Source: Flavihumibacter soli (lineage in GTDB: Bacteria; Bacteroidota; Bacteroidia; Sphingobacteriales; Sphingobacteriaceae). Taken from it: a stretch of DNA of 64,000 bases. The DNA is taken from assembly GCF_010692725.1 (NCBI RefSeq), contig NZ_JAAFZB010000086.1, positions 1-64,000 on the forward strand. Direction: 5' to 3'. Position numbers and translations under genes: made by a program. The notes below the pieces were generated by a model. The model worked only from the letters and a program-made list of their open reading frames with translations, was not told the DNA's origin and made no database searches. Positions 1-64,000 of the stretch are shown here, piece after piece (positions within the stretch are counted from its first letter, which is position 1; every line of letters starts with the position of its first letter).

Positions 1-6
1 CAGCCT

Positions 7-1236
7 ATGCCAAAAATATCAAGTAAAGGGTATGATATGCCCGCCTCTCCTATCCGTAAGTTGACTCCCTTTGCCGATGAGGCCAAGCGAAAAGGAAAAA
101 AAGTTTATCACCTGAACATCGGTCAGCCGGACATTGAGACCCCGGAGGGCATGCTTAACGCGATCAAGAATATTGATTTTAAGGTCTGGGCTTATACGGC
201 ATCGGAAGGCACCCTAACCTACCGTAGCAAGCTTGCAGAATACTATAACAAACTGAATTATAATATCGGTCCGGAAAACATCCTGGTGACCAACGGCGGT
301 TCCGAGGCGATCACGATCGCGATGGGCGCATGCCTGGATCCCGGTGATGAGATCATCATCCCGGAGCCTTTCTACGCAAACTACAACGGCTTTGCCTGTA
401 TGAGCGACCTGGTGGTTAAACCGATACTTTCACATATCGAGAATGGCTTCGCCCTGCCGGCTATCAGCGAGTTCGAGAAGCTGATCACCGACAAAACCAA
501 GGCGATCATCATCTGTAACCCAAATAACCCCACCGGCTATCTCTATTCACAGGAAGAACTGAATGAGCTGAAAACGCTTTGCCAGAAGTATGACCTGTTC
601 CTGTTCTCGGATGAAGCTTACCGCGAATTCTGCTATGACGGCCGGGAGTTCATTTCGCCGATGCACCTGGAGGGAATGGACGAGAACGTGATCGTGATGG
701 ATACCGTTTCGAAGCGCTACAGCGCATGTGGTGCCCGTTTAGGTTGCCTGATCACTAAAAACAAGGAAGTACTGGCAGCGGCATTGAAATTTGCCCAGGC
801 ACGCCTGAGTCCCGGTATGGTTGCCCAGATTGCGGGTACGGCAGCGGTGGATACCCCGGATTCGTATTTCGAAGCGGTAAATAAAGAATATACCGAGCGC
901 CGGGATATCCTGGTTAGCTCATTAAATAAGATTGAGGGCGTCTTCTGTCCGAACCCGGGCGGTGCCTTCTACGTGGTTGCCCGTTTCCCGATCGACAATT
1001 CAGACAGGTTCTGCCAGTGGATGCTGGAAGAATTCGAACATGACAATCAGACAGTGATGATGGCCCCGGCTACCGGATTTTACAGCACCGCAGGCGCAGG
1101 CACCAACGAAGTGCGACTGGCATATGTTTTGAATAAAGAGGATCTGAAGAGCGCGATGCTTTGCCTTGAGAAAGCGTTAGCAGCTTATCCGGGGAGAGTG
1201 ACGAGTGAGAATGAGGAATTAAGAATTAAGAATTAA
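7..1236 (+). CDS. PLP-dependent class I/II aminotransferase
   Basis: A 409-residue fold-type I aminotransferase of the aspartate aminotransferase superfamily, cytosolic. NPNNPTG at 171-177, the PLP-binding Asp in SDEAY (about 202), the Schiff-base Lys236 in VSKRYS and Arg244 in GARLG are all visible, so the active site is complete. The amino-donor specificity cannot be read from sequence. The start lies at the window edge, but the N-terminus begins a few residues before the usual SPIRKL motif, so the gene looks complete. The final residues (NEELRIKN) are encoded by the first units of a GAATTAA heptamer array, and the stop codon lies inside that array, so the natural C-terminus was probably altered by the repeat. 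Confidence 0.9.
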   Translation: MPKISSKGYDMPASPIRKLTPFADEAKRKGKKVYHLNIGQPDIETPEGMLNAIKNIDFKVWAYTASEGTLTYRSKLAEYYNKLNYNIGPENILVTNGGSEAITIAMGACLDPGDEIIIPEPFYANYNGFACMSDLVVKPILSHIENGFALPAISEFEKLITDKTKAIIICNPNNPTGYLYSQEELNELKTLCQKYDLFLFSDEAYREFCYDGREFISPMHLEGMDENVIVMDTVSKRYSACGARLGCLITKNKEVLAAALKFAQARLSPGMVAQIAGTAAVDTPDSYFEAVNKEYTERRDILVSSLNKIEGVFCPNPGGAFYVVARFPIDNSDRFCQWMLEEFEHDNQTVMMAPATGFYSTAGAGTNEVRLAYVLNKEDLKSAMLCLEKALAAYPGRVTSENEELRIKN

Positions 1237-1411
1237 GAATTACCAGGGAGGAATTAAGAATTACGATTTACGAATTTGGCTTAACAGAAGAGCGACTCAA
1301 AACTCCAAACTCCCAACTCAAAACTAGTTATAAAGTCGTAAGTTTGTAGTTGAGCATTGGATTAGTGTAGAGCAACTCACCACTCCAAACTCCCAACTCC
1401 CAACTAAATCC
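1216..1411. repeat. Heptamer tandem-repeat block between aminotransferase and ssrA
   Basis: GAATTAA units sit at 1216, 1223 and 1230, with variants at 1237, 1251, 1258 and 1265. AACTCCN units follow at 1301, 1308 and 1315 and again around 1384-1404. All have a strict 7-bp period within a block. The array starts inside the 3' end of the upstream gene and stops at the first base of the tmRNA, leaving no ordinary promoter sequence between them. Confidence 0.8.
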
Positions 1412-1412
1412 C

Positions 1413-1777
1413 GGGGCCGACCGGAATTGACAGGATGGAGATGAATATGTAAGCATGCAGCGCGTTGTGAGACGAGCGCTATAATCTGAACTCTCAAACC
1501 ACAGTTGGCGAAAATAACTACGCCTTAGCTGCTTAATTTAGAATTAAGTAAGCTTTTGTCCCGCTAGGTTCCGTTCTGTTACTTAGCATCAGGGGCATCG
1601 AACAACAGAACTGGCCAGGGTTTAATGGTGTGAAAGCCCGGCGAGAAGAAACACCTACGGAAGACGGTACAGGTGAACTTCTGACCTTCCCCTTCCCGAC
1701 AATGAAACAGCAGTTAAGCATGTAGAAAGCATAATTTATACCATGTTTGGACGAGGGTTCGAATCCCTCCGGCTCCA
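1413..1777 (+). ncRNA. ssrA: tmRNA (transfer-messenger RNA)
   Basis: One-piece tmRNA that rescues stalled ribosomes with SmpB. The 5' end GGGGCCG pairs with CGGCTCC at 1770-1776 to form the acceptor stem (one G-U pair). The T-arm GAGGGTTCGAATCCCTC is at 1753-1769. The tag frame at 1507-1536 reads GENNYALAA followed by TAA, with the typical ALAA degron end; the resume codon is inferred as GGC. CCA is not fully encoded. An antisense open frame here, beginning MEPEGFEPSS, is a familiar spurious translation of tRNA-like 3' ends. The gene is intact, although its 3' half is duplicated in fragments downstream. Confidence 0.97.
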
Positions 1778-1793
1778 CAACAAACTGTTCCTG

Positions 1794-1829
1794 ATCCCTC
1801 TAAGTGATAGCTTAGGGGGATTTTTTTTT
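1794..1829 (+). terminator. Rho-independent terminator of ssrA
   Basis: A ten-base-pair stem, ATCCCTCTAA against TTAGGGGGAT with one G-U pair and an 8-base loop, is followed directly by nine T residues. It lies 17 bp after the tmRNA acceptor end. Confidence 0.92.
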
Positions 1830-1831
1830 GG

Positions 1832-1927
1832 GAGTTTTAAGTAATAAGTTGTACGTAGTAAGTCAGGCTGTACTAGTCCTAATTATTAATTACTAATTAT
1901 TAATTACTTCCTACTTATTACGTTTAA
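1832..1927. repeat. Interspersed hairpin repeat, copy 1
   Basis: The left arm contains ACGTAGTAAGTCAG and CTGTACT; the right arm contains CTACTTATTACG, nearly its inverse complement. TATTAAT/TACTAAT heptamers lie between the arms. Two further copies occur at 6075-6156 and 6177-6252. Confidence 0.7.
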
Positions 1928-1940
1928 CCTACTACTCCAC

Positions 1941-1962
1941 TCCCCTTCCCGACAATCAAACA
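1941..1962 (+). other. Partial duplicate of an internal ssrA segment
   Basis: Sixteen bases at 1941-1956 are identical to ssrA 1688-1703, and the identity extends to 21 of 22 positions. It lies 253 bp downstream of the source and is not part of the functional tmRNA. It may be a displaced 3' end left by integration into ssrA, or a local duplication. Confidence 0.6.
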
Positions 1963-2105
1963 TATGGAAGTTATCCGCTTCATATAAATACTTCATACAT
2001 CATAATAGCCTAAGAAAAAGATCTAAGAACGCTTGCATTTACTGTTTTAATTTGCTATTTTGTTTCTTCCTATATAAAATCTTCTACATATAAATAAAAA
2101 ATACA

Positions 2106-2333
2106 ATGATTGAAAGCATTATTTTGGTTGAAGGAGAAGCTGTGCAGGAAGACGCACTCAGGATTTCTCTGGCAAATGCCAAACAACTCGTGATTGGCAA
2201 CGCACCCGGCTTTGGATTTATATTACATGTGGCCGGCAATACTTCAGAAGACCTCAATAAAGCCTTTCTCGAATTTGCCAATGTACCGGGTGTTTCTGCG
2301 GTATCCCACCTGGCAATTCATTCCCGGCGGTGA
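2106..2333 (+). CDS. Small hypothetical protein, possible ferredoxin-like/RAM fold
   Basis: A 75-residue protein with no signal peptide. Alternating hydrophobic strands and the segment EDLNKAFLEFANVPGVSAVSHL recall the beta-alpha-beta pattern of small ligand-binding (Lrp/AsnC RAM) or NapD-like domains. This is only a fold impression and no family signature is certain. The ATG follows an A-rich leader without a Shine-Dalgarno sequence. The gene stands alone between the ssrA remnants and an AT-rich lipoprotein gene. Confidence 0.55.
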   Translation: MIESIILVEGEAVQEDALRISLANAKQLVIGNAPGFGFILHVAGNTSEDLNKAFLEFANVPGVSAVSHLAIHSRR

Positions 2334-2566
2334 GCGTAAACTGTAAACTTGCTAGGCATTCCCAGGAGACGAACATTCGACTTGGGAAAGTAACAATTGA
2401 TTTTTCGTTGATAAGACAGGCAAAATTGTAAAATGAAAAGGGCAGGTAACATCGGCTTTGATGCTATTGCTATGTAATTTCTCCGCTTTCTATTACATTA
2501 GTTCTGGCTTTAACGTAACGTGCAATTTATCCGCAACAACAACAAGCCTTGAACGTTATGTGCACT

Positions 2567-3280
2567 ATGACGAAACTGCAAACATTGACATTTATGTTGA
2601 CGGCGAGCATTCTTTTTGCTTGCGGTGGACAGGAACGCACCAACAAGGTTGTAGAACAAAAGTCAGTTTCTGTCGATCATGAAACCTTGCCTGACGTCGA
2701 GAAAATTGTGGACAGTAGAGAAGGAAATAGAGTTGAAAGTTCTCATATCAGTGTAGGTGGTCCACCTTCCAAGCCCAAGTATTCAAGTTCAGAAAATATT
2801 ACTAATATGGAAATAGTAAAAATATTTGCTGCCTTTTCAGCCGCAGTTATTTCGATAGTTTCATTTGTAATTGCAAGACGGTCGGATATACGATCAAAAA
2901 AGGCTGAAAACATAAAAAATTTACTTGGCGAAAAAGAAAACGTCGCCTTTGGAGCACTTAAGTTGTTGAGGGTCGGATTGCCCCAAAAAAAAACGGATAG
3001 GGAACTGTTAATTAGTGCATTATTACAAGCTTGTCTTCTTGAGGGTTCCGATAGAGCTAGAGCCTTACTTTACCGCGTTATTGAGGTAAATAAACTAAAG
3101 TATTTAAAAGAGTTCCAGAAGGGCCTTGAAACTATGAGATCAAACTTCAGTTCTATGGATAAATATCAATTTACAAAGGAAGAATTAGATTTATCAAGAG
3201 GGCTTAGACGGATTGAAGCGATTGAAAAGGTCATCAATTCCAACATAAGCGGACATTTCAATATTCCTAAAGCAATATAA
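2567..3280 (+). CDS. Hypothetical lipoprotein with one transmembrane segment
   Basis: About 237 residues from the internal ATG at 2567. This start gives a proper lipoprotein signal with lipobox LFAC. The upstream ATG at 2549 overlaps a repeated AACGTT boundary motif and is less likely. After the lipidation Cys comes a polar linker, then a hydrophobic segment (about residues 87-105 of the short form) followed by Arg/Lys, then a helical, charged C-terminal domain. The function is not recognised. The region is clearly more AT-rich than its neighbours, which fits acquired DNA. Confidence 0.65.
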   Translation: MTKLQTLTFMLTASILFACGGQERTNKVVEQKSVSVDHETLPDVEKIVDSREGNRVESSHISVGGPPSKPKYSSSENITNMEIVKIFAAFSAAVISIVSFVIARRSDIRSKKAENIKNLLGEKENVAFGALKLLRVGLPQKKTDRELLISALLQACLLEGSDRARALLYRVIEVNKLKYLKEFQKGLETMRSNFSSMDKYQFTKEELDLSRGLRRIEAIEKVINSNISGHFNIPKAI

Positions 3281-3290
3281 AAACACGAAC

Positions 3291-3480
3291 GCACAACAAT
3301 GCATTGGCAAAAACGGGGCAGGACTAGCAAAATCGATTTTAGTTCGTTATCAGCTTTTGTTTAGGTTTGACCTCTCCAATTGTTCTCTGATTTGTTGTGT
3401 AATTTTCGTTCCCAATTTAACCTCGGTGTCTGGCAAGGCCAGCACCGGATCCCCATACTTCGCCCATGCAAAACGTTACC
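3291..3480. other. attC-like cassette boundary
   Basis: The left end carries ACAACAATGCATTGGC and the right end GCCCATGCAAAACGTTAC. These are imperfect inverse complements (TGCATTGGC against GCCCATGCA) with AAC and GTT at the outer edges, which resembles the R''-L''/L'-R' layout of integron attC sites. It lies between two unrelated small genes. The spacing (about 190 bp) is longer than a typical attC and no integrase gene is in the window. Confidence 0.35.
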
Positions 3481-3524
3481 GGCTATGCTAAACGAAGCCA
3501 AGTATGACGGAAACTAACAACCCG

Positions 3525-3544
3525 ATCCCGATAGCTATCGGGAT
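3525..3544. repeat. 20-bp perfect palindrome
   Basis: ATCCCGATAG is followed immediately by its exact inverse complement. The core CCCGATAGCTATCGGG is, from general experience, a common intergenic palindrome in Bacteroidota. It sits 22 bp before the SRPBCC gene and could act as a hairpin or operator. No other copy was seen in this window. Confidence 0.75.
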
Positions 3545-3566
3545 ACTTTAACCAAATATTCATATT

Positions 3567-4025
3567 ATGAAAAAACTACAATTCACCGTAAGCATCAATG
3601 CACCTGCGAGCAGGGTTTATGATGTTATGCTGGGCATCAGCAGTAAATCAACTTATGAGCAATGGACTTCTTTGTTTAACCCGACATCGAGCTATGAAGG
3701 AAGCTGGGACAAGGGAAATAAAATGCTGTTTATTGGAGTAGATGAGAAAGGAGAAAAGGGCGGTATGGTTTCCAGGATAGTTGAAAACATTCCCAACCAG
3801 TTTGTTTCAGTCCAGCATTATGGTCTTGTTAAAGGTGACAAGGAAATCTCAGAAGGTCCAGAAGTGGAAAAATGGGCAAACGGATTTGAAAACTATACCT
3901 TCCAAGAAAACAATGGAACGACAACCCTTACTGTGGACTTAGACACCACGGAAGATTTTTTAGATTATATGAATGAGACCTACCCTAAAGCACTGGATAA
4001 GTTGAAAGAACTTTGTGAAAAATAA
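3567..4025 (+). CDS. SRPBCC/START-domain protein
   Basis: A 152-residue cytosolic protein of the SRPBCC (Bet v1-like, AHSA1-type) superfamily, a helix-grip fold that binds small hydrophobic ligands. The opening strand KKLQFTVSINAPASRVYDVML and the later tract FENYTFQENNGTTTLTVDLDT are characteristic. The ligand is unknown. It is followed after 15 bp by an NAD(P)-binding protein gene in the same direction, so the two are probably co-transcribed. Confidence 0.82.
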   Translation: MKKLQFTVSINAPASRVYDVMLGISSKSTYEQWTSLFNPTSSYEGSWDKGNKMLFIGVDEKGEKGGMVSRIVENIPNQFVSVQHYGLVKGDKEISEGPEVEKWANGFENYTFQENNGTTTLTVDLDTTEDFLDYMNETYPKALDKLKELCEK

Positions 4026-4040
4026 AAAAAAATAACCCCC

Positions 4041-4670
4041 ATGCGCATACTCATTTTCGGAGCTTCGGGTAAAACAGGATACGAATTGGTGAGGCAAGCC
4101 TTAGAGCAGGGACATCATATTACGGCATTCGTTCGCAACCCTTCCAATTTAAAGATTGCACATATAAACCTTCAGGTTTTTCAGGGTGATGTAACCAACT
4201 ATAAATTAGTCACGGATGCTGTTAAAGGACACGATGCCGTATTTTCTACATTGGGTGCTGCAAGCCCATTTAAATATGACCAATCGGTTGTAGATGGGGT
4301 GAGTAATATTGTGAAAGCGATGGAAGCAAATGGTATCATGCGGTTTATTTATATGTCCGCGATCAATGTGGAAGAAAGCCGCAGGAATGCAGGGCTGTTA
4401 ATCAGAGTACTGGGGACTACACTTTTACGAACGGAAACAGCCGGACATGAGGCGAGAGAAAAAATAATAAGACAAAGCCGGCTGGACTGGACATTAGTTC
4501 GCTCAGCAAAATTAAGCGATGGTAAATTTACGGGTAAGTACCGAAGTGGTGAAGATATTAAGGCAAAAGGAATAGCAGCAGGTATTTCCCGAGCCGATGT
4601 TGCCGACTTTTTGCTTCGGCAATTAACCAACCTCAGCTATATAAGAAAGGTCCCAATGGTAATGTATTAG
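4041..4670 (+). CDS. NAD(P)-binding atypical SDR / NmrA-like protein
   Basis: A 209-residue Rossmann protein. GASGKTG at about 7-13 is the dinucleotide-binding loop, AFVRNP at about 30-35 follows beta-2, and FIYMSAINV is the usual strand before the active site. Length and layout match the YtfG/NmrA-like NAD(P)H-binding family, often annotated as putative NADH-flavin reductase or epimerase. The classical catalytic Tyr-x-x-x-Lys is not evident, so the role may be redox sensing or reduction of an unknown substrate. It is transcribed with the preceding SRPBCC gene. Confidence 0.82.
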   Translation: MRILIFGASGKTGYELVRQALEQGHHITAFVRNPSNLKIAHINLQVFQGDVTNYKLVTDAVKGHDAVFSTLGAASPFKYDQSVVDGVSNIVKAMEANGIMRFIYMSAINVEESRRNAGLLIRVLGTTLLRTETAGHEAREKIIRQSRLDWTLVRSAKLSDGKFTGKYRSGEDIKAKGIAAGISRADVADFLLRQLTNLSYIRKVPMVMY

Positions 4671-4847
4671 AACTTCAGTGCTCCGAAATAAAGTTCAGTG
4701 CTAAAACTGGCGGAAAATACGGGATTGTGTCCCGCACGTGCTGGATTCAGTGGTGGCAGACAGTTTTGTGTTTCTAAATCGCCAAATCTGTAGCTGCAAA
4801 ACGTTGCGCGATATTAAACTTAAATAAACGATTAAATCGAACCCAAT

Positions 4848-5216
4848 ATGATCAAAACAATTACAATATTTTTCTTTTTTTTATTGAGCATAACTTTAAC
4901 TGCTCAAAGTTCTGAGCTTCTAAATGGTAAATGGGTTTTTAAAAAAGCTTTAAATAAAGAAGTCGATGATTTAGGCAGAAAAACGTTGAAATCAGATATA
5001 ATTAATAAAATGACCTTTGAATTTAAAAGTAACAGTGAATTCAGTGCATTCGCTTTCGGGCAAAATATGAATGGAAAATGGGCACTTTCTAAAAACGCAA
5101 AGGTGATTACTTTAAGTACTGGAGAAGAAAAATTCGAACTCTTAATTCTCAAACTAACCGAAAGCGAACTAATATTAAAATTTGGTTTGGGCGAATTTTT
5201 AATGAAAAAGCTTTAA
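4848..5216 (+). CDS. Secreted lipocalin-like small protein
   Basis: A 122-residue protein with a signal peptide (about residues 1-19, ending LTAQS), followed by LLNGKWVFKKAL, alternating beta strands and a second GKW motif (MNGKWALSK). This pattern is typical of the lipocalin-like families of Bacteroidota. The ligand is unknown. The gene is AT-rich and isolated, with AACGTT boundary motifs just upstream (4798) and downstream (5337). Confidence 0.65.
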   Translation: MIKTITIFFFFLLSITLTAQSSELLNGKWVFKKALNKEVDDLGRKTLKSDIINKMTFEFKSNSEFSAFAFGQNMNGKWALSKNAKVITLSTGEEKFELLILKLTESELILKFGLGEFLMKKL

Positions 5217-5428
5217 CATCGCCTGACAGCACTTTTGTTCAATTGCTGGTTTGTTCGCGAAGTAGTTTTTTCAAAACAAACTCTATCTTAACCCCGAGCA
5301 CTCGATTCCAAAGACCGACACTAAGCAAATCTGCGGAACGTTACAAGCAACCGAAGAGCATACAACAACAAGTAGACAAGCGATTATTTAGGGTCAGAAT
5401 TATTTGGCTCAGAAACCAAAGGATTGAT

Positions 5429-6070
5429 ATGAAACTCTCTTCAAAAGCGGAAAACATCCTGGCTCAGATCAATACTAAAACTAAGTTAGGGGACTTACGG
5501 ATCATTGCTAAGGAGATCAAGAAGGATCACGAACTGGCTATGGAACTATGGTCAACCGAATGGTTTCTGCCCATGCAACTGGCCATCCTGATCATGGACA
5601 ATAAGCTTCTGTCCCAGGATTTGATTAATGAGCTGGATAAGGATATGCAGACTCATCCATATGATGAGCGAAATCAGTTAATGGATTGGCTAATGGCCAA
5701 CCAGCTTACGAAGGACAAAAAGACAATTGCACTGATCCAATCCTGGGAAAATAGTCCTTCTTCACTTCAAAGACGCACTTACTGGTATTACCAGGCAAGA
5801 TTAAGATGGATGGGACAGGCCCCCCCGGAAAATACGCCCGACTTACTTTCAGCAATTGAAACCCGAATTGCTATGGAAGATCCTGAAGTTCAGTGGGCCA
5901 TGAATTTCACTGCAGGCTGGATCGGCGTCTTTGAAAAAAAATACCGGGATCGTTGTGTCGCTCTGGGCGAGAAAACTGGTCTTTATAAAGGTGAAATGGT
6001 ATCAAAAGGCTGTACCCCCGATTATTTGCCGGAGTTCATTGCGATTGAAAGCAGCAAACGAAATCTTTAG
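5429..6070 (+). CDS. DNA alkylation repair (AlkD-like) HEAT-repeat protein
   Basis: About 213 residues from the ATG at 5429. An open frame continues upstream to 5243, but that extension is poor in conserved residues and spans a boundary-like intergenic region, so the internal start is preferred. The helical text with AMELWSTEWFLPMQLAILI and RTYWYYQARLRWMG matches the AlkD-like DNA alkylation repair family, HEAT-like glycosylases that remove N3/N7-alkylpurines. Whether this member is an active glycosylase cannot be decided here. It stands alone and is followed by two hairpin repeats. Confidence 0.75.
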   Translation: MKLSSKAENILAQINTKTKLGDLRIIAKEIKKDHELAMELWSTEWFLPMQLAILIMDNKLLSQDLINELDKDMQTHPYDERNQLMDWLMANQLTKDKKTIALIQSWENSPSSLQRRTYWYYQARLRWMGQAPPENTPDLLSAIETRIAMEDPEVQWAMNFTAGWIGVFEKKYRDRCVALGEKTGLYKGEMVSKGCTPDYLPEFIAIESSKRNL

Positions 6071-6074
6071 AGTA

Positions 6075-6156
6075 ATAGGTTTTAAGTTTTAAGTAGTAAG
6101 TCAGCTGTACTTCTTGCATATTACCGTCTACTTATTACTTATTACTTATTACGTAC
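6075..6156. repeat. Interspersed hairpin repeat, copy 2
   Basis: TTTTAAG heptamers, then AAGTAGTAAGTCAGCTGTAC on the left. On the right, ACCGTCTACTTATTAC with TACTTAT repeated three times at 7-bp period and ending TTACGTAC. The arms are imperfect inverse complements. It begins just after the stop codon of the AlkD-like gene. Confidence 0.75.
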
Positions 6157-6176
6157 AAATAATACCCCCTAACCTG

Positions 6177-6252
6177 TGATACGTAACAAGTTTTACGTAG
6201 TAAGTCAGCTGTACTTGGGCAAATCACCGTCTACTTATTACGTACAACTTAA
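6177..6252. repeat. Interspersed hairpin repeat, copy 3
   Basis: TACGTAGTAAGTCAGCTGTACTT on the left and CACCGTCTACTTATTACGTAC on the right, separated by about nine bases. It shares both core blocks with copy 2, 20 bp away, and lies between convergent genes, so it could also form a terminator-like hairpin for both. Confidence 0.75.
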
Positions 6253-6262
6253 TACTTCCTGT

Positions 6263-7159
6263 TTATTCCAACTTTATTATACAACAATCTCCTGCTCCTG
6301 CGGCTGTAACCGAACCCGACCATTTTTTGCCTGTATGCGAAGAGGCAGTATAGCTATATGTACCTTTTGGCTTAATGACTGAAACGGCCCATTTTGCCGT
6401 GCATAAATCAACTATAGAAGGATCGTAGTTTGATAGTGTATGACCAATATATTCACCATCTAAGTAAACATCAATGAATGGGCCTCCCGAATTAGTTATA
6501 GGACTATAAAAGATAAGATTACTCTCATTTGCATCAATTGATTTGGCATTAGACCTCCCTAAAATAAGTTCCGTTGATTTGCCATTTATGAGGGTGACAG
6601 AACCTTCCCATTTTTGGCCATTTTCACTCTCAGCCTGATAATTGTATGTTCCTGGCGATAGAATTGCGACAACAGCGGGTACTGTCGGACCGATAAAACG
6701 GGGTCCTTTAAGGTTCTCCAGGATTGATCCAACCAATTTTCCGTCCAGCCTGACATTTATTTTCCTCATTCCGGATTCGTCATTGTAAAAGATAACGCTG
6801 CCTTTCTTCTCACCAATTGTATTAGAGCTATTCAGATTAATAATTTCGCACTCGTTTTCGCTCACTATTACCTTTGTGTTCCACGCAACAAGACTATTCC
6901 GGGCATTTATATCATAGGTGCCGGTCTTCAATTTAATTTTCTTAGCAGAATTGTCTGGATGGGCACAATCAGCGTTTCGGGTTTGACTTGGAGTATAGTC
7001 CGTAGCATCAATATAGGCGGAGGTTAGGAAGTCCAGATCATCAGAAATTACAATCAGAACCTCTCCAAATTTGTCAGCCGGCGGAGGTTCCGTACCATCC
7101 TTTTTCCTGCAGCCCATGACAATAAGGGCTATGGTTGCGAATAGTAGTAACTGTTTCAC
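6263..7159 (-). CDS. Lipoprotein with three beta-sandwich repeats (PEGA/DUF4397-like)
   Basis: A 298-residue surface or periplasmic lipoprotein: signal peptide with lipobox VMGC (Cys17) and a Lys/Pro linker. Three tandem modules of about 85-100 residues each end in a GTY(D/N/S)-type strand: GTYDINARN, GTYNYQAESENGQKWEGSV and GTYSYTASSHTGKKWSGSV. The middle and last modules also share (D/N)VxLDGxxxG(S/H)xL. This resembles PEGA or DUF4397-like carbohydrate/cell-wall-associated sandwiches. The ligand is unknown. It converges with the AlkD-like gene. Confidence 0.7.
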   Translation of the reverse strand: MKQLLLFATIALIVMGCRKKDGTEPPPADKFGEVLIVISDDLDFLTSAYIDATDYTPSQTRNADCAHPDNSAKKIKLKTGTYDINARNSLVAWNTKVIVSENECEIINLNSSNTIGEKKGSVIFYNDESGMRKINVRLDGKLVGSILENLKGPRFIGPTVPAVVAILSPGTYNYQAESENGQKWEGSVTLINGKSTELILGRSNAKSIDANESNLIFYSPITNSGGPFIDVYLDGEYIGHTLSNYDPSIVDLCTAKWAVSVIKPKGTYSYTASSHTGKKWSGSVTAAGAGDCCIIKLE

Positions 7160-7653
7160 AGCAAGGATTATGATGTGCTATTATACACTATAAATTTATA
7201 GATAAAATTATTGAGTTTTAGATTTAATTATAGCCAGACACGTTGATATTCAGCTAATTGAAATCTCCGTTCGGTTAGCAGGGGCCTGCAGGCCTTTGCC
7301 CCTGGTCTTTGGAATTATAGAACCCTCAACAGGATGCAAAGACATTTTTGTTGGCAGCAAAAGTTAATTATACTTTGATGAACGGTAATTTGATTGATAA
7401 ATACCAACTTTGTGCTCACCCTGTCGTTGCAGGAAGCGATTTGCCATTATTTAAAATATCTGCGACAGGATTATTATTAAACTCACGAAGACTAAAACCT
7501 TTCCTGGTGCAGTAACGCTATACTATGAACCGATGAACAAAAACACAGGCAACCGCTAAGTCGTATCGGCAACATGCGGGCTGAACGGGTTTGATTGGAC
7601 AGATTGAGAAGTTGAAATCTGTCCTTCGGTTAAACTTTAAGATCTATATAACA
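7160..7653. other. Long intergenic region between divergent genes
   Basis: About 490 bp without a credible gene. It must contain the promoters of the minus-strand lipoprotein and the HD-domain gene. A hairpin at 7279-7304 (CAGGGGC against GCCCCTG, with CTGCAG in the loop) is visible and has no T-run. A TTTG box (7347) and TACTTTG (7371) are spaced roughly like a Bacteroidota -33/-7 pair but match imperfectly. Confidence 0.4.
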
Positions 7654-8244
7654 ATGCAGTCAGACGATCTATTAAAACAGGTAAATTTCATAAAAGAGAT
7701 AGACAAGTTGAAATACATTCAACGTAAGACGAAGTTATTCAACAGTGAGAGACAGGAAAATGATGCAGAACATAGCTGGCATTTAGCCATGATGACTATT
7801 GTTCTAGCGGAACATTCGGACAAACCAATTGATGTGCTTAAGGTTTTAAAAATGGTTTTGATCCACGACATTGTAGAGATCGACGCAGGCGACACTTTTA
7901 TCTACGACTCTCTGAAAGATCATACAAATACAGATGAAGAACTTCTAGCAGCAAAACGAATATTCGGACTCTTACCGGCAGACCAGGCGGAAGAATTTAT
8001 CGCCATCTGGAATGAATTTGAAGAAGGTATGACTGATGAAGCCAAATTCGCCAGGGCAATGGACCGGTTTGAACCATTGCTTCAAAACACCTCCAATAAT
8101 GGCGGGACCTGGGCAGAATTTAATGTCCCCTATCAAAAAGTTTACGATAAGAAAAAAGCCATTAAAGACGGTTCGGCATCGATCTGGAACTATGCAGAGA
8201 ACCTGATCGACGAAAGTGTAAAGAAAGGCATTTTAAAAAAGTAG
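7654..8244 (+). CDS. HD-domain phosphohydrolase (YfbR/HDDC2-like)
   Basis: A 196-residue protein from the ATG at 7654; a longer frame to 7591 adds unconserved residues. The metal-binding HD signature is complete: H40 in DAEHSWH, H71-D72 in LIHDIVE and D127 in ARAMDRF. It matches the HDDC2/YfbR-type 5'-deoxynucleotidases or related nucleotide phosphohydrolases, cytosolic, and would dephosphorylate (deoxy)nucleoside monophosphates. The exact substrate is inferred from family only. It is a single-gene unit. Confidence 0.85.
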   Translation: MQSDDLLKQVNFIKEIDKLKYIQRKTKLFNSERQENDAEHSWHLAMMTIVLAEHSDKPIDVLKVLKMVLIHDIVEIDAGDTFIYDSLKDHTNTDEELLAAKRIFGLLPADQAEEFIAIWNEFEEGMTDEAKFARAMDRFEPLLQNTSNNGGTWAEFNVPYQKVYDKKKAIKDGSASIWNYAENLIDESVKKGILKK

Positions 8245-8248
8245 CGGG

Positions 8249-8286
8249 GGCAATTTGCTAATTTGCTAATTTGTCAATTTGCTAAT
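8249..8286. repeat. Octamer repeat AATTTGCT
   Basis: Four 8-bp units, AATTTGCT, AATTTGCT, AATTTGTC and AATTTGCT, begin 8 bp after the HD gene stop codon. They run into the first copy of a longer dispersed repeat. Confidence 0.75.
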
Positions 8287-8413
8287 GGGGGCGCCAGCCT
8301 TCTGATAATTCGTATTAACCCTGTAATCCGTGTCAAAGGTCACTCTTTTACAAAACTTTGCGTCCTTTGCGTCTTCAACTTTGCGACCATTGCGTGAAAT
8401 AATCAGTCTCTAA
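8273..8413. repeat. GCAAAG-type dispersed repeat, copy 1
   Basis: About 141 bp that recurs at 8513-8656 with about 90% identity. It carries CTTTGCGTCCTTTGCGTCTT and TTGCGTGAAATAATCAG near its right end. It does not code for a recognisable protein. Confidence 0.85.
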
Positions 8414-8473
8414 TTTAGCATCCTTGTTTTATTCCATTTAACAAATTATCAGTAACATCTTAAAAGCCTTTTG

Positions 8474-8512
8474 GGCACGCGAAGCAAAATAAGAAAACGC
8501 TAAGCCCGCAAA
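8474..8512. repeat. Inverted piece of the repeat found at 13,013-13,053
   Basis: GGCACGCGAAGCAAAATAAG and AAAACGC here match, in inverse orientation and with one difference over 27 bases, the segment near 13,025-13,051. It separates the two 141-bp copies. Confidence 0.7.
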
Positions 8513-8656
8513 GTCAATTTGCTAATGGGGCCGTCAGCCTTCTGATAATTCGTATTAACCCCTGTAACCCGTGTCAACGGTAAAGTTCTTTTACAAAACT
8601 TTGCGTGCTTTGCGTCTTAAACTTTGCGACCATTGCGTGAAATAATCAGCCTCTAA
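8513..8656. repeat. GCAAAG-type dispersed repeat, copy 2
   Basis: A direct repeat of 8273-8413, starting GTCAATTTGCTAATGGGG and ending ATAATCAGCCTCTAA. A few substitutions and short indels are seen relative to copy 1. Confidence 0.85.
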
Positions 8657-8716
8657 AGTGATCTTAGAATCTAAGTGATCAATACAAAAGGTAAGGGACA
8701 CTCATTGTTAGAACTG

Positions 8717-8766
8717 AAAACCCCGATAAAAAGGAACTTGCATAAGTCCGTTTACATCGGGGTTTT
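8717..8766. terminator. Bidirectional terminator-like hairpin
   Basis: An 11-bp perfect stem (AAAACCCCGAT against ATCGGGGTTTT) encloses a 28-base loop with a smaller inner hairpin. It gives four T residues on either strand. It lies between the convergent HD-domain and ScyD-like genes, about 90 bp beyond the end of the latter. Confidence 0.75.
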
Positions 8767-8856
8767 GCAGAAATATATTGCTTTAATTATGCAGTATAAA
8801 CTTCAAAGAGCCATGCCCATCTATGTCCTTAGCTGCCAGCCATAACGAAGGTGTTG

Positions 8857-9903
8857 CTAGTGAGCCTTACCATACGGCGGACCGGCGATGTTATCAATAG
8901 TCCATATTTCGCCAGCGATTGTGACGATGTATGCGGTGTTCCCGATAATTTCCAGAGAGGTGGGTCGGTCAAGTCCGTCGGCGATGACGCTGAACGTACC
9001 ATCCGCGTTAACCCGCACGAGTGAGCCGGTATTGGGCAGCGCCGGAGAACCTTCGGGGTTGCCGCTATAATCCCCCTGCGAAAGAGCAAACAGTGTCTGG
9101 CCACGGCCGAATTCCACATCAACAACCAAGGGAGCACCGGAGGCTACGGTTATAACCGAAGGCGACTTAAGGTCAAATGACACAACCTTCCCGTTTTCAG
9201 GAAGGTGGGGCACCGGGCCGGCCTGGGACAGGAATACCTGGTTGCCTCGCACCGCCATGCCGGTGGGGACAATATTATTGAACTGCCTTGCCACTGTGAT
9301 CTCACCATCTAGTGTAACGTGCAGTACCCGGTTGAGGTGGCCGTCAGTTACCAGGAAGCCGCCCTGGTAGGGTTGAATCGAATACAGAATTCCGGTTACA
9401 ACATCAACATTAAAGCCGGTTGGCGGATTGGCTATATTATATGCGCCGATATCAGCGATGATTGTATAGCTGTTCGGACCGTCGATTCGATAAATGCCGT
9501 TAACCTGGCCGGTTGGAAAGAAATTAGGATCGTCGACCGCGGATACAAGCGCATAGGCTGTGCTGCCGATGAACGCAAGATCTGTTATCCCACCAAACTC
9601 AAAACCGGGCATTTCCTGCGGTAACCCACTGGCGAAGGTTGTGTAATTACCTGTCTCCGGGTCAATTCGTAAGATCGCGCCAGCCGCAGAGCTAGGCACA
9701 AACAGATCACCCCCAGGACCGATCGTGCTGCCGATCACGGTGCCATCAATGCCCGTCACCAGCTGCTCCGGCTCACCGGATTCAACTGCCTTTATAGCAT
9801 TACCCTGATCATCCACAGATTTCTCTGCCAGCTGTTCGCGCTCGCATCCCGGTATTACCATTGCAATAAATACCAGGAAAAAGAAAACAAAAAGCTTTTT
9901 CAT
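8857..9903 (-). CDS. ScyD/ScyE-family beta-propeller lipoprotein
   Basis: A 348-residue protein with a lipoprotein signal (lipobox IPGC, Cys20), then an NHL/SMP-30-like beta-propeller. Repeated blades include GTVIGSTIGPGGDLFV, GAILRIDPETGNY, NGIYRIDGPNSYTIIADIG and GSLVRVNADGTFSVIADGL. This matches the ScyD/ScyE family, first named in cyanobacterial scytonemin clusters but widespread with unknown roles. The start is preceded by a perfect AGGAGG (9909-9914 on the plus strand) five bases away, which is unusual for this phylum. It is not in an operon. Confidence 0.82.
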   Translation of the reverse strand: MKKLFVFFFLVFIAMVIPGCEREQLAEKSVDDQGNAIKAVESGEPEQLVTGIDGTVIGSTIGPGGDLFVPSSAAGAILRIDPETGNYTTFASGLPQEMPGFEFGGITDLAFIGSTAYALVSAVDDPNFFPTGQVNGIYRIDGPNSYTIIADIGAYNIANPPTGFNVDVVTGILYSIQPYQGGFLVTDGHLNRVLHVTLDGEITVARQFNNIVPTGMAVRGNQVFLSQAGPVPHLPENGKVVSFDLKSPSVITVASGAPLVVDVEFGRGQTLFALSQGDYSGNPEGSPALPNTGSLVRVNADGTFSVIADGLDRPTSLEIIGNTAYIVTIAGEIWTIDNIAGPPYGKAH

Positions 9904-10449
9904 AATAACCTCCTTTTTTAATTGTTAACTGGTATAAGAATGTAAATAACTTGAGAAAAGCAATTGCAGCAATCAATATGACACCGGACGAATTTTGCGG
10001 CTAGACAGTTATAATCCCTGGATTAAGAAATACATCAGCATTAAGCTACATGCCTATTCTCAAATAAATTTTAATGTGTCTACTTTGATGAACTTAAAAT
10101 TTACCCTTTGATTTGAATCAGAGTAAAAGCTTTAGCATAAGGAAGAGGGTTCCAGCTAATAATTATCAATGAGAAACGATAGTAATTGACCAATAAATTT
10201 AAGAGTTTTCTGAGAAAATATCTGTTTTAATTAATAGTTTTTATTGGATGACCGGCGTAAACCGTTTTTCACGCTTCACAGGCGTGGTTGTCAGATCCGG
10301 TGGCCTCTTTCTCGCTTATCTATTAAAAAATACAGCTTCCCTACCGGTGGTTCAGGCATCCCCTGCCCAATCAGTAATAATGGTTACAAATACCGTAATC
10401 TGTATAATAACAGGTCTTAAAATAGAAAGGACATTTGTAACATCCGAAT
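9904..10449. other. Long intergenic region between divergent genes
   Basis: About 545 bp. A weak 75-codon frame at 10248-10475 has no recognisable features and overlaps the next gene. No tRNA, repeat or convincing hairpin is visible. The region must hold the promoters of the ScyD-like and aldo/keto reductase genes. Confidence 0.4.
9909..9914 (-). promoter_or_regulatory. Strong Shine-Dalgarno AGGAGG before the ScyD-like gene
   Basis: On the minus strand the order is AGGAGG, TTATT, ATG. Most genes in this window have only A-rich leaders, so this leader stands out and fixes the start. Confidence 0.8.
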
Positions 10450-11607
<1,158 letters not shown>

Positions 11608-11618
11608 ATATGTGAATA

Positions 11619-11778
11619 GCGGAAACCCAGAAAATGCTTGACTATTATGCTGAGCATAATATTTACCTGTGATATCGAACTGATCAATATTCAGCAGATC
11701 AACGAAGCCTACGAGCGATTGCTGAAAGGCGACGTGAAATATCGGTTTGTAATCGATATGGCTTCGTTAAAGAATTAG
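11619..11778 (+). pseudogene. C-terminal remnant of a zinc-dependent alcohol dehydrogenase
   Basis: Translation gives [14 protein letters not shown] from 11622. A +1 frameshift near 11667-11671 is followed by [20 protein letters not shown] and then [15 protein letters not shown] and a stop at 11778. This is the conserved C-terminus of the YahK-type NADP-dependent alcohol dehydrogenases. The catalytic and cofactor domains are gone, so it is a 5'-deleted, frameshifted fossil. Confidence 0.82.
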
Positions 11779-11917
11779 TTAAGCTGGAGTCCCTGGTCGC
11801 CTGATCGGGGAATGATCGATTCAAACCTTCCCGCTTTCCGTATTTCAATCCAAATTAACTTACGCTTAATTAGTCGTTATATAATTGATCCTTTTGATAA
11901 ATTCGTGTTAGAAATCA

Positions 11918-11923
11918 GGGAGG
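11918..11923 (+). promoter_or_regulatory. Shine-Dalgarno GGGAGG
   Basis: GGGAGG lies nine bases before the ATG at 11933 and supports that start for the DHFR-family gene. Confidence 0.6.
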
Positions 11924-11932
11924 TCAAATCAT

Positions 11933-12526
11933 ATGAGAAAGATAATCGTCTTATCCATGATCACACTAGATGGAGTCATGCAGGCGCCTGGTGGCCCTGG
12001 CGAAGATACGTCAGGCGGTTTTCAATATGGCGGCTGGACTGCATCCTATGGTGACGAGGTTTTTGCGAAGGTCCTGGAAGAAGAGCTCAAACCTGCAGAT
12101 TATCTATTGGGCAGAAAGACATTTGAGATCTGGGAGTCTTACTGGCCTGAACACGGAGATTTTTGGCCGGGTATCAATGAGGGCACCAAGTACGTTATGT
12201 CTAAAACGATGAATCATTCGGATTGGAAGAACACCGTTTTTATCACGAGCCTGGCGGATATCGAAAAGCTAAAAAATTCAGAAGGTTCGGACATCCAGGT
12301 TTGGGGAAGTTCTGAGCTTATCCCGCTGCTGCTTCAGAATAACCTGGTGGACGAACTGCGGCTCAAAATTTACCCCCTGACTCTGGGTGAAGGGAAAAAG
12401 TTGTTTGGCAATGGTACGAGTGCGGCAGCGTTTACATTAACTAAGAGTGTGGTTACGCCCGGCGGCGTTATTATTGCCAGTTATAAGCGTGCAGGTGAAG
12501 TTAAGACGGGTACTGTAGGAGCTTAA
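11933..12526 (+). CDS. Dihydrofolate reductase family protein (RibD C-terminal domain)
   Basis: A 197-residue protein of the RibD C-terminal/DHFR-like fold. The N-terminal strand MRKIIVLSMITLDGVMQAPG, LLGRKTFEIW, the mid tract TKYVMSKTM and IQVWGSSELIPLLLQNNLVDEL are the family hallmarks (NADPH-binding GS motif and conserved VDEL). The natural substrate of these stand-alone proteins is usually unknown. It is followed after 37 bp by a DUF2200 gene and then a second DHFR-family gene. Confidence 0.88.
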   Translation: MRKIIVLSMITLDGVMQAPGGPGEDTSGGFQYGGWTASYGDEVFAKVLEEELKPADYLLGRKTFEIWESYWPEHGDFWPGINEGTKYVMSKTMNHSDWKNTVFITSLADIEKLKNSEGSDIQVWGSSELIPLLLQNNLVDELRLKIYPLTLGEGKKLFGNGTSAAAFTLTKSVVTPGGVIIASYKRAGEVKTGTVGA

Positions 12527-12563
12527 TACAGGCAAATTTAGATAAATAGAGTAGAATTAAGAT

Positions 12564-12929
12564 ATGAATGACACAAGCCACCACGACGAGCGCATAGCAA
12601 AAATGACATTCGGTTCGGTATATCCGCATTATGTCGAAAAAGTGGAGAAGAAAGGCAGAACGAAGGAAGAACTGCACCAGGTTATTGAATGGCTGACGGG
12701 CTTTGATGAGAAAAGGCTGCAGGAGCAGATTGCGGAAAAAGCAACGTTTGAAAAATTCTTTCAGAATGCTACGTTAAATCCAAATGCCCATCTGATTACC
12801 GGCGTGATCTGTGGCTACCGGGTTGAAGAGATCGAAAATCCCTTAACGCAAAAGGCACGGTATTTAGACAAGCTGGTGGATGAACTGGCGAAAGGTCGTA
12901 AGATGGAGAAGATATTGCGGGTGGGGTAA
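12564..12929 (+). CDS. DUF2200 family protein
   Basis: A 121-residue cytosolic protein. [24 protein letters not shown], then EWLTGF, ATFEKFF and [19 protein letters not shown] are the DUF2200 signature. The function is unknown; the fold resembles YdhG/DUF1801-type small proteins. It lies between two DHFR-family genes and is probably co-transcribed with the first. Confidence 0.88.
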
Positions 12930-12941
12930 TTCGGCTGTTTC

Positions 12942-13058
12942 GGTTTCACGCAAAGAGCGCAAAGATTAAGGCTCCGAGGTCGCAAAGTTTGATTTTAGAT
13001 AGAGAATTAGCCTTTGCGGCCATTGCGTTTTCTTATTTTGCTTTGCGTGCCAACCTTT
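12942..13058. repeat. GCAAAG-type dispersed repeat, third copy (diverged)
   Basis: Contains TTTCACGCAAAGAGCGCAAAG at the left and TTTTGCTTTGCGTGCC at the right. The left end resembles the inverse complement of the 141-bp repeats at 8.3-8.6 kb. The right part is the inverse of 8474-8512. Confidence 0.65.
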
Positions 13059-13082
13059 AAACCTTAATAACGGAACAAGAAT

Positions 13083-13628
13083 ATGAGAAAATTGATCATG
13101 TGGAACGTTATGACCCTCGACGGTTATTTTGAAGGCAGTAAAAACTGGGACCTTTCATTTCATGAACTTGTTTGGGGACCAGAACTTGAAAAACTAAGCC
13201 TTGAGCAACTGAATTCAGCAGACTACCTTGTTTTTGGTCGTGTAACCTATGAAGGTATGGCAGCCTACTGGCAAACGGAAAAGGGAGAAATTGCCGACCT
13301 GATGAACAAGATTCCAAAACTTGTCTTTTCCAGAACGTTAAAAACGGCTGACTGGAATAACACGACCTTAATTAAGGAAGATGCATCTGCCGAAATCAAA
13401 AAACTGAAAGAAGCTGGCGGTGGCGATATGTATGTTTTCGGAAGTTCCATTCTTTCGGAAACCTTTATAAATGACGGCCTGTTTGACGAATACCGGATCG
13501 GCATTGCACCGGTTATTTTAGGCAGCGGGCGACCGCTTTTCAGGCAGGGAATTTCCTCCCGGAATTTAAACCTCGTTTCAACGCAGCAGCTTTCAACAGG
13601 CGGTTTGGTTGCGATATACTCGAAATAA
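13083..13628 (+). CDS. Dihydrofolate reductase family protein (YyaP-like)
   Basis: A 181-residue RibD-C/DHFR-like protein: MRKLIMWNVMTLDGYFEG, LVFGRVTYEGMAAYW, PKLVFSRTL, DMYVFGSSILSETFINDGLFDEYRI and VILGSGRPLF are typical of the YyaP/YwjB group. It presumably binds NADPH; the substrate is not known. It is only distantly similar to the DHFR-family protein encoded 0.6 kb upstream, so the two are not a recent duplication. The arr gene follows after 71 bp. Confidence 0.87.
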   Translation: MRKLIMWNVMTLDGYFEGSKNWDLSFHELVWGPELEKLSLEQLNSADYLVFGRVTYEGMAAYWQTEKGEIADLMNKIPKLVFSRTLKTADWNNTTLIKEDASAEIKKLKEAGGGDMYVFGSSILSETFINDGLFDEYRIGIAPVILGSGRPLFRQGISSRNLNLVSTQQLSTGGLVAIYSK

Positions 13629-13699
13629 ATTTGCTCCAGGTCCCTAAGCTGTGAGACAAGCAAAAGGATAGGGAAAGACATTCAACCTGCATTACGCCA

Positions 13700-14146
13700 A
13701 TGAAAACAGACAGCACAAAGGACAAGCCGACTGAGTCTGCCACCGATCTGAGTTCGCAGACGTTCTATCATGGCACGAAGATCGATCTGAAGCCGGGAGA
13801 CCTGATCGAACCCGGCTATAATTCAAACTACGGCAAGAGAAAAAAGGCGGCGTATGTCTACCTGACTGCTACCCTGGACGCCGCTACCTGGGGAGCCGAG
13901 CTTGCACAGGGCGAAGATCCCGGCAGAATTTATATAGTCGAGCCAACCGGCCCGATTGAAGATGATCCTAACCTGACGGATAAGAAATTCCCTGGGAATC
14001 CAACAAAGTCTTACCGTACCCGGGATCCGCTTCGGGTCTGTGGCGAGGTCATCGACTGGCAGGGGCATTCTCCGGAACAGCTTAAGACCATGAAGGATCA
14101 CCTTGAGCGGCTTAAGGAAATGGGTATCGAGGCTATCGAGGATTGA
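13700..14146 (+). CDS. arr: Rifamycin NAD+ ADP-ribosyltransferase (Arr)
   Basis: A 148-residue cytosolic enzyme that transfers ADP-ribose from NAD+ to rifamycins. The conserved order is present: TFYHGTKIDLKPGDLI (22-36), AYVYLTATLDAATWGAELA (51-69), GRIYIVEPTGPIEDDPNLTD (75-94), FPGNPTKSYR (97-106) and VCGEVIDW (113-120). Length and motifs match the Arr family closely. Family knowledge gives the resistance role; this protein's activity is inferred. It sits among reductase genes in the candidate island. Confidence 0.93.
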   Translation: MKTDSTKDKPTESATDLSSQTFYHGTKIDLKPGDLIEPGYNSNYGKRKKAAYVYLTATLDAATWGAELAQGEDPGRIYIVEPTGPIEDDPNLTDKKFPGNPTKSYRTRDPLRVCGEVIDWQGHSPEQLKTMKDHLERLKEMGIEAIED

Positions 14147-14171
14147 TAGGATTGAAATTCAGCTTGCCGGT

Positions 14172-14843
14172 TCAATGATGATTTGTAAAAACAGGAGTAA
14201 TCTTATATTCACTGCGTGAGCTGATGATTGCAGACAGCTTGTCCCTGGCCTCGGTCAAACGTTCAATTGATAATTGATTAACATGTTCATCCAGTTTGGA
14301 TTCATGGTTACTGAATAATTCAACATCCCCCAGTAACTCAACAATATTTAATAAAGGGGACCTGGGTGGTACTTTCACAAAACCACGTCCCGGAGTCCAA
14401 ACCCAGCCCCCGCCATCGGAAGTTACTTCTCCATATGGAGTACCCTGAGGTTCTATCTGTCGCTTTTCGCGGATGTAAACATTTATAAAGGCTATTCTTT
14501 GTTCAACATCTATTTTGGATAAAGTTATTTTAGCATAAAAGCCAAAGAGATCCTCTATAATTCCTGTTTCAAATGATTCTCCGGGGCGGAGATCGACCAC
14601 TTCGGTGGGATCAATTGCCGAGTTATTGGTTACCAGGATCTCCGGGCAGGGCGTACCGTCACCAGGGTGAAGCGATTTCCGATGAAGTAAGACACAAGGA
14701 GCCGGCAATTGCCTGTCCCATTTTTCATTCATGCGAAATTCCAGGAACAAGGTTTCATTCCCGATCCGTAACTGGGCGGAAAGCCAGCCCGGCAGATCGC
14801 GGCGATGCAGCGGCCTCAATTGGAATGATATCGGCTTGATCAT
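14172..14843 (-). CDS. Hypothetical protein
   Basis: 223 residues without signal peptide or membrane segment. A Gly/Trp-rich stretch, DGGGWVWTPGRGFVKVPPRS (about 144-163), lies near the middle, and the C-terminal 50 residues look helical (ESKLDEHVNQLSIERLTEARDKL). No family is recognised. It converges with arr with a 25-bp gap. Its promoter side faces the ssrA remnant at 14.93 kb. Confidence 0.6.
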   Translation of the reverse strand: MIKPISFQLRPLHRRDLPGWLSAQLRIGNETLFLEFRMNEKWDRQLPAPCVLLHRKSLHPGDGTPCPEILVTNNSAIDPTEVVDLRPGESFETGIIEDLFGFYAKITLSKIDVEQRIAFINVYIREKRQIEPQGTPYGEVTSDGGGWVWTPGRGFVKVPPRSPLLNIVELLGDVELFSNHESKLDEHVNQLSIERLTEARDKLSAIISSRSEYKITPVFTNHH

Positions 14844-14930
14844 CTAGATTTTTTGAGTGAAAATAGCAGAGTAAGGTTTGCTGGACGATCTTTGTCGGAC
14901 TGGCTGCATTTGGTGAGGGCAATTAAACAC

Positions 14931-14978
14931 CTTTACATGTAAAAAGCATAATTATACTATGCTTGGACCAGAGTTCCG
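14931..14978 (+). other. Degenerate duplicate of the ssrA 3' end (candidate att remnant)
   Basis: ACATGTAAAAAGCATAATTA, then TACTATGCTTGGAC and AGAGTTCCGAAT, align with ssrA 1719-1765 (GCATGTAGAAAGCATAATTT, then ATACCATGTTTGGAC and GAGGGTTCGAAT) with about 85% identity over 48 positions. Same orientation, same order, ending inside the T-arm. It lies just after the end of the hydrolase gene and is best explained as an old ssrA 3' end displaced by island integration. Confidence 0.7.
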
Positions 14979-14980
14979 AA

Positions 14981-16714
14981 TTATAATTTCGTTATAACTT
15001 TCCAAATTATAATCAAATAGAGACCGATAAAAATGGTTTGTAAAACCAAATAGTCTTTCAAAACTATTTTTATACCGTATCCAACCAACCCTAGTAGACC
15101 AATGATTGCAAGTAAAATTAACGGTGAGAGTAAGCCTAAGATCTTAACAAAACCGTTTTGTTTCTTAATGCAGATGTTCGCAGGGAAAGCAGCTGTAGAT
15201 CCGTTCACAATATAGTTTGCAATTGTATCCCATAATTCCTCTTTAATACCTGCCCCATGTGAACCCTTGAGGTATCGTAATTGACAGTTTGAGCTTAATG
15301 AAGAAAATCCATCATGCCCTCCACTTCCTATATCCTGTATTTGTAATGTTTGAAATGCTTTCGGAAAGATTGCAACGACCAAGTCTGCCGAAGCAACCAG
15401 ATTAAGGATACCCTGGATTCTCCTATTTGCAATCATCCGATTCCAATTATATCCTTGTCGAACCACACTTCCTGCAAACACTATATGTTTAAATTTGCAT
15501 GCAGGATAGTCTTCCAAGGCTCTGGCAAGTAAATAAGTTCCATTACTGTGACCAATAAACGAAAATTGCGCCATTGGGTACCTCGCTTTGTTTTCCGTGT
15601 ATTGATCCATTAACCATTCAACCTTTGCCCTCCTTGTTGCATAAAAAAGAAATGACAGCATAGGGAAATATCCATAACTAGACGTTTCTGTTTCAAATAT
15701 CCTTTTCGAAACACTCCCCAATTTTTGAACTCTACTACCAATCTTTTTGGTCCAAAAGCCAGCATCCCGGATGCCATGTATCACAAAAACAACGTCTGTC
15801 ACATCATTTCGTTGCATTAATGGCTGTTGCTCAAAACTATCAATTTGCAGTTTCTCAAGTTCGGTAGTATTAGTTAAGAGAGCTGAGGCGAATACTTCTG
15901 CTCGCTTCCTTCCGGCATAGGTGTCATCCATATCTCGCACAGTAACATGCCCGGAAAAAGGTACTTCTAAATAATAGAAGTTATTTCCTGTAATTAAGTC
16001 TATATTATCATCGGGTGATACAAGATCATCGATGCTTCCTAACATTTGCACAACCACCGCATTCCCAATTTTTTTAAAGGTTACACCATTTAACATTGAT
16101 AACCACTGGAGACGTAGCTGTGTTATAAAGGGGGCTCCTTTTCTAATTTTAAATATGAACATATTGTAATTGAAAAGTGAAAGAATATCCCCTACTGCTA
16201 TACCCAGCTTCAAAAATACAGAGTTGACAAAAGAAAGGTGCCGGTTTACCGTCCAACCTCTGTTCATACCTGCCATCAATACTATACGGCTAACTTTGGA
16301 AGCCCAAATTCTGGTTTTTTTGAAATGAAAAAGCTCGAATGGTGAGTCATCATTTTCTCCACAGGCATATACATAAATTTTCCTTGCCAGTAACGCGCCT
16401 GAGCTGTGTCCTATCAATACTATTTCTTCATATCTATGAGATTCATATTTTTTATCAATTAATTTGATGACTGAATTCACTACTTTGTTTGGATCAGCAT
16501 TCGAGAATTTATGCAGCCCCAAACGAGGGATTAAAATTTCAGCATTTGGATAATTTTTGCTGATTTGATATTTTACAGAATCGTAGGAGGACACCTTACT
16601 TGCATAACCATGCAAAAGTACCACCAGACAGTTTTTCTTACTTGTTCCATACTGAACAGCCATCTTTCTTAAGATTAATTGGGTTGATAACTTTATATAA
16701 GAAACTATCAGCAC
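14981..16714 (-). CDS. Tandem alpha/beta-hydrolase membrane protein
   Basis: 577 residues with two alpha/beta-hydrolase domains in one chain. Domain 1 has VVLLHGYASK (31-40) and nucleophile elbow GHSSG (Ser104), with an Asp in SIDDLVSPDD and His256 in SGHVTV. Domain 2 has VFVIHGIRD (308-316) and GHSNG (Ser390), with a candidate His in GSHGAG. Two hydrophobic helices close the protein (about 528-550 and 555-574), so it is likely membrane-anchored. A later start (MAVQYG, residue 18) is possible. Both triads look complete; lipase or esterase activity is inferred. No operon partners. Confidence 0.78.
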   Translation of the reverse strand: MLIVSYIKLSTQLILRKMAVQYGTSKKNCLVVLLHGYASKVSSYDSVKYQISKNYPNAEILIPRLGLHKFSNADPNKVVNSVIKLIDKKYESHRYEEIVLIGHSSGALLARKIYVYACGENDDSPFELFHFKKTRIWASKVSRIVLMAGMNRGWTVNRHLSFVNSVFLKLGIAVGDILSLFNYNMFIFKIRKGAPFITQLRLQWLSMLNGVTFKKIGNAVVVQMLGSIDDLVSPDDNIDLITGNNFYYLEVPFSGHVTVRDMDDTYAGRKRAEVFASALLTNTTELEKLQIDSFEQQPLMQRNDVTDVVFVIHGIRDAGFWTKKIGSRVQKLGSVSKRIFETETSSYGYFPMLSFLFYATRRAKVEWLMDQYTENKARYPMAQFSFIGHSNGTYLLARALEDYPACKFKHIVFAGSVVRQGYNWNRMIANRRIQGILNLVASADLVVAIFPKAFQTLQIQDIGSGGHDGFSSLSSNCQLRYLKGSHGAGIKEELWDTIANYIVNGSTAAFPANICIKKQNGFVKILGLLSPLILLAIIGLLGLVGYGIKIVLKDYLVLQTIFIGLYLIIIWKVITKL

Positions 16715-17019
16715 AGTGTTATGACTAAGCCGATCAATTTATCTTTAATAAGATCGTTTGTACTCATTTTGTGAGTATAGTCATGGTAATGATCATATTA
16801 TTATAATTTATAAAAATTAACTGATAGTATTTAGATTAAACACTAGGTTGTTAGAAATTAATTTCTGTCCGGGATTTTTAGTGGCCAGGAATCAAAGCAG
16901 TTCTTTGCCCCTGATTTCGTCTTAAGTTCACTAACCAATACTGTATTGCCCGGTCACTTAGTTGCAGTCCTTATCCAGAAGCATCAATAATCAAATATTA
17001 CATCTGTTAATCTGAACAA
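16715..17019. other. Intergenic region
   Basis: About 305 AT-rich bases between divergent genes. No gene, RNA or repeat is recognisable. It probably contains both promoters. Confidence 0.4.
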
Positions 17020-17349
17020 ATGTTTATACTTAGTATAGCTGGATTAGGGAACTTGGAAATGTGCAGCTTTAAGATCGGCGATGATGATTTTGTGGTGCAC
17101 TTTTTCGATAATGATCACCTGAAGAAAGCCATGAAAGGCGAAATGGCGGATCTGAGCCGGAGAGACGAGATCATGTTCACACTATGGGCTGAAAGTAAGG
17201 AAGAAGCGGATGCATGGGCGGATGAAGTGCGTAAAGTCGGCGGTACTATCTTTGACGGACCAGCTGTATTCGGTGAAGGCTATTATGGTTTGCCTTTTCA
17301 GACCCCGAAGGGCATAAGTGGAATGTGTTTCATATGTGAGGAAGTTTAG
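17020..17349 (+). CDS. VOC-family (glyoxalase-like) protein, short N-terminus
   Basis: 109 residues. The second half, IMFTLWAESKEEADAWADEV, then RKVGGTIFDGP and YYGLPFQTPKGISGMCF, is the C-terminal beta-alpha-beta half of a vicinal-oxygen-chelate protein. The usual opening (NLPV..LKKSIAFYEALGF) is missing and an in-frame stop lies four codons before the ATG. The gene is either a 5'-truncated relic or a divergent short form. Its stop codon lies in the first unit of a GTTTAGG array. Confidence 0.65.
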   Translation: MFILSIAGLGNLEMCSFKIGDDDFVVHFFDNDHLKKAMKGEMADLSRRDEIMFTLWAESKEEADAWADEVRKVGGTIFDGPAVFGEGYYGLPFQTPKGISGMCFICEEV

Positions 17350-17430
17350 GGTTTAGGGTTTAGAGTTTAGGGGGTTAGAAGAGGGGTATGGGGGTTACAA
17401 GGTTATGGGTTTAGAGGTTTAAAGGTTTAG
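17344..17430. repeat. GTTTAGG heptamer array
   Basis: GTTTAGG, GTTTAGG, GTTTAGA and GTTTAGG follow each other at 17344-17371, then more degenerate GGTTATG and GGTTTA units run to about 17430. The first unit contains the stop codon of the upstream VOC gene. The unit resembles plant-type telomere repeats only by composition. Confidence 0.8.
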
Positions 17431-17647
17431 TGACTTGCACTCCCATTATGTAACATATCCCTTCGTCTTCACAAAAGGCTGTTTATAATCCCTCTATTTA
17501 GACATAGGGAGATTTTATTTTATAAGTATGCCTAATTCCATATTCTTATTATTGTTCATCTTATAAAACACTTCACATAAAATAATTAGATGTGCAAAAA
17601 CACTATATATGAGCAATATTAAGTGGGCCTCATATGACTTTATCTAT

Positions 17648-18058
17648 ATGAAACTAACATTGTTACTTTCTTTCACATTGATATTGTCAGCATGTAATGA
17701 CTCAAGACTTGCCCCTCAATTTAAAGTTAGTAAGGACTCCATTTATGCGGACATACATAAAATTGTAAAAACAGAAAGCATTTTCATTGAAGGATATAAA
17801 GCACCCGTAGACGATACCTATAGCATAATTTTAACCATCCAACTTATAAACGCCAAACAACTTCCTAAAGACAATGACTCAATAATGGACATTCAAAAGA
17901 AAGTTGCAATTAAAGTCAAGAGTTTTTTGAAAAATCACTCTCAATTTCGGGAATACCACATTGGATTTGTTCAAAAAGACACAACTAAGACCATATTAGG
18001 GACAGCAACAAAGGAAGAAGGTTTTTTTGACCATAGATTTAATGTTGACGACTTATAA
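17648..18058 (+). CDS. Hypothetical lipoprotein
   Basis: About 136 residues from the ATG at 17648, which begins a standard signal (KLTLLLSFTLILSAC, lipobox LSAC). An ATG at 17609 would add 13 unlikely residues. The mature part has alternating strands and helices and no known motif. AT-rich. It is followed by an attC-like boundary. Confidence 0.65.
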   Translation: MKLTLLLSFTLILSACNDSRLAPQFKVSKDSIYADIHKIVKTESIFIEGYKAPVDDTYSIILTIQLINAKQLPKDNDSIMDIQKKVAIKVKSFLKNHSQFREYHIGFVQKDTTKTILGTATKEEGFFDHRFNVDDL

Positions 18059-18063
18059 AACCG

Positions 18064-18140
18064 CACACAACATCAGGTTTAAATTATAAAAGTTACATTT
18101 TCGTTGGTTATAAAAACACGTAATACTAATGTTATAGGGG
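18064..18140. other. attC-like cassette boundary
   Basis: Starts six bases after a stop codon. CACAACATCAGG on the left faces CTAATGTTATAG on the right (inverse complement CTATAACATTAG). The AAC...GTT ends with inner complementarity resemble a short attC site of about 75 bp. Confidence 0.35.
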
Positions 18141-18199
18141 CAGCCTTTGCTTACAGAGTAAAACGCGTACTTGCACCAGATTTACCCATAAATTACCCC

Positions 18200-18970
18200 A
18201 TGAAATTTAAGATTGCATCCATAATATATTTATCACTCATAGCCACTAGTTGTACTACAAAGCCAACTAAGACGAACCTAAAGGAACCTGTTTGTAAGGT
18301 TGGCTTAATGGGGCCGGGAATATATGAACTTGGAACGCATACATCAATTCCGAATATTGAAGGCCTTAAAGAAGGCTTTTCCATTATAATTGATACAAAC
18401 TATAAAGCAGTTAATCTGAGCCCCTTTCGGGAGGAATATGTCATAAGTCAGATTAAAGATCCGATGAGCTATAGATTTGATGATTCAGCCTGGTTGGCTC
18501 TACCCAATAAGATTAAATTAAGGGAGATCCAAAAAGCAAAAGAGGATTGGAAAAAGGAAATATCCCGGGGAATTAAAAAATTTAATGATGGTAAACAAAT
18601 TGTGTGGCTGATAAATAGGACTTCAGACACATTTACGTTACAAACAAGAATTTTTGATTTGATGGCGATTCAGGAAGCAAAAGATTTGAATGGAATATGG
18701 CGGCCAATTGAATATCTGGGGGCGGTAATTGATAATTTTCAGTTTGGTTATAAAAAAATACCACCTCTAAAAGCAGGCTACTTTAAAGTCGTTCTGCCTA
18801 ACCAAGGTAACTTCAGTACCAAACTCAGATATAAGATTTTAGGCAAGGAGAGATTCTATTATTCACCAGAGTTTGCGGGAAAAATTAAATATTGTCAGTT
18901 TACCCAGGACACAACAGAAACAGGACGAAAGGCATTTATGCTTGAAAGGTTCTATAATTATGTTGAGTAA
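18200..18970 (+). CDS. Hypothetical lipoprotein
   Basis: About 256 residues from the ATG at 18200 (MKFKIASIIYLSLIATSC, lipobox ATSC). The upstream frame to 18104 lacks signal-peptide character and crosses a cassette-like boundary. The mature part is rich in aromatic and basic residues (for example GIWRPIEYLG and GFFKV-like strands), suggesting a beta-rich secreted protein. No family recognised. Confidence 0.65.
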   Translation: MKFKIASIIYLSLIATSCTTKPTKTNLKEPVCKVGLMGPGIYELGTHTSIPNIEGLKEGFSIIIDTNYKAVNLSPFREEYVISQIKDPMSYRFDDSAWLALPNKIKLREIQKAKEDWKKEISRGIKKFNDGKQIVWLINRTSDTFTLQTRIFDLMAIQEAKDLNGIWRPIEYLGAVIDNFQFGYKKIPPLKAGYFKVVLPNQGNFSTKLRYKILGKERFYYSPEFAGKIKYCQFTQDTTETGRKAFMLERFYNYVE

Positions 18971-19014
18971 TACAGTTCGTAGCTGTGGAGTGACCACTGA
19001 CAATCAATACCAAT

Positions 19015-19389
19015 ATGACAAAAACAGAAAAAATAACACAAGCCCTAACAGACTTTGTAAAAGGCGGTGACAATAGTGACGTAAAGTTGCTGGACAAAGT
19101 GCTTCACAAGGACTTTCGGGTCACCAATAATGGTTTTATGGGAACTCCGGGCGTCACCATAATTGATAAGAAGCAGTATTTATCAAACATTCAGGAGGGC
19201 GTGTTCGGTGGTTTACCCAGGAAAATGACCATTGAGACCATTGACGAGAACGAAACGATCGCCATGGTTAAACTTCGTTTAGAGAGTTCAGAAAATTATT
19301 TTGTTTCATATAACTCGCTGGTATTAGACATTGATGACGAGTGGAAAATTATAAACAACCTGGCGGTTGTGGAAGCGAAAAAGATTTAG
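19015..19389 (+). CDS. NTF2-like / SnoaL-like protein
   Basis: 124 residues with the cone-shaped NTF2-like pattern: an opening helix (KITQALTDFVKGGDNSDVKLLDKVLHKDFRV), then strands ending in NSLVLDIDDEWKIINNLAVVE. Close to the lumazine-binding-like/DUF4440 group; ligand unknown, no signal peptide. Its stop codon merges into a 7-bp periodic intergenic tract. Confidence 0.78.
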   Translation: MTKTEKITQALTDFVKGGDNSDVKLLDKVLHKDFRVTNNGFMGTPGVTIIDKKQYLSNIQEGVFGGLPRKMTIETIDENETIAMVKLRLESSENYFVSYNSLVLDIDDEWKIINNLAVVEAKKI

Positions 19390-19512
19390 GGCTGGAGTTA
19401 GAAAGGGGTTATAGGTTCAGGGGCTGTTAATCCACTCCGAACTGCTAACTTCGAACTATCGATTCCTAACTCTACTCCCAAGTCCAAACTACCTACTCCC
19501 AACTCCAAACAT
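19389..19512. repeat. 7-bp periodic tract between convergent genes
   Basis: On the right, successive heptamers TCCGAAC, TGCTAAC, TTCGAAC, TATCGAT, TCCTAAC, then TCTACTC and CCAACTC. On the left, GGAGTTA, GTTATAG and GTTCAGG, so the two sides are partly inverse. The tract fills the space from one stop codon to the other. Confidence 0.7.
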
Positions 19513-19514
19513 TA

Positions 19515-20054
19515 TTAGATCTCCTTTAACAATTCATCGCAGTTCACCAGCCTGACCTGTCCTTCTGTAGGTGTCATATTCTCCCACATCCAGTTATGAT
19601 GTGTAATAACCTGCTCTGCACTTAGATGCGGACGATCGGCCGTTGTATGCCCGTCTTTTATAACCGTGACAGCATAATCATTATTGAGGGCAGAGCGCAC
19701 GGTTGTATCGACGCAGTAATCTGTTGCACAGCCGGTAATTACCAGCTCCTTAATATTTAATCCATCCAGTACCGATTTTAGTTCGGTCCGGTAAAAGGAG
19801 TCGTTTGCTGTCTTGCTTATGAAATGATCCTGCGGATCTACATGCAGTTCCGGCAGTATCTCCCACTCCCGGGAACCGGGATAGAATTTGTTTTCTTTTG
19901 ATCCATCATGCTGAACAAATATTACCTGTCCCCCATCAGCCCTGATTGCAGAAGCAAGGGAGTTAATCCTGTTGACGACGCCTGTTTCATCAAAACGCGG
20001 TGTCTCGGGGATGAAACTGCCTCGCTGCATATCTATTATAAGTAGTATCCTCAT
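19515..20054 (-). CDS. Isochorismatase-family cysteine hydrolase
   Basis: 179 residues, cytosolic. Catalytic triad D8 (LLIIDMQRGSF), K81 (SKTANDSFY) and C114 (GCATDYCVDTT) are all present. The family covers nicotinamidases, N-carbamoyl hydrolases and isochorismatases; the substrate here is not predictable. A monocistronic unit that converges with the NTF2-like gene across the periodic tract. Confidence 0.9.
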   Translation of the reverse strand: MRILLIIDMQRGSFIPETPRFDETGVVNRINSLASAIRADGGQVIFVQHDGSKENKFYPGSREWEILPELHVDPQDHFISKTANDSFYRTELKSVLDGLNIKELVITGCATDYCVDTTVRSALNNDYAVTVIKDGHTTADRPHLSAEQVITHHNWMWENMTPTEGQVRLVNCDELLKEI

Positions 20055-20216
20055 AATCAGGATTGTTTTTACAGCCGTGAATCTATAAAATAAATTACTG
20101 TTTAATCCTGGCCGATTGTAAGATTGTCAGGATATATGTCGTTAAGTGATTCTTGTTCTCGTCTGATTTAATTTACTTTAGTTGCTGGTCCAGGTATGAT
20201 AAGCAAAATCTAACTA

Positions 20217-20780
20217 ATGATTAAACTACTAACTCTTAAGCCCTGGCAACTTTTTGGACTCATGATGGGTGTGATGATAATCGGATCCTTTTTTGGGCTG
20301 GCCACAAACGATATTGTTTGGGCATTTTCGACATTTTTGTTGGCTGCGATTTACTTTGGCTGGTTCTGGGCTATCGCCGTGAATTTAAATCCAAAACTTC
20401 CACCAACAGCTAATTTGAATTTAAGGAGATTCAAGTTGTTCATGTTGATTCCAATGGCATATATTTTCATAATATCTTCATTACTTGCTGGTATTTCGCT
20501 AAGAGCGGAGGAAGGGAATTCAGACAGCTTTGTAGCCATAATAATCCCTTTACATTTATTTAGTATGTATTGTATATTTTGGTGTATGGCTTTTGTTGCT
20601 AAATCAATAAAAGCCGTTGAACTACAAAAGCGAGTTTCATTCGGCGAATATGCGGGGGAATTTTTTCTAATTTGGTTTTTCCCATTGGGGATTTTCATTT
20701 TACAACCAAGAATAAACAAGATGTTTACGGCATCCATTGACAACGACAGCAAAAAATTCTTGAAACAACAATCATTATGA
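20217..20780 (+). CDS. Integral membrane protein, four to five TM segments
   Basis: 187 residues with hydrophobic segments at about 12-30, 32-55, 76-98, 108-130 and 146-163. No family is recognised. The stop overlaps the next start by four bases (ATGA), so the two are translationally coupled and likely act together. Confidence 0.7.
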   Translation: MIKLLTLKPWQLFGLMMGVMIIGSFFGLATNDIVWAFSTFLLAAIYFGWFWAIAVNLNPKLPPTANLNLRRFKLFMLIPMAYIFIISSLLAGISLRAEEGNSDSFVAIIIPLHLFSMYCIFWCMAFVAKSIKAVELQKRVSFGEYAGEFFLIWFFPLGIFILQPRINKMFTASIDNDSKKFLKQQSL

Positions 20781-21157
20781 CTTCAGCTCAAAGATCATTA
20801 CCAACATGGATACTTATCGTATCAGGAATTCTTGCATTGATGGAACTCGGGGTAAGTTTAGCACTATGCTACTCTCCGCAATCGGTTCTGGAGACCGTTG
20901 ACCTGAACGCAAAAGGGGTCGACTACGTCATTTATATGTGGGCTGCCCGGCAATTTGCTCTTGGTGTCATCTTCGCCTACGCGACACTTAAAAAATCAGC
21001 TCCCATGCTGACCATTGCCTATATCTTCTTCCTGGTCATGTTTGTCGGCGACCTCCTTATCGGAATTACTCAAAAGGATAATGGACTTATGGTCAGTGCG
21101 GTAGTGATGTGTGTTGTTGCTTCAGCAATGCTGTTTGCGATAAACAGGAGAAGATAA
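20777..21157 (+). CDS. Small integral membrane protein, four TM segments
   Basis: 126 residues with four predicted helices (about 10-30, 50-70, 76-96, 101-121), cytosolic basic tail (NRRR). No enzyme motif. Possibly of the DUF4267/DoxX-like small membrane class; uncertain. Coupled to the upstream membrane protein gene through the ATGA overlap. Confidence 0.7.
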   Translation: MTSAQRSLPTWILIVSGILALMELGVSLALCYSPQSVLETVDLNAKGVDYVIYMWAARQFALGVIFAYATLKKSAPMLTIAYIFFLVMFVGDLLIGITQKDNGLMVSAVVMCVVASAMLFAINRRR

Positions 21158-21202
21158 CAGCACATATGCGATTGACGAGTTAGCCTTCAGCGAGCTCCAA
21201 AA
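21155..21202. other. attC-like cassette boundary
   Basis: AGATAACAGC at the stop codon of the upstream gene and CCAAAACGTTATGC before the next gene: outer ATAAC and GTTAT are inverse complements, about 48 bp apart. It is the shortest candidate of the AACGTT boundary set. Confidence 0.35.
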
Positions 21203-21217
21203 CGTTATGCAATTAAA

Positions 21218-21655
21218 ATGACAAGAGAAACCAAAGATAATTGCATAGAAAAAGTGTGTAACCTGCCCTTAGACTTTATGACGGCAGACAAATCTTCTGT
21301 GACTTTACTGCAGGAATTAAAATTTGCAAGCTTCGCTAATGACATTTCTCAACAGGACATTAAAGACTATTTGTCCCTACATAAGAACTTAATTGATGCT
21401 TGGGAAATATGGTCGGAAGACAAACGGACCTGGGGCTATTCTTTATCAATTAGTTCTGATAACTATTTCGTAGGATCATTAGAGCCGGGCGGAAAAGAAA
21501 ATTTCTCCAAATCATTCCCGAAAGCTGAGGAGGCGTGTGCAGAATTTATCTTGAGAGAGGTTAGTGCGATAAGTAAAATTAATTATGACAAAAACACTTG
21601 TAACAGCACTACCCTGTCATGCTCTGCAGATCCCTTAATAAAGATTCACCCTTGA
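21218..21655 (+). CDS. Hypothetical protein
   Basis: 145 residues, no signal. Residues 1-115 look like a compact alpha/beta domain (DAWEIWSEDKRTWGYSLSISSDNYFVGSLEPGG). The last 20 or so residues are Ser/Cys/Thr-rich and overlap the next gene by 37 bp in another frame, so the natural C-terminus may have been lost by read-through into following DNA. Family not recognised. Confidence 0.55.
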   Translation: MTRETKDNCIEKVCNLPLDFMTADKSSVTLLQELKFASFANDISQQDIKDYLSLHKNLIDAWEIWSEDKRTWGYSLSISSDNYFVGSLEPGGKENFSKSFPKAEEACAEFILREVSAISKINYDKNTCNSTTLSCSADPLIKIHP

Positions 21656-22545
21656 TTAAACGACTGACCTTAATACTCATACTCTTAACAGGTACGTTAA
21701 CAGCAAAGAGCCAGGTGACAATTACGGGGACTGTTTTTTTAAAGGAAGACGGATTACCACTTCCCGGTGTTAACGTTGTTGAAAAGGGAACAAAAAACGG
21801 AACTGTAGCGACAATCGAAGGGACATTTTCACTAAATGTAAGTGATCTAAATTCAACCCTGATTTTTTCATCTATAGGAATGATCACACTGGAGTATCCG
21901 TTAAAGGGACAGAGTCAGTTATCTATAAAAATGAAGTCTGCCTGCTACAAAGACTTTTTTGATTCTAATCATATAAATGTTTATTACAATAGCGGGGTGA
22001 TCCATAATCCAGTAGGCGGACAAATTGAAGTAGCTTCCCCTTATGTTTTTTTAGGAGGCGTTGTTAAGGGTATCTATAGTTTCCAAACCAATTTCGATGA
22101 GAATGAATTTCAAAATGGACAGGTTGAGTTTAGCCATTTTATTTCGAATTGTGACTTTGACATGGATTTCAAATTGAGTTATCGGAAGGTTTCATTTGAA
22201 AAGGATTTGGACTCCAGGGCTCACTCTTTTGAGACAGATCTTAACTTAAAAAGAATTAAACTTATCGCAGGATATAGCCATCTTGACTTTAAAAGAATTG
22301 AGACGATGGAGAATCAAACTTCGTCAGGAATATTAGGTGGACTGGGAATATACATTGGCAAACCTTTTTACTCAACGGTGGTCGGCAAAGTTTACGCGTA
22401 TAAGAACAACATTGAATACCAGAGTTATATCCAAAGTCAGTATAAGCGATTTTGTTACTTTGCTAAGTTCTACAAACTGAACTCCTTTAATGAATTAAGT
22501 TTAGGAGTTGGGGCTGTGATTGATTATAGATTAAAAAGTCGATGA
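21619..22545 (+). CDS. Secreted protein with SusC-like N-terminal domain and small C-terminal beta region
   Basis: 308 residues. After a signal (KRLTLILILLTGTLTAKSQ) comes a carboxypeptidase-regulatory-like domain (VTITGTVFLKEDGLPLPGVNV, GTVATIEGTFSLNV) as found at the N-terminus of SusC proteins. There is no plug domain or full TonB-dependent barrel. The remaining 190 residues form alternating amphipathic strands ending in VIDYRLKSR and may be a small barrel. The ATG is uncertain because the gene overlaps the preceding one. Confidence 0.65.
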   Translation: MLCRSLNKDSPLIKRLTLILILLTGTLTAKSQVTITGTVFLKEDGLPLPGVNVVEKGTKNGTVATIEGTFSLNVSDLNSTLIFSSIGMITLEYPLKGQSQLSIKMKSACYKDFFDSNHINVYYNSGVIHNPVGGQIEVASPYVFLGGVVKGIYSFQTNFDENEFQNGQVEFSHFISNCDFDMDFKLSYRKVSFEKDLDSRAHSFETDLNLKRIKLIAGYSHLDFKRIETMENQTSSGILGGLGIYIGKPFYSTVVGKVYAYKNNIEYQSYIQSQYKRFCYFAKFYKLNSFNELSLGVGAVIDYRLKSR

Positions 22546-22616
22546 AAGTGATCATTCGCAACAAGCCAGACATGGGTTCATTCCGATTACCGAACGGTAA
22601 GCTATATATGTAAATT

Positions 22617-23774
22617 TTAATACAAAAGGTAGGGTGCAATCACCGCAGCCCAGGAATGTTTTACATCTGTCGGTATATCTGCATTGTTTCTTAACAGATC
22701 GAAGGAACCATGCAATCCCAGCAATTTATCTAAGTGACCGGCACCGCCCGGGTTAGCAGCCGTCTTATACAAACGCATTTGAATATGCTCAGGATACAGG
22801 CTGAATAATGCCCGCAGCAAAGAAATACCTAAGGTCACAGGTTGCAGCACGAGCGGATCAATCACCATAAATCGGACGCCTTCGCATCGCTCGTTTTTAT
22901 ATAGTCCTTCGGTTGGCACATAGGCATGACTTTCAATTTTCACGCCGCTTATCGTTGAGGTGGCACATGCATCCCGTAGTTTCTCTCCGGAGATAAACGG
23001 GGCGCCGCAAACACGGAAGGGCTCCCTGGTTCCCCGCCCTTCATTTACGTTTATTCCCTCAAGCAAACCCATTCCGGGATAGAGCATCGCTGTATGCACA
23101 TCCTGCATTGCAGGGGATGTGGGAACGAAAATAAATTCGTTCAGGGCCGTATAATCTCTGCTATAGTTCTCCGCCCGCACGACTTCCAGATCTAAAGCCG
23201 GCAAGCGGGTGGCCGCGAAATAAAGTGCCAGTTCTCCGAGTGTGCAGCTATGTTTTAGCGGGATGGCCCACCGTCCGATGAATGAACTACAGTATTTTTC
23301 ATCAAGTGTGGGACCTTCCGCCTTTGCTAACAGGGCGCCGATCGGATTAGGCCTGTCTAATACGATCAAGGGAAGATTGTTATCTGCGCATGCTTCCATC
23401 ACATAGGTCATGGTCCACAAATAGGTGTAAAAGCGGCAGCCGATATCCGGAATATCAAACAACATCAAGTCTATTCCTTCAAGGTCCTGGCGGGATGGCT
23501 TTAGCCCCGAACCATACAAACTTGTCACAGGCAGTCCGGTTATTTCATCCAGGTCATTGTCCTGGGCCACTCCATCTGCACCGGTACGATGAATCCCATG
23601 CTCGGGTGAAAACAGGCGTACCACGTTGAAACCTGCCGCTAAAAGGGCTACCCTACTGAGCTGACCTTTGGCAGTAATGGCAGCGTTATTGGTCACGAGG
23701 GCCAGTCGCTTGTTCCCGTATGCCTGCCGATAATGTAAAAAAGTATCTATGCCATTCAGGAAGTCGGGCTTCAT
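22617..23774 (-). CDS. namZ: NamZ-family (DUF1343) exo-beta-N-acetylmuramidase
   Basis: 385 residues of the DUF1343/NamZ family, which removes terminal MurNAc from peptidoglycan fragments. Hallmarks in order: ALVTNNAA (26-33), LFSPEHGIHRTGADG (54-68), PVTSLYG, FDIPDIGCRFYTYLWTM (about 106-122), DRPNPIG, PGMGLLEGINVNEGRGT and PFRVCGAP. No signal peptide is obvious at this start, whereas many homologues are exported; the region upstream offers no in-frame extension with a clear signal. It could be cytosolic and act on recycled muropeptides. Monocistronic. Confidence 0.88.
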   Translation of the reverse strand: MKPDFLNGIDTFLHYRQAYGNKRLALVTNNAAITAKGQLSRVALLAAGFNVVRLFSPEHGIHRTGADGVAQDNDLDEITGLPVTSLYGSGLKPSRQDLEGIDLMLFDIPDIGCRFYTYLWTMTYVMEACADNNLPLIVLDRPNPIGALLAKAEGPTLDEKYCSSFIGRWAIPLKHSCTLGELALYFAATRLPALDLEVVRAENYSRDYTALNEFIFVPTSPAMQDVHTAMLYPGMGLLEGINVNEGRGTREPFRVCGAPFISGEKLRDACATSTISGVKIESHAYVPTEGLYKNERCEGVRFMVIDPLVLQPVTLGISLLRALFSLYPEHIQMRLYKTAANPGGAGHLDKLLGLHGSFDLLRNNADIPTDVKHSWAAVIAPYLLY

Positions 23775-23992
23775 TAATGTTATATTATAATGAATAAAAG
23801 ATAGACCGAATATACCGTTTTCCGGATAGCGGATGCAAGGCAGAAAGATACTTGTACAAAACAGCCTTGATTAAATCATCTGCTAGCGACAAATAATAAC
23901 AATTAGAAGAACGAGACATTTAAGCTCATCGACTATTATATTCGCAGATCCCAGATTTTGGAATGGTTAAGAGAAAGTCAACGACATAAAAA

Positions 23993-24547
23993 ATGATCAG
24001 CGAAAAGGAAATAAAACATATAAGTAAGTTTTTAAGTTTCGTATTGCGACACAAGCCTGAAACGATAGGCATTGAGTTAGACCTGAATGGGTGGACCGAT
24101 GTTGATTTGCTCATTGAAAGGTCAAACAACTTCGGAGTGAAGCTTGATATTGAAACTTTGAAGCATATTGTTGAAACAAACTCCAAAAAACGATTCGCTT
24201 TTAATAATACTCTTGACAGAATCAGAGCAAGCCAGGGACATTCAATAGACATTGAACTGGGCTATACAAATCAAAGACCTCCGGAGATTTTATATCATGG
24301 GACAAGTAAAACCAATGTGCAGTCTATATTGGATACAGGACTTGAGAAACGAAACAGACAACACGTTCATTTGAGCAGCGATATTGAAACGGCAATAAAG
24401 GTTGGACAAAGACACGGAAAACCGTTTGTATTTAAGGTATTTGCTGAACAAATGTATAATGACAAATTTGAATTTTTCATTTCCGACAATGGCGTTTGGT
24501 TGACGGATAATGTCCCGACTAAATATTTTAAGCGAAATGAAGGATAG
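23993..24547 (+). CDS. kptA: RNA 2'-phosphotransferase (Tpt1/KptA)
   Basis: 184 residues. Tpt1/KptA enzymes remove an RNA 2'-phosphate using NAD+ to yield ADP-ribose 1'',2''-cyclic phosphate. The Arg-His-Arg-Arg active-site set is visible: R19-H20 (LRHKPETIG), R78 (RASQGHS) and R122 (RQHVHLS), plus YHGT at 101-104. Bacteria have no tRNA splicing of the eukaryotic type, so the physiological target is unknown; reversing RNA damage or toxin-made marks has been considered for the family. Single-gene unit. Confidence 0.92.
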   Translation: MISEKEIKHISKFLSFVLRHKPETIGIELDLNGWTDVDLLIERSNNFGVKLDIETLKHIVETNSKKRFAFNNTLDRIRASQGHSIDIELGYTNQRPPEILYHGTSKTNVQSILDTGLEKRNRQHVHLSSDIETAIKVGQRHGKPFVFKVFAEQMYNDKFEFFISDNGVWLTDNVPTKYFKRNEG

Positions 24548-25000
24548 AGGAACCCTTCAGCTTTAAAGGCACATCTGCCATTAGAGGGTTTACCCCGAGC
24601 GCTTCGGAGCTCCTGCATCGGAGACTGGAAGCTTTGGTCCCGATGCATCGTGCTACTTCATGAAGTGCCCTTAATTGCACAAGCAGCAAAGAAATAGCCA
24701 TGCGACCCATATGTTCGACCAGGCGCTATCCTGTTAAGCCCGGCTAGCAGAGCGGTTTGACAGACTTGGGAGATAGTTATTGAAAAAATTTCTGCAATTA
24801 ACTACCTTTAATATAGGCTTGAGGAGTCCGTGCTTGACAACACCTCCCTGTAAGCTGCATACCCTTAGCACGAGCTCCTGCAGACGTGTCCCTTCAGTAA
24901 TCAAAAGCCATCCCTATCATTCGTGTGAAGAGTCATATTTCAAATGAATATTATTTTGACAATCGCATATCTTCAATTCAATAAACTAAACTGGGAAAAC
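24548..25000. other. Intergenic region with small palindromes
   Basis: About 450 bp without a gene. A hairpin at 24614-24647 (TGCATCGG against CCGATGCA) and a perfect 12-bp palindrome ACTTCATGAAGT at 24655-24666 lie near the left end. Neither is followed by a T-run. The right part should contain the promoter of the OmpA-family gene. Confidence 0.5.
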
Positions 25001-25981
25001 ATGAAAAATAAAATTTTAGCGGCATTGCTCGTCCTGGCTTTTATTTATTCAGGATCCATTTTCGGGCAGGATATTCCGGGGAGCAAAGACCATCCCTTAA
25101 TTACCCGGTATCCCGGTTCTGTAATAGTTTATTATGAAACGCAGAAATTTCAAAAATATCATATAGCCACAGGTCCGGAAACCGGTTACAGGAAAATTGA
25201 TAAGTGGGTGGATACCGAAGGCAAGTTCACACGGATCTATTACATAGTAAAGGGAGAAACTACGCTTTCTGAAGTCTATGAAAATTACCGGTCGGCTTTA
25301 AGAAAGGGTGGCTTTAAAACACTAGCCGAGGGCAGCGATCCGCTAAGTCGAGTTTCAAAAGAGGTTGGCGGCAGGGTGTTTTTAAACACCTTTTATCTAA
25401 AAAATCCTTTCCCTACTAATGCCGGTATAAAAATAAACACAGGCTCATCATCTTCTGCAGGCGCCTGCTACATTGCCGCCCAATTGGAACAATCTGGCAA
25501 CAATATTTTTGTGGTCGTCGGTGGTAGTCAATACTCAGCCGGGGAAAAGGTTTTTATGGTTGACATCATTGAACAAATCAGCATGGAAGATGACCTGATT
25601 GTAGTCAGTGCAGATCAAATGTTAAAGGATCTGAAGGGCGATGGCAGAGTAGCACTGTATGGTATTTATTTCGATTTTGACAAAGCAACGGTAAAACCTG
25701 AATCAAAATCAGCTTTGGATGAGATCGCAAAACTTTTAAAGGAAAATCCGGCGATGAATTTATATGTGGTGGGACATACCGATATGAAAGGTTCTCTCGA
25801 ATATAATATTACCCTTTCGAAAAAACGGGCGGTTGCCATAGTAGATCAATTAGGGAAGGAATACGGAATTTCGGTTTCGCGTTTGTCATCAGATGGCGTA
25901 GGTCCCCTTGCTCCGGTTTCGACAAATGAGACAGAAGAAGGCAGAAAGCTTAACAGGCGCGTTGAACTGGTTGTGAAATAA
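25001..25981 (+). CDS. DUF4892/OmpA-family outer-membrane protein
   Basis: About 326 residues from the ATG at 25001 that opens a signal peptide (MKNKILAALLVLAFIYSGSIFGQ). The N-terminal 200 residues match the DUF4892 layout (TRYPGSVIVYYETQ, YYIVKGETTLSEVYENYRSALRKGGF). The C-terminal domain is OmpA/MotB-like, binding peptidoglycan: IYFDFDKATVKPESKSALDEI, VVGHTDMKGSLEYNITLSKKRA, LNRRVELVV. It would tether the outer membrane to the cell wall. Two small membrane-protein genes follow. Confidence 0.88.
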   Translation: MKNKILAALLVLAFIYSGSIFGQDIPGSKDHPLITRYPGSVIVYYETQKFQKYHIATGPETGYRKIDKWVDTEGKFTRIYYIVKGETTLSEVYENYRSALRKGGFKTLAEGSDPLSRVSKEVGGRVFLNTFYLKNPFPTNAGIKINTGSSSSAGACYIAAQLEQSGNNIFVVVGGSQYSAGEKVFMVDIIEQISMEDDLIVVSADQMLKDLKGDGRVALYGIYFDFDKATVKPESKSALDEIAKLLKENPAMNLYVVGHTDMKGSLEYNITLSKKRAVAIVDQLGKEYGISVSRLSSDGVGPLAPVSTNETEEGRKLNRRVELVVK

Positions 25982-26000
25982 ATTTATAGCGAGCCTCAGC

Positions 26001-26282
26001 ATGAAGGCGAAAGAAATTATAGTTTCATTCTTAAAATTTTTTGCCATTATTATATTTACGCTTGCTGCAATATTTATTATGGCAAAGCTGTTCCCGCCGC
26101 CTAAAGGAACAGCGTTTGACGGATTGGAATACGTACTGAAACCAATTTACCTTGCTTTCATTTCAGGATTTATTTATTTGCTGCTTTCATTGTACAAGAT
26201 CAAAAATGAAAGAATATATTTTATATCCCTGTTGCTTATAAATTTAGCTTATGTTGTCCTTTTGTTTCTAAGGATCCTGTAG
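26001..26282 (+). CDS. Small membrane protein, three TM segments
   Basis: 93 residues with hydrophobic helices at about 7-27, 46-65 and 71-91. No family recognised. It starts 19 bp after the OmpA-family gene and is followed after 40 bp by another membrane-protein gene, so the three may form one transcript. Confidence 0.65.
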   Translation: MKAKEIIVSFLKFFAIIIFTLAAIFIMAKLFPPPKGTAFDGLEYVLKPIYLAFISGFIYLLLSLYKIKNERIYFISLLLINLAYVVLLFLRIL

Positions 26283-26322
26283 CGATCTTTAAATATTACA
26301 AATGAATATTTAAATTTTCCAG

Positions 26323-26973
26323 ATGCTCCAAAAACACGCGATTCTATTAGGGATCATTATTTCAGTCATTTTACTGACAACTGCCGCAAGCAACTACCCG
26401 GGCGGATCACCAGCGGATAAAAGCAGTATCGGTTATAGTTGGGAGAATAATTTCATCAGCAACCTTTTTGGTGAAAGAGCTTTGAATGATGCTCCCAATA
26501 CAGCAAGGTACTGGGCAGTAAGCGGAATGATCTTTCTTTCGATTGCCTGTTCTATCTTTTTTGTCGAGTTTTCAGGAAAAATTCCTGCAAAGGGTGCAGC
26601 CAGTGTGATCAAATATTTCGGAATTGCCGGTATGCTTTTCACCGCGCTCATTGCCACGCCCTTTCATGATATCATGATCACGATTGCAAGTACCATCTTC
26701 CTGCTCAGCATGTTTTATGTGACCGTCTTTGTTTTTAAGTCGAGACTGCATCTTTTTAAATTTTTATGCGCACTTTACCTCTTGTCCTTTTACAGCACAC
26801 TTATTGTTTTTAGCTCCGGATATTTTCTTGAATATCTGCCCATAATTCAGAAGGTGCTGTTCGCCAATACGATCCTTTTGATCTTAGGATTACATTACTT
26901 TTCTAAAGCAGAAGATTTTAAAAATTTGAAGACGGTAAAGCTTGAACAGGCAGGGACTGCCAACCGGTCTTAA
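26323..26973 (+). CDS. Integral membrane protein, DUF998-like
   Basis: 216 residues, about six helices. The opening helix is followed by a loop with ENNFISNLFGERAL, and the layout (loop with NxxSxL, then five helices) resembles DUF998 proteins, though the match is from pattern only. No catalytic motif. Probably co-transcribed with the two genes upstream. Confidence 0.6.
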   Translation: MLQKHAILLGIIISVILLTTAASNYPGGSPADKSSIGYSWENNFISNLFGERALNDAPNTARYWAVSGMIFLSIACSIFFVEFSGKIPAKGAASVIKYFGIAGMLFTALIATPFHDIMITIASTIFLLSMFYVTVFVFKSRLHLFKFLCALYLLSFYSTLIVFSSGYFLEYLPIIQKVLFANTILLILGLHYFSKAEDFKNLKTVKLEQAGTANRS

Positions 26974-27013
26974 GCAATCGGCTCCAATTTCGTTTATATC
27001 TGAGTTGAACAAG

Positions 27014-27271
27014 TTAATTATTCGGCTCATGGCTTATAGCTGGCCGTGCAAATGAGTACACCTGAACTTGTGCTCCAAAGCCAGCCACAAATACCAGATC
27101 AGTTGGACGAGTGTTTGATTTGATCCATAAACCAAGGCTTTTCTTGGAATCCTCATCTTCAATATATGGTTCCCGACAAAATTCCTGCTTAAAGTTCCTG
27201 CCGGTAAAGATCTTTTTAAGGCCCGCCAAAGGCTCAAAAGTCTTTGGGAAAAAAGTAATTGCAATTACCAT
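27014..27271 (-). pseudogene. C-terminal fragment of a GT39-like glycosyltransferase
   Basis: An 85-codon frame. The stretch LGLWIKSNTRPTDLVFVAGF and then GAQVQVYSFARPAIS matches the soluble tail of ArnT/dolichyl-phosphate-mannose-type membrane glycosyltransferases (usually about 500 residues; compare IKKNTxPxDxVFVWG..QVxxYSxRRP). The transmembrane part is absent and the upstream DNA is AT-rich and non-coding, so this appears to be a deletion remnant at the edge of the glycan locus. Confidence 0.5.
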
Positions 27272-27330
27272 TTAAATACAAGATATTATTTTACTAGCAA
27301 TATATATTTAACCGGTATTTGACGCCAGAA

Positions 27331-29754
27331 TTATTTTCTTCCGGCCGCAACTTTTAAGGACCGCGAAATTGAAAACGTTTCCTTCAGCCTGATATCGTCT
27401 GAAGACGCACCTACCAATACTTCAAAATCGCCGGGTTCTACGACCCGGTTCCAGTCCTTATCCAGCAACGCCAGGTCTTCTTCTGTTAATTTGAATTCAA
27501 TGGTCTTTTGCTCGCCGGCTTTAATCGCTACGCGGCGGAAATCCTTTAATTGCTTTGACGAGATGACCACCGAGCTTACTTTATCCCGGAGGTAGATTTG
27601 CACCACCTCCTCCCCGTCCCTGTTACTCGTATTTTTTACGTCAACATTAATTCTAACGGATATCCTGCCTGCTTCTTCCTGAACATGAACAAGAGGCTTG
27701 CTGTATTCGAAGGTGGAATAGCTTAAGCCATAGCCGAAACTGTATTGTGGCTTCGCACCGGTCTCCACATAATCGTGCGGGGCCGGATTCTTGAAATTAT
27801 AATAGACAGGCAGCTGCCCTACGGATCTGGGGATTGACACCGGTAATCTCCCGGCAGGGTTATAATCACCGAAGAGAACATCTGCGATGGCATTACCACC
27901 CTCCTGGCCCGGGTACCAGGCATCCAGGATGGCAGGCACATTCTCGGCGGCCCAGTTGATATTCAGCGGCCTGCCCTTGATCAGTACCACGATAACCGGG
28001 GTTCCTGTTTTAACCACTGCATGCAACAGTTCCAGTTGCCGGCCCATCAGGTCTAGGGATGAACGGTCGAAGCCCTCGCCGCTTTCCATGTCTGAGATGG
28101 CCCCGGTTTTCACGATGGCTGCACCGGTGTTTTGATACTCTGTTTTGAAATCACGCGCACTCGATCCCCCCAGCACAACGATCGCCACTTCGGCATTGCG
28201 GGCGGCCGTAATGGCGGCAGCAAAACCTGCGGATGAAGTATCCCTGATGGCAGTACCTTTGGCATAGGTGACTGTGGTTCCTGCAGAAGCCTTTGCTTTA
28301 ATTCCTTCCAGTACCGTAACAACCGCGGCCTCACTTTGCGGGGCAGTATAGTCGCCTAACTGGTTATAGATATTATCGGCGTTCGGTCCGATGACCGCGA
28401 TGCTTCTGATCTTTTTATTCAGCGGAAGAAGCTGTTTTTCATTCTTTAAAAGTACGATCGACTGCTGCGCGACCTTCCGGGCCAGGCTGATATGCTCCGG
28501 GCTCCTGACGACTTTAATGGCAGTCTGGGGATTGACGTAGGGATTCTCGAAAAGTCCCATATCAAACTTAATTTTCAGAACCCTGCTAACCGCGGTGTCT
28601 AAGGCTGCATCCTTAACAAGACCGTCCTTCACTGCCTTGATCAGGGCCTTGCCAAAACCGTAGCCGCTCAGGTCGGCATCAAGTCCGGCATTGATTGCCA
28701 AAGCTGCCCCTTCTGCCGGTGTTGCCGCTACATGGTGACTGCCGACCAGCCCGGAAATACTTCCCAGGTCTGATACTGTGAAGCCCTTAAAATTCCATTG
28801 ATCGCGGAGAACTTCTGTTAATAAAAAGTGACTGGCCGTGCAGGGAACACCGTCGATCGAATTGTAGGCGGTCATTACCGATAAAGCGCCTGCCTTTACA
28901 GCGGCCTCAAAAGGCGGAAGATAAGACTGGTATAGTTCGCGCTTTCCGACACTGATGCTTCCTCCGTTATGGCCGCCTTCGGGATTTCCGTAAGCCGTAA
29001 AATGCTTCAATGTCGATACGACGTTCCTGCCGCTTCTGAGATCGGTGCCCTGGAAACCCCTGACCATGGCCTCGCCCATCCTGCTGTTAAGCACGGGATC
29101 TTCGCCATAGGTTTCTTCCAGTCTTGACCATCTTGGCTCGCGCGCCAGGTCAAGCACTGGTCCGTAGCCCACATGCGCTCCCTGTGCCCTTGCTTCGGCA
29201 GCGATGGAAGCCGCCATTTGCTGAATTAAGCCCGGGTTCCAGGTGCTACTCTGCCCGATGGAGGTTGGGAACACCGTGGTTCCGATAGCCATATGCCCGT
29301 GCGGGCATTCCTCCGATAGCAGCATCGGAATACCCAGCCGGGTATTTTCGATGGCGTATTTCTGTATGGCGTTCGTGGCCTCTGCAGACAGCCCGGGATT
29401 TAAGCCGGTCGCCAGTGTTTTCTGTGTCCAGGGATCAGCTCTGAGAGTGGCCCACAACATGCCGATATGTTCTTGCTGTACGGCGGTTTTGAATTTCTGA
29501 CTTACCGAAACATTCTTTCCAGACTTATCATACATCTCCCAGCCCAGGAGCGTCGACAGCTGACCAACCTTTTCCTCCAAGGTCATCCGGCTCAGCAGAT
29601 CCGCTATCCTTTGCGTTGTCGGCGTTTGAGGATCCTTGTATATGAGCCGTTCGGCCGGCTGTTTGGCCTGAACTTTTTGCTTTTGCGCAAAGCCTCTTTC
29701 CGCAGCGGAAAGCAGGAAGATGATCGCAAAGAAGAAAGAGGTGCTCCTGTACAT
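27331..29754 (-). CDS. GH3 glycoside hydrolase (BglX/beta-xylosidase group)
   Basis: 807 residues, exported (signal ending GFAQ). Full GH3 layout: (beta/alpha)8 domain with KHFTAYG (250-256), catalytic nucleophile Asp329 in FTVSDLGS, second alpha/beta domain (IAVIGPNADN; GEGFDRSSLDL) and a C-terminal fibronectin III-like domain. The family removes terminal beta-glucose or beta-xylose. In this N-glycan locus a beta-1,2-xylosidase for plant-type N-glycans is an attractive inference, but beta-glucosidase cannot be excluded. Last gene of a five-gene minus-strand operon (10 bp after GH92). Confidence 0.9.
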   Translation of the reverse strand: MYRSTSFFFAIIFLLSAAERGFAQKQKVQAKQPAERLIYKDPQTPTTQRIADLLSRMTLEEKVGQLSTLLGWEMYDKSGKNVSVSQKFKTAVQQEHIGMLWATLRADPWTQKTLATGLNPGLSAEATNAIQKYAIENTRLGIPMLLSEECPHGHMAIGTTVFPTSIGQSSTWNPGLIQQMAASIAAEARAQGAHVGYGPVLDLAREPRWSRLEETYGEDPVLNSRMGEAMVRGFQGTDLRSGRNVVSTLKHFTAYGNPEGGHNGGSISVGKRELYQSYLPPFEAAVKAGALSVMTAYNSIDGVPCTASHFLLTEVLRDQWNFKGFTVSDLGSISGLVGSHHVAATPAEGAALAINAGLDADLSGYGFGKALIKAVKDGLVKDAALDTAVSRVLKIKFDMGLFENPYVNPQTAIKVVRSPEHISLARKVAQQSIVLLKNEKQLLPLNKKIRSIAVIGPNADNIYNQLGDYTAPQSEAAVVTVLEGIKAKASAGTTVTYAKGTAIRDTSSAGFAAAITAARNAEVAIVVLGGSSARDFKTEYQNTGAAIVKTGAISDMESGEGFDRSSLDLMGRQLELLHAVVKTGTPVIVVLIKGRPLNINWAAENVPAILDAWYPGQEGGNAIADVLFGDYNPAGRLPVSIPRSVGQLPVYYNFKNPAPHDYVETGAKPQYSFGYGLSYSTFEYSKPLVHVQEEAGRISVRINVDVKNTSNRDGEEVVQIYLRDKVSSVVISSKQLKDFRRVAIKAGEQKTIEFKLTEEDLALLDKDWNRVVEPGDFEVLVGASSDDIRLKETFSISRSLKVAAGRK

Positions 29755-29764
29755 TCGATTTTAT

Positions 29765-32077
29765 TTAGCGTATCTCAGAGTAAGGACGATCGGCCGACTT
29801 CACGCCCCAGACCGCTGAGGGTTTGCTACCCATCTGTATTTCCATAAAGCCTCCCTGTACAAGGTCACTATGCAACAGATAAGATTTATTGTAGGGTTTG
29901 CCGTTGAAGGTGATCTTCTGAATGTATTTATTGACGGGAGAATTGTTCTTCACGTTTACGGTAAACTTCCTGCCTTCGCCGACAGTGAGCGTGGCTTTAT
30001 CTACTTCCGGGCTGCCGAATACATACATCCCATTTGCCGGGTTCAGCGGGTAGAATCCCATAGCAGAAAACACATACCACGCCGACATCTGCCCGACATC
30101 CTCGTTGCCGCTGAGACCATCATGGTTGACGGTATAAAGGCTGTCCATAATGTGCCTTACCTTGTCGGCCGTCTTCCATGGCTGACCAACGAAAGAATAC
30201 ATATACGTGATATGGTGACTTGGTTCGTTTCCATGGGCATACTGCCCGATCAGGCCGCTGATATCCGGTGAAGCATCTTTACCAAGGTCGCCTTCCGCGA
30301 TGAACAGGGAATCCAGTTTTTGTGTAAAGCGCTTTTCGCCGCCAAGCATTTTGATGAGTCCCTCCACATCCTGGGGAACCAGCCAGGTGTATTGCCACGC
30401 GTTTCCTTCCGTAAAGTCATTCTTCATGTGCACCGATTCAAACGGATTAAATGGCGTTCGCCAGCTACTTTCCGACAGACGGCCACGCATAAATCCTGCT
30501 TTTGGATCGAAGTAATTTTTGTAATTCTGACCACGCTTATTGAAGTAAGCGTATTCATCTTGTTTTCCCATTTTCTTAGCCACCTGCCCGAGACTCCAGT
30601 CGGCGATCGCGTACTCCAGGCCCATTGCGACAGATTCGACGGTACTGTCTGCCGGGATATAACCCAGGGCCTTGATATGTTTTAGTCCCCGCTCGTCAAG
30701 CATGGCACTGTTCTTCATGGCTTCGAAAGCCAGATTCTTATCAAAACCCTTGAAGCCTTTTAACACGGCATCTGCAACTACCATCAGGGCAGGATTTCCA
30801 ACCATCGTATTGGTCTCATTTCCCATCAGGTGCCATACAGGCAATTTGCCCTGCTGCTGGTAAATGGCGAGCATAGAACTGATCATATCGTTAACCTTTT
30901 GGGGCTGCAGGATGGTGAAGAGCGGATGCGCCGCCCGGTAGGTATCCCACAAAGAATAGGTTGTCAGGTTAGTAAAACCTGCGCCCTTGTAGACCTTTTT
31001 ATCGGTCCCCCGGTAGTCGCCGTTATGATCGTTAAAAGTTGAAGGGGCGATCATGGTATGGTACAAGGCGGTATAAAATTTACGCTTTGTTTTTGCGTCT
31101 GCAGTCTCTATCCTCGCCTTTTGTAATTCCGTATTCCATGAAGCATCGGCTTGGGCGACCATTTGCTCAAAGTTCCAGCCGGGTATCTCGGCTTTGATAT
31201 TTAAAGCCGCATTTTCTGAACTCACCGGCGATATTCCGACTTTCACATTTATTACCTCACCGGCTGAAGTGGAGAAATTAGCCACACCTTTCACCCTTCG
31301 GGCTTTTAAAACTGTTCCTTCTTTCACCACCGAGCTGTCATGTACCGAGAAACTTTTGATCGGCTTCGAAAAAACAGCATGAAAGTAGATCCGCTGTTCC
31401 CTGGCCCAGCCCCTGGAGTACCGGTATCCGGCAATGGTCGTATCATTGAGTTTTTCGATATAGGTTTCCGTCGGCACATCCCACCCTATTCCTGGTTCCA
31501 GGTCGATAATTATCTTGGAATCGTCTGCCTTTGGAAAAGTATATTGATGGAAGCCAACGCGCTGGGAAGCAGTCAGTTCAGCCTTGATATCATACCTTTT
31601 GAGACGCACAGAATAATAGCCTGGCCTGGTTTTTTCCTCGTCATGCGAAAACAGGGAGTAATAACCTGTTTCGGGCTTGTTAAGCACTCCCTTCCTGATC
31701 TTTACATCACCTGTTGCAGGCATTAGGGATACGTCACCAAGGTCACCAATGCCTGTTCCGCTCAGGTGCGTATGTGAAAAGCCGATGATTGTGGAATCAG
31801 AATAATGATATCCCGAACACCAGTCCCAGCCTTCAGTTAAATTGGTCGGGCCGAGCTGTACGGCTCCGAAAGGAACGTTGGCGCCCATAAAGACATGGCC
31901 GTGCCCCCCGGTGCCGATGTACTGATCGACATATTGGGTTAATTTATTTCCGCCGGCCCTGTTCGTGTTATTCGTATGATTAGTGTTCTTATTGTTATTT
32001 GTTTGGGCAATGCCTGTCGTAGCCGCCAGCAGTGTAAGGATGCCGCACAAGCCGGTTTTCAATAGCTGATTCATCAA
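29765..32077 (-). CDS. GH92 alpha-mannosidase
   Basis: 770 residues, exported. GH92 enzymes are Ca2+-dependent inverting exo-alpha-mannosidases, mostly alpha-1,2. Hallmarks: VDQYIGTGGHGHVFMGANVP (50-69), GWDWCSGYHYSD, SHTHLSGTGIGD, the general acid Glu618 in HGNEPSHHITYMY and GNEDVGQMSAWYVFSAMGFYP near the end. An unusual Asn/Thr-rich linker of about 20 residues follows the signal peptide. It would trim mannose from high-mannose N-glycans. Middle gene of the five-gene operon. Confidence 0.95.
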   Translation of the reverse strand: MMNQLLKTGLCGILTLLAATTGIAQTNNNKNTNHTNNTNRAGGNKLTQYVDQYIGTGGHGHVFMGANVPFGAVQLGPTNLTEGWDWCSGYHYSDSTIIGFSHTHLSGTGIGDLGDVSLMPATGDVKIRKGVLNKPETGYYSLFSHDEEKTRPGYYSVRLKRYDIKAELTASQRVGFHQYTFPKADDSKIIIDLEPGIGWDVPTETYIEKLNDTTIAGYRYSRGWAREQRIYFHAVFSKPIKSFSVHDSSVVKEGTVLKARRVKGVANFSTSAGEVINVKVGISPVSSENAALNIKAEIPGWNFEQMVAQADASWNTELQKARIETADAKTKRKFYTALYHTMIAPSTFNDHNGDYRGTDKKVYKGAGFTNLTTYSLWDTYRAAHPLFTILQPQKVNDMISSMLAIYQQQGKLPVWHLMGNETNTMVGNPALMVVADAVLKGFKGFDKNLAFEAMKNSAMLDERGLKHIKALGYIPADSTVESVAMGLEYAIADWSLGQVAKKMGKQDEYAYFNKRGQNYKNYFDPKAGFMRGRLSESSWRTPFNPFESVHMKNDFTEGNAWQYTWLVPQDVEGLIKMLGGEKRFTQKLDSLFIAEGDLGKDASPDISGLIGQYAHGNEPSHHITYMYSFVGQPWKTADKVRHIMDSLYTVNHDGLSGNEDVGQMSAWYVFSAMGFYPLNPANGMYVFGSPEVDKATLTVGEGRKFTVNVKNNSPVNKYIQKITFNGKPYNKSYLLHSDLVQGGFMEIQMGSKPSAVWGVKSADRPYSEIR

Positions 32078-32086
32078 TCAATTAAA

Positions 32087-33178
32087 TTAAGGTTTTATAT
32101 TCACAGAAGCCTTTTCGAGCGCCTGCAGTACTTCAGGAGATACATCTCCGAACAGAGAAATTCCCCTTGCCCCGTTGCGAAGGGCATGCTCCATACCAAG
32201 CTGCACCTCCCCGGAATCTTTGAAATCGGGAAGATATATACCCGCGTATAATGGGAACCTGCCCTGAAGGGCTTTCACTCCCTCCGAAACTGCGTCGCCT
32301 ATCCAGGCGACCGGCTCCTTGTAAAAGCCATGATAGATCATCGGGCAGATCCCTGAAAGGTTCCAGTTAACCCAGTCCTGGCGAACATTACGGCGGGCAA
32401 CCTCAGGCGTCGGAAAAACAGCCGCTGTTATTTGCTTTTTATGGTCCTTAGCCACTCCGGCAAGGTGGTTCACGATACCTGTAATGGCGTTGTACCGAAA
32501 CAGTCTCCATGAAAGATCGGCCTCAGGAAATTCCACCTGGCTGATATCTTTGCCGCGCCACTCCTTGAATTTAGCCTTGCATACTTCGCAATAGCAGTAA
32601 TCGTATTCCGGCAGTTCCCTGGTCTGTTCTATTTTATAGTTCGCCCATAAGTTCACGGGAAGAATGACATCGCAGAAACGTACATAATCGAGGTGTATAC
32701 CGTCGATATAGTCCTTGCTTAATATGTTCTTTACGTCATCGGCGAGATACTGGCGAACTTCCGGGCGCGAAGGACAAAGCCAGCGGTAATAATTGACGTA
32801 GGGAGGCTTTTCGGCACAGGATTCGCCTTTCCGGTTAATCGCATACCACTCCGGATGTGCCTGCAGCAGCGACTTCTCGCCGCGGTTTGTGGTCCACATC
32901 CAGCGATGGGCCTCCAATTTTTGAGCCTTTGCCGCACGGAAATGCTTTTCACTATCGGCTTCGAAAAATATCCCCCTGATACCCGCCTGGTAGTATTGCC
33001 TGTAACGGCTCTCAAGATCTGTCGTGGTATCTTTCGGATCCGGGTTTATCCAAACCCAGTGTTTCCATTTGCCGGATTCTTTATCTGCCGGCGTCATCGC
33101 GCTGCCTGCGAAGGGCAGGACTGATGCCGAAACCCCGGCGATCAGGCTGCTCTTAACAAATTTCCTTCTGCTTGTCAT
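32087..33178 (-). CDS. Tat-exported GHL10-like (family 10 glycosylhydrolase-like) protein
   Basis: 363 residues. A twin-arginine start (SRRKFVKSSL) precedes a predicted TIM barrel with GIRGIFFEAD, YIDGIHLDYVRF, ICPMIYHGFY and GARGISLFG, the pattern of glycosyl-hydrolase-like family 10/DUF187-type proteins. Asp in HLDYVR and Glu/Asp residues after strands could form an active site. Cleaved linkage unknown. In this operon it sits between a CBM9-like protein and GH92. Confidence 0.75.
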   Translation of the reverse strand: MTSRRKFVKSSLIAGVSASVLPFAGSAMTPADKESGKWKHWVWINPDPKDTTTDLESRYRQYYQAGIRGIFFEADSEKHFRAAKAQKLEAHRWMWTTNRGEKSLLQAHPEWYAINRKGESCAEKPPYVNYYRWLCPSRPEVRQYLADDVKNILSKDYIDGIHLDYVRFCDVILPVNLWANYKIEQTRELPEYDYCYCEVCKAKFKEWRGKDISQVEFPEADLSWRLFRYNAITGIVNHLAGVAKDHKKQITAAVFPTPEVARRNVRQDWVNWNLSGICPMIYHGFYKEPVAWIGDAVSEGVKALQGRFPLYAGIYLPDFKDSGEVQLGMEHALRNGARGISLFGDVSPEVLQALEKASVNIKP

Positions 33179-33189
33179 AACTCATTGAA

Positions 33190-34293
33190 TTATTGAATGA
33201 AACCTTCATGATTGATGCTTATCGGATTACCCGTATCAGACCTGATCGTTGCTGTAAACTGGGTGCCCGTCGATTTCATCTCCAGTTTAAGCCACTTGCC
33301 CTCGAATGGTGTCTCAGGAGCAATTCCCAATTCAGCTAACGAAGAAGCGTATGATCTGTTTTTATGATAAAAATCTTTCTGACGATAGTACACCAGCCAC
33401 AAATAACTTTTAAGCTTTTCTCTGACCGGGAGTTGGAATGACGAAGTGTTATCTGAAGTGGCAAACTGCAAATATCCCCAGCGTTCCGGGTAGTGCATAT
33501 TGATAACACCCTGAGGCGACCATACCCAGTTATGTTCCGGCAAATTCTTACCCTGGCTGTCTTTTTTCTTTACATACTTACCGGCTTTTATCTCTGTTTC
33601 CCATTGAACCCTGGAAAAGTTAACACGCCACAGATCGCCTTCGCGGGGTATGCGTGTATTGTTTCCCAGCGACAGGGCTTTAAACGGAATCGCCATTTCT
33701 ACCGTCCAGGACTTGTCGGTATCAGTCGGGTTGTTTAGTGTCCCGTTGATCTTCACCTTAGTGCGGAGCCCCGGTGCATCCCAGCTCATTAGTATGCCGC
33801 CGTTGTTACGGTATGGTTTGGGAATAAAAAGATCGAGTACGGTATTTAAGGCATTGACCTCGATCTCAAAATAATTATGGGTGTTATTGTCGGGATCGAT
33901 AAATACTTCGAAGTCATTATCATAATAAATGATATCATCATGATTTTTAAGACCACCCCAAATGTGCGGTTCCTGGAGTTCCGCCGCGATATAGAGATAG
34001 CTTTTATCCCATAGCATTTTAACCCTGGTGCTATGCGCCGGCGCCGGCTTTGTGCCGCCTTCAATATCCTGGAAAAGATCGCTCCAGCCTGCTTTCTCCC
34101 AGGCCGTCTCACTTATGTCGCCATCAATTTCCGGAGGCACCGTGGCAAAGACCGTCGTATAGCCTTCAGGTGTTGTAAAAAGCGATTCTAAGCCTGAAAA
34201 TGAAGTCTGTGATCTGCCAATAAATGGATACGATAAAATAATAAGGAAGACAGCAATTTTCGGAATGTTGAATCGGGTAAAAAGATCTTGCAT
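33190..34293 (-). CDS. CBM9-like secreted carbohydrate-binding protein
   Basis: 367 residues, signal peptide. A CBM9-like beta-sandwich (about 45-245): PPEIDGDISETAWEKAGWS, KMLWDKSYLYIAAELQEP, DNDFEVFIDPDNNTHNYFEIEVNALN, WTVEMAIPFKAL and LWRVNFSRVQW. The rest (about 250-367) is of unknown fold. It should bind glycan and help GH enzymes of the operon. It lies 40 bp after GH29 and 11 bp before the GHL10-like gene. Confidence 0.82.
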   Translation of the reverse strand: MQDLFTRFNIPKIAVFLIILSYPFIGRSQTSFSGLESLFTTPEGYTTVFATVPPEIDGDISETAWEKAGWSDLFQDIEGGTKPAPAHSTRVKMLWDKSYLYIAAELQEPHIWGGLKNHDDIIYYDNDFEVFIDPDNNTHNYFEIEVNALNTVLDLFIPKPYRNNGGILMSWDAPGLRTKVKINGTLNNPTDTDKSWTVEMAIPFKALSLGNNTRIPREGDLWRVNFSRVQWETEIKAGKYVKKKDSQGKNLPEHNWVWSPQGVINMHYPERWGYLQFATSDNTSSFQLPVREKLKSYLWLVYYRQKDFYHKNRSYASSLAELGIAPETPFEGKWLKLEMKSTGTQFTATIRSDTGNPISINHEGFIQ

Positions 34294-34333
34294 CAGGGTG
34301 TTATTAATCGACGGCCAAATAACGGAATGAGAT

Positions 34334-35776
34334 TTACATTCCGGTCATAGAAAAGGCCAGTGCCGGAATGTTTTTGTTAACGACGTCTGCTGGCAACCAA
34401 ACTTTTACCTTATTTCCGTCCTTTTGCCATTTCACTGACTTCCCGGTTTGCAAAAGTTTCAGCTTAGTTCCTTTAGCAGGTACGTTGCCTTCCCACTCTA
34501 TAGTTGTTGAGCCTGGTTTCCCTTCCGGTAAACATACCAGCGCGAATTTTGTCTTTCCATCCTTGCTTTCTGTGAACCAGGTATTCTCACTCTGATAGTT
34601 TTCAGTGGTTCGTGTATTATATATAGCGCTACCATTAATGCTCATCCACTTACCTATTTCTTCCAGCCGTCCAATTACTTCCTGTGGCAAGGTACCATCA
34701 GGTTTCGGGCCTACACCGAGGAGCAGACTCCCGCCCTTTGCCGTTATCTCGGCCAGGGAGTGAATTACTTTTGCGGCTGATTTATACTGGTCACCCGGTA
34801 CGAATCCCCAGGCACCGCCGAGCGTCATGCAGCTTTCCCATGGATAATCCAATTGTTTTTCAGGAATCCTCTGCTCGGGCGTCTGGTAATTTTCGTATGG
34901 CCCGTGAACTGTCCGGTCGACCATCAGGATGCCGGGCTGTGCTTTTCGTGCCATGGCAGCTATCTTCGGCATATCTACCTCCTGGCTGAACTCAGGGATG
35001 GGGGCTCCCCATGAAAGCACTTCCTCGTTGACGGTTTCTTTAGGCCTCACCCAGCCGCCGTCTAACCATAATATGTCAACTGTGCCGTAGTTATGCATCA
35101 GCTCACCGATCTGGTTGTATGTAAATTGCTGGTACTTATTCCAGCGTTCAGGATGTTTGCGAATGTCGTAGTTCACATTCCTGTTGGGTGTGGCGTACTT
35201 CGGCCACCAGAAGTTTTCTGAATGCCAGTCAGGCTTGGAGAAATAGGCTCCGATCATAAAATCCTGCTTACGGAAAGCTTCGAAAACATATTTGGCGACG
35301 TCTGCCCGTGGATTATCTTTAAATGGGCCTTTGGCAATGCTATAGTCTGTTTGCTTTGTATCAAACATATTGAAGCCGTCATGATGCTTAGTAGTGAATA
35401 CCATATAACGCATACCGGCAGCCTTCCCTGCCAATGCCCATTGTTCCGGGTTGAAATTAACCGGGTTAAACTTATTGCTCAATCCCCAGTACCATTTTTT
35501 AAACTCGTCGTAAGTCATCGAGCTGTCGCGATCTATCCAGTCTTCCGAACAGAGCGCCCAGGATTCTATCATCCCGGGAACCGCATAGACGCCCCAGTGA
35601 AGGATCATCCCGAATTTTTGGTCCTGCCATTTATCCAGCTTTTCTTTTACAGCAGGATCATCCGGCCATTGATATTTCGTTGACTGGCCATGGACATTGG
35701 GCTGCGCCAGGGAATGAATGTTTGTCAGGGCACAGAACCCGACGACGGTTACAAGGAAAATTTTAAGTGACTTCAT
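34334..35776 (-). CDS. GH29 alpha-L-fucosidase (first of three)
   Basis: About 480 residues from MKSLKIF (35776), which begins the signal peptide; a start at 35812 adds 12 residues. GH29 signature: KFGMILHWGVYAVPG, TTKHHDGF (about 129-136) and nucleophile Asp in VDILWLDGGW (about 239). The acid/base is not assigned. Retaining exo-fucosidase, here GH29-A-like in its broad layout. First gene of the left minus-strand operon, divergent from the ROK regulator. Confidence 0.93.
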   Translation of the reverse strand: MKSLKIFLVTVVGFCALTNIHSLAQPNVHGQSTKYQWPDDPAVKEKLDKWQDQKFGMILHWGVYAVPGMIESWALCSEDWIDRDSSMTYDEFKKWYWGLSNKFNPVNFNPEQWALAGKAAGMRYMVFTTKHHDGFNMFDTKQTDYSIAKGPFKDNPRADVAKYVFEAFRKQDFMIGAYFSKPDWHSENFWWPKYATPNRNVNYDIRKHPERWNKYQQFTYNQIGELMHNYGTVDILWLDGGWVRPKETVNEEVLSWGAPIPEFSQEVDMPKIAAMARKAQPGILMVDRTVHGPYENYQTPEQRIPEKQLDYPWESCMTLGGAWGFVPGDQYKSAAKVIHSLAEITAKGGSLLLGVGPKPDGTLPQEVIGRLEEIGKWMSINGSAIYNTRTTENYQSENTWFTESKDGKTKFALVCLPEGKPGSTTIEWEGNVPAKGTKLKLLQTGKSVKWQKDGNKVKVWLPADVVNKNIPALAFSMTGM

Positions 35777-35871
35777 TAGCTTAAATAAAGATCCGGAACT
35801 TCTTTTTAGCAATTCATTAAAATAATAGCAATTATAAGTAAAATGGCGTACTTCTTAATTTTTTTTAAAAA

Positions 35872-35908
35872 GTTTTGTGATTTTTAAAAAAGTCCGTCTA
35901 TATTTAGA
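35872..35908 (+). promoter_or_regulatory. Candidate Bacteroidota promoter of the ROK regulator
   Basis: TTTG at 35874-35877 and TATATTTA at 35899-35906, 21 bases apart, resemble the -33 TTTG / -7 TAnnTTTG promoter. One of the final consensus bases differs. Confidence 0.35.
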
Positions 35909-35910
35909 AA

Positions 35911-35930
35911 ACATTTAAAAACATTTAAAA
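35911..35930. promoter_or_regulatory. Tandem 10-bp repeat, possible operator
   Basis: ACATTTAAAA occurs twice in direct succession between the divergent GH29 operon and the ROK regulator, 50 bp before the regulator start. A role as ROK or other regulator site is inferred only from position. Confidence 0.4.
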
Positions 35931-35980
35931 CCATTATCGACTTGTATACAACCGTTACGATCTCAAAAGGAACTACACAA

Positions 35981-37174
35981 ATGAAGTCTGACAACCTAAA
36001 AAAGCGCATCCTAAAGGAACTGTACTCCGAAAAAGTACTTTCATGCGCTGATTTAAGTCTTCGGATTAAGAAAAGTTTACCCCTTGTTGCTAAATCCGTC
36101 AATGAACTGATTGAAGAAAAGTATGTCACAGAAGTTGGCCATGGGCCCTCCAGTGGCGGCCGCCGGCCTATAATGTATTCCCTTAAACCTCAGGAAAAGC
36201 TCATTGTTGCGGTAGCGATGGACCAGCTTTCCACACATATCGTCATTTATGACCTGATGCATAACCAGCTGTCGGACACTAAAATGATTGAACTTAAGCT
36301 CGAGAATAATCCTGATGCTTTACCCGAGCTTATCAGCCTGATTGACTCTTACATACTTGATTCCGGCTTTTCCAGAGAAAGCATTATCGGTGTGGGAATT
36401 AGTATGCCGGGGTTCGTTGATGTAAAAAAAGGGATTAACTACTCCTTCCTGGATGCGGGCGGACGAAGCCTTCAAAAGTATATTGCTGACAGGCTGGACC
36501 TGCCGGTCTACATAGATAATGATTCCTGTCTGATCGCTTTAGCAGAACTTAAGTTTGGACTGGCAAGATCGAAGCAGAATGTAATGGTTATTAACGTGGC
36601 CTGGGGTATTGGCCTTGGCATGATACTGAACGGAGAGATATTTCGTGGCCATAGCGGATTTGCCGGGGAGTTCAGCCATATACCAACATCCAATGAAGGA
36701 CTTTTATGCAGCTGCGGCAAACGGGGATGTCTCGAAACAGAGGCTTCGCTGGTAGTTGTTGCCAGGAAGGCTGTCGAAGGAATAAAAGAAGGCCGTGTAT
36801 CGAGTCTTCAGCAGGAGCTTAACGATCATACGAGGTTACCCGGGGATGTGGTCATGGAAGCCGCGAATAAAGGGGATCAATTCGCCATTGAATTGCTTTC
36901 GCAGGCTGGGTACTCCATCGGAAAAGGCTTAGCGGTATTAATTCATATCATCAATCCATCGGCCATTATTTTGAGCGGAAGAGGCGCAGTTGTCGGAAGA
37001 ATTCTTTCGGCCTCTATCCAGCAGTCGCTGCATAAATATGCCATTCCACGTTTAGCTGAAAGTACAGAGCTGCAGATCTCGCAATTAGGATCGGAGGCGG
37101 CCCTGATCGGAGCAGCAGCGCTGGTCATGGAATATGTGGGTGAAGAGATCGGAACTAATGGAACTTCTGCTTAA
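35981..37174 (+). CDS. ROK-family transcriptional regulator (NagC/XylR type)
   Basis: About 397 residues from the ATG at 35981 (a TTG at 35942 is in frame but less likely). N-terminal winged helix (residues 1-60, with SLRIKKSLPLVAKSVNELIEEKYV), then a ROK sugar-kinase-like domain: VGISMPGFVD, YIDNDSCLIALAE, GHSGFAGEFSHIP and the zinc motif CSCGKRGCLE. Such proteins repress sugar genes and are released by a sugar or amino-sugar ligand. Position between the left operon and susC suggests it controls this locus, possibly in response to GlcNAc or mannose. Confidence 0.9.
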   Translation: MKSDNLKKRILKELYSEKVLSCADLSLRIKKSLPLVAKSVNELIEEKYVTEVGHGPSSGGRRPIMYSLKPQEKLIVAVAMDQLSTHIVIYDLMHNQLSDTKMIELKLENNPDALPELISLIDSYILDSGFSRESIIGVGISMPGFVDVKKGINYSFLDAGGRSLQKYIADRLDLPVYIDNDSCLIALAELKFGLARSKQNVMVINVAWGIGLGMILNGEIFRGHSGFAGEFSHIPTSNEGLLCSCGKRGCLETEASLVVVARKAVEGIKEGRVSSLQQELNDHTRLPGDVVMEAANKGDQFAIELLSQAGYSIGKGLAVLIHIINPSAIILSGRGAVVGRILSASIQQSLHKYAIPRLAESTELQISQLGSEAALIGAAALVMEYVGEEIGTNGTSA

Positions 37175-37244
37175 ACCTTACTATGAATTCACTAAAAATA
37201 AATAACCTAAAAATGCAACAACCAAGTTAACTAATCAGAAAATC

Positions 37245-40200
37245 ATGAAAAGAACACTACTTGTTTTTTTACTTATCCTTGGGTGGTCCCTGGGATATGC
37301 TCAGGTCCGGCAAACCATCACCGGAACGGTTAAGGACAGCAAAGGAGAGGTATTGCCAGGAGTAAGTATCCTTGAAAAAGGAACCACAAATGGTGTACAA
37401 ACCCGGGCTGATGGTACTTTTAGCATCAGTGTGGGATCCAAAGCGGTCCTTCGGTTTACCTACGTCGGCTATGCCACCAAAGAGGTGCCTGCAGGAAGTA
37501 ATACCACGTTAAATGTTGTTCTTTCGGATGATACAGAACTTCTGAGCGAAGTTGTTATCACCGGCTTTGGTCAAACAACAGAAAAAAGGAAATTATCCTA
37601 TTCCGTGACAGAAGTTGGTGGCGAAGAACTTGCAAGGGCAAACAATGCTAACATTGTTAACTCGCTGCAGGGAAAAGTTGCGGGCGTTATGATCAATCAG
37701 GGTGCCAGCGGGCCTCAGTCTTCTTCCAAGATCAGAATCCGTGGTAACGCTTCATTAGGAAGTAATACCCAGCCACTGGTTGTTCTGGACGGAGTCTTAA
37801 TCGAGCCAGGTACGACAGGTGCTGACTCATGGGGTGACAATGCCGACTTTGGTAATACACTTAAAAACCTTAACCCGGATGATTATGAAAGCATCACGGT
37901 ATTAAAAGGTGCAGCTGCTTCCGCTTTATACGGATCAAAGGCTCAGAACGGGGTATTGTTAATTAACAGCAAAAAAGGAAGTACTACCAAAGGCCTGGGT
38001 GTAAACGTCTCCCAGACATCTTCTTTTGATGACCCTTATAAATTAGTAAACTTCCAGAATGAATATGGAGGAGGTGTCTCACCGGTATTTGAGAAAGATC
38101 TGGCCGGCGTAGACATGGTGTCTAACATTGCCAATATCAATCAGGGCGGTTATTCATTCGGCCCGCGTTTCGACGGCCACATGGTGAAAGATCTGGACGG
38201 AACGATGAGACCATGGGTAGCTAACAACCCTCTTGACTTTTTTCAAACCGGGAAATTCATTAACACGAACGTAGCGGTAGAAGGAGCAAACGACAACACA
38301 ACGTTCCGTTTATCTTACACAAACCTGGATAATTCAAGTATCCTTCCGGGCAATGAGTTAAACAGAAACACCTTTGCGATCAGGGCAACACAGAAGGTTT
38401 CTAAGTCGATATCTCTTGATGCGAGCGTAAACTATACCCTGTCGAATTCAGTAAACCCTGGTCGCCAGGGAAGTAGAAACAATCCGCTGTTCGCCTTCAC
38501 CTACTATATGCCGAGAAATGCGGATATAAATTTTTACACCCAGAACTATGTTAACCCTGCAGGTGGGGCGCTTAGTTCAAGTGAAGCAGATAAATATGAT
38601 CCCTACCGTCTTGGAAGCTGGGCATTTGACTTTTTTGAAGATAAGAGAACTCAAAAGGAAAATAACCTGTTAGCGAACCTGGATGTGAATGTACAGATCA
38701 CTCCATGGCTTTCTGCCCTGGTGAAAGCCAATACAAATTCACTCAGCTCGAACTATGAGCGGAAAAAGCTCGGTCGCGGAATCAATTTCCAGGGCGGAGA
38801 TTATCAGATCACGCAATCAAGCAACAGAGCTTATCGTGTTCAGGGTTTATTAAATGGTAACAGACGTTTAACCAGCGATATTGAAGCAACGTTTTCCTTA
38901 GGAGGAGAATCATACCAGTATAACGTGAACGGATCAGGCTATTTTAATGAAACCTACACTACCGGCGGATTTAAAATTCCTGGCGTATTTGCGATATCAA
39001 ACTCACTTGATCCTGCTATCACACGCGCGTTCCCTAACCCGGGCAGAAGAACTGATGCGGTGTACCTGTATGGTGATTTCAGCTGGAAAGATATGCTCAC
39101 ATTGAATTACAGTGGACGTAATGACTGGTCATCATCGTTAACATATAAGGATGGCAGCGGCGATTATTCTTACTTCTATCCAAGTGTGGGAATGGCCTTC
39201 ATTGCAAGTGAATTGCCTGCTTTGAAAAACAGTAATATACTGTCTTTTGCTAAAATCAGAACGGCTTTAGCGTATACCGGTCTTGATGCTGAACCGCAGT
39301 TAACAAACCGGGCTGGCTATTATAACCTGAACGGAAGTTTCAATAATGCGTCAGGCGGAAACCAATCGGTTTACGGATTCTCAGACCAGATATTAAAAAA
39401 CAACAGCCTGAAGAACCAGCTGACCCGCGAATTTGAAATAGGAGCCGATCTGCGCTTTTTCAACAATCGCTTGGGATTTGATATCTCATGGTATAAGAGA
39501 AATTCAACCAACCAGATCTTAAGTTTTGCGTTGCCTGCAGAATCAGGAGTTAGTTCACAGTCTCTGAACGCCGGTGATATTCAGAACAAGGGTATAGAGA
39601 TCCTGATGACAGCGGTACCGGTGCAGACCAAAAATTTCAACTGGACCTCCAATATTAACTTTACCCGCAACGAGAACAAGATCATCTCACTTACCTCCGG
39701 AGTTGATACATATGAACTGGATCTTGCGTTTGGTAATGACATTGCATCCGTTGCTAAAGTTGGCGGAGAATATGGTACGCTGGTTACAAGCTACGGGTAC
39801 TCTCACTACCAGAAGAAAGATGCCAGCGGAAATCCGGTGAGCCATCCGAATAATGGGAAAAAAGTACTGGGTAACACTGGTTACGGAACTACAGGCGGAT
39901 ACTACACTTTCGTGAGATCAGGTGACTATAATGGTGAGCGAAAAGAGCTTGGTACCATGATGGAGAAATTCCTGGCAAGTACTACGCAACAGGTAAGCTA
40001 CAAAAACGTTAACCTGAGCTTCCAGATGGATGCTAAAATTGGCGGATTAATGGCTTCAGGTACGCACCAGTATGGATCGGCTAACGGATCACTGGCAAAT
40101 TCACTATTCGGACGTAATGCGGCATCCGGCGGTGTAACTTATGTTGATAATGCGGGTGTAAGCCATGATGACGGAATCATTCCTGATGGTGTATTGAACG

Positions 40201-40610
40201 ACGGTTTGAGCGCTGTTAACGCAGCTGGACAGACAGTTCCCCTCGGCGGTATGACATATTCAGATGCTGTTCAGCAAGGCTTATTAAAACCAATTCCTGC
40301 TTATGCTTACTATGAGAACCTTTCACAATGGTCAAGCGGTATCAGGGAGTATTCAACTTTCGAAAATTCATGGATTGCAGTAAGGGAAGTATCTCTTGGA
40401 TATACACTGCCTTCCAAATTAACACAGAATTTAAAGATGAACAGTTTAAGAGTGGCATTAACAGGTAGAAATCTCGGCTACGTATACAAAACTGCGAAAG
40501 ACGGAATCAATCCTGAAGGGATATTCAGTAATCGTGCGGGCGCTTTCGCCGAATATGGTGGCTGGCCTTATGTAAGGAGCCTCGGATTTAACATTCAAGC
40601 TGGATTTTAA
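37245..40610 (+). CDS. SusC/RagA-family TonB-dependent outer-membrane transporter
   Basis: 1121 residues. Signal peptide (to YAQ, about 20), carboxypeptidase-regulatory-like domain (TITGTVKDSKGEVLPGVSI, 24-105), TonB-box-like SEVVITGFG, plug (about 115-250, with NSLQGKVAGVMI and LVVLDGVLI) and a 22-strand barrel ending LGFNIQAGF with terminal Phe. It imports oligosaccharides across the outer membrane with its SusD partner encoded 18 bp downstream. Substrate inferred from neighbours: N-glycan fragments. Confidence 0.95.
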   Translation: MKRTLLVFLLILGWSLGYAQVRQTITGTVKDSKGEVLPGVSILEKGTTNGVQTRADGTFSISVGSKAVLRFTYVGYATKEVPAGSNTTLNVVLSDDTELLSEVVITGFGQTTEKRKLSYSVTEVGGEELARANNANIVNSLQGKVAGVMINQGASGPQSSSKIRIRGNASLGSNTQPLVVLDGVLIEPGTTGADSWGDNADFGNTLKNLNPDDYESITVLKGAAASALYGSKAQNGVLLINSKKGSTTKGLGVNVSQTSSFDDPYKLVNFQNEYGGGVSPVFEKDLAGVDMVSNIANINQGGYSFGPRFDGHMVKDLDGTMRPWVANNPLDFFQTGKFINTNVAVEGANDNTTFRLSYTNLDNSSILPGNELNRNTFAIRATQKVSKSISLDASVNYTLSNSVNPGRQGSRNNPLFAFTYYMPRNADINFYTQNYVNPAGGALSSSEADKYDPYRLGSWAFDFFEDKRTQKENNLLANLDVNVQITPWLSALVKANTNSLSSNYERKKLGRGINFQGGDYQITQSSNRAYRVQGLLNGNRRLTSDIEATFSLGGESYQYNVNGSGYFNETYTTGGFKIPGVFAISNSLDPAITRAFPNPGRRTDAVYLYGDFSWKDMLTLNYSGRNDWSSSLTYKDGSGDYSYFYPSVGMAFIASELPALKNSNILSFAKIRTALAYTGLDAEPQLTNRAGYYNLNGSFNNASGGNQSVYGFSDQILKNNSLKNQLTREFEIGADLRFFNNRLGFDISWYKRNSTNQILSFALPAESGVSSQSLNAGDIQNKGIEILMTAVPVQTKNFNWTSNINFTRNENKIISLTSGVDTYELDLAFGNDIASVAKVGGEYGTLVTSYGYSHYQKKDASGNPVSHPNNGKKVLGNTGYGTTGGYYTFVRSGDYNGERKELGTMMEKFLASTTQQVSYKNVNLSFQMDAKIGGLMASGTHQYGSANGSLANSLFGRNAASGGVTYVDNAGVSHDDGIIPDGVLNDGLSAVNAAGQTVPLGGMTYSDAVQQGLLKPIPAYAYYENLSQWSSGIREYSTFENSWIAVREVSLGYTLPSKLTQNLKMNSLRVALTGRNLGYVYKTAKDGINPEGIFSNRAGAFAEYGGWPYVRSLGFNIQAGF

Positions 40611-40628
40611 TTATTAAAAATAATCAAC

Positions 40629-42233
40629 ATGAAGAATATAAAAAACTATTCAAGATATGTTCTTTCGCTGCTGGCGATACTCCTGATAGGCGTCTCGTGT
40701 AAGAAAGAAGAGTTCGTAGAGGCCAATCTAAACCCGGAGACCCTGTATTCAATTAAACCGGAAGATCAGTTTTTGAAAGCTGTGACCAGTACGGTTATTG
40801 ACTTCGAATACTTTGCGGATGTATACAGAGCCTCGAATTTATGGATGCAGTACGCAACTCCTGTTGCCGGAAATGGCTTAAACTTCAATAACGTAGGTTC
40901 TCAATTCAATACCCGGTATGGTCGTTTTTACAGCACCATTGGCCCTGCATTAGTTGATGGCATCAAAACAATCGACGCAATGCCTGAAGCTGATAAAGCA
41001 GCAAGAACTCAGATGCGAGCGATCACCCAGATCCTCCTATCCTATTATGGCTTTTACGTTAGCGATATAAATGGAAGTATCCCTTATAGCGAAGCTTTCC
41101 AGGCGCGGTATGGCGGAAAGATCACTCCAAAATATGATACACAGCAGGAAGTATTCAGCCTTGTAGATCAGGAGTTAAAAGGTGCAGTGGCGGCCTTAAA
41201 AGCTACACCCGGCGCAACGCAGGTTAACCTGGGCAATAACGATCCTTTTTATAACGGAGATGTGATCAAATGGACTAAGCTCGCTAATGCTTTACGTTTA
41301 AAGATCGCTTTGAGGTTAATTAAAGTAGACCCGGCAAAGTTAAGATCAATAGCAACTGAAGTTCTGGCAGATAATGTTCAAATGTCTGATGTCGGGGATT
41401 CATGGGCGGTTAAGGCTGGGCCAAGCTTTGCTGATGCGGGCGGAAACTTCAATCCTTCATCTTTCGTTGCTGGCAAGCCGGTAGTTGACTTCATGCTCGC
41501 TAAAGGTGACCCGAGGTTAAGAATATTCTACAGACCCAATGCAGCGGGTAATTACGTTGGAAGCTTTACAAGTCCTGATGAAGCCAAGTTACCTCAGAAT
41601 GCGCCATTATATGCATCAGTAAATAATATGTCGCAATTGCAGCATCGCCTTTTCACACCGAATTATGATGAGAACGACGGAAATGGTCGTGGCACAGGTG
41701 CTAGTTTCTTTCCTTTCCTGACATATGCAGAATACTGCTTTATTCGTGCAGATATGGCAGCACGGGGTGTGACTGCTGATGTTGCAGAAAGCTGGTATAA
41801 AAAAGGGGTTTACGCTTCCATACAGTATTACAATGACCGGGCAATAGCAGCTAAGGTTACTGATTACGCTACAGTTGCAACGCCTGAGATTGATACTTAT
41901 TACAATATGGCGGGAGTTAAATTTGATCCTGCAATAGCTGCCCAGCAGATCGGTGTTCAGGCATATCTTGATTTTTACCGTCAGCCTTTGGAAGCATGGG
42001 CATGGTGGAAACGTACAGGTTATCCAAATACAACTTCTGTTCTGGCATGGTCGCCTTTAAAAGGAAACGGAGGTACTTTGGAACTGAACAGAAGAGCAGG
42101 TATCAATTTGCTGGCCTCTTCCAATTTAAACTATGAGAATCAGCAATCCGCTCTTACTGAAATGGCTCAGAATCCGGATTTCGGACAAGGGCCAAATGAT
42201 CCCTTCGGAAGAGTGTGGTGGGATAAGAAATAA
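40629..42233 (+). CDS. SusD-like (SusD_2 type) surface glycan-binding lipoprotein
   Basis: 534 residues. Lipobox GVSC; mature protein alpha-helical TPR-like scaffold. The layout (NLNPETLYSIKPEDQFLKAVTS, WMQYATP, QILLSYYGFYVSDINGSIPYSEAF, WTKLANALRLKIALRL) fits the SusD_2/RagB-like subfamily. Forms a lid over SusC and delivers glycans. Followed by a strong terminator at 42262-42294, which closes the SusCD unit. Confidence 0.94.
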   Translation: MKNIKNYSRYVLSLLAILLIGVSCKKEEFVEANLNPETLYSIKPEDQFLKAVTSTVIDFEYFADVYRASNLWMQYATPVAGNGLNFNNVGSQFNTRYGRFYSTIGPALVDGIKTIDAMPEADKAARTQMRAITQILLSYYGFYVSDINGSIPYSEAFQARYGGKITPKYDTQQEVFSLVDQELKGAVAALKATPGATQVNLGNNDPFYNGDVIKWTKLANALRLKIALRLIKVDPAKLRSIATEVLADNVQMSDVGDSWAVKAGPSFADAGGNFNPSSFVAGKPVVDFMLAKGDPRLRIFYRPNAAGNYVGSFTSPDEAKLPQNAPLYASVNNMSQLQHRLFTPNYDENDGNGRGTGASFFPFLTYAEYCFIRADMAARGVTADVAESWYKKGVYASIQYYNDRAIAAKVTDYATVATPEIDTYYNMAGVKFDPAIAAQQIGVQAYLDFYRQPLEAWAWWKRTGYPNTTSVLAWSPLKGNGGTLELNRRAGINLLASSNLNYENQQSALTEMAQNPDFGQGPNDPFGRVWWDKK

Positions 42234-42261
42234 TGGTTGGTTTAGTTAATGATTAGTGGCG

Positions 42262-42294
42262 AGCTCCCGGCATTTGCCGGGAGCTTCGTTTTTT
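42262..42294 (+). terminator. Rho-independent terminator after susD
   Basis: Perfect ten-base-pair stem AGCTCCCGGC / GCCGGGAGCT with four-base loop ATTT, followed by TCG and a run of six T residues. Confidence 0.92.
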
Positions 42295-42350
42295 AAGTTG
42301 AAATGAACACCCGATTTGATACTTTTATCAGAACCAAAGTATAGGAGAGT

Positions 42351-42929
42351 ATGAAGATTAAGTGGTTGATCCTGGGCCTCATTTTTTTTACCTGGTATTC
42401 CGTGAATGCACAGGTCCTCAAGACTGTATCTCCCAGTGTGATCCAGACCATAAAACTGCGTACGACAGGAAATGAAGTGTTTACAATTCCGTTAAAAAAA
42501 CCGTCCGTATTCGTTTTCCTTGCTCCCGATTGTCCCTTAAGTAAAAATTATGCCCCGCTACTGAATTCACTGGCTAAAAAACATCCCAATATAAATTTTT
42601 ATGGTATTTTCCCTGGCAAAAGCTATTCGTTCAAAGAGATCAGCGACTATGGGAAAGACTATGCTGTCAGCTTTCCGCTCCTCTCCGATCCGCTAATGCA
42701 ACTTTCAGAATATACCAGGGCAAAGGTCACTCCTGAGGTAATTTTGATGGATCAGAAAGGCATTATCCTTTATAGAGGTTTAATTGACAACTGGGCAGTT
42801 TCTTTGGGGAAAAAACGCCAGGTTGTTACAAACCATTACCTGGACCAGGCTATCAGCCTTTATGAAATGGGAAAGCCAATTACTATTACACACACCGATC
42901 CGGTTGGATGCCTGATCAACGATATCTGA
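42351..42929 (+). CDS. Secreted redoxin-domain (thioredoxin-like) protein
   Basis: 192 residues with signal peptide (to NAQ, 21). AhpC/TSA/redoxin fold: PSVFVFLAPDCPLSKNYAPLL (about 51-71), VTPEVILMDQKGIILYRGLID. It has DCPLS with a single Cys and no second Cys in a CxxC arrangement; a C-terminal DPVGCLI supplies another Cys. Many proteins with this signature sit next to, or are fused to, heme-c/PHM-type proteins. First gene of a four-gene operon; the next start follows its stop by one base. Confidence 0.82.
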   Translation: MKIKWLILGLIFFTWYSVNAQVLKTVSPSVIQTIKLRTTGNEVFTIPLKKPSVFVFLAPDCPLSKNYAPLLNSLAKKHPNINFYGIFPGKSYSFKEISDYGKDYAVSFPLLSDPLMQLSEYTRAKVTPEVILMDQKGIILYRGLIDNWAVSLGKKRQVVTNHYLDQAISLYEMGKPITITHTDPVGCLINDI

Positions 42930-42930
42930 A

Positions 42931-44253
42931 ATGAAGAAATACCTCCTGCTCCTTTTGGTTTTTATTGCCATCCATCAAACAGCATTACAAGCCCAGACAG
43001 TTACCTTTTACAAAGATGTTGCGTCTATAATTCACACAAAATGTACACCCTGTCACCGGCCAGGTGAAGCCGCGCCATTCTCATTGATCACCTATGAAGA
43101 TGTAGCTAAAAAAGGTAATTTTATTAAGAAAGTAACTCAAAGCCGGTATATGCCTCCCTGGAAACCGGATAATCATTATTCTGCCTTCCAGAATGACCGG
43201 TCCCTGACTGCAGAGCAGATAAAAACTATCGGGAAATGGGTGGATGATAAAATGCCGAAAGGGAAACCGGGCAAAGAAGATCAGAACATACTGGCGAAAT
43301 ATCTGCCGGGTACTCAATATTCCCGAAAGCCTGATCTCACATTGAAAATGAACAAATCCTTTGCTGTTAAGGGCGACAACAAGGAACGTTTCATTGTATT
43401 TAAAATACCCTTCGAGGTCGGCCAGGAAGAAAATGTTGAAGCGATAGAATTTACCAGCTCAAATAAAAAAGTCATTCACCATGTTAACTATGGATTTTAC
43501 CCGGTAGCGGATCCTTCCATAGACTTGTATAAGACGGCGGACTATATAAACCTGACGGATGAAGACCGCAGAAAATACGACCAGTATATCCCCTATAAAA
43601 AGCAAATGACTTATTATGCGGGCTGGATACCGGGATCGAGTTATGAATCGTATCCAAAAGACTTTGGCTGGGTATTGCCAAAAAGAGGAATAATGCTCTT
43701 AACTGTGCATTACGCTCCGGTAGGAAAAGACGAAGAAGATATTTCCGGGGTAAACCTGTTTTTTAAAAAAACTCCAATTAAGCGCAAGGTGGATGTGATC
43801 AGTCTCGGATCCGCGGGGATAGGAGAAAAAGAGATCTCGCCTTACTTCGTCATTGAGCCTGATTCAGTCTCAACATTCCGCCTAAAGATCACGACGCCTA
43901 AAGATCAGTCTCTGATGTATGTCTGGCCGCATATGCACTACATAGGCAAAGAGTTTAAAGCATTTGCGGTAACACCCGCAGGCGACACCATTAAGCTGGT
44001 GCACATTCCCTCCTGGGATTTCAGGTGGCAGGAAATATACAAGTTTAAGAAACTGGTTAAGATACCCGAAGGCTCAATCCTAACAATCGAAGGAACCTAT
44101 GATAACACATCCGGTAATCCCGATAACCCATATAATCCCCCCAGAATGATCTATTCCGCCAATGACATGAAATCAACGGATGAAATGATGACCCTCCTGA
44201 TGGTTTTTTTACCTTACAAAGAAGGCGATGAGAATATCACGCTTTCGGACTGA
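42931..44253 (+). CDS. Heme c-PHM-like copper monooxygenase fusion
   Basis: 440 residues, exported (signal to about 21). Residues 23-110 are a c-type cytochrome domain with CTPCH (C38, C41, H42) and MPPWKPD. Residues 150-440 show the full copper-ligand set of peptidylglycine-alpha-hydroxylating-monooxygenase folds: H183-H184 (IHHVNYGF), H260 (LLTVHYAPVG), H334/H336 (WPHMHYIG) and Met419 in DEMM, matching PHM's DEMC motif. It would hydroxylate an unknown substrate with electrons through heme c rather than ascorbate; the donor is inferred. No function is established for the family in Bacteroidota. Confidence 0.8.
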   Translation: MKKYLLLLLVFIAIHQTALQAQTVTFYKDVASIIHTKCTPCHRPGEAAPFSLITYEDVAKKGNFIKKVTQSRYMPPWKPDNHYSAFQNDRSLTAEQIKTIGKWVDDKMPKGKPGKEDQNILAKYLPGTQYSRKPDLTLKMNKSFAVKGDNKERFIVFKIPFEVGQEENVEAIEFTSSNKKVIHHVNYGFYPVADPSIDLYKTADYINLTDEDRRKYDQYIPYKKQMTYYAGWIPGSSYESYPKDFGWVLPKRGIMLLTVHYAPVGKDEEDISGVNLFFKKTPIKRKVDVISLGSAGIGEKEISPYFVIEPDSVSTFRLKITTPKDQSLMYVWPHMHYIGKEFKAFAVTPAGDTIKLVHIPSWDFRWQEIYKFKKLVKIPEGSILTIEGTYDNTSGNPDNPYNPPRMIYSANDMKSTDEMMTLLMVFLPYKEGDENITLSD

Positions 44254-44263
44254 CCTTACCTTC

Positions 44264-47200
44264 ATGAATAAAGTACCCGCTATTCTTGCATTTCTAAGTC
44301 TCCTGACCACTTTTGCATCTGCGCAAACACCGGGAGGGCAATCTCTCTTTACTTTGCTACCGTCAAAGACAACGGGAATTCAGTTCGTCAACAAGCTGGA
44401 AGAAAATGACAGTCTTCATGTGATGAATTATGAATACCTGTATAATGGTAACGGTGTCGGCGTTGCTGATTTCAATAACGATGGCTTAGCTGATATCTTT
44501 TTTTCATCCAACACAACTTCCTATAAACTCTATTTAAACCAGTCAGATCTGCGTTTTGAGGATATAACCGCTAAAGCGAATGTCAAAGGGAACGGCACAT
44601 GGGCTACAGGGGTCAGTATAGCAGATGTGAACGGTGATGGATTACCAGACATTTATGTTTGCCATTCAGGAAAATATCCTCCTTTAAAACTAGCCAACGA
44701 ATTATTTATTCATCAAGGGATAAAAGACGGAAAACCAGTTTTCAAAGAAATGGCCAGGGAATATGGTCTCGACGCGCCTGGTACACAATCAACCCAGGCT
44801 GCTTTTTTCGATTATGACCTGGATGGGGACCTGGATATGTTCTTACTTAACCATTCGAATCATACATATAATCCGCTTCTCAATACCCGCAAGATCCGAA
44901 GCACCTTCAGTAAAGAATTTGGTAATCGCTTATTTCGAAACGATGTGACAGGCGGCAAGCCCACTTTTAAGGATGTTACCTCGGAAGCCGGGATCGTCAA
45001 TAACGCCTTGAATTTTGGTCTAAGTGTGACCGTTAGTGATCTGAATAAAGACGGCTGGCCGGATATTTTTACCACCAGCGACTACACAGAACAGGATTAT
45101 CTCTATCTGAATAATAAGAACGGCACCTTCAAAGAAAGCATCAGAAGTGCTATGGCACATACCTCAAAATTCTCTATGGGGGCTGACATTGCTGACTATA
45201 ACAATGACGGATTAGCGGATATCATAACCCTGGATATGCTGCCGGAAGATAACCACCGCCAAAAGATGTTGAAGGGTGCTGACGAGTACGATACCTATAA
45301 CTTGTTAGTGGACAGTGGCTACTATCATCAGCAAATGCGCAATATGTTACAGCTTAACCGCGGAATAGCGCCTGACGGAACATTATATTTTAGTGAGATC
45401 GGGCAGCTGGCCGGCGTTTCTAATACGGATTGGAGCTGGTCAGCCCTACTGGCTGATTTTGATAATGATGGCTGGAAGGATCTTTTTGTGTCGAACGGCT
45501 ACCTGAGAGACTTTACTGATATGGACTTTTTAAAATATACGGTAGCCAATGCACAGTCTGAAGCTTTGAAATCAGGTACCGTAAAGTTCAAAACTTACGA
45601 ACTGGTAAAAAAAATGCCTTCCAACAAGCTGAACAATTACTTTTTCAGGAATAACGGTAACCTGACATTTACCGATAAGAGCAAGGCATGGGGCATAGAC
45701 CAGCCTGCGGTTTCAAATAGTGCATCGTATGCTGACCTGGATAATGATGGCGATCTGGACCTGATTATTAACAACATTAATGAACCGGTAATGATCTACC
45801 GTAATAACACCGATCAGGCTAAAGCCAAAAGTCTGCGGGTAAAACTGGTCGGCACCGGCCTGAATACTTCAGCACTTGGAGCCAAGGTTTATTTAGAAAC
45901 TGCGTCGGGACTTCAATACCAGGAGAAGTATGTGGTGAGGGGTTATCAGGCAAGTATGGATCCTGTGCTTTTGTTCGGTATCGGCACCTCTCCTATTCGA
46001 TCTTTAAAAGTCATATGGCCGAACGGGAAACAATCCAGGTTGGAAAATGTCAATACCACCCAGCTCTTAACTTTAAGACAGGATGAGGCTCATCAAGACG
46101 CTGAACCGGAAGCAAAGCCAAATCCTCTCTTCACCGATATAACTGAAAAGTCCGGCCTTAAGTTCAAGCATGCAGAGAACGATTTTATAGATTTTAAAGG
46201 TGAGCCCTTGATGCCGTACCAATTATCCAAAATGGGACCGGCAATTGCAACCGCCGATGTAAACAAGGACGGCATGCAGGATCTATTTTTTGGTGGTGCG
46301 CTTGGCCAGGCAGGGCAATTATTTGTGGCTAGAGCTGATGGTACCTTTCAGGCTGCTGCTTCTGTTCAACCATGGGAAAAGGACGCTAATTCGGAAGATG
46401 TTAACGCGGTGTTCTTTGATGCCAACGGTGACGGGAACCAGGATCTTTGGGTGGTTAGTGGCGGAAATGAATACGATAATGGTGCTCCTGAATACCAGGA
46501 CCGCCTTTATCTCGGTGATGGCAACTCCGGCTTTATCAAGGCAGCTAATAGCTTGCCTTCTATGTTAAGCAGTAAACAGGCGATATCGGTCGGGGATTTC
46601 GATCAGGATGGCGATATGGACATCTTTGTTGGAGGAATGGGTATTCCAGGCTCCTTCCCTCTTTCCTCCAGAAGCTGGCTGCTCAGGAATGACAGCGGGA
46701 ATAATCAGGTAAAGTTTACAGATGTGACAGCAGAGTTAGCTCCGGACCTTTTAAACCCCGGAATGGTAACTTCTGCCTGCTGGCAGGATCTGCAGAAGGA
46801 TGGATATCCGGAGCTGGTTATTGCGGGACACTGGATGCCGGTCCAGATTTTTGATAATATTAAGGGACGGTTCACCGACATTTCCGATCGCTCCGGATTG
46901 AAGAATACCAATGGACTTTGGTCAACTCTTCTGCCGGTTGACATCAATGGCGACGGAGCAATGGATTTTATTGCAGGTAACGCCGGTTTAAATAGCCAGC
47001 ATAGAACATCCCCAGCAGAGCCGATGACAGTCTATGCAGCTGATTTCAATGGCGACGGTGCAATTGATCCGATCCTTACTTATTACATTCAGGGAAAAAA
47101 CTATCCTTATGCGTCGCGCGATGAGTTGCTGGATCAGATAGTCCAGATGCGCAAACGTTTCGTCAGATATGCTGATTACGCCGACATAACTATTGACGAG

Positions 47201-47617
47201 CTGTTTTCAAAGCAGCAGCTTGAAGGTGCAAAAAAGTTCTATTGCATACAGCTGGCTTCAGGGATTTTCGAAAATGACGGAAAAGGAAATTTTGTTTTTA
47301 AACCATTACCTGTCGAAGCACAGTTTTCCAGTGTTTATGGCGTATTAGCTGATGACTTTAATAAGGATGGAATAAAAGACCTTTTACTTGCCGGAAATTT
47401 TTATCCCAACCGGGTACAGGCTGGAAGAGCCGATGCCGGTAAAGGATTGATGTTAACGGGAGACAGTTCAGGCATGTTCAAGCCTGTGGCTCCAAAAGTC
47501 AGCAATTTCTATGCGCCGGGTGATGTCCGTGGAATGATCGGCCTAAAAGGAAAATCCGGCATGAATAAGATAGTAGTCGTCAAAAATGACGATATGGTTG
47601 AGGTTTTAGAATATTAA
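44264..47617 (+). CDS. Large FG-GAP/VCBS-repeat protein with ASPIC/UnbV domain (CRTAC1-like)
   Basis: About 1117 residues from ATG 44264 (an ATG at 44228 would overlap the previous gene). Signal peptide ending ASAQ. Many FG-GAP/integrin-like calcium blades with DxNxDGxxD: FNNDGLADIFFS, VNGDGLPDIYV, YDLDGDLDMFL, NKDGWPDIFT, YNNDGLADIITLDML and more. Mid-chain ASPIC/UnbV (SLRVKLVGTGLNTSALGAKVYLE; IRSLKVIWPNGKQS). A second propeller follows. Extracellular or surface; role unknown. Confidence 0.9.
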   Translation: MNKVPAILAFLSLLTTFASAQTPGGQSLFTLLPSKTTGIQFVNKLEENDSLHVMNYEYLYNGNGVGVADFNNDGLADIFFSSNTTSYKLYLNQSDLRFEDITAKANVKGNGTWATGVSIADVNGDGLPDIYVCHSGKYPPLKLANELFIHQGIKDGKPVFKEMAREYGLDAPGTQSTQAAFFDYDLDGDLDMFLLNHSNHTYNPLLNTRKIRSTFSKEFGNRLFRNDVTGGKPTFKDVTSEAGIVNNALNFGLSVTVSDLNKDGWPDIFTTSDYTEQDYLYLNNKNGTFKESIRSAMAHTSKFSMGADIADYNNDGLADIITLDMLPEDNHRQKMLKGADEYDTYNLLVDSGYYHQQMRNMLQLNRGIAPDGTLYFSEIGQLAGVSNTDWSWSALLADFDNDGWKDLFVSNGYLRDFTDMDFLKYTVANAQSEALKSGTVKFKTYELVKKMPSNKLNNYFFRNNGNLTFTDKSKAWGIDQPAVSNSASYADLDNDGDLDLIINNINEPVMIYRNNTDQAKAKSLRVKLVGTGLNTSALGAKVYLETASGLQYQEKYVVRGYQASMDPVLLFGIGTSPIRSLKVIWPNGKQSRLENVNTTQLLTLRQDEAHQDAEPEAKPNPLFTDITEKSGLKFKHAENDFIDFKGEPLMPYQLSKMGPAIATADVNKDGMQDLFFGGALGQAGQLFVARADGTFQAAASVQPWEKDANSEDVNAVFFDANGDGNQDLWVVSGGNEYDNGAPEYQDRLYLGDGNSGFIKAANSLPSMLSSKQAISVGDFDQDGDMDIFVGGMGIPGSFPLSSRSWLLRNDSGNNQVKFTDVTAELAPDLLNPGMVTSACWQDLQKDGYPELVIAGHWMPVQIFDNIKGRFTDISDRSGLKNTNGLWSTLLPVDINGDGAMDFIAGNAGLNSQHRTSPAEPMTVYAADFNGDGAIDPILTYYIQGKNYPYASRDELLDQIVQMRKRFVRYADYADITIDELFSKQQLEGAKKFYCIQLASGIFENDGKGNFVFKPLPVEAQFSSVYGVLADDFNKDGIKDLLLAGNFYPNRVQAGRADAGKGLMLTGDSSGMFKPVAPKVSNFYAPGDVRGMIGLKGKSGMNKIVVVKNDDMVEVLEY

Positions 47618-47621
47618 GATA

Positions 47622-48938
47622 ATGAAGGTATTTAAAATAGTTCTGTTTTTGCTCCTGTCTTCCTTCGGAGTAGAGGCCCAATGGAGAAAACACGAGACGG
47701 AGTCTACAACATTGCACCGGTCCCAAAAGGCCCTTTCCGACGTCATCGTGCACGATGTTTTCTCTCCCCCGGTTGCAAGCCGCATCTTCGCTTATGCGAA
47801 CATCGCTGCATACGAAATTCAGGTATTACAACATAGAAAATTCCAATCGCTCAGCGGTAAAGTCAATGGTTTCAAGGCAATTCCTAAACCCGCTGATACG
47901 AGTAACCTGAGTTATTCTTTGTCAGCTACGGTCGCATACCTGAAAGTAGCCGGTAAACTGGTGTTCTCAGAAGATATGATCCGGGACAGCACCGTAAGCA
48001 TCCTGAAATGGTATTCTTCGAATGGCTATCCTGAAAAGGTAATTCAAACCTCGGTAGCATATGGGCAGACTGTTGCAGATTCGGTGATCGCATTCTCTGC
48101 AAAAGACAACTATCGTGAAACGCGAAGAATGAGGCGGTATTCCTATATCAAAAAGGAAGGTTACTGGCAGCCAACGCCGCCCGGCTATATGGCAGCTGTA
48201 GAGCCATATTGGAACAAGATAAAACCCTTAATCATGAGCAGCGCTGAGCAGTTTAAACCTACGGCTCCTATACCTTACAGCACTGAAAAAAACAACAATT
48301 TCTATAAATCTGCAAACGAAGTTTATTTGTCAGTTAAAAACATCACGAAAGATCAATTGCTCATTGCGAATTTCTGGGATTGTAACCCTTTCTATTTGAA
48401 TACTAAAGGCCATTTGAATTTCGCCACCAAAAAGATCTCTCCCGGAGCTCACTGGCTTTCTATTGCAGGTATTGCCACCCGAAGTATAAATGCCGATTTT
48501 ATGAAGGCTTCAGCTGCTTATACTTATACCTCCATTGCTTTATTTGATGCGTTCATAAGTTGCTGGGACGAGAAATACCGAAGTAACTATATCAGGCCCC
48601 AGACTTTCATTAATTCACACATAGACGAAAGCTGGGAGCCTATATTGCAAACCCCGCCATTTCCGGAATATCCCAGTGGGCATAGTGTGGCTTCAACGGC
48701 AGCAGCTTCCGTACTAACGGCTCTTCTGGGCGATAACTTTACCTTTAATGATAACACGGAAATAGACTATGGCTTACCGGTGCGTAAGTTCAATTCATTT
48801 AACGACGCCGCCAACGAGGCAGCAATCAGCAGGTTATACGGAGGAATTCACTATCGGGAAGCTATTGTTAACGGGCAGTCGCAGGGAAAAGCTTTAGGAG
48901 AGTTCATACAGGGTAAATTGGGAATAAACTCCTTTTAG
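47622..48938 (+). CDS. Vanadium-dependent haloperoxidase/PAP2-superfamily protein
   Basis: 438 residues, exported (signal to EAQ, 20). The vanadate/phosphate site is recognisable: K318 and R325-P326 in KYRSNYIRP, PSGH 351-354 (S352, G353, H354) and S403-R404 with H410 in SRLYGGIHYRE. In classical haloperoxidases H410 would be followed at +4 by Asp; here it is Ala, with Glu at +3. The protein may be a haloperoxidase-like or phosphatase-like enzyme. It ends the four-gene redox operon (five-bp gap to the gene before it). Confidence 0.85.
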   Translation: MKVFKIVLFLLLSSFGVEAQWRKHETESTTLHRSQKALSDVIVHDVFSPPVASRIFAYANIAAYEIQVLQHRKFQSLSGKVNGFKAIPKPADTSNLSYSLSATVAYLKVAGKLVFSEDMIRDSTVSILKWYSSNGYPEKVIQTSVAYGQTVADSVIAFSAKDNYRETRRMRRYSYIKKEGYWQPTPPGYMAAVEPYWNKIKPLIMSSAEQFKPTAPIPYSTEKNNNFYKSANEVYLSVKNITKDQLLIANFWDCNPFYLNTKGHLNFATKKISPGAHWLSIAGIATRSINADFMKASAAYTYTSIALFDAFISCWDEKYRSNYIRPQTFINSHIDESWEPILQTPPFPEYPSGHSVASTAAASVLTALLGDNFTFNDNTEIDYGLPVRKFNSFNDAANEAAISRLYGGIHYREAIVNGQSQGKALGEFIQGKLGINSF

Positions 48939-48962
48939 TGGTATAGCTTCGCAAAACCCCAA

Positions 48963-48999
48963 AATATTTGTGTTCCGGGTTACCGGATACACAAATATT
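48963..48999. terminator. Bidirectional hairpin between convergent operons
   Basis: AATATTTGTGT and TCCGG pair with CCGGA and ACACAAATATT across a 4-base loop (16 pairs, one bulged T). TAGCTTC and GAAGCTA flank it as a further inverted repeat. No long T-run, so a rho-independent terminator on both strands is likely but not textbook. Confidence 0.65.
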
Positions 49000-49015
49000 C
49001 AACATAGCAAAGAAG

Positions 49016-50434
49016 CTAAACCATCAAACACTGAGGTTTTTCCTGGTATGTCTTCCACAGGAATTCCCCAAAAATGGTATTTGCCCAGGCAAACCAGGCG
49101 CGCGTAAACTTTTTGGGATCATCCTTATGAAATGACTCGTGCATGAAACCGGTTCCGCCATGCACGTTTTTTAAACTCTGAACGCACCACTTAATTTCAT
49201 CCTCACTGTCAGTTGTCAAACCTCTGGTTATGATACCTAATGGCCAGATCAGATCCAAACCTGTATGAGGACTTCCAACACCCTCAGCAGCTGAGCCCTT
49301 AAAATAAAAAGGATTGTTATCCGACAGCACGAGTTTCCGGGTATTTTGATACACCGGATCGGTTCGCTTCACCGCATCAAGATATGGCATGGAAAGAAGA
49401 CTTGGAATATTCGCGTCGTCCATTAAGTTAAAACTGCCATATCCGTTTACTTCGAATGCGTAAACCTTCCCGAACACCTGGTGGTCAATGATACCATACT
49501 TTTGAACAGCGCTTTCTACTTCCTGGGCGAGACCAGTTAATTCTGCAGCAAGCTTATCATCGTTTGTGATCGCACTGATCATTTTGGCCGCCTGTCTGAG
49601 ACTGGTTATGGCAAACAGGTTTGAAGGAATCAGGAACGGGTAGATAGTCGCATCGTCACTTGGTCTGAAAATAGAGCAGATCAGTCCTACCGGCTTCACA
49701 GGATAGCCATAACCACCCAGAGGAACACCATCTGTTGCCCAGGCAGTTGTGCGCTGGAACTTATACGGGCCCGCATTGTCCTTTCTCTGCTGTTCTTTGA
49801 ATACCTTCAAAGTGCTTTTAATAGCATCCTGCCATTTACTGTCAAAAGGGCTCTTATCGCCGGTTATTGTCCAGTAATGGTAGGCAAGTCTGATGGGATA
49901 GCATAACGAATCAATCTCCCATTTTCTTTCATGAATGCCCGGTTTCATGTCTGTCAGATCACTTTTCCATTCACCTACTTTATTTTCATCATTATAAAAT
50001 GCGTTGGCGTATGGATCTTTAAGTATGCACTCCGTTTGCCTGTTAATGACACCGGCAATCAGATCCTGTAATGGCTTGTCTGATTTGATAAATCCGAGAT
50101 AAGGCCAGACCTGCGCAGTGCTGTCACGAAGCCACATAGCGTCGATATCACCTGTAATGACATAGGTATCCGGACGACCGTTCTTCATCTGAAAAGTCAC
50201 CGTAGTATCAAGGGTATTAGGGAAACAGTTCTCAAAGAGCCATCCTAATTCCTCGTTTTTAACCTTTTTCCTAAACTGACCGATTGCGCTTTCTACTGAT
50301 TTACTTTGAAATCTACGCTTAGAAACAGGGGTTCGGACTTCAGGAAAACCTTGAGCGGCGGCGAAACTTAATTTGTCAAGAAACAACCCTGCTCCTATTA
50401 AACCGGTATTTTGAATAAATCTTCTTCTTTTCAT
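49016..50434 (-). CDS. GH125 exo-alpha-1,6-mannosidase
   Basis: 472 residues. Tat-type start (KRRRFIQNTG). GH125 (DUF1237) signature: NCFPNTLDTTVTF, YVITGDIDAMWLRDSTAQVWPY (about 91-112), VGEWKSDLTD, HERKWEIDSLCYPIRL, RPSDDATIYPFLIPSN, EGVGSPHTGLDLIWPLGI and GFMHESFHKDDP, WFAWANTIFGE. The family is metal-independent, inverting and cleaves alpha-1,6-mannose from N-glycan cores. Final gene of the right 11-gene operon. Confidence 0.95.
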   Translation of the reverse strand: MKRRRFIQNTGLIGAGLFLDKLSFAAAQGFPEVRTPVSKRRFQSKSVESAIGQFRKKVKNEELGWLFENCFPNTLDTTVTFQMKNGRPDTYVITGDIDAMWLRDSTAQVWPYLGFIKSDKPLQDLIAGVINRQTECILKDPYANAFYNDENKVGEWKSDLTDMKPGIHERKWEIDSLCYPIRLAYHYWTITGDKSPFDSKWQDAIKSTLKVFKEQQRKDNAGPYKFQRTTAWATDGVPLGGYGYPVKPVGLICSIFRPSDDATIYPFLIPSNLFAITSLRQAAKMISAITNDDKLAAELTGLAQEVESAVQKYGIIDHQVFGKVYAFEVNGYGSFNLMDDANIPSLLSMPYLDAVKRTDPVYQNTRKLVLSDNNPFYFKGSAAEGVGSPHTGLDLIWPLGIITRGLTTDSEDEIKWCVQSLKNVHGGTGFMHESFHKDDPKKFTRAWFAWANTIFGEFLWKTYQEKPQCLMV

Positions 50435-50445
50435 TGTGCCCTCTG

Positions 50446-52326
50446 TTATTTGTCGAAAACTACGCTTTGAACTGATGTTTTACCAATTTGTTTCCCATTT
50501 TTAAAAGCAGCAGCTTTTACAGTTGCGGTCCGGAATAAGTCAAAGGGTTTCAGATATGTTTTTGACCCTGTATTGGGCTCAGAACCATCAAGAGTGTAAA
50601 ATATTTGTGGTTGATCTGAGTCTGTTGACAATGTAACGGTTGCCCTTGACCTGGCAGATTCGATAACAATTTTCTGACGGACATTGTAAGCGCTTTTAGA
50701 ATAATTGATTCCCATTTTGTCATAGCGCCCGTATTGGTCTTCCATTCTCCTTTTAAAGTCTTCCCAATTCTTTTCCGAAGGCTGCGTCCAGGCAACTTCG
50801 GCTAAGGCTGCCATACGCGGCATGACCATATATTCCACCTTTTCCGTTTCAGGAATATATTCAGTCCACAAATTAGCCTGTACCCCTTTTATGAACTTAG
50901 CTTCTTCCTTTGTAAGTTCAGCAGGTGTCGGGTCGTAAGAATAAACTCTTTCCAAAGTTGTGTAACCACCTATCGCTAACGGCTCCCCACTGGCTTTCCC
51001 CTGGTAGTGATCAAAATAAAGATGCGAATTCGGACTCATCACTACCTCGTGATGCTGTTTTGCCGCAGCGATACCACCTTCTGTTCCACGCCATGACATT
51101 ACTGCTGCATTGGGTGCCAAACCCCCTTCCAGGATCTCATCCCATCCAATTATGTCCTTATTCTTAGTGAGCAGAAACTTCTCTATCCGCTTGATAAAAT
51201 AACTCTGCAACTCATGCTCATCTTTCAATCCCTCCGCCTTAATACGGGCCTGACATTTCGGACAAACCTTCCAGCGGGTCTTAGGACTTTCATCTCCTCC
51301 AATATGAATAATGGAACTTGGAAACAGCTCAGCTACTTCGGTTAATACGTTCTCCAGGAATTCAAAGGTTTTCTCATTGCCTGCGCAGAATACATCATCA
51401 TATACGCCCCATGTTTTCCCCACCTTAAAAGGCCCGCCCGTACAGGAAAGCTCGGGATAGGAAGAGAGAGCAGCCACGGCATGACCCGGCATTTCTATCT
51501 CAGGGACGACATTTATATAGCGCTCCTTTGCATACGCCACAACTTCCCGGATCTGGTCCTGTGTATAAAAGCCACCATGACGAACCGAATCAAATTTCTG
51601 GTCGTTGCTGTAAGCACCGATCAAAGTACCCTCTCTCCAGGCGCCGGTCTTAGTCAGGTTGGGATATTTCTTTATCTCAATGCGCCAGCCCTGGTCATCT
51701 GTCAGATGCCAGTGAAAATTGTTCATCTTATGCATTGCCAGGTAATCAATAAACTGCTTCACAAAGTCGACCGGGTAAAAGTGTCGGCATACATCCAGCA
51801 TCATGCCCCGCCAGCCATACCTGGGCTTGTCAGAAATAGTGACGGCCGGTATCGTGATCTGATTCGAAGCTTGCAGTTCGCCGTTTGGAGGCAATAGCTG
51901 GTAAATCGTTTGCATCCCATAGAAAATTGCCTGGTTGGTATTTGCCCTAAGGGTTAACCCTTCAGGAGTAGAAACCAGCAAATAACCTTCTTTCTCCAAA
52001 CTATCAGGTGCATCCTTCAGACTTAAAGTGATGACATTTCCCTTTGCCCCTGTTTTTACAGGTATCGAAAACCCTGTTAAGGACTTCAGATGTGCAGAGA
52101 GGATTGAGGCGGTCCTCTTTAACTCTTTATCGCCGCCATCAATTACTATACTGGTCCCGGGCTTTAGAGAAAAACTGCCGGGTGCTTCAATCACATTCAA
52201 GGGTTGCGGGATCAGCGACAACCTGGTTCCTTTTGAGGCTGAAGTATCCTGGGCCTCTGCACTTAAAACCATACCTGCAAGGAAGCATATCAGTGTCAAT
52301 AAACGGTTTCTTTTCATTGTATTCAA
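50446..52326 (-). CDS. GH20 beta-N-acetylhexosaminidase
   Basis: 626 residues with signal peptide (to SAEAQ). GH20b N-terminal domain, then catalytic barrel: RGMMLDVCRHF, NNFHWHLTDDQGWRIEI, VPEIEMPGHAVAAL and the catalytic Asp345-Glu346 in HIGGDESPK; the substrate acetamido group acts as nucleophile. C-terminal chitobiase-like region with YTLDGSEPN. Removes terminal beta-GlcNAc (or GalNAc) from N-glycan antennae. A start nine bases later (MKRNRL) is possible. Precedes GH125 by 11 bp. Confidence 0.95.
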   Translation of the reverse strand: MNTMKRNRLLTLICFLAGMVLSAEAQDTSASKGTRLSLIPQPLNVIEAPGSFSLKPGTSIVIDGGDKELKRTASILSAHLKSLTGFSIPVKTGAKGNVITLSLKDAPDSLEKEGYLLVSTPEGLTLRANTNQAIFYGMQTIYQLLPPNGELQASNQITIPAVTISDKPRYGWRGMMLDVCRHFYPVDFVKQFIDYLAMHKMNNFHWHLTDDQGWRIEIKKYPNLTKTGAWREGTLIGAYSNDQKFDSVRHGGFYTQDQIREVVAYAKERYINVVPEIEMPGHAVAALSSYPELSCTGGPFKVGKTWGVYDDVFCAGNEKTFEFLENVLTEVAELFPSSIIHIGGDESPKTRWKVCPKCQARIKAEGLKDEHELQSYFIKRIEKFLLTKNKDIIGWDEILEGGLAPNAAVMSWRGTEGGIAAAKQHHEVVMSPNSHLYFDHYQGKASGEPLAIGGYTTLERVYSYDPTPAELTKEEAKFIKGVQANLWTEYIPETEKVEYMVMPRMAALAEVAWTQPSEKNWEDFKRRMEDQYGRYDKMGINYSKSAYNVRQKIVIESARSRATVTLSTDSDQPQIFYTLDGSEPNTGSKTYLKPFDLFRTATVKAAAFKNGKQIGKTSVQSVVFDK

Positions 52327-52359
52327 TTTAATTATGTATTTGATCTTTATTCGAAAACA

Positions 52360-53142
52360 TTATTTTATCGCTCTATCCAGGTGAACGTATCCTCCGTCTA
52401 CATGGATCAACTGTCCAGTAGTATGGCTTGACCTCGGTGATAAAAGAAATGCTACAGTATTTGCTATTTCTTCGGTAGTAGTCATCCGGTTTCCCAAAGG
52501 GATCTTTGCGGTGATCTCTGCGAGTCGTTCTTTCGGATTATCGAGAGTACTGATCCAGCTCTCGTATAGAGGAGTATAGCTTTCAGCTACGATCACAGCA
52601 TTCACCCGTATTTCATACTTTAATAATTCAACGGCCCACTCTCGCGTTAAAGCGCTTCTTCCTCCATTAGCAGCCGCATAAGCCGAAGTACTTCCCTGTC
52701 CCGTTTCCGCAGTTTTAGAACCAATATTTACAATTGATCCCTTTGATTTTATGAGTTCCGGGAGGGCATAATGCGCAACTAAGTAATAGTGTACTAGGTT
52801 TCTATGTAAAGAATTCATAAAGGCTTGATAGCTTCCCTTTTCAAGACTAACTCCGTCATTCACGCCGGCATTATTTACCAGGCCATCGATCCTACCAAAC
52901 TCTTTGATGATATCCTTAACTGACCGCTCACAATCGGCAGGGTCTGTTAATTCAGCAACTACCTGGAATGCCTGACCACCGGCAGATACAATTTCTGAAA
53001 CAGTTTTATTATTATCCGCCTCTTTTCGCCCGATTATTACAGGAATGGCACCTTCCGCACCAAGTAATTTCGCAATCCCTTCCCCGATACCTTTTGCACC
53101 ACCTGTGACGATGATAACCTTATTTTTAAGTTCCAGATTCAT
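52360..53142 (-). CDS. SDR oxidoreductase, probable L-fucose dehydrogenase
   Basis: 260 residues. Classical SDR folding: GGAKGIG (14-20), NNAG (90-93), Ser142, Tyr155 in AYAAANGGR. The Lys four residues after the catalytic Tyr is Asn159. The tract LTREWAVELLKYEIRVNAVI and AESYTPLY is, from memory, shared by fucose-pathway SDRs, where Asn may be the norm. Predicted to oxidise L-fucose to the lactone with NAD(P)+. It lies between the PNGase F and GH20 genes. Confidence 0.75.
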   Translation of the reverse strand: MNLELKNKVIIVTGGAKGIGEGIAKLLGAEGAIPVIIGRKEADNNKTVSEIVSAGGQAFQVVAELTDPADCERSVKDIIKEFGRIDGLVNNAGVNDGVSLEKGSYQAFMNSLHRNLVHYYLVAHYALPELIKSKGSIVNIGSKTAETGQGSTSAYAAANGGRSALTREWAVELLKYEIRVNAVIVAESYTPLYESWISTLDNPKERLAEITAKIPLGNRMTTTEEIANTVAFLLSPRSSHTTGQLIHVDGGYVHLDRAIK

Positions 53143-53155
53143 TTTGTTTTCCTGA

Positions 53156-55081
53156 CTATTCCTTAAACCTTATTCTTTTGTTAAACTTCTGTTCTCCATT
53201 TACGAATACCTGCATGTAAAACCTGCCCTTCGAATAGTGCTCCAAATTAAAGGTAAATACTCCTTCCTTCACATCGTTATAACGATGTGACTCAAGCACT
53301 TGTCCACCCGGATCAGCTACCAACCGGACCAATATTTCGGCTTTCTTATTGGCAAAATAATCCAGGGTGGTCTTATCCTGCGTTCGGGTGGGATACAGAC
53401 CTATCGAAACCTCATCCTTATCTATGGGGTCTGGTCTTCCGTTCACAGCAAAATTAAACTCCCAGCCGGACCCGGAATCTGATTCAAACGTTTTAACGAT
53501 CTGTCCTTTGGTATTTTCAAACCTGGCCAGGCCACGCCCACCCTTTCTATTGAACCAAAGTTCCAGGCCGTCACCCGCAGTATCTGTAAAGGCGAAAGTA
53601 TATGCTCCTTTCTCAAGAATCAACGTATCACGGTAGATGGTATTTGCCTTTAAACTTCCCAGAGTTCTCTCTTTTATCGTCCGGCCCGAATGATTTTTTA
53701 ATATATAAGAATTTTGCTCAGGCTGATTATTGGTTTGAAGATAAAATACCAGCGTATCAGCAACCAGAGCCGGCCCATGAAACCTTGAGTTCACCGAATT
53801 GTCAGATCTGTAGGAGTCCTTCTTGCCGTTAGTCTTTATTATATCGGCCGTAAAAATATTATCAGCCGACCTGAAATCTATCGTCCCGGGCAGTGTTATG
53901 CTAGCGGTCTTTGCGGGTTCAACTATGCCATTCCATTTAAATAGTTTCCTTTTAAACCCATTCGTACCGTAGCTGATATCTAAGGAGGTGATATTGTTAG
54001 CTCCAAGGTTTTTAACACGTATCACGGCGTTTGATGCCGCAGGATTCTGCCGGCTAAATATTGGTTTTGAAGATGGAACCAAAATATCTTCGACGGCTGC
54101 ATCATCCCGGGCGCCCGTCTCCCGGTATTGGATCAGGTAAGCACTGATCACTTCATCCGCACTGGGCTTTGATGAAACGTAATTTTGCATCCTCGCTTCA
54201 ATAAGATGCTCCTTCCCGGCATTTACCTTCAGATCAAACAGATCGGGTTGCATCAGGTTTCCGGGACACCAATTTGCGCGATCAATTACCCAGGTTCCCG
54301 CCTGAGGGTATAAGGGATTATCTCCGCATTCCTTCCATATCGAACGCTTGTCTATTAGCTTACCATCAAACCAGATCTCCCGGTATTTATTGCAGAATTC
54401 ACCGCAGCCATCCGGTTCATCCATGCCATGGCCCGTCTGTACCAACCGTAATCGAGCTAAGGATGCATTTGCAGAAGCGACAAACGAGACTGGTTTCAGA
54501 GTATGCTCAAGCGGCTTGATGTTATCGCCATACCTGTAACTGTTGTCATAAATTTTTTGAATAGCTATCGGCTCATATGCCGGCTTGCCTTTAATTAAAT
54601 CGAACTCAACAGTAATTGCCCATCCGCGATCTGTATTCGGTTCGTATCCAGTATGCTTGTACTCAATCTCTACACTGTCCCTGAGCAGTAAAGCAAAATC
54701 GGTTACATCAACCTCCCACTCAAAATTCCAATCCTTACCGAAAGCACCGCCATAAGGTGTAAGCATCCGCCCGATCTCAAAGTCCTGAACCTTTCCATTC
54801 AGCCCCCCGGTGCGTGCTATACTTATACGATCCATATAATCCCAATCAGCACACCGCATACTGTCAGGACAGCCGAACTTTACCCGCATCATGATCTTTC
54901 TAATGGGCACATCAGCCTTCGGGAACACGCCCCATTGTTTGTACAACTTATAGCCTTTGGCAGGATCGGTTACGACGGTAGCCCGCTTATGTGTGGTTAC
55001 ATGTAATGTATCAACTGCCCTTGCTGTAAAGCCATGAATAACCAGCAGACCTACTACAAACAATCTTATGATGTTTTTCAT
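53156..55081 (-). CDS. PNGase F-family peptide:N-glycosidase with T9SS-like C-terminus
   Basis: 641 residues, secreted. Residues 24-340 are PNGase F N and C domains: FGCPDSMRCADWDYMDRISI (69-88), whose Asp81 lies where PNGase F has catalytic Asp60, and DEPDGCGEFCNKYREIW (221-237), whose Glu228 corresponds to Glu206. It would release intact N-glycans from Asn. The mid part adds beta domains. The last 80 or so residues (IGLYPTRTQDKTTLDYFANK to RFYMQVFVNG) resemble a type A T9SS sorting domain, implying surface display or secretion. This enzyme identifies the locus as glycoprotein-directed. Confidence 0.93.
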   Translation of the reverse strand: MKNIIRLFVVGLLVIHGFTARAVDTLHVTTHKRATVVTDPAKGYKLYKQWGVFPKADVPIRKIMMRVKFGCPDSMRCADWDYMDRISIARTGGLNGKVQDFEIGRMLTPYGGAFGKDWNFEWEVDVTDFALLLRDSVEIEYKHTGYEPNTDRGWAITVEFDLIKGKPAYEPIAIQKIYDNSYRYGDNIKPLEHTLKPVSFVASANASLARLRLVQTGHGMDEPDGCGEFCNKYREIWFDGKLIDKRSIWKECGDNPLYPQAGTWVIDRANWCPGNLMQPDLFDLKVNAGKEHLIEARMQNYVSSKPSADEVISAYLIQYRETGARDDAAVEDILVPSSKPIFSRQNPAASNAVIRVKNLGANNITSLDISYGTNGFKRKLFKWNGIVEPAKTASITLPGTIDFRSADNIFTADIIKTNGKKDSYRSDNSVNSRFHGPALVADTLVFYLQTNNQPEQNSYILKNHSGRTIKERTLGSLKANTIYRDTLILEKGAYTFAFTDTAGDGLELWFNRKGGRGLARFENTKGQIVKTFESDSGSGWEFNFAVNGRPDPIDKDEVSIGLYPTRTQDKTTLDYFANKKAEILVRLVADPGGQVLESHRYNDVKEGVFTFNLEHYSKGRFYMQVFVNGEQKFNKRIRFKE

Positions 55082-55110
55082 TTATTGGAACGTACTATTA
55101 ATATTCACCA

Positions 55111-55944
55111 TTAAACGGCCAGCCTGTAAAATTTCATGGCATTCCCACCCCATAATTTATCTTTTTCTGACATACTCAGGTCCCGTGTATTCTCCTCGAG
55201 GATCCCGCGACATTGATCGTAACCTGCACCAAGCAAACACACCGGCCAGTCACTCCCAAACATCACACGATCAATACCGAAGCTTTCGATAGCAGCATCA
55301 ATGTATGGCTTAAAATCCTCCGTTGCCCAATTGTGCAGATCCGCTTCGGTTACCATCCCTGATAATTTACAATACACATTGGGAAATAATGCAACCTGTC
55401 TCAACTGCTCTCGCCACTGTATGATCCCACCTTCCCTGATATTCGGTTTAGCAATATGATCAATAACGAAGGGCTGGTCAGGAAACTGGCTTAGAAACTT
55501 TAAAACGAATGGCAGATGCTTTGGAAAAACCAGGATATCGTAAGTAAATCCAAACCTTCCAAGACGGGAGATACCCCGGCAAAAATCCTTATTAAGAATA
55601 AAATCATCCTCGAGCTCGGCCTGAATAATATGCCTGAATCCTTTGAGTTTATCATAGGTTGACCAATACGCGAGTCGTTCTTCAATATTGCCTGCACTCA
55701 GATCAACCCAACCCACTACCCCTTTAATAAAATCATTTTGGGAAGCCAGGTCCAGCAAAAAATGTGATTCATCTTCCGATTGATCTGCCTGTATCGCAAC
55801 ACAAGCATCGATCTTGTTTTCATGAAGCAGTGGTTCCAGATCTCCCGGAAGAAAGTCCCGGCGAAGCACACCCATCTCACTGTTTATCCAGCTGTCGCGA
55901 ACGGGATTATATTTCCAAAAATGCTGATGTGCGTCAATTCTCAT
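55111..55944 (-). CDS. Amidohydrolase-family L-fuconolactonase
   Basis: 277 residues, cytosolic. MRIDAHQHFW (metal-binding H6, H8), FVIDHIAKPNI, CKLSGMVTEAD and MFGSDWPVCLL fit the lactonase branch of amidohydrolase family 2. It would hydrolyse L-fucono-1,5-lactone to L-fuconate. Overlaps the preceding GH29 gene by four bases, so translation is coupled, and PNGase F follows after 29 bp. Confidence 0.87.
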   Translation of the reverse strand: MRIDAHQHFWKYNPVRDSWINSEMGVLRRDFLPGDLEPLLHENKIDACVAIQADQSEDESHFLLDLASQNDFIKGVVGWVDLSAGNIEERLAYWSTYDKLKGFRHIIQAELEDDFILNKDFCRGISRLGRFGFTYDILVFPKHLPFVLKFLSQFPDQPFVIDHIAKPNIREGGIIQWREQLRQVALFPNVYCKLSGMVTEADLHNWATEDFKPYIDAAIESFGIDRVMFGSDWPVCLLGAGYDQCRGILEENTRDLSMSEKDKLWGGNAMKFYRLAV

Positions 55945-57299
55945 TTAGCAGACGCTTTTGCAGGCTCGAATTTGAGATTCAGGACAGTGTTAAACTCATC
56001 CCTGTCAACATGGCTAAGATCAATTTCCAGCCGTCCATTGCTGTGTTTGTATTTCAGCTGTTTCCCTGATGACAACGCGAGGAGTTTACCCGGCTTGTGG
56101 GGAAAGTTCTCCAATACGATAGAATTAGCCGCTGTATCAAAAACATGGATAAACACCTGATCATTTTTCTCAGTTACCGTCCCCCAGGATTTCGAATTCG
56201 AGAGCCCTCCACGGGTACCATAAATAGAATTTCCATACCTGGCCATCCATTTACCGACACTGTCCAGACGGCTTGTAAATTCAGGTTGGATAGTCCCGTC
56301 AGGCATCGGACCGATGTTTAATAGGAGGTTCGCATTCAAGCCCGAGGCATTTGCCAACAGCCTGATAATTTCCTTTGTCGACTTATATTTCGTATCCGTG
56401 ATGTTAAATCCCCAGCTGCCGTTTAGGGTTTCACAAGTCTCGAGTGGCAGCTCATCAGATGCATTTTGAAAACTCAGGCCTGACTTGTTTTGTCCCGGAA
56501 GATCTCGCTCAAACATCTGAAAATCCTCGCCTGGTAATGGAGTTAAATGATGATTATTTCCGATCAGGCATTGTGGCTGAAGCTTGTGAATAAGGCTGTA
56601 AATCTCATCATAATGCCAGTCCACTCTTGAACTCCTGTCTTTTGCTCCTTCCGGCTCCGTTTGATCCCAATGCCCGTCGAACCAGATCCCGCCGATTTCT
56701 CCATAGTTCGTGAGCAGTTCAGTAAGCTGGGCTTTCATAAAGGCGATGTACTTATTCCAGTCGCCCTGTTCCGTACGCCCTGTTCCCTTTCCTGTGCGAC
56801 CGGTCTGATACTGATAGTCTGTTTTGTACCAGTCCAGGGTTGAATAATACAGGAATAGCTTAATATCCTGCTTTTTACATTCTTCTGCGAGAGCCTTCAA
56901 AACATCCTTCCCATAAGGCGTATTAGTGATCTTCCATTCCGATTCCTTTGTGTCCCAGTTGCTGAAACTATCATGATGCCGGGTTATAAATGTGATATAC
57001 TTCATCCCGGCAGCCTTGGCGGTTCCTACCCACTTTTTAGCATCAAACTCCTGCGGATTGAAGAAGTTCTGAAGTCTGGAATAATCTTCCACTTTGATGT
57101 TACGATTATTCATTACCCATTCCCCGTCACCCAGCACGCTGGATGCTCCCCAATGAATGAACATTCCAAACCTGGCGTTTTTAAACCATTTCCTTGCGGC
57201 CAGATTTTCTTTAGATGGCTGGTATTTTATCTGCGCCTTTACAGATGAGAAAGGTAAAGCTAACAGAATGAAGTAAAGTAATAAAAACCGTCTTTTCAT
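55941..57299 (-). CDS. GH29 alpha-L-fucosidase (second)
   Basis: 452 residues, exported (signal ending VKAQ). FGMFIHWGASSVLG (44-57), TRHHDSFSNWDT (about 106-117) and catalytic nucleophile Asp208 in GGIWFDGHWDQ. Retaining exo-fucosidase. The GIWFDGHWD version differs from the EQWFDGANGEG version of the third fucosidase, so they probably have different linkage preference. Coupled to the fuconolactonase gene. Confidence 0.93.
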   Translation of the reverse strand: MKRRFLLLYFILLALPFSSVKAQIKYQPSKENLAARKWFKNARFGMFIHWGASSVLGDGEWVMNNRNIKVEDYSRLQNFFNPQEFDAKKWVGTAKAAGMKYITFITRHHDSFSNWDTKESEWKITNTPYGKDVLKALAEECKKQDIKLFLYYSTLDWYKTDYQYQTGRTGKGTGRTEQGDWNKYIAFMKAQLTELLTNYGEIGGIWFDGHWDQTEPEGAKDRSSRVDWHYDEIYSLIHKLQPQCLIGNNHHLTPLPGEDFQMFERDLPGQNKSGLSFQNASDELPLETCETLNGSWGFNITDTKYKSTKEIIRLLANASGLNANLLLNIGPMPDGTIQPEFTSRLDSVGKWMARYGNSIYGTRGGLSNSKSWGTVTEKNDQVFIHVFDTAANSIVLENFPHKPGKLLALSSGKQLKYKHSNGRLEIDLSHVDRDEFNTVLNLKFEPAKASAK

Positions 57300-57354
57300 A
57301 TGGGCTGGAGCTTATGATTGTACACTATGGATCATATTAATTATTGTTTTCCGA

Positions 57355-58212
57355 TCAGGACTTTGAGAATGCCACAACCTTTTGTCTTGATGATCCCAAC
57401 CCGTCAATCCCCAGTTCCACAACATCGCCAGGCTTTAGATATACCGGGGGCTTCATCCCCAGGCCAACGCCGGCGGGGGTTCCCGTAGAGATCACATCAC
57501 CGGGTAATAAGGTCATAAACTGACTGACATAAGAAACCACGTAAGCAACATTGAAGATAAAGTTCGCTGTAGTTCCTTCCTGCATACTTTGACCGTTAAC
57601 TGTAAGCCACAGCCGGAGATTGTTCGAATCGGCTATTTCATCTTTAGTTACCATCCATGGTCCTAAAGGTGCGAATGTATCGCAGCCTTTCCCCTTGTCC
57701 CATGTACCATTGCGTTCGAGCTGAAATTCACGTTCGCTCACATCATTATGCAGACAATATCCCGCTACATAATCGAGCGCTTCTTCGACCTCAACATAGC
57801 TGGCCTTTCGACCAATCACCACCGCAAGCTCGACCTCCCAGTCCGTCTTTTCCGAGTTTCTGGGAATCATTATCTGATCATTCGGTCCGCATAGTGAAGT
57901 CGTCGATTTCATAAAAATCACCGGCTCAGGCGGAATAGCAGCATTTGTTTCATGAGCATGATCTGCATAATTCAAACCGATGCAAACGATCTTTGAGGGC
58001 CGGGCTATGGGGCTTCCAAGTCTTACTTCCAGGGGTATTTGAGGTAATGATCCCTGGTACGCCTTAAATGCATCGGCAAGTTTTTTAAGTCCGTCAGTCG
58101 AAAAGAACTCCTCATTATAATCAGTCGTGAGGGATGAGACATCATAATTTTGCCCGTCTATATGTAAACCTGGTTTTTCCTGTGAGGCTTCGCCGAATCT
58201 GATCAATTTCAT
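57355..58212 (-). CDS. FAH-family hydrolase, probable diketo-deoxyfuconate hydrolase
   Basis: 285 residues with the fumarylacetoacetate hydrolase fold: IVCIGLNYADHAHETN (about 76-91), PVIFMKSTTSLCGPND, WEVELAVVIG with the metal-binding Glu-x-Glu pair, GYCLHNDVSERE, KGCDTFAPLGPWMVTKDE and TGTPAGVGLGM. In this context it should split 2,4-diketo-3-deoxy-L-fuconate to pyruvate and L-lactate. Similar proteins are often annotated ureidoglycolate lyase, which is unlikely here. Confidence 0.85.
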   Translation of the reverse strand: MKLIRFGEASQEKPGLHIDGQNYDVSSLTTDYNEEFFSTDGLKKLADAFKAYQGSLPQIPLEVRLGSPIARPSKIVCIGLNYADHAHETNAAIPPEPVIFMKSTTSLCGPNDQIMIPRNSEKTDWEVELAVVIGRKASYVEVEEALDYVAGYCLHNDVSEREFQLERNGTWDKGKGCDTFAPLGPWMVTKDEIADSNNLRLWLTVNGQSMQEGTTANFIFNVAYVVSYVSQFMTLLPGDVISTGTPAGVGLGMKPPVYLKPGDVVELGIDGLGSSRQKVVAFSKS

Positions 58213-58220
58213 AATGTATT

Positions 58221-58982
58221 TTAGTTATTCAATTTTATAAATCCCCCGTCAATAGGATAATCGCAGCCGGTAATAAATGCCGCTTCATCAGAGCATAAAT
58301 ACAATGCTAAAGCCGCCACTTCTGCAGGCGTACCCATTCTCCCGATTGGTTGACTCTTCGATAATTTGTCAAATATCTCCTGCTCCTGGCCGGGGTAGTT
58401 CTTTGCAATGAAACCGTCAACAAACGGCGTATGCACCCGGGCTGGTGAAATACTATTGCAGCGTATCCGGTCATGGAGATAGTCCCGGGCAACTGATAAC
58501 GTCATCGCGTGTACAGCCCCCTTGCTCATCGAATAAGCAAAACGGTCAGTGATCCCCACTAATGCGGCTATTGATGCCATATTAATGATCACTCCACCGT
58601 ATTCTTTCATCCTCGGTATAACCGCATACAAACAATTATATGCCCCCTTTACGTTCACGTCAAATACCCGGACAAAATCCGCTTCGCTGGTATTGTCTGC
58701 CCGGCCGATATGCGCTATGCCAGCATTGTTAATCAGAATATCAATCTTCCCTATTTTTTCGACAACTTTCAACACTTCCCCCTGATCCGAAACATTACAG
58801 GCATACGCAGCCCCCTTTTTACCCGCGGCTATAATCTCCTGGACAGTTTCCTCAGCACTTTCTTCTGTGAGATCAAGTATATGAACGTCTGCTCCTTTGC
58901 TCGCAAACAATACGCTTATTGCATGGCCAATACCACTGCCACCGCCTGTTATTACTGCTGTTTTACCTTCTAATGAAAACAT
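58221..58982 (-). CDS. SDR oxidoreductase, probable 2-keto-3-deoxy-L-fuconate dehydrogenase
   Basis: 253 residues, NAD(P)-dependent. GGGSGIG (13-19), NNAG (85-88), Ser137, Tyr150 and Lys154 (YSMSK) are all present. C-terminal AAFITGCDYPIDGGF is typical for the family. Together with the adjacent FAH hydrolase (eight bp away) it completes the oxidative end of the fucose route. Assignment by context. Confidence 0.85.
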   Translation of the reverse strand: MFSLEGKTAVITGGGSGIGHAISVLFASKGADVHILDLTEESAEETVQEIIAAGKKGAAYACNVSDQGEVLKVVEKIGKIDILINNAGIAHIGRADNTSEADFVRVFDVNVKGAYNCLYAVIPRMKEYGGVIINMASIAALVGITDRFAYSMSKGAVHAMTLSVARDYLHDRIRCNSISPARVHTPFVDGFIAKNYPGQEQEIFDKLSKSQPIGRMGTPAEVAALALYLCSDEAAFITGCDYPIDGGFIKLNN

Positions 58983-59054
58983 ATAATCCTTGCAATTTAT
59001 AATTTATGATGGTTGGCATAATAGTTCCAATTGATTTCGGGCATACTGCATAAT

Positions 59055-61166
59055 TTACCTCGTTATAACACTTAGTTCGGCAACCGCTGCCCAATGCTCC
59101 TTTTCGCCTGCCGGAGCAAGAGCATCAAGTTTAATAAACCGGGCCTGAACTGGCTTATCGAATTTCACTTCCTGCTTTACGGGGTTATTTTTAATGTTGG
59201 CGAAGGTCGCATCATTGACCACTTTCTGCCAGTTTTGGCCATCATTACTGATGTAGAAATTGTAGCGATAAATAATCCCGGTATGATTTCCATCTTGCCG
59301 GGGAGTATAAGAAAAGCCCTTTAACAACAGCTTTTCACCCATATCCACAGCAATTTCATGCGGATATTTTTTGCCCGCTTCGTTCCAATTGGTTATCCAT
59401 TGAGATTTTATATCGCCGTCAATAGCTTTAATCGCTTCAAAATTTTTAACTTCATCATCTGCAGAAACAATGCTCCATTTAACCGGTGCAATGTCAAAAT
59501 CCGTCCTGATGGTTTCGCTTGATTTGGCTCCATTATTAATAAAAGTTTTCGCTTTTATCGTTCCGCCGGAAGTAAAATTAAAAGCGTCAGTATACCTCTT
59601 TGAACTATAGGTCGGCTCAGAGCCATCTACGGTATAAGTAATGACGGGATCGGTGTTATCAGCGAGTATTGTTACCCGTCCGCTCTTATCTCTTGAAATA
59701 ACTGGCGAACTGAGCAGCTCTGGTGCTTTAAAGATCTGAACTTCGGAAATTACCGGGCATGCATCAGCCTCCAGGATATTTACCCGCACTTTCGAAGTCA
59801 TTAAGGACGGAAAACTTAATATTCGTTTGTATCCGATAGTCGTTTGCTTATCAATTTGCCTGAATTTACTGCCATCCCAAACGTCCACACTGAACGAAGC
59901 GACCCTTTGTCCAAGAGGAATATATTCTTGTAAAACAATCCTGTTAACCTCCACAGGTACTCCCAGATCAACAACGAATGAACCTGTTTTCATATCATCG
60001 TTAGTCGTCCAGTAGGTCTCAAAGTTGCCGTCCGAAAGGTTTGAGGCCGCAAAATTTTTACTGCCCCCCCGTACCTGGCTGACAGATACTTTTCTATTCA
60101 ATGCAAGATTGGTTTTAAAACTTTCGTCTATCAGTTTCCTGAACTCCATCAGACGCAGCGAATCATTTTTATGAATAAGCCCCCGACGGTCGACCGGAAC
60201 ATTCAGCAGCAGGTTGGCGTTCCGACCCACGGACGCATTATATATCTTTGATAATTCAAGCAGTGACTTTCCTTTATCATCAGTGGAAGGGCTATAAAAC
60301 CAGCCTGGGCGGATGGAAACATCAGCCTCCCCGGGAATCCATTTTTCGCCGTTTCTGTTTCCCTGATTTAAAACAGCTGGCTTAGGGGCCTCGTTCCCAA
60401 CGCCGAAACCGGCAGTATTTAATGTACTCCAGTTCGTTTTGCCGGCATAGCCATTTTCATTACCGATCCATCGACATCCGGGGCCTATATCACTAAAAAT
60501 GACCGCATCAGGATGATGCTTAAACACTGTACCGTTAAAAAGCTTCCAGTCATACTCTTGCCTCTTACCATTGGGCCCTTCCCCGTTGGCACCATCGAAC
60601 CATTGCTCAAACACCTCACCATATTGGGTATGTACCTCATCCAGGGTTTTAGCAAATATCTCATTATACTCCGACGTGCCATACTTGGGATGATTTCTGT
60701 CCCAGGGCGAAAGGTACATCCCAAGTTTTAAGCCGTATTCTTTACAAGCCGCAGCCAGCTCCTTTAACACATCGCCTTTGCCTTCCTTCCAGGCACTTTC
60801 TCTTACCGTATGCGTGCTGTATTTGCTGGGCCATAAACAAAAACCGTCATGGTGCTTGGCGGTGATAATGATAGCTTTCATGCCAGCCTCTTTAGCCGTA
60901 CGGGCCCATTGCCTGGCATCCAGTTTTGTAGGATTGAATACTTTGGGATCTTCATCACCATGGCCCCATTCTTTATCCGTAAAAGTGTTTGGTCCGAAAT
61001 GAATAAACATATAGTACTCCATTTGCTGCCACTTTACCTGGGCGGGACTAGGGACCGCTCCGTAAGGTGCCGGCGCGGCTGCATTTTTCGACTGCGCGAA
61101 TGCCAGTGAACTACAGAATACAAATGCCAGTAGCAGGTTAATTTTACGATTCGCAAGTCCAGCCAT
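59055..61166 (-). CDS. GH29 alpha-L-fucosidase with CBM32-like and chitobiase-like C-terminal domains (third)
   Basis: 703 residues, exported (signal ending LAFAQ). GH29-B-like features: KWQQMEYYMFIHFGPNT (45-61), AKHHDGFCLW and nucleophile Asp191 in EQWFDGANGEG. C-terminal: F5/8-type C (CBM32) with EYIPLGQRVASFSVDVWDG, chitobiase-like YTVDGSEPTYSSK and a second F5/8-like domain. GH29-B enzymes usually cut alpha-1,3/4-fucose of branched GlcNAc. Part of the right operon. Confidence 0.92.
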   Translation of the reverse strand: MAGLANRKINLLLAFVFCSSLAFAQSKNAAAPAPYGAVPSPAQVKWQQMEYYMFIHFGPNTFTDKEWGHGDEDPKVFNPTKLDARQWARTAKEAGMKAIIITAKHHDGFCLWPSKYSTHTVRESAWKEGKGDVLKELAAACKEYGLKLGMYLSPWDRNHPKYGTSEYNEIFAKTLDEVHTQYGEVFEQWFDGANGEGPNGKRQEYDWKLFNGTVFKHHPDAVIFSDIGPGCRWIGNENGYAGKTNWSTLNTAGFGVGNEAPKPAVLNQGNRNGEKWIPGEADVSIRPGWFYSPSTDDKGKSLLELSKIYNASVGRNANLLLNVPVDRRGLIHKNDSLRLMEFRKLIDESFKTNLALNRKVSVSQVRGGSKNFAASNLSDGNFETYWTTNDDMKTGSFVVDLGVPVEVNRIVLQEYIPLGQRVASFSVDVWDGSKFRQIDKQTTIGYKRILSFPSLMTSKVRVNILEADACPVISEVQIFKAPELLSSPVISRDKSGRVTILADNTDPVITYTVDGSEPTYSSKRYTDAFNFTSGGTIKAKTFINNGAKSSETIRTDFDIAPVKWSIVSADDEVKNFEAIKAIDGDIKSQWITNWNEAGKKYPHEIAVDMGEKLLLKGFSYTPRQDGNHTGIIYRYNFYISNDGQNWQKVVNDATFANIKNNPVKQEVKFDKPVQARFIKLDALAPAGEKEHWAAVAELSVITR

Positions 61167-61185
61167 AATCAGTATCTATTTTTTT

Positions 61186-62838
61186 TTAAAGACTTACTCC
61201 GCGCTTCCACGGAATAAAATCATCCTGCCCCAATTGCACAGCTTTCGGTACTGTCACCCCGCTTGCTGCACGAATACAATATTCCAGGATCTCTTCACCC
61301 ATTTGCTGCAAAGATTTCTCCCCGGTAATTATTCCACCACAATCAACGTCAATGATATCCGGCATTCGGTTCGCTAATGCAGTATTGGTCGACAGCTTTA
61401 TGGTAGGACAAACGACATTACCTGTGGGAGTTCCCAGCCCGGTGGTGAACAAGATTAACGTTGCACCACTCGCCGCCTTGCCAGTTGTGGCTTCCACATC
61501 ATTCCCCGGTGTACAAACCAGGTGAAGTCCCGGCTTCAGAACGGGTTCGGTATAGTCCAAAACATCAGCTATAGGCGCGGTACCACCCTTCTTCGCCGCT
61601 CCGGCAGATTTGATAGCATCTGTTATCAGACCGTCCTTTATATTCCCCGGAGACGGGTTCATATGAAAACCGCTACCAACCGCCCGTGCCTGTGCATCAT
61701 AATCCTTCATGAGCCGGGTGAATTTTTCGGCTGCTTCATAAGTGCTACAGCGGTCAACCAGTTCCTGTTCGGCGCCGAATAATTCCGGGAACTCAGCAAG
61801 CAGCACCTGCCCTCCCAATGCAACGATCAGGTCCGAAGCGTAGCCCACCGAGGGATTAGCAGAAATTCCTGAAAAACCGTCAGAACCGCCGCACTTCACA
61901 CCCACACAAAGTTTACTCAATGGTTGCGGCGTACGTCCTGCCTTATTAATTTCAATGAGTCCTTCGAAAGTCTTTTGAATTGCCTCCGCAATCATCAATT
62001 CCTCTGATACTGCCTTTTGCTGCTCGAAGACATACAATGGCTTATTAAAGGAAGAATTTCTCTTCTTAATATCATTTAACAGCAGGTCCACCTGCAGATG
62101 CTGACAACCCAGACTTAAGATCGTTATACCGGCGACATTCGGATGATCTGCATAGGCAGCCAGAAGCTTGCTTAATGTTTCGCTGTCCTGCCGTGTACCA
62201 CCGCATCCCCCTTCATGATTTAAAAATTTAATACCATCAACATTTTTAAATAAACGGTCGCTGATAACAATTTCCTCCTCCGAAATCAAAGACTGCGGAG
62301 TCAATGCCCCTGAGTCGCCATGTTGCCTGAAAGCTGATATAAGTTTGCTGACCGCTTTTCGATATTTATGGGAAGGAGCATAGCCTAATTGCTGCAAAAG
62401 CGCATCCTTTATATAATCCAGGTTACGATTTTCACAAAAGACGGTCGGAATGAACAGCCAGTAATTTGCCGTCCCCACGCGTCCGTCCGATCTCAAATAT
62501 CCGTTAAACGTTCTGCTTCGCCATTTTTTCACATCAGGCGGAGTCCAGTGGTAGTCCTTCTGCTTACTGTAGTGTTCGTTCGATGCATGCTTGATATTAC
62601 CGGTGTGAATCAGCCCCCCTCTCGCGATAGGCTCGATCGCCTTTCCAACCAAAACACCGTACATTATAATTTCATCGCCCGGATCAAGATCTTTCATGGC
62701 AAACTTGTGCTTACCCGGGATCGCATCCCGCAGTAGAAATTTTTCGCTCTCGAAAACAATCTGCTCCTCCCTTGACAGATTGCTGAGCGCCACCAGAACA
62801 TTATCAGTTGGATGAATATGTAATACTTTTTCTGCCAT
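61186..62838 (-). CDS. UxaA-family dehydratase, candidate L-fuconate dehydratase
   Basis: 550 residues, both altronate-dehydratase halves in one chain: N-terminal SAF domain (1-95) and UxaA C-terminal domain with NHEGGCGGTRQDS, SLGCQHLQVD, VGVKCGGSDGFSGISANP and GLGTPTGNVVCP. The family dehydrates aldonates with Fe2+. Since no enolase-type fuconate dehydratase is in the operon, this is the best candidate for L-fuconate to 2-keto-3-deoxy-L-fuconate. D-altronate cannot be excluded from sequence. Four bp from the fucP gene. Confidence 0.8.
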   Translation of the reverse strand: MAEKVLHIHPTDNVLVALSNLSREEQIVFESEKFLLRDAIPGKHKFAMKDLDPGDEIIMYGVLVGKAIEPIARGGLIHTGNIKHASNEHYSKQKDYHWTPPDVKKWRSRTFNGYLRSDGRVGTANYWLFIPTVFCENRNLDYIKDALLQQLGYAPSHKYRKAVSKLISAFRQHGDSGALTPQSLISEEEIVISDRLFKNVDGIKFLNHEGGCGGTRQDSETLSKLLAAYADHPNVAGITILSLGCQHLQVDLLLNDIKKRNSSFNKPLYVFEQQKAVSEELMIAEAIQKTFEGLIEINKAGRTPQPLSKLCVGVKCGGSDGFSGISANPSVGYASDLIVALGGQVLLAEFPELFGAEQELVDRCSTYEAAEKFTRLMKDYDAQARAVGSGFHMNPSPGNIKDGLITDAIKSAGAAKKGGTAPIADVLDYTEPVLKPGLHLVCTPGNDVEATTGKAASGATLILFTTGLGTPTGNVVCPTIKLSTNTALANRMPDIIDVDCGGIITGEKSLQQMGEEILEYCIRAASGVTVPKAVQLGQDDFIPWKRGVSL

Positions 62839-62841
62839 ATC

Positions 62842-64000
62842 TTATTTAACTCTGAGACCCGCACTTATCCGGTAGCCACGCCATCCATACCAGGCAACTA
62901 TTACAAAACAGAAAAGTGGTACGATATAGGCAAATGAAATAGAATAATGATCGGTCAATAAACCCATAACATATGGAACTAATGCTCCACCCACAATCGA
63001 CATAATGATAAAGGATGAGCCTTTCTTTGTATGGGCGCCAAGATCCTTAATCCCTAAGGCAAAAATTGTCGGAAACATAATAGATTCAAAAAAGAAAATG
63101 GCCATCAAGGCGTAGACCGAAAGATTGCTGCTGGCTGAGATAACTACCAGGCACAACACCACATTAAGCAATGCATAAGCCGTTAAAAGTTTATTCGGGC
63201 TGACCACCTTCATAAGTGCTGTTCCTGCAAAGCGACCGGCGGTGAAGAGTATAAGCGCTATTGAGAGCAGATACGCAGCCTCAGCATTGTCAATACCCTG
63301 GCCAACTTCGGTACAGTAGTTTATAAATAGTGCGGCGATCCCAACCTGTGCGGCTACGTAGAAAAATTGTGCAATGACTGCGTTGGTGAAATTGCGATGC
63401 TTAAATAAAGGCTTTTTTGCAATTGCCTGGTCGGAAGCAAGCAGAGTTTCCTTGATCTCCGGCAAAGGGGTTTTAAAGAAAAAACCGGCAATGATCAGGA
63501 CTACTCCCCCGATAATTATATATACCATCTTTACCGAATCAAGGCTCCCGCCAGAATCCGGAGTTGCGAAAAACAGGTTAGCACCTATTATCGGGCCTAT
63601 GAACGATCCAACCCCATTAAAACACTGCGCCAGATTTAACCTGAACTCTGAAGTGTCAGGTTTACCTAAAACGGTTACATAGGGATTCGCAGCAGTTTCA
63701 AGACAAGTTAAACCGGAAGCCAGGATAAATAAGGCCAGTAAGAAAAAATTAAAACTCGCCTCCTGTGCCGCAGGAAAAAACAGAAATGCTCCGCCGGCAT
63801 ATAACAGCAATCCGAGAATAATGCCCTTTTTATAACCAAATTTATTCATGAATAAACCTGCGGGCAGGGCAACTAAAAAATAAGCGCCGAAATAGGCAGC
63901 CTGCAGCAGAGTTGATCTGGCTGTTGTGATATCCAACGTAACCTGAAAGTGCTTGTTTAACACATCAAGAAGGCCATAAGCCATTCCCCATAAGAAAAAT
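62842..64000 (-). CDS. fucP: L-fucose:H+ symporter, partial at window edge
   Basis: At least 385 residues of an MFS fucose/galactose/glucose permease. The reading frame continues past 64000; residues FFLWGMAYGLLDVLNKHFQV (the conserved motif in helix 1) are at the edge, so only the first few dozen residues are missing. GLTCLETAANPYVTVLG and NLAQCFNGVGSFIGPIIG are family hallmarks. Brings in fucose freed by the GH29 enzymes. First visible gene of the right operon, four bp before the UxaA gene. Confidence 0.92.
   Translation of the reverse strand, partial: FFLWGMAYGLLDVLNKHFQVTLDITTARSTLLQAAYFGAYFLVALPAGLFMNKFGYKKGIILGLLLYAGGAFLFFPAAQEASFNFFLLALFILASGLTCLETAANPYVTVLGKPDTSEFRLNLAQCFNGVGSFIGPIIGANLFFATPDSGGSLDSVKMVYIIIGGVVLIIAGFFFKTPLPEIKETLLASDQAIAKKPLFKHRNFTNAVIAQFFYVAAQVGIAALFINYCTEVGQGIDNAEAAYLLSIALILFTAGRFAGTALMKVVSPNKLLTAYALLNVVLCLVVISASSNLSVYALMAIFFFESIMFPTIFALGIKDLGAHTKKGSSFIIMSIVGGALVPYVMGLLTDHYSISFAYIVPLFCFVIVAWYGWRGYRISAGLRVK

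Follow-up and report, generated by a model that had tools for sequence, protein, structure and literature searches.

Layout of the locus

The DNA analysed (the window, 64,000 nt) is positions 1-64,000 of the forward strand of contig NZ_JAAFZB010000086.1 from Flavihumibacter soli (GCF_010692725.1). A first-pass annotation proposed four tightly packed open reading frames (ORFs) at 42351-48938, and all four are present there on the + strand (Table 1). The redoxin (RDX) and PHM (cPHM) genes are 1 bp apart, and the UnbV and haloperoxidase genes 4 bp apart. The PHM-UnbV junction is a 26-bp overlap with the first ATG of the UnbV gene (44228) or a 10-bp gap with the second (44264). The second ATG, which gives a product beginning MNKVPAILAF at the signal peptide, is more likely the start.

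Table 1. Genes, motifs and predicted ligand residues of the locus.
Feature	Position	Strand	Basis
ROK-family (NagC-like) transcriptional regulator, probable regulator of the unit	35942..37174	+	Pfam ROK 8e-46 and winged helix
SusC-type TonB-dependent outer-membrane transporter	37245..40610	+	ORF; sequence and position before SusD
SusD-like outer-membrane lipoprotein (SusD-like_2)	40629..42233	+	Pfam 4e-60
Terminator-/attenuator-like hairpin between SusD and the redox genes	42261..42286	+	11-bp stem
RDX, exported thioredoxin-fold protein, CPLS motif and conserved C-terminal Cys187	42351..42929	+	
cPHM, exported cytochrome c domain fused to PHM/DBH-type dicopper monooxygenase fold (predicted)	42931..44253	+	
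cPHM heme c motif C38-TP-C41-H42	43042..43056	+	64/65 rows
cPHM H183-H184, predicted CuH ligands	43477..43482	+	65/65 rows
cPHM H260, predicted third CuH ligand	43708..43710	+	65/65 rows; aligns with DBH LEVHYH
cPHM H334-x-H336, predicted CuM ligands	43930..43938	+	65/65 rows; aligns with DBH HTH
cPHM M419, predicted CuM Met ligand	44185..44187	+	65/65 rows
CRTAC1/UnbV-like FG-GAP protein, 13 calcium-type motifs	44228..47617	+	Pfam; 9etn match; motifs
Exported vanadium haloperoxidase, iodoperoxidase-like	47622..48938	+	PDB 4cit E 3e-145, full length
Haloperoxidase vanadate pocket K318, R325, S352-G353-H354, R404, H410	48573..48851	+	26/26 homologues and 4cit

The four genes had been described as an operon with SusC and SusD as neighbours. 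They are one co-inherited set, and SusCD does adjoin them, but SusC and SusD belong to the unit too, often together with a ROK regulator. In 31 of 34 loci, drawn from about 12 genera, the redoxin/PHM genes lie directly downstream of SusD. A SusC homologue precedes SusD-redoxin-PHM in nearly all related loci, and a ROK gene is found near SusC in 11 of them. The unit is therefore an importer-linked system rather than a free-standing set of four genes. Adjacent SusC and SusD genes, as in the window, are a mark of Sus-type polysaccharide utilisation loci.

The hairpin behind SusD reads GAGCTCCCGGC-ATTT-GCCGGGAGCTT, then CGTTTTTT. Comparable hairpins occur in 22 of 27 SusD-redoxin gaps, where 0.02 were expected. 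The hairpin may mean that the redox genes are transcribed separately, which would count against one joint system. The Bacteroidetes promoter consensus TTTG-N17-22-TAnnTTTG had a single match in the window, away from the operon and not above chance, and sigma-70-like sites were at chance level only.

The placement next to N-glycan genes was correct in that these adjoin the operon, from 49016, but they are convergent and lie outside its transcript. In the window, no glycan-degrading enzymes were found in the same co-directional run; the glycosidases are on the opposite strand. Fucosidase genes recur near the operon elsewhere. Of the 15 four-gene loci, several of which belong to one genus, 10 had a GH29 alpha-L-fucosidase gene at a distance of up to about 10 kb, where about 3% per locus would be expected from a uniform spread. 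This link may stem from a general tendency of glycosidases to cluster near SusCD. Ferruginibacter loci have GH29 genes downstream in the same direction.

The four predicted products

The first-pass annotation assigned to cPHM a CxxCH motif and six copper ligands, and the protein has CTPCH at residues 38-42 and all of H183, H184, H260, H334, H336 and M419. The six ligands are kept in every row of a 65-row alignment that extends to about 27-30% identity; 64 of the rows are independent, since L005 is the copy from the window. The N-terminal part has the two marks of a c-type cytochrome domain, CxxCH and a candidate distal Met. CxxCH is present in 64 of the 65 rows, the exception being a truncated ORF call, and M74, the candidate axial (distal) heme ligand, is present in all.

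A phmmer search of PDB with a single PHM sequence gave no match, so profile and fold comparison were used. With the AF2 model of cPHM, the first 31 PDB matches were all PHM or DBH (E 1e-13, probability 1.0), with a TM (target) of about 0.56-0.67 for PHM; the predicted fold, a double jelly-roll, matches rat PHM and human DBH. Both the CuH (His3) and the CuM (His2Met) ligand sets are complete, H260 and HxH being aligned with DBH and the HH and Met ligands assigned by order and spacing. The Pfam copper-monooxygenase family was not reached (PF03712, 19.1 bits against a cut-off of 23; PF01082 not reported), and the sequence alignment with DBH alone was not significant (E 0.17). Because the Pfam cut-off was missed, we filed cPHM as a divergent relative of PHM/DBH rather than as a member. 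It shares with them the predicted fold and a pair of His/Met copper sites whose ligands follow the order HH, H, HxH, M, but it is bacterial, carries a fused N-terminal cytochrome c and is encoded in a SusCD operon. A search for PHM in plasmids gave no match.

RDX had been called a redoxin. The thioredoxin fold stands: its AF2 model (pLDDT 88) is nearest to 3u5r, 2cvb, 2ywi and ResA. The active site is CPLC in most orthologues, but the window copy reads CPLS and lacks the second active-site Cys, so that the CxxC of ResA/TlpA thiol-disulfide oxidoreductases is absent from it. We rejected a peroxiredoxin (AhpC/TSA), as the nearest structures are thioredoxin-like (2cvb/3u5r/2ywi) and ResA, with one Bcp at rank 30. 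In one locus (L116) redoxin and PHM are fused into one protein. RDX also has a borderline AhpC-TSA Pfam match.

The third gene encodes FG-GAP repeats and a UnbV_ASPIC domain by Pfam, and its best PDB match is human CRTAC1 (9etn, E 4.6e-18). Of the calcium-blade scaffold ascribed to it, the FG-GAP repeats and 13 calcium-type motifs (DxDxDGxxD) were found, while the scaffold role is a guess. It has the FG-GAP calcium repeats and UnbV_ASPIC domain of CRTAC1/ASPIC-UnbV proteins but is about twice as long and is linked to a haloperoxidase and SusCD.

The fourth gene, described as a vanadate-type PAP2 protein, is a PAP2/vanadium haloperoxidase by Pfam and PDB match. Over its full length it is homologous to the Zobellia galactanivorans vanadium iodoperoxidase (PDB 4cit/4usz), and the vanadate pocket (K, R, SGH, R, H) is identical in all 26 homologues and in the alignment with 4cit. 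It differs from the Zobellia enzyme in its place in a SusCD-RDX-PHM-UnbV operon, and its halide activity is putative.

All four proteins begin with a Sec-type signal sequence, as judged by eye, in agreement with the export claimed for them. Action outside the cell, also claimed, agrees less well with the sequences: no lipobox and no recognisable T9SS tail was found in the four window proteins, so that a periplasmic location fits their sequences better. The paralogous UnbV and haloperoxidase proteins have the appearance of lipoproteins, and T9SS-type tails are seen in some of the more distant PHM relatives.

Distribution and history of the two modules

Co-occurrence of the genes is far from the random level that would speak against one set. 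The other refuting outcome named with the first-pass annotation, loss of the copper ligands among orthologues, does not apply either. The set is one co-inherited system that combines two separable modules. The SusCD-redoxin-PHM module occurs alone in Chitinophaga and others, and nine Chitinophaga/Flavihumibacter loci repeat SusCD-PHM as a whole. The other module, SusCD-UnbV(1-3)-haloperoxidase, occurs widely in the absence of PHM; many genomes have the UnbV-haloperoxidase pair behind SusCD. The merged form seen in the window is complete in 15 of the loci examined. In the tree, the 15 haloperoxidases from PHM operons form one clade, so the merger of the modules was probably a single event; repeated, independent acquisition of the haloperoxidase by PHM operons is disfavoured. 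As the modules are also found apart, joint action is not needed for either. In line with the earlier remark that no function is described, neither the gene set nor either module was found described in the openly licensed literature searched.

Possible functions of the unit

Many genera share this arrangement, so the unit is probably a genuine, conserved system that oxidises something imported. Our preferred reading, to which we give a probability of about 0.42, is that SusC, SusD, RDX, cPHM, the UnbV protein and the haloperoxidase form one importer-coupled oxidation system acting on the SusCD cargo. It builds on the gene order, the co-inheritance, the predicted folds and the invariant metal ligands; from these we infer the reaction, the electron route, the location and the roles of RDX and the UnbV protein. 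SusCD, probably under the ROK regulator, would capture a substrate, probably carbohydrate-containing, at the outer membrane. In or next to the periplasm, cPHM would hydroxylate a C-H bond of the cargo with O2, electrons entering through the fused heme c instead of ascorbate and passing to CuH and CuM. RDX would be a dedicated thiol partner that matures the heme/copper protein or keeps it reduced. The haloperoxidase would oxidise a halide with H2O2, which uncoupled copper-O2 chemistry may supply in part, and would thereby modify that cargo too. The calcium-propeller protein, whose operon position is that of SusE/F-type binding proteins elsewhere, would bind cargo or enzymes.

Redoxins and heme proteins are frequent in stress defence, and the haloperoxidase consumes H2O2. 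The enzymes might accordingly be co-regulated with the importer merely to remove O2-derived oxidants, or plant or algal defence compounds met in feeding; the upregulation of the Zobellia iodoperoxidase gene vIPO3 on the brown alga Ascophyllum (PMC9296495) would fit. We consider such detoxification unlikely, since a dedicated SusCD-PHM unit that is repeated whole, and a fixed place behind SusD, speak for enzymes that act on the cargo. Slightly less probable still is halide capture, with SusCD-UnbV-haloperoxidase turning iodide into a transportable species that SusCD imports, and cPHM serving as an H2O2 source through O2 reduction with heme c electrons instead of hydroxylating a substrate. The genome of the marine flavobacterium Arenibacter C-21 encodes five or more homologues of this haloperoxidase, and iodine uptake by this bacterium needs glucose, O2 and calcium, or a source of H2O2 (PMC5064120). 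A calcium-motif protein beside the haloperoxidase would fit that calcium dependence, the closest match of the fourth protein is an iodoperoxidase and the module is widespread. For Arenibacter that paper names candidate enzymes but no uptake genes, and the likeness to our locus lies in the haloperoxidase homologues and the need for O2, calcium and H2O2. Against this reading, halide uptake does not predict the glycosidase and sugar-type regulator genes beside the operon, large organic cargo is normal for SusCD, and the halide preference of 4cit relatives is not readable from sequence (PMC13198595).

A role without redox chemistry, in which the cPHM-like protein is a copper carrier, the fourth protein a PAP2-type phosphatase and the unit handles metal or phosphate esters, appears very improbable. 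PAP2 phosphatases and vanadium haloperoxidases do have a common fold and active site, and RDX is weakly similar to the copper-resistance thioredoxin-fold proteins 6mhh and 6nen (E about 0.005). But the haloperoxidase match covers the full length of the fourth protein while acid phosphatases reach only E 0.2, and it reads HYREA at the position of the HxxxD motif of PAP2 phosphatases, so a phosphatase is disfavoured. In cPHM neither copper site lacks a ligand and the heme motif does not vary, and the genes that recur nearby were seen to include no copper exporter and no copper regulator.

The proposed importer-coupled oxidation system resembles Sus-type polysaccharide utilisation loci in its SusC-SusD pair, sugar-type regulator and nearby glycosidases, but behind SusD it has redox metalloenzymes in place of hydrolases or lyases. 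The Planctomycete-type cytochrome c (PSCyt) proteins of freshwater Verrucomicrobia offer another comparison. The excerpted text of PMC5615132 proposes for them an undefined role in carbohydrate breakdown, predicts them to be periplasmic or cytoplasmic and suggests action on imported mono- or oligomers. Like cPHM they contain a c-type cytochrome, but their domains otherwise differ, and that excerpt mentions neither a copper monooxygenase nor SusCD or a haloperoxidase.

For Bacteroidota, SusCD loci are a main route to complex carbon as food, and to our knowledge nearly all interpretations of them invoke hydrolases or lyases. We tentatively suggest, though with more doubt than for the locus itself, that Bacteroidota hold a widespread undescribed class of SusCD pairs wired to metal redox enzymes, in which O2/H2O2 chemistry, not hydrolysis, makes the cargo usable. 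Its members might combine SusCD with a heme c-fed PHM-type copper monooxygenase, with CRTAC1-like proteins plus a vanadium haloperoxidase, or, as in the window, with both. If true, a conserved SusCD subset with a heme-copper oxygenase and a vanadium haloperoxidase would bring oxidation into the Sus scheme and would be a functional counterpart of LPMOs on a different fold. Bacterial PHM-like and CRTAC1-like proteins would gain a testable physiological setting, and the locus may provide a genetic handle on the H2O2-, O2- and calcium-dependent iodine uptake of flavobacteria.

The copper protein and its partners

The four genes described by the first-pass annotation as a secreted redox operon are real ORFs in the same direction and tightly packed. 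Every component is a member or near relative of a known family. Domain searches gave AhpC-TSA for gene 1, the redoxin (Pfam, 8.5e-6), a weak Cu2_monoox_C match below the cut-off for gene 2, the PHM protein (9.5e-4), FG-GAP and UnbV_ASPIC for gene 3, the UnbV giant, and PAP2 for gene 4, the haloperoxidase.

The earlier numbering of the PHM copper ligands was correct when checked against the sequence. A lack of conservation among orthologues had been named as one of two refuting outcomes; all six were kept in 65/65 rows of an alignment reaching from close orthologues to proteins of other families (~27-30% identical), with the window's own copy as one row. M74, within the MPPW motif, was likewise present in 65/65, and CxxCH in 64/65, the sole exception being a truncated ORF call. 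With a profile of 27 orthologues, H260 aligned with the LEVHYH motif of human DBH and H334-x-H336 with its HTH motif, in an alignment whose E-value is only 0.17. For an AlphaFold2 model built from the alignment of these orthologues (pLDDT 86.5), the first 31 structural matches were rat PHM and human DBH (E 1e-13 to 5e-10, probability 1.0). Because of the motif alignment and the model matches, we read gene 2 as PHM-like in its predicted fold and at both copper sites, with a cytochrome c domain added in front, in agreement with the heme c-copper assignment. Gene 2 falls below the curated Pfam thresholds and is therefore filed as a divergent relative, not a canonical PHM member. In one relative (L116), redoxin and PHM are fused in a single polypeptide.

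The redoxin has a thioredoxin fold by predicted-structure comparison; with 2cvb, 3u5r, 2ywi and ResA as its nearest structures, a peroxiredoxin was rejected. Its first active-site Cys and C-terminal Cys187 were invariant among 32 sequences, most of which have CPLC where the window has CPLS. Gene 3 matches human CRTAC1 and carries 13 calcium-type motifs. The match of gene 4 to the Zobellia galactanivorans vanadium iodoperoxidase (PDB 4cit, E 3e-145) spans the full protein, vanadate-pocket residues included, as its annotation as vanadium-haloperoxidase-like had implied.

The SusCD-linked unit

Searching 84,980 species genomes yielded 34 named PHM loci, whose hosts include Pedobacter, Chitinophaga, Foetidibacter, Ferruginibacter, Paracnuella, Dyadobacter, Flavihumibacter, Spirosoma, Niabella and Pseudochryseolinea. 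SusD lay directly 5′ of redoxin or PHM in 31/34; the exceptions were a contig end (L063), SusCD downstream (L047) and a locus without SusCD alongside (L064). The order redoxin then PHM was seen in 30/34. The reported adjacency to SusCD thus holds, with SusCD being part of a larger unit, not a mere neighbour. A ROK regulator lay near SusC in 11 loci.

In 9 Chitinophaga/Flavihumibacter loci (L036, L038, L040, L049-L053, L065) the unit is repeated, every importer having its own PHM; the second of the two tandem copies lacks redoxin. A convergent gene of 867-885 aa always came after them, with a MutS-like reading in L036. An exported 812-831 aa protein with an esterase/prolyl-oligopeptidase-like domain stood beside the operon in 10 loci (L044, for example) and was absent from the window's operon. 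In L067 and L068, SusC was split into several frame-shifted pieces, as were SusD and PHM in L068; these may be pseudogenes or sequencing errors.

No adjoining SusCD was seen at the deep-branching cytochrome c-PHM loci (L011-L021, L024, L033, L114), and the SusCD link is therefore a later development in the family. At their C-terminus, the proteins of these loci carry a further domain, of the T9SS-sorting type.

In the window a terminator-like hairpin directly follows SusD, and hairpins of differing sequence occupied the same position in 22/27 SusD-redoxin gaps (0.02 expected from dinucleotide shuffles). This recurrence suggests either a higher output of SusCD than of the redox proteins or a second promoter for the redox genes.

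Coordinates of the features discussed
Feature	Location	Remark
Four-gene operon	window 42351-48938	
Terminator-like hairpin	window 42261-42286	just 3′ of SusD
N-glycan/fucose degradation region	window 27331-35812 and 49016-63984	around operon
Non-PHM locus, window's genome (L101-L102)	G000:C94:212000-251999	
Non-PHM locus, window's genome (L103-L104)	G000:C96:580000-612000	
Esterase/prolyl-oligopeptidase-like gene	L044:16340-18787	
Frame-shifted genes	L067:4225-7565	
Frame-shifted genes	L068:4243-11192	

Merger of two modules

Co-occurrence, suggested earlier as a check, was found within Bacteroidota: the full set SusCD-(redoxin)-PHM-UnbV-haloperoxidase was present in the window, two sampled genomes (G134, G186) and 12 named loci. 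SusCD is downstream in L047, redoxin is missing from G186, L047 and L055, and a 13th named locus (L054) ends within UnbV. Among 297 sampled genomes of the phylum, UnbV occurred in 141, haloperoxidase in 78 and PHM in 27 (E <= 0.001, some matches being weak and partial). UnbV was directly 5′ of haloperoxidase in 21 of the best 30 haloperoxidase loci, one per genome.

Without PHM, SusC-SusD-UnbV(1-3)-haloperoxidase, at times with a GH65 gene, is present in many genomes and many Bacteroidota families (L113, L117-L132), and the window's own genome has two more such loci. One of these two has two UnbV genes, a GH65 glycosidase and a second PAP2/haloperoxidase gene. Because this module occurs behind SusCD without PHM, the gene arrangements mark the window's operon as two SusCD-linked modules merged into one. 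All 15 haloperoxidases from PHM operons grouped in one clade (95/81; 96% of bootstrap trees), and UnbV-haloperoxidase presence mapped on the PHM tree required four changes. One assembly followed by losses would be the simplest reading.

Location, substrate and mechanism

The four redox proteins were annotated as exported and acting outside the cell. By eye, each has a Sec signal and none in the window has a lipobox or recognisable T9SS tail, which agrees with export and makes the periplasm a likelier location for them than the outside of the cell. From its sequence, SusD is a lipoprotein; the UnbV and haloperoxidase paralogues of non-PHM modules are lipoprotein-like, and distant PHM relatives have T9SS-type tails (Por_Secre_tail in L114).

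The operon's neighbours include three GH29 genes, GH92, GH125, GH3, PNGase F-like and beta-hexosaminidase-like genes. The FAA-hydrolase and amidohydrolase genes there would presumably suit L-fucose oxidation and, with the SDR and MFS genes, may form an oxidative L-fucose pathway. GH29 genes lay within ~10 kb of the operon in 10 of the 15 loci with the merged set, against a uniform chance of ~3% per locus (from 3-14 GH29 genes per counted genome). As a substrate hint this is suggestive only, because glycosidases gather around SusCD in any case and a single genus contributes several of the loci.

Importer-coupled oxidation of the SusCD cargo is the best-supported account, with a probability of roughly 0.4. 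Heme c would be the electron entry to the PHM-type copper, the redoxin a dedicated thiol partner, and the haloperoxidase would act with H2O2 on the same cargo. The analysis established the gene set, the predicted folds, the ligands and the co-inheritance; the reaction, the electron route, the location and the roles of redoxin and UnbV are inferred. A comparable idea exists for freshwater Verrucomicrobia, in which c-type cytochrome proteins are proposed to help break down imported carbohydrate (PMC5615132). A notable rival, which we consider unlikely, is halide capture by the haloperoxidase and calcium-propeller module. Iodine uptake in Arenibacter C-21, which depends on glucose, O2, calcium and H2O2, would fit such a module, and this strain has at least five homologues of the window's haloperoxidase (PMC5064120).

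The annotation knew no described function for the set; in mainly openly accessible literature we found neither SusCD-linked module nor their combination described. The SusCD-linked redox arrangement is conserved, directly testable and related in kind to Sus-type loci.
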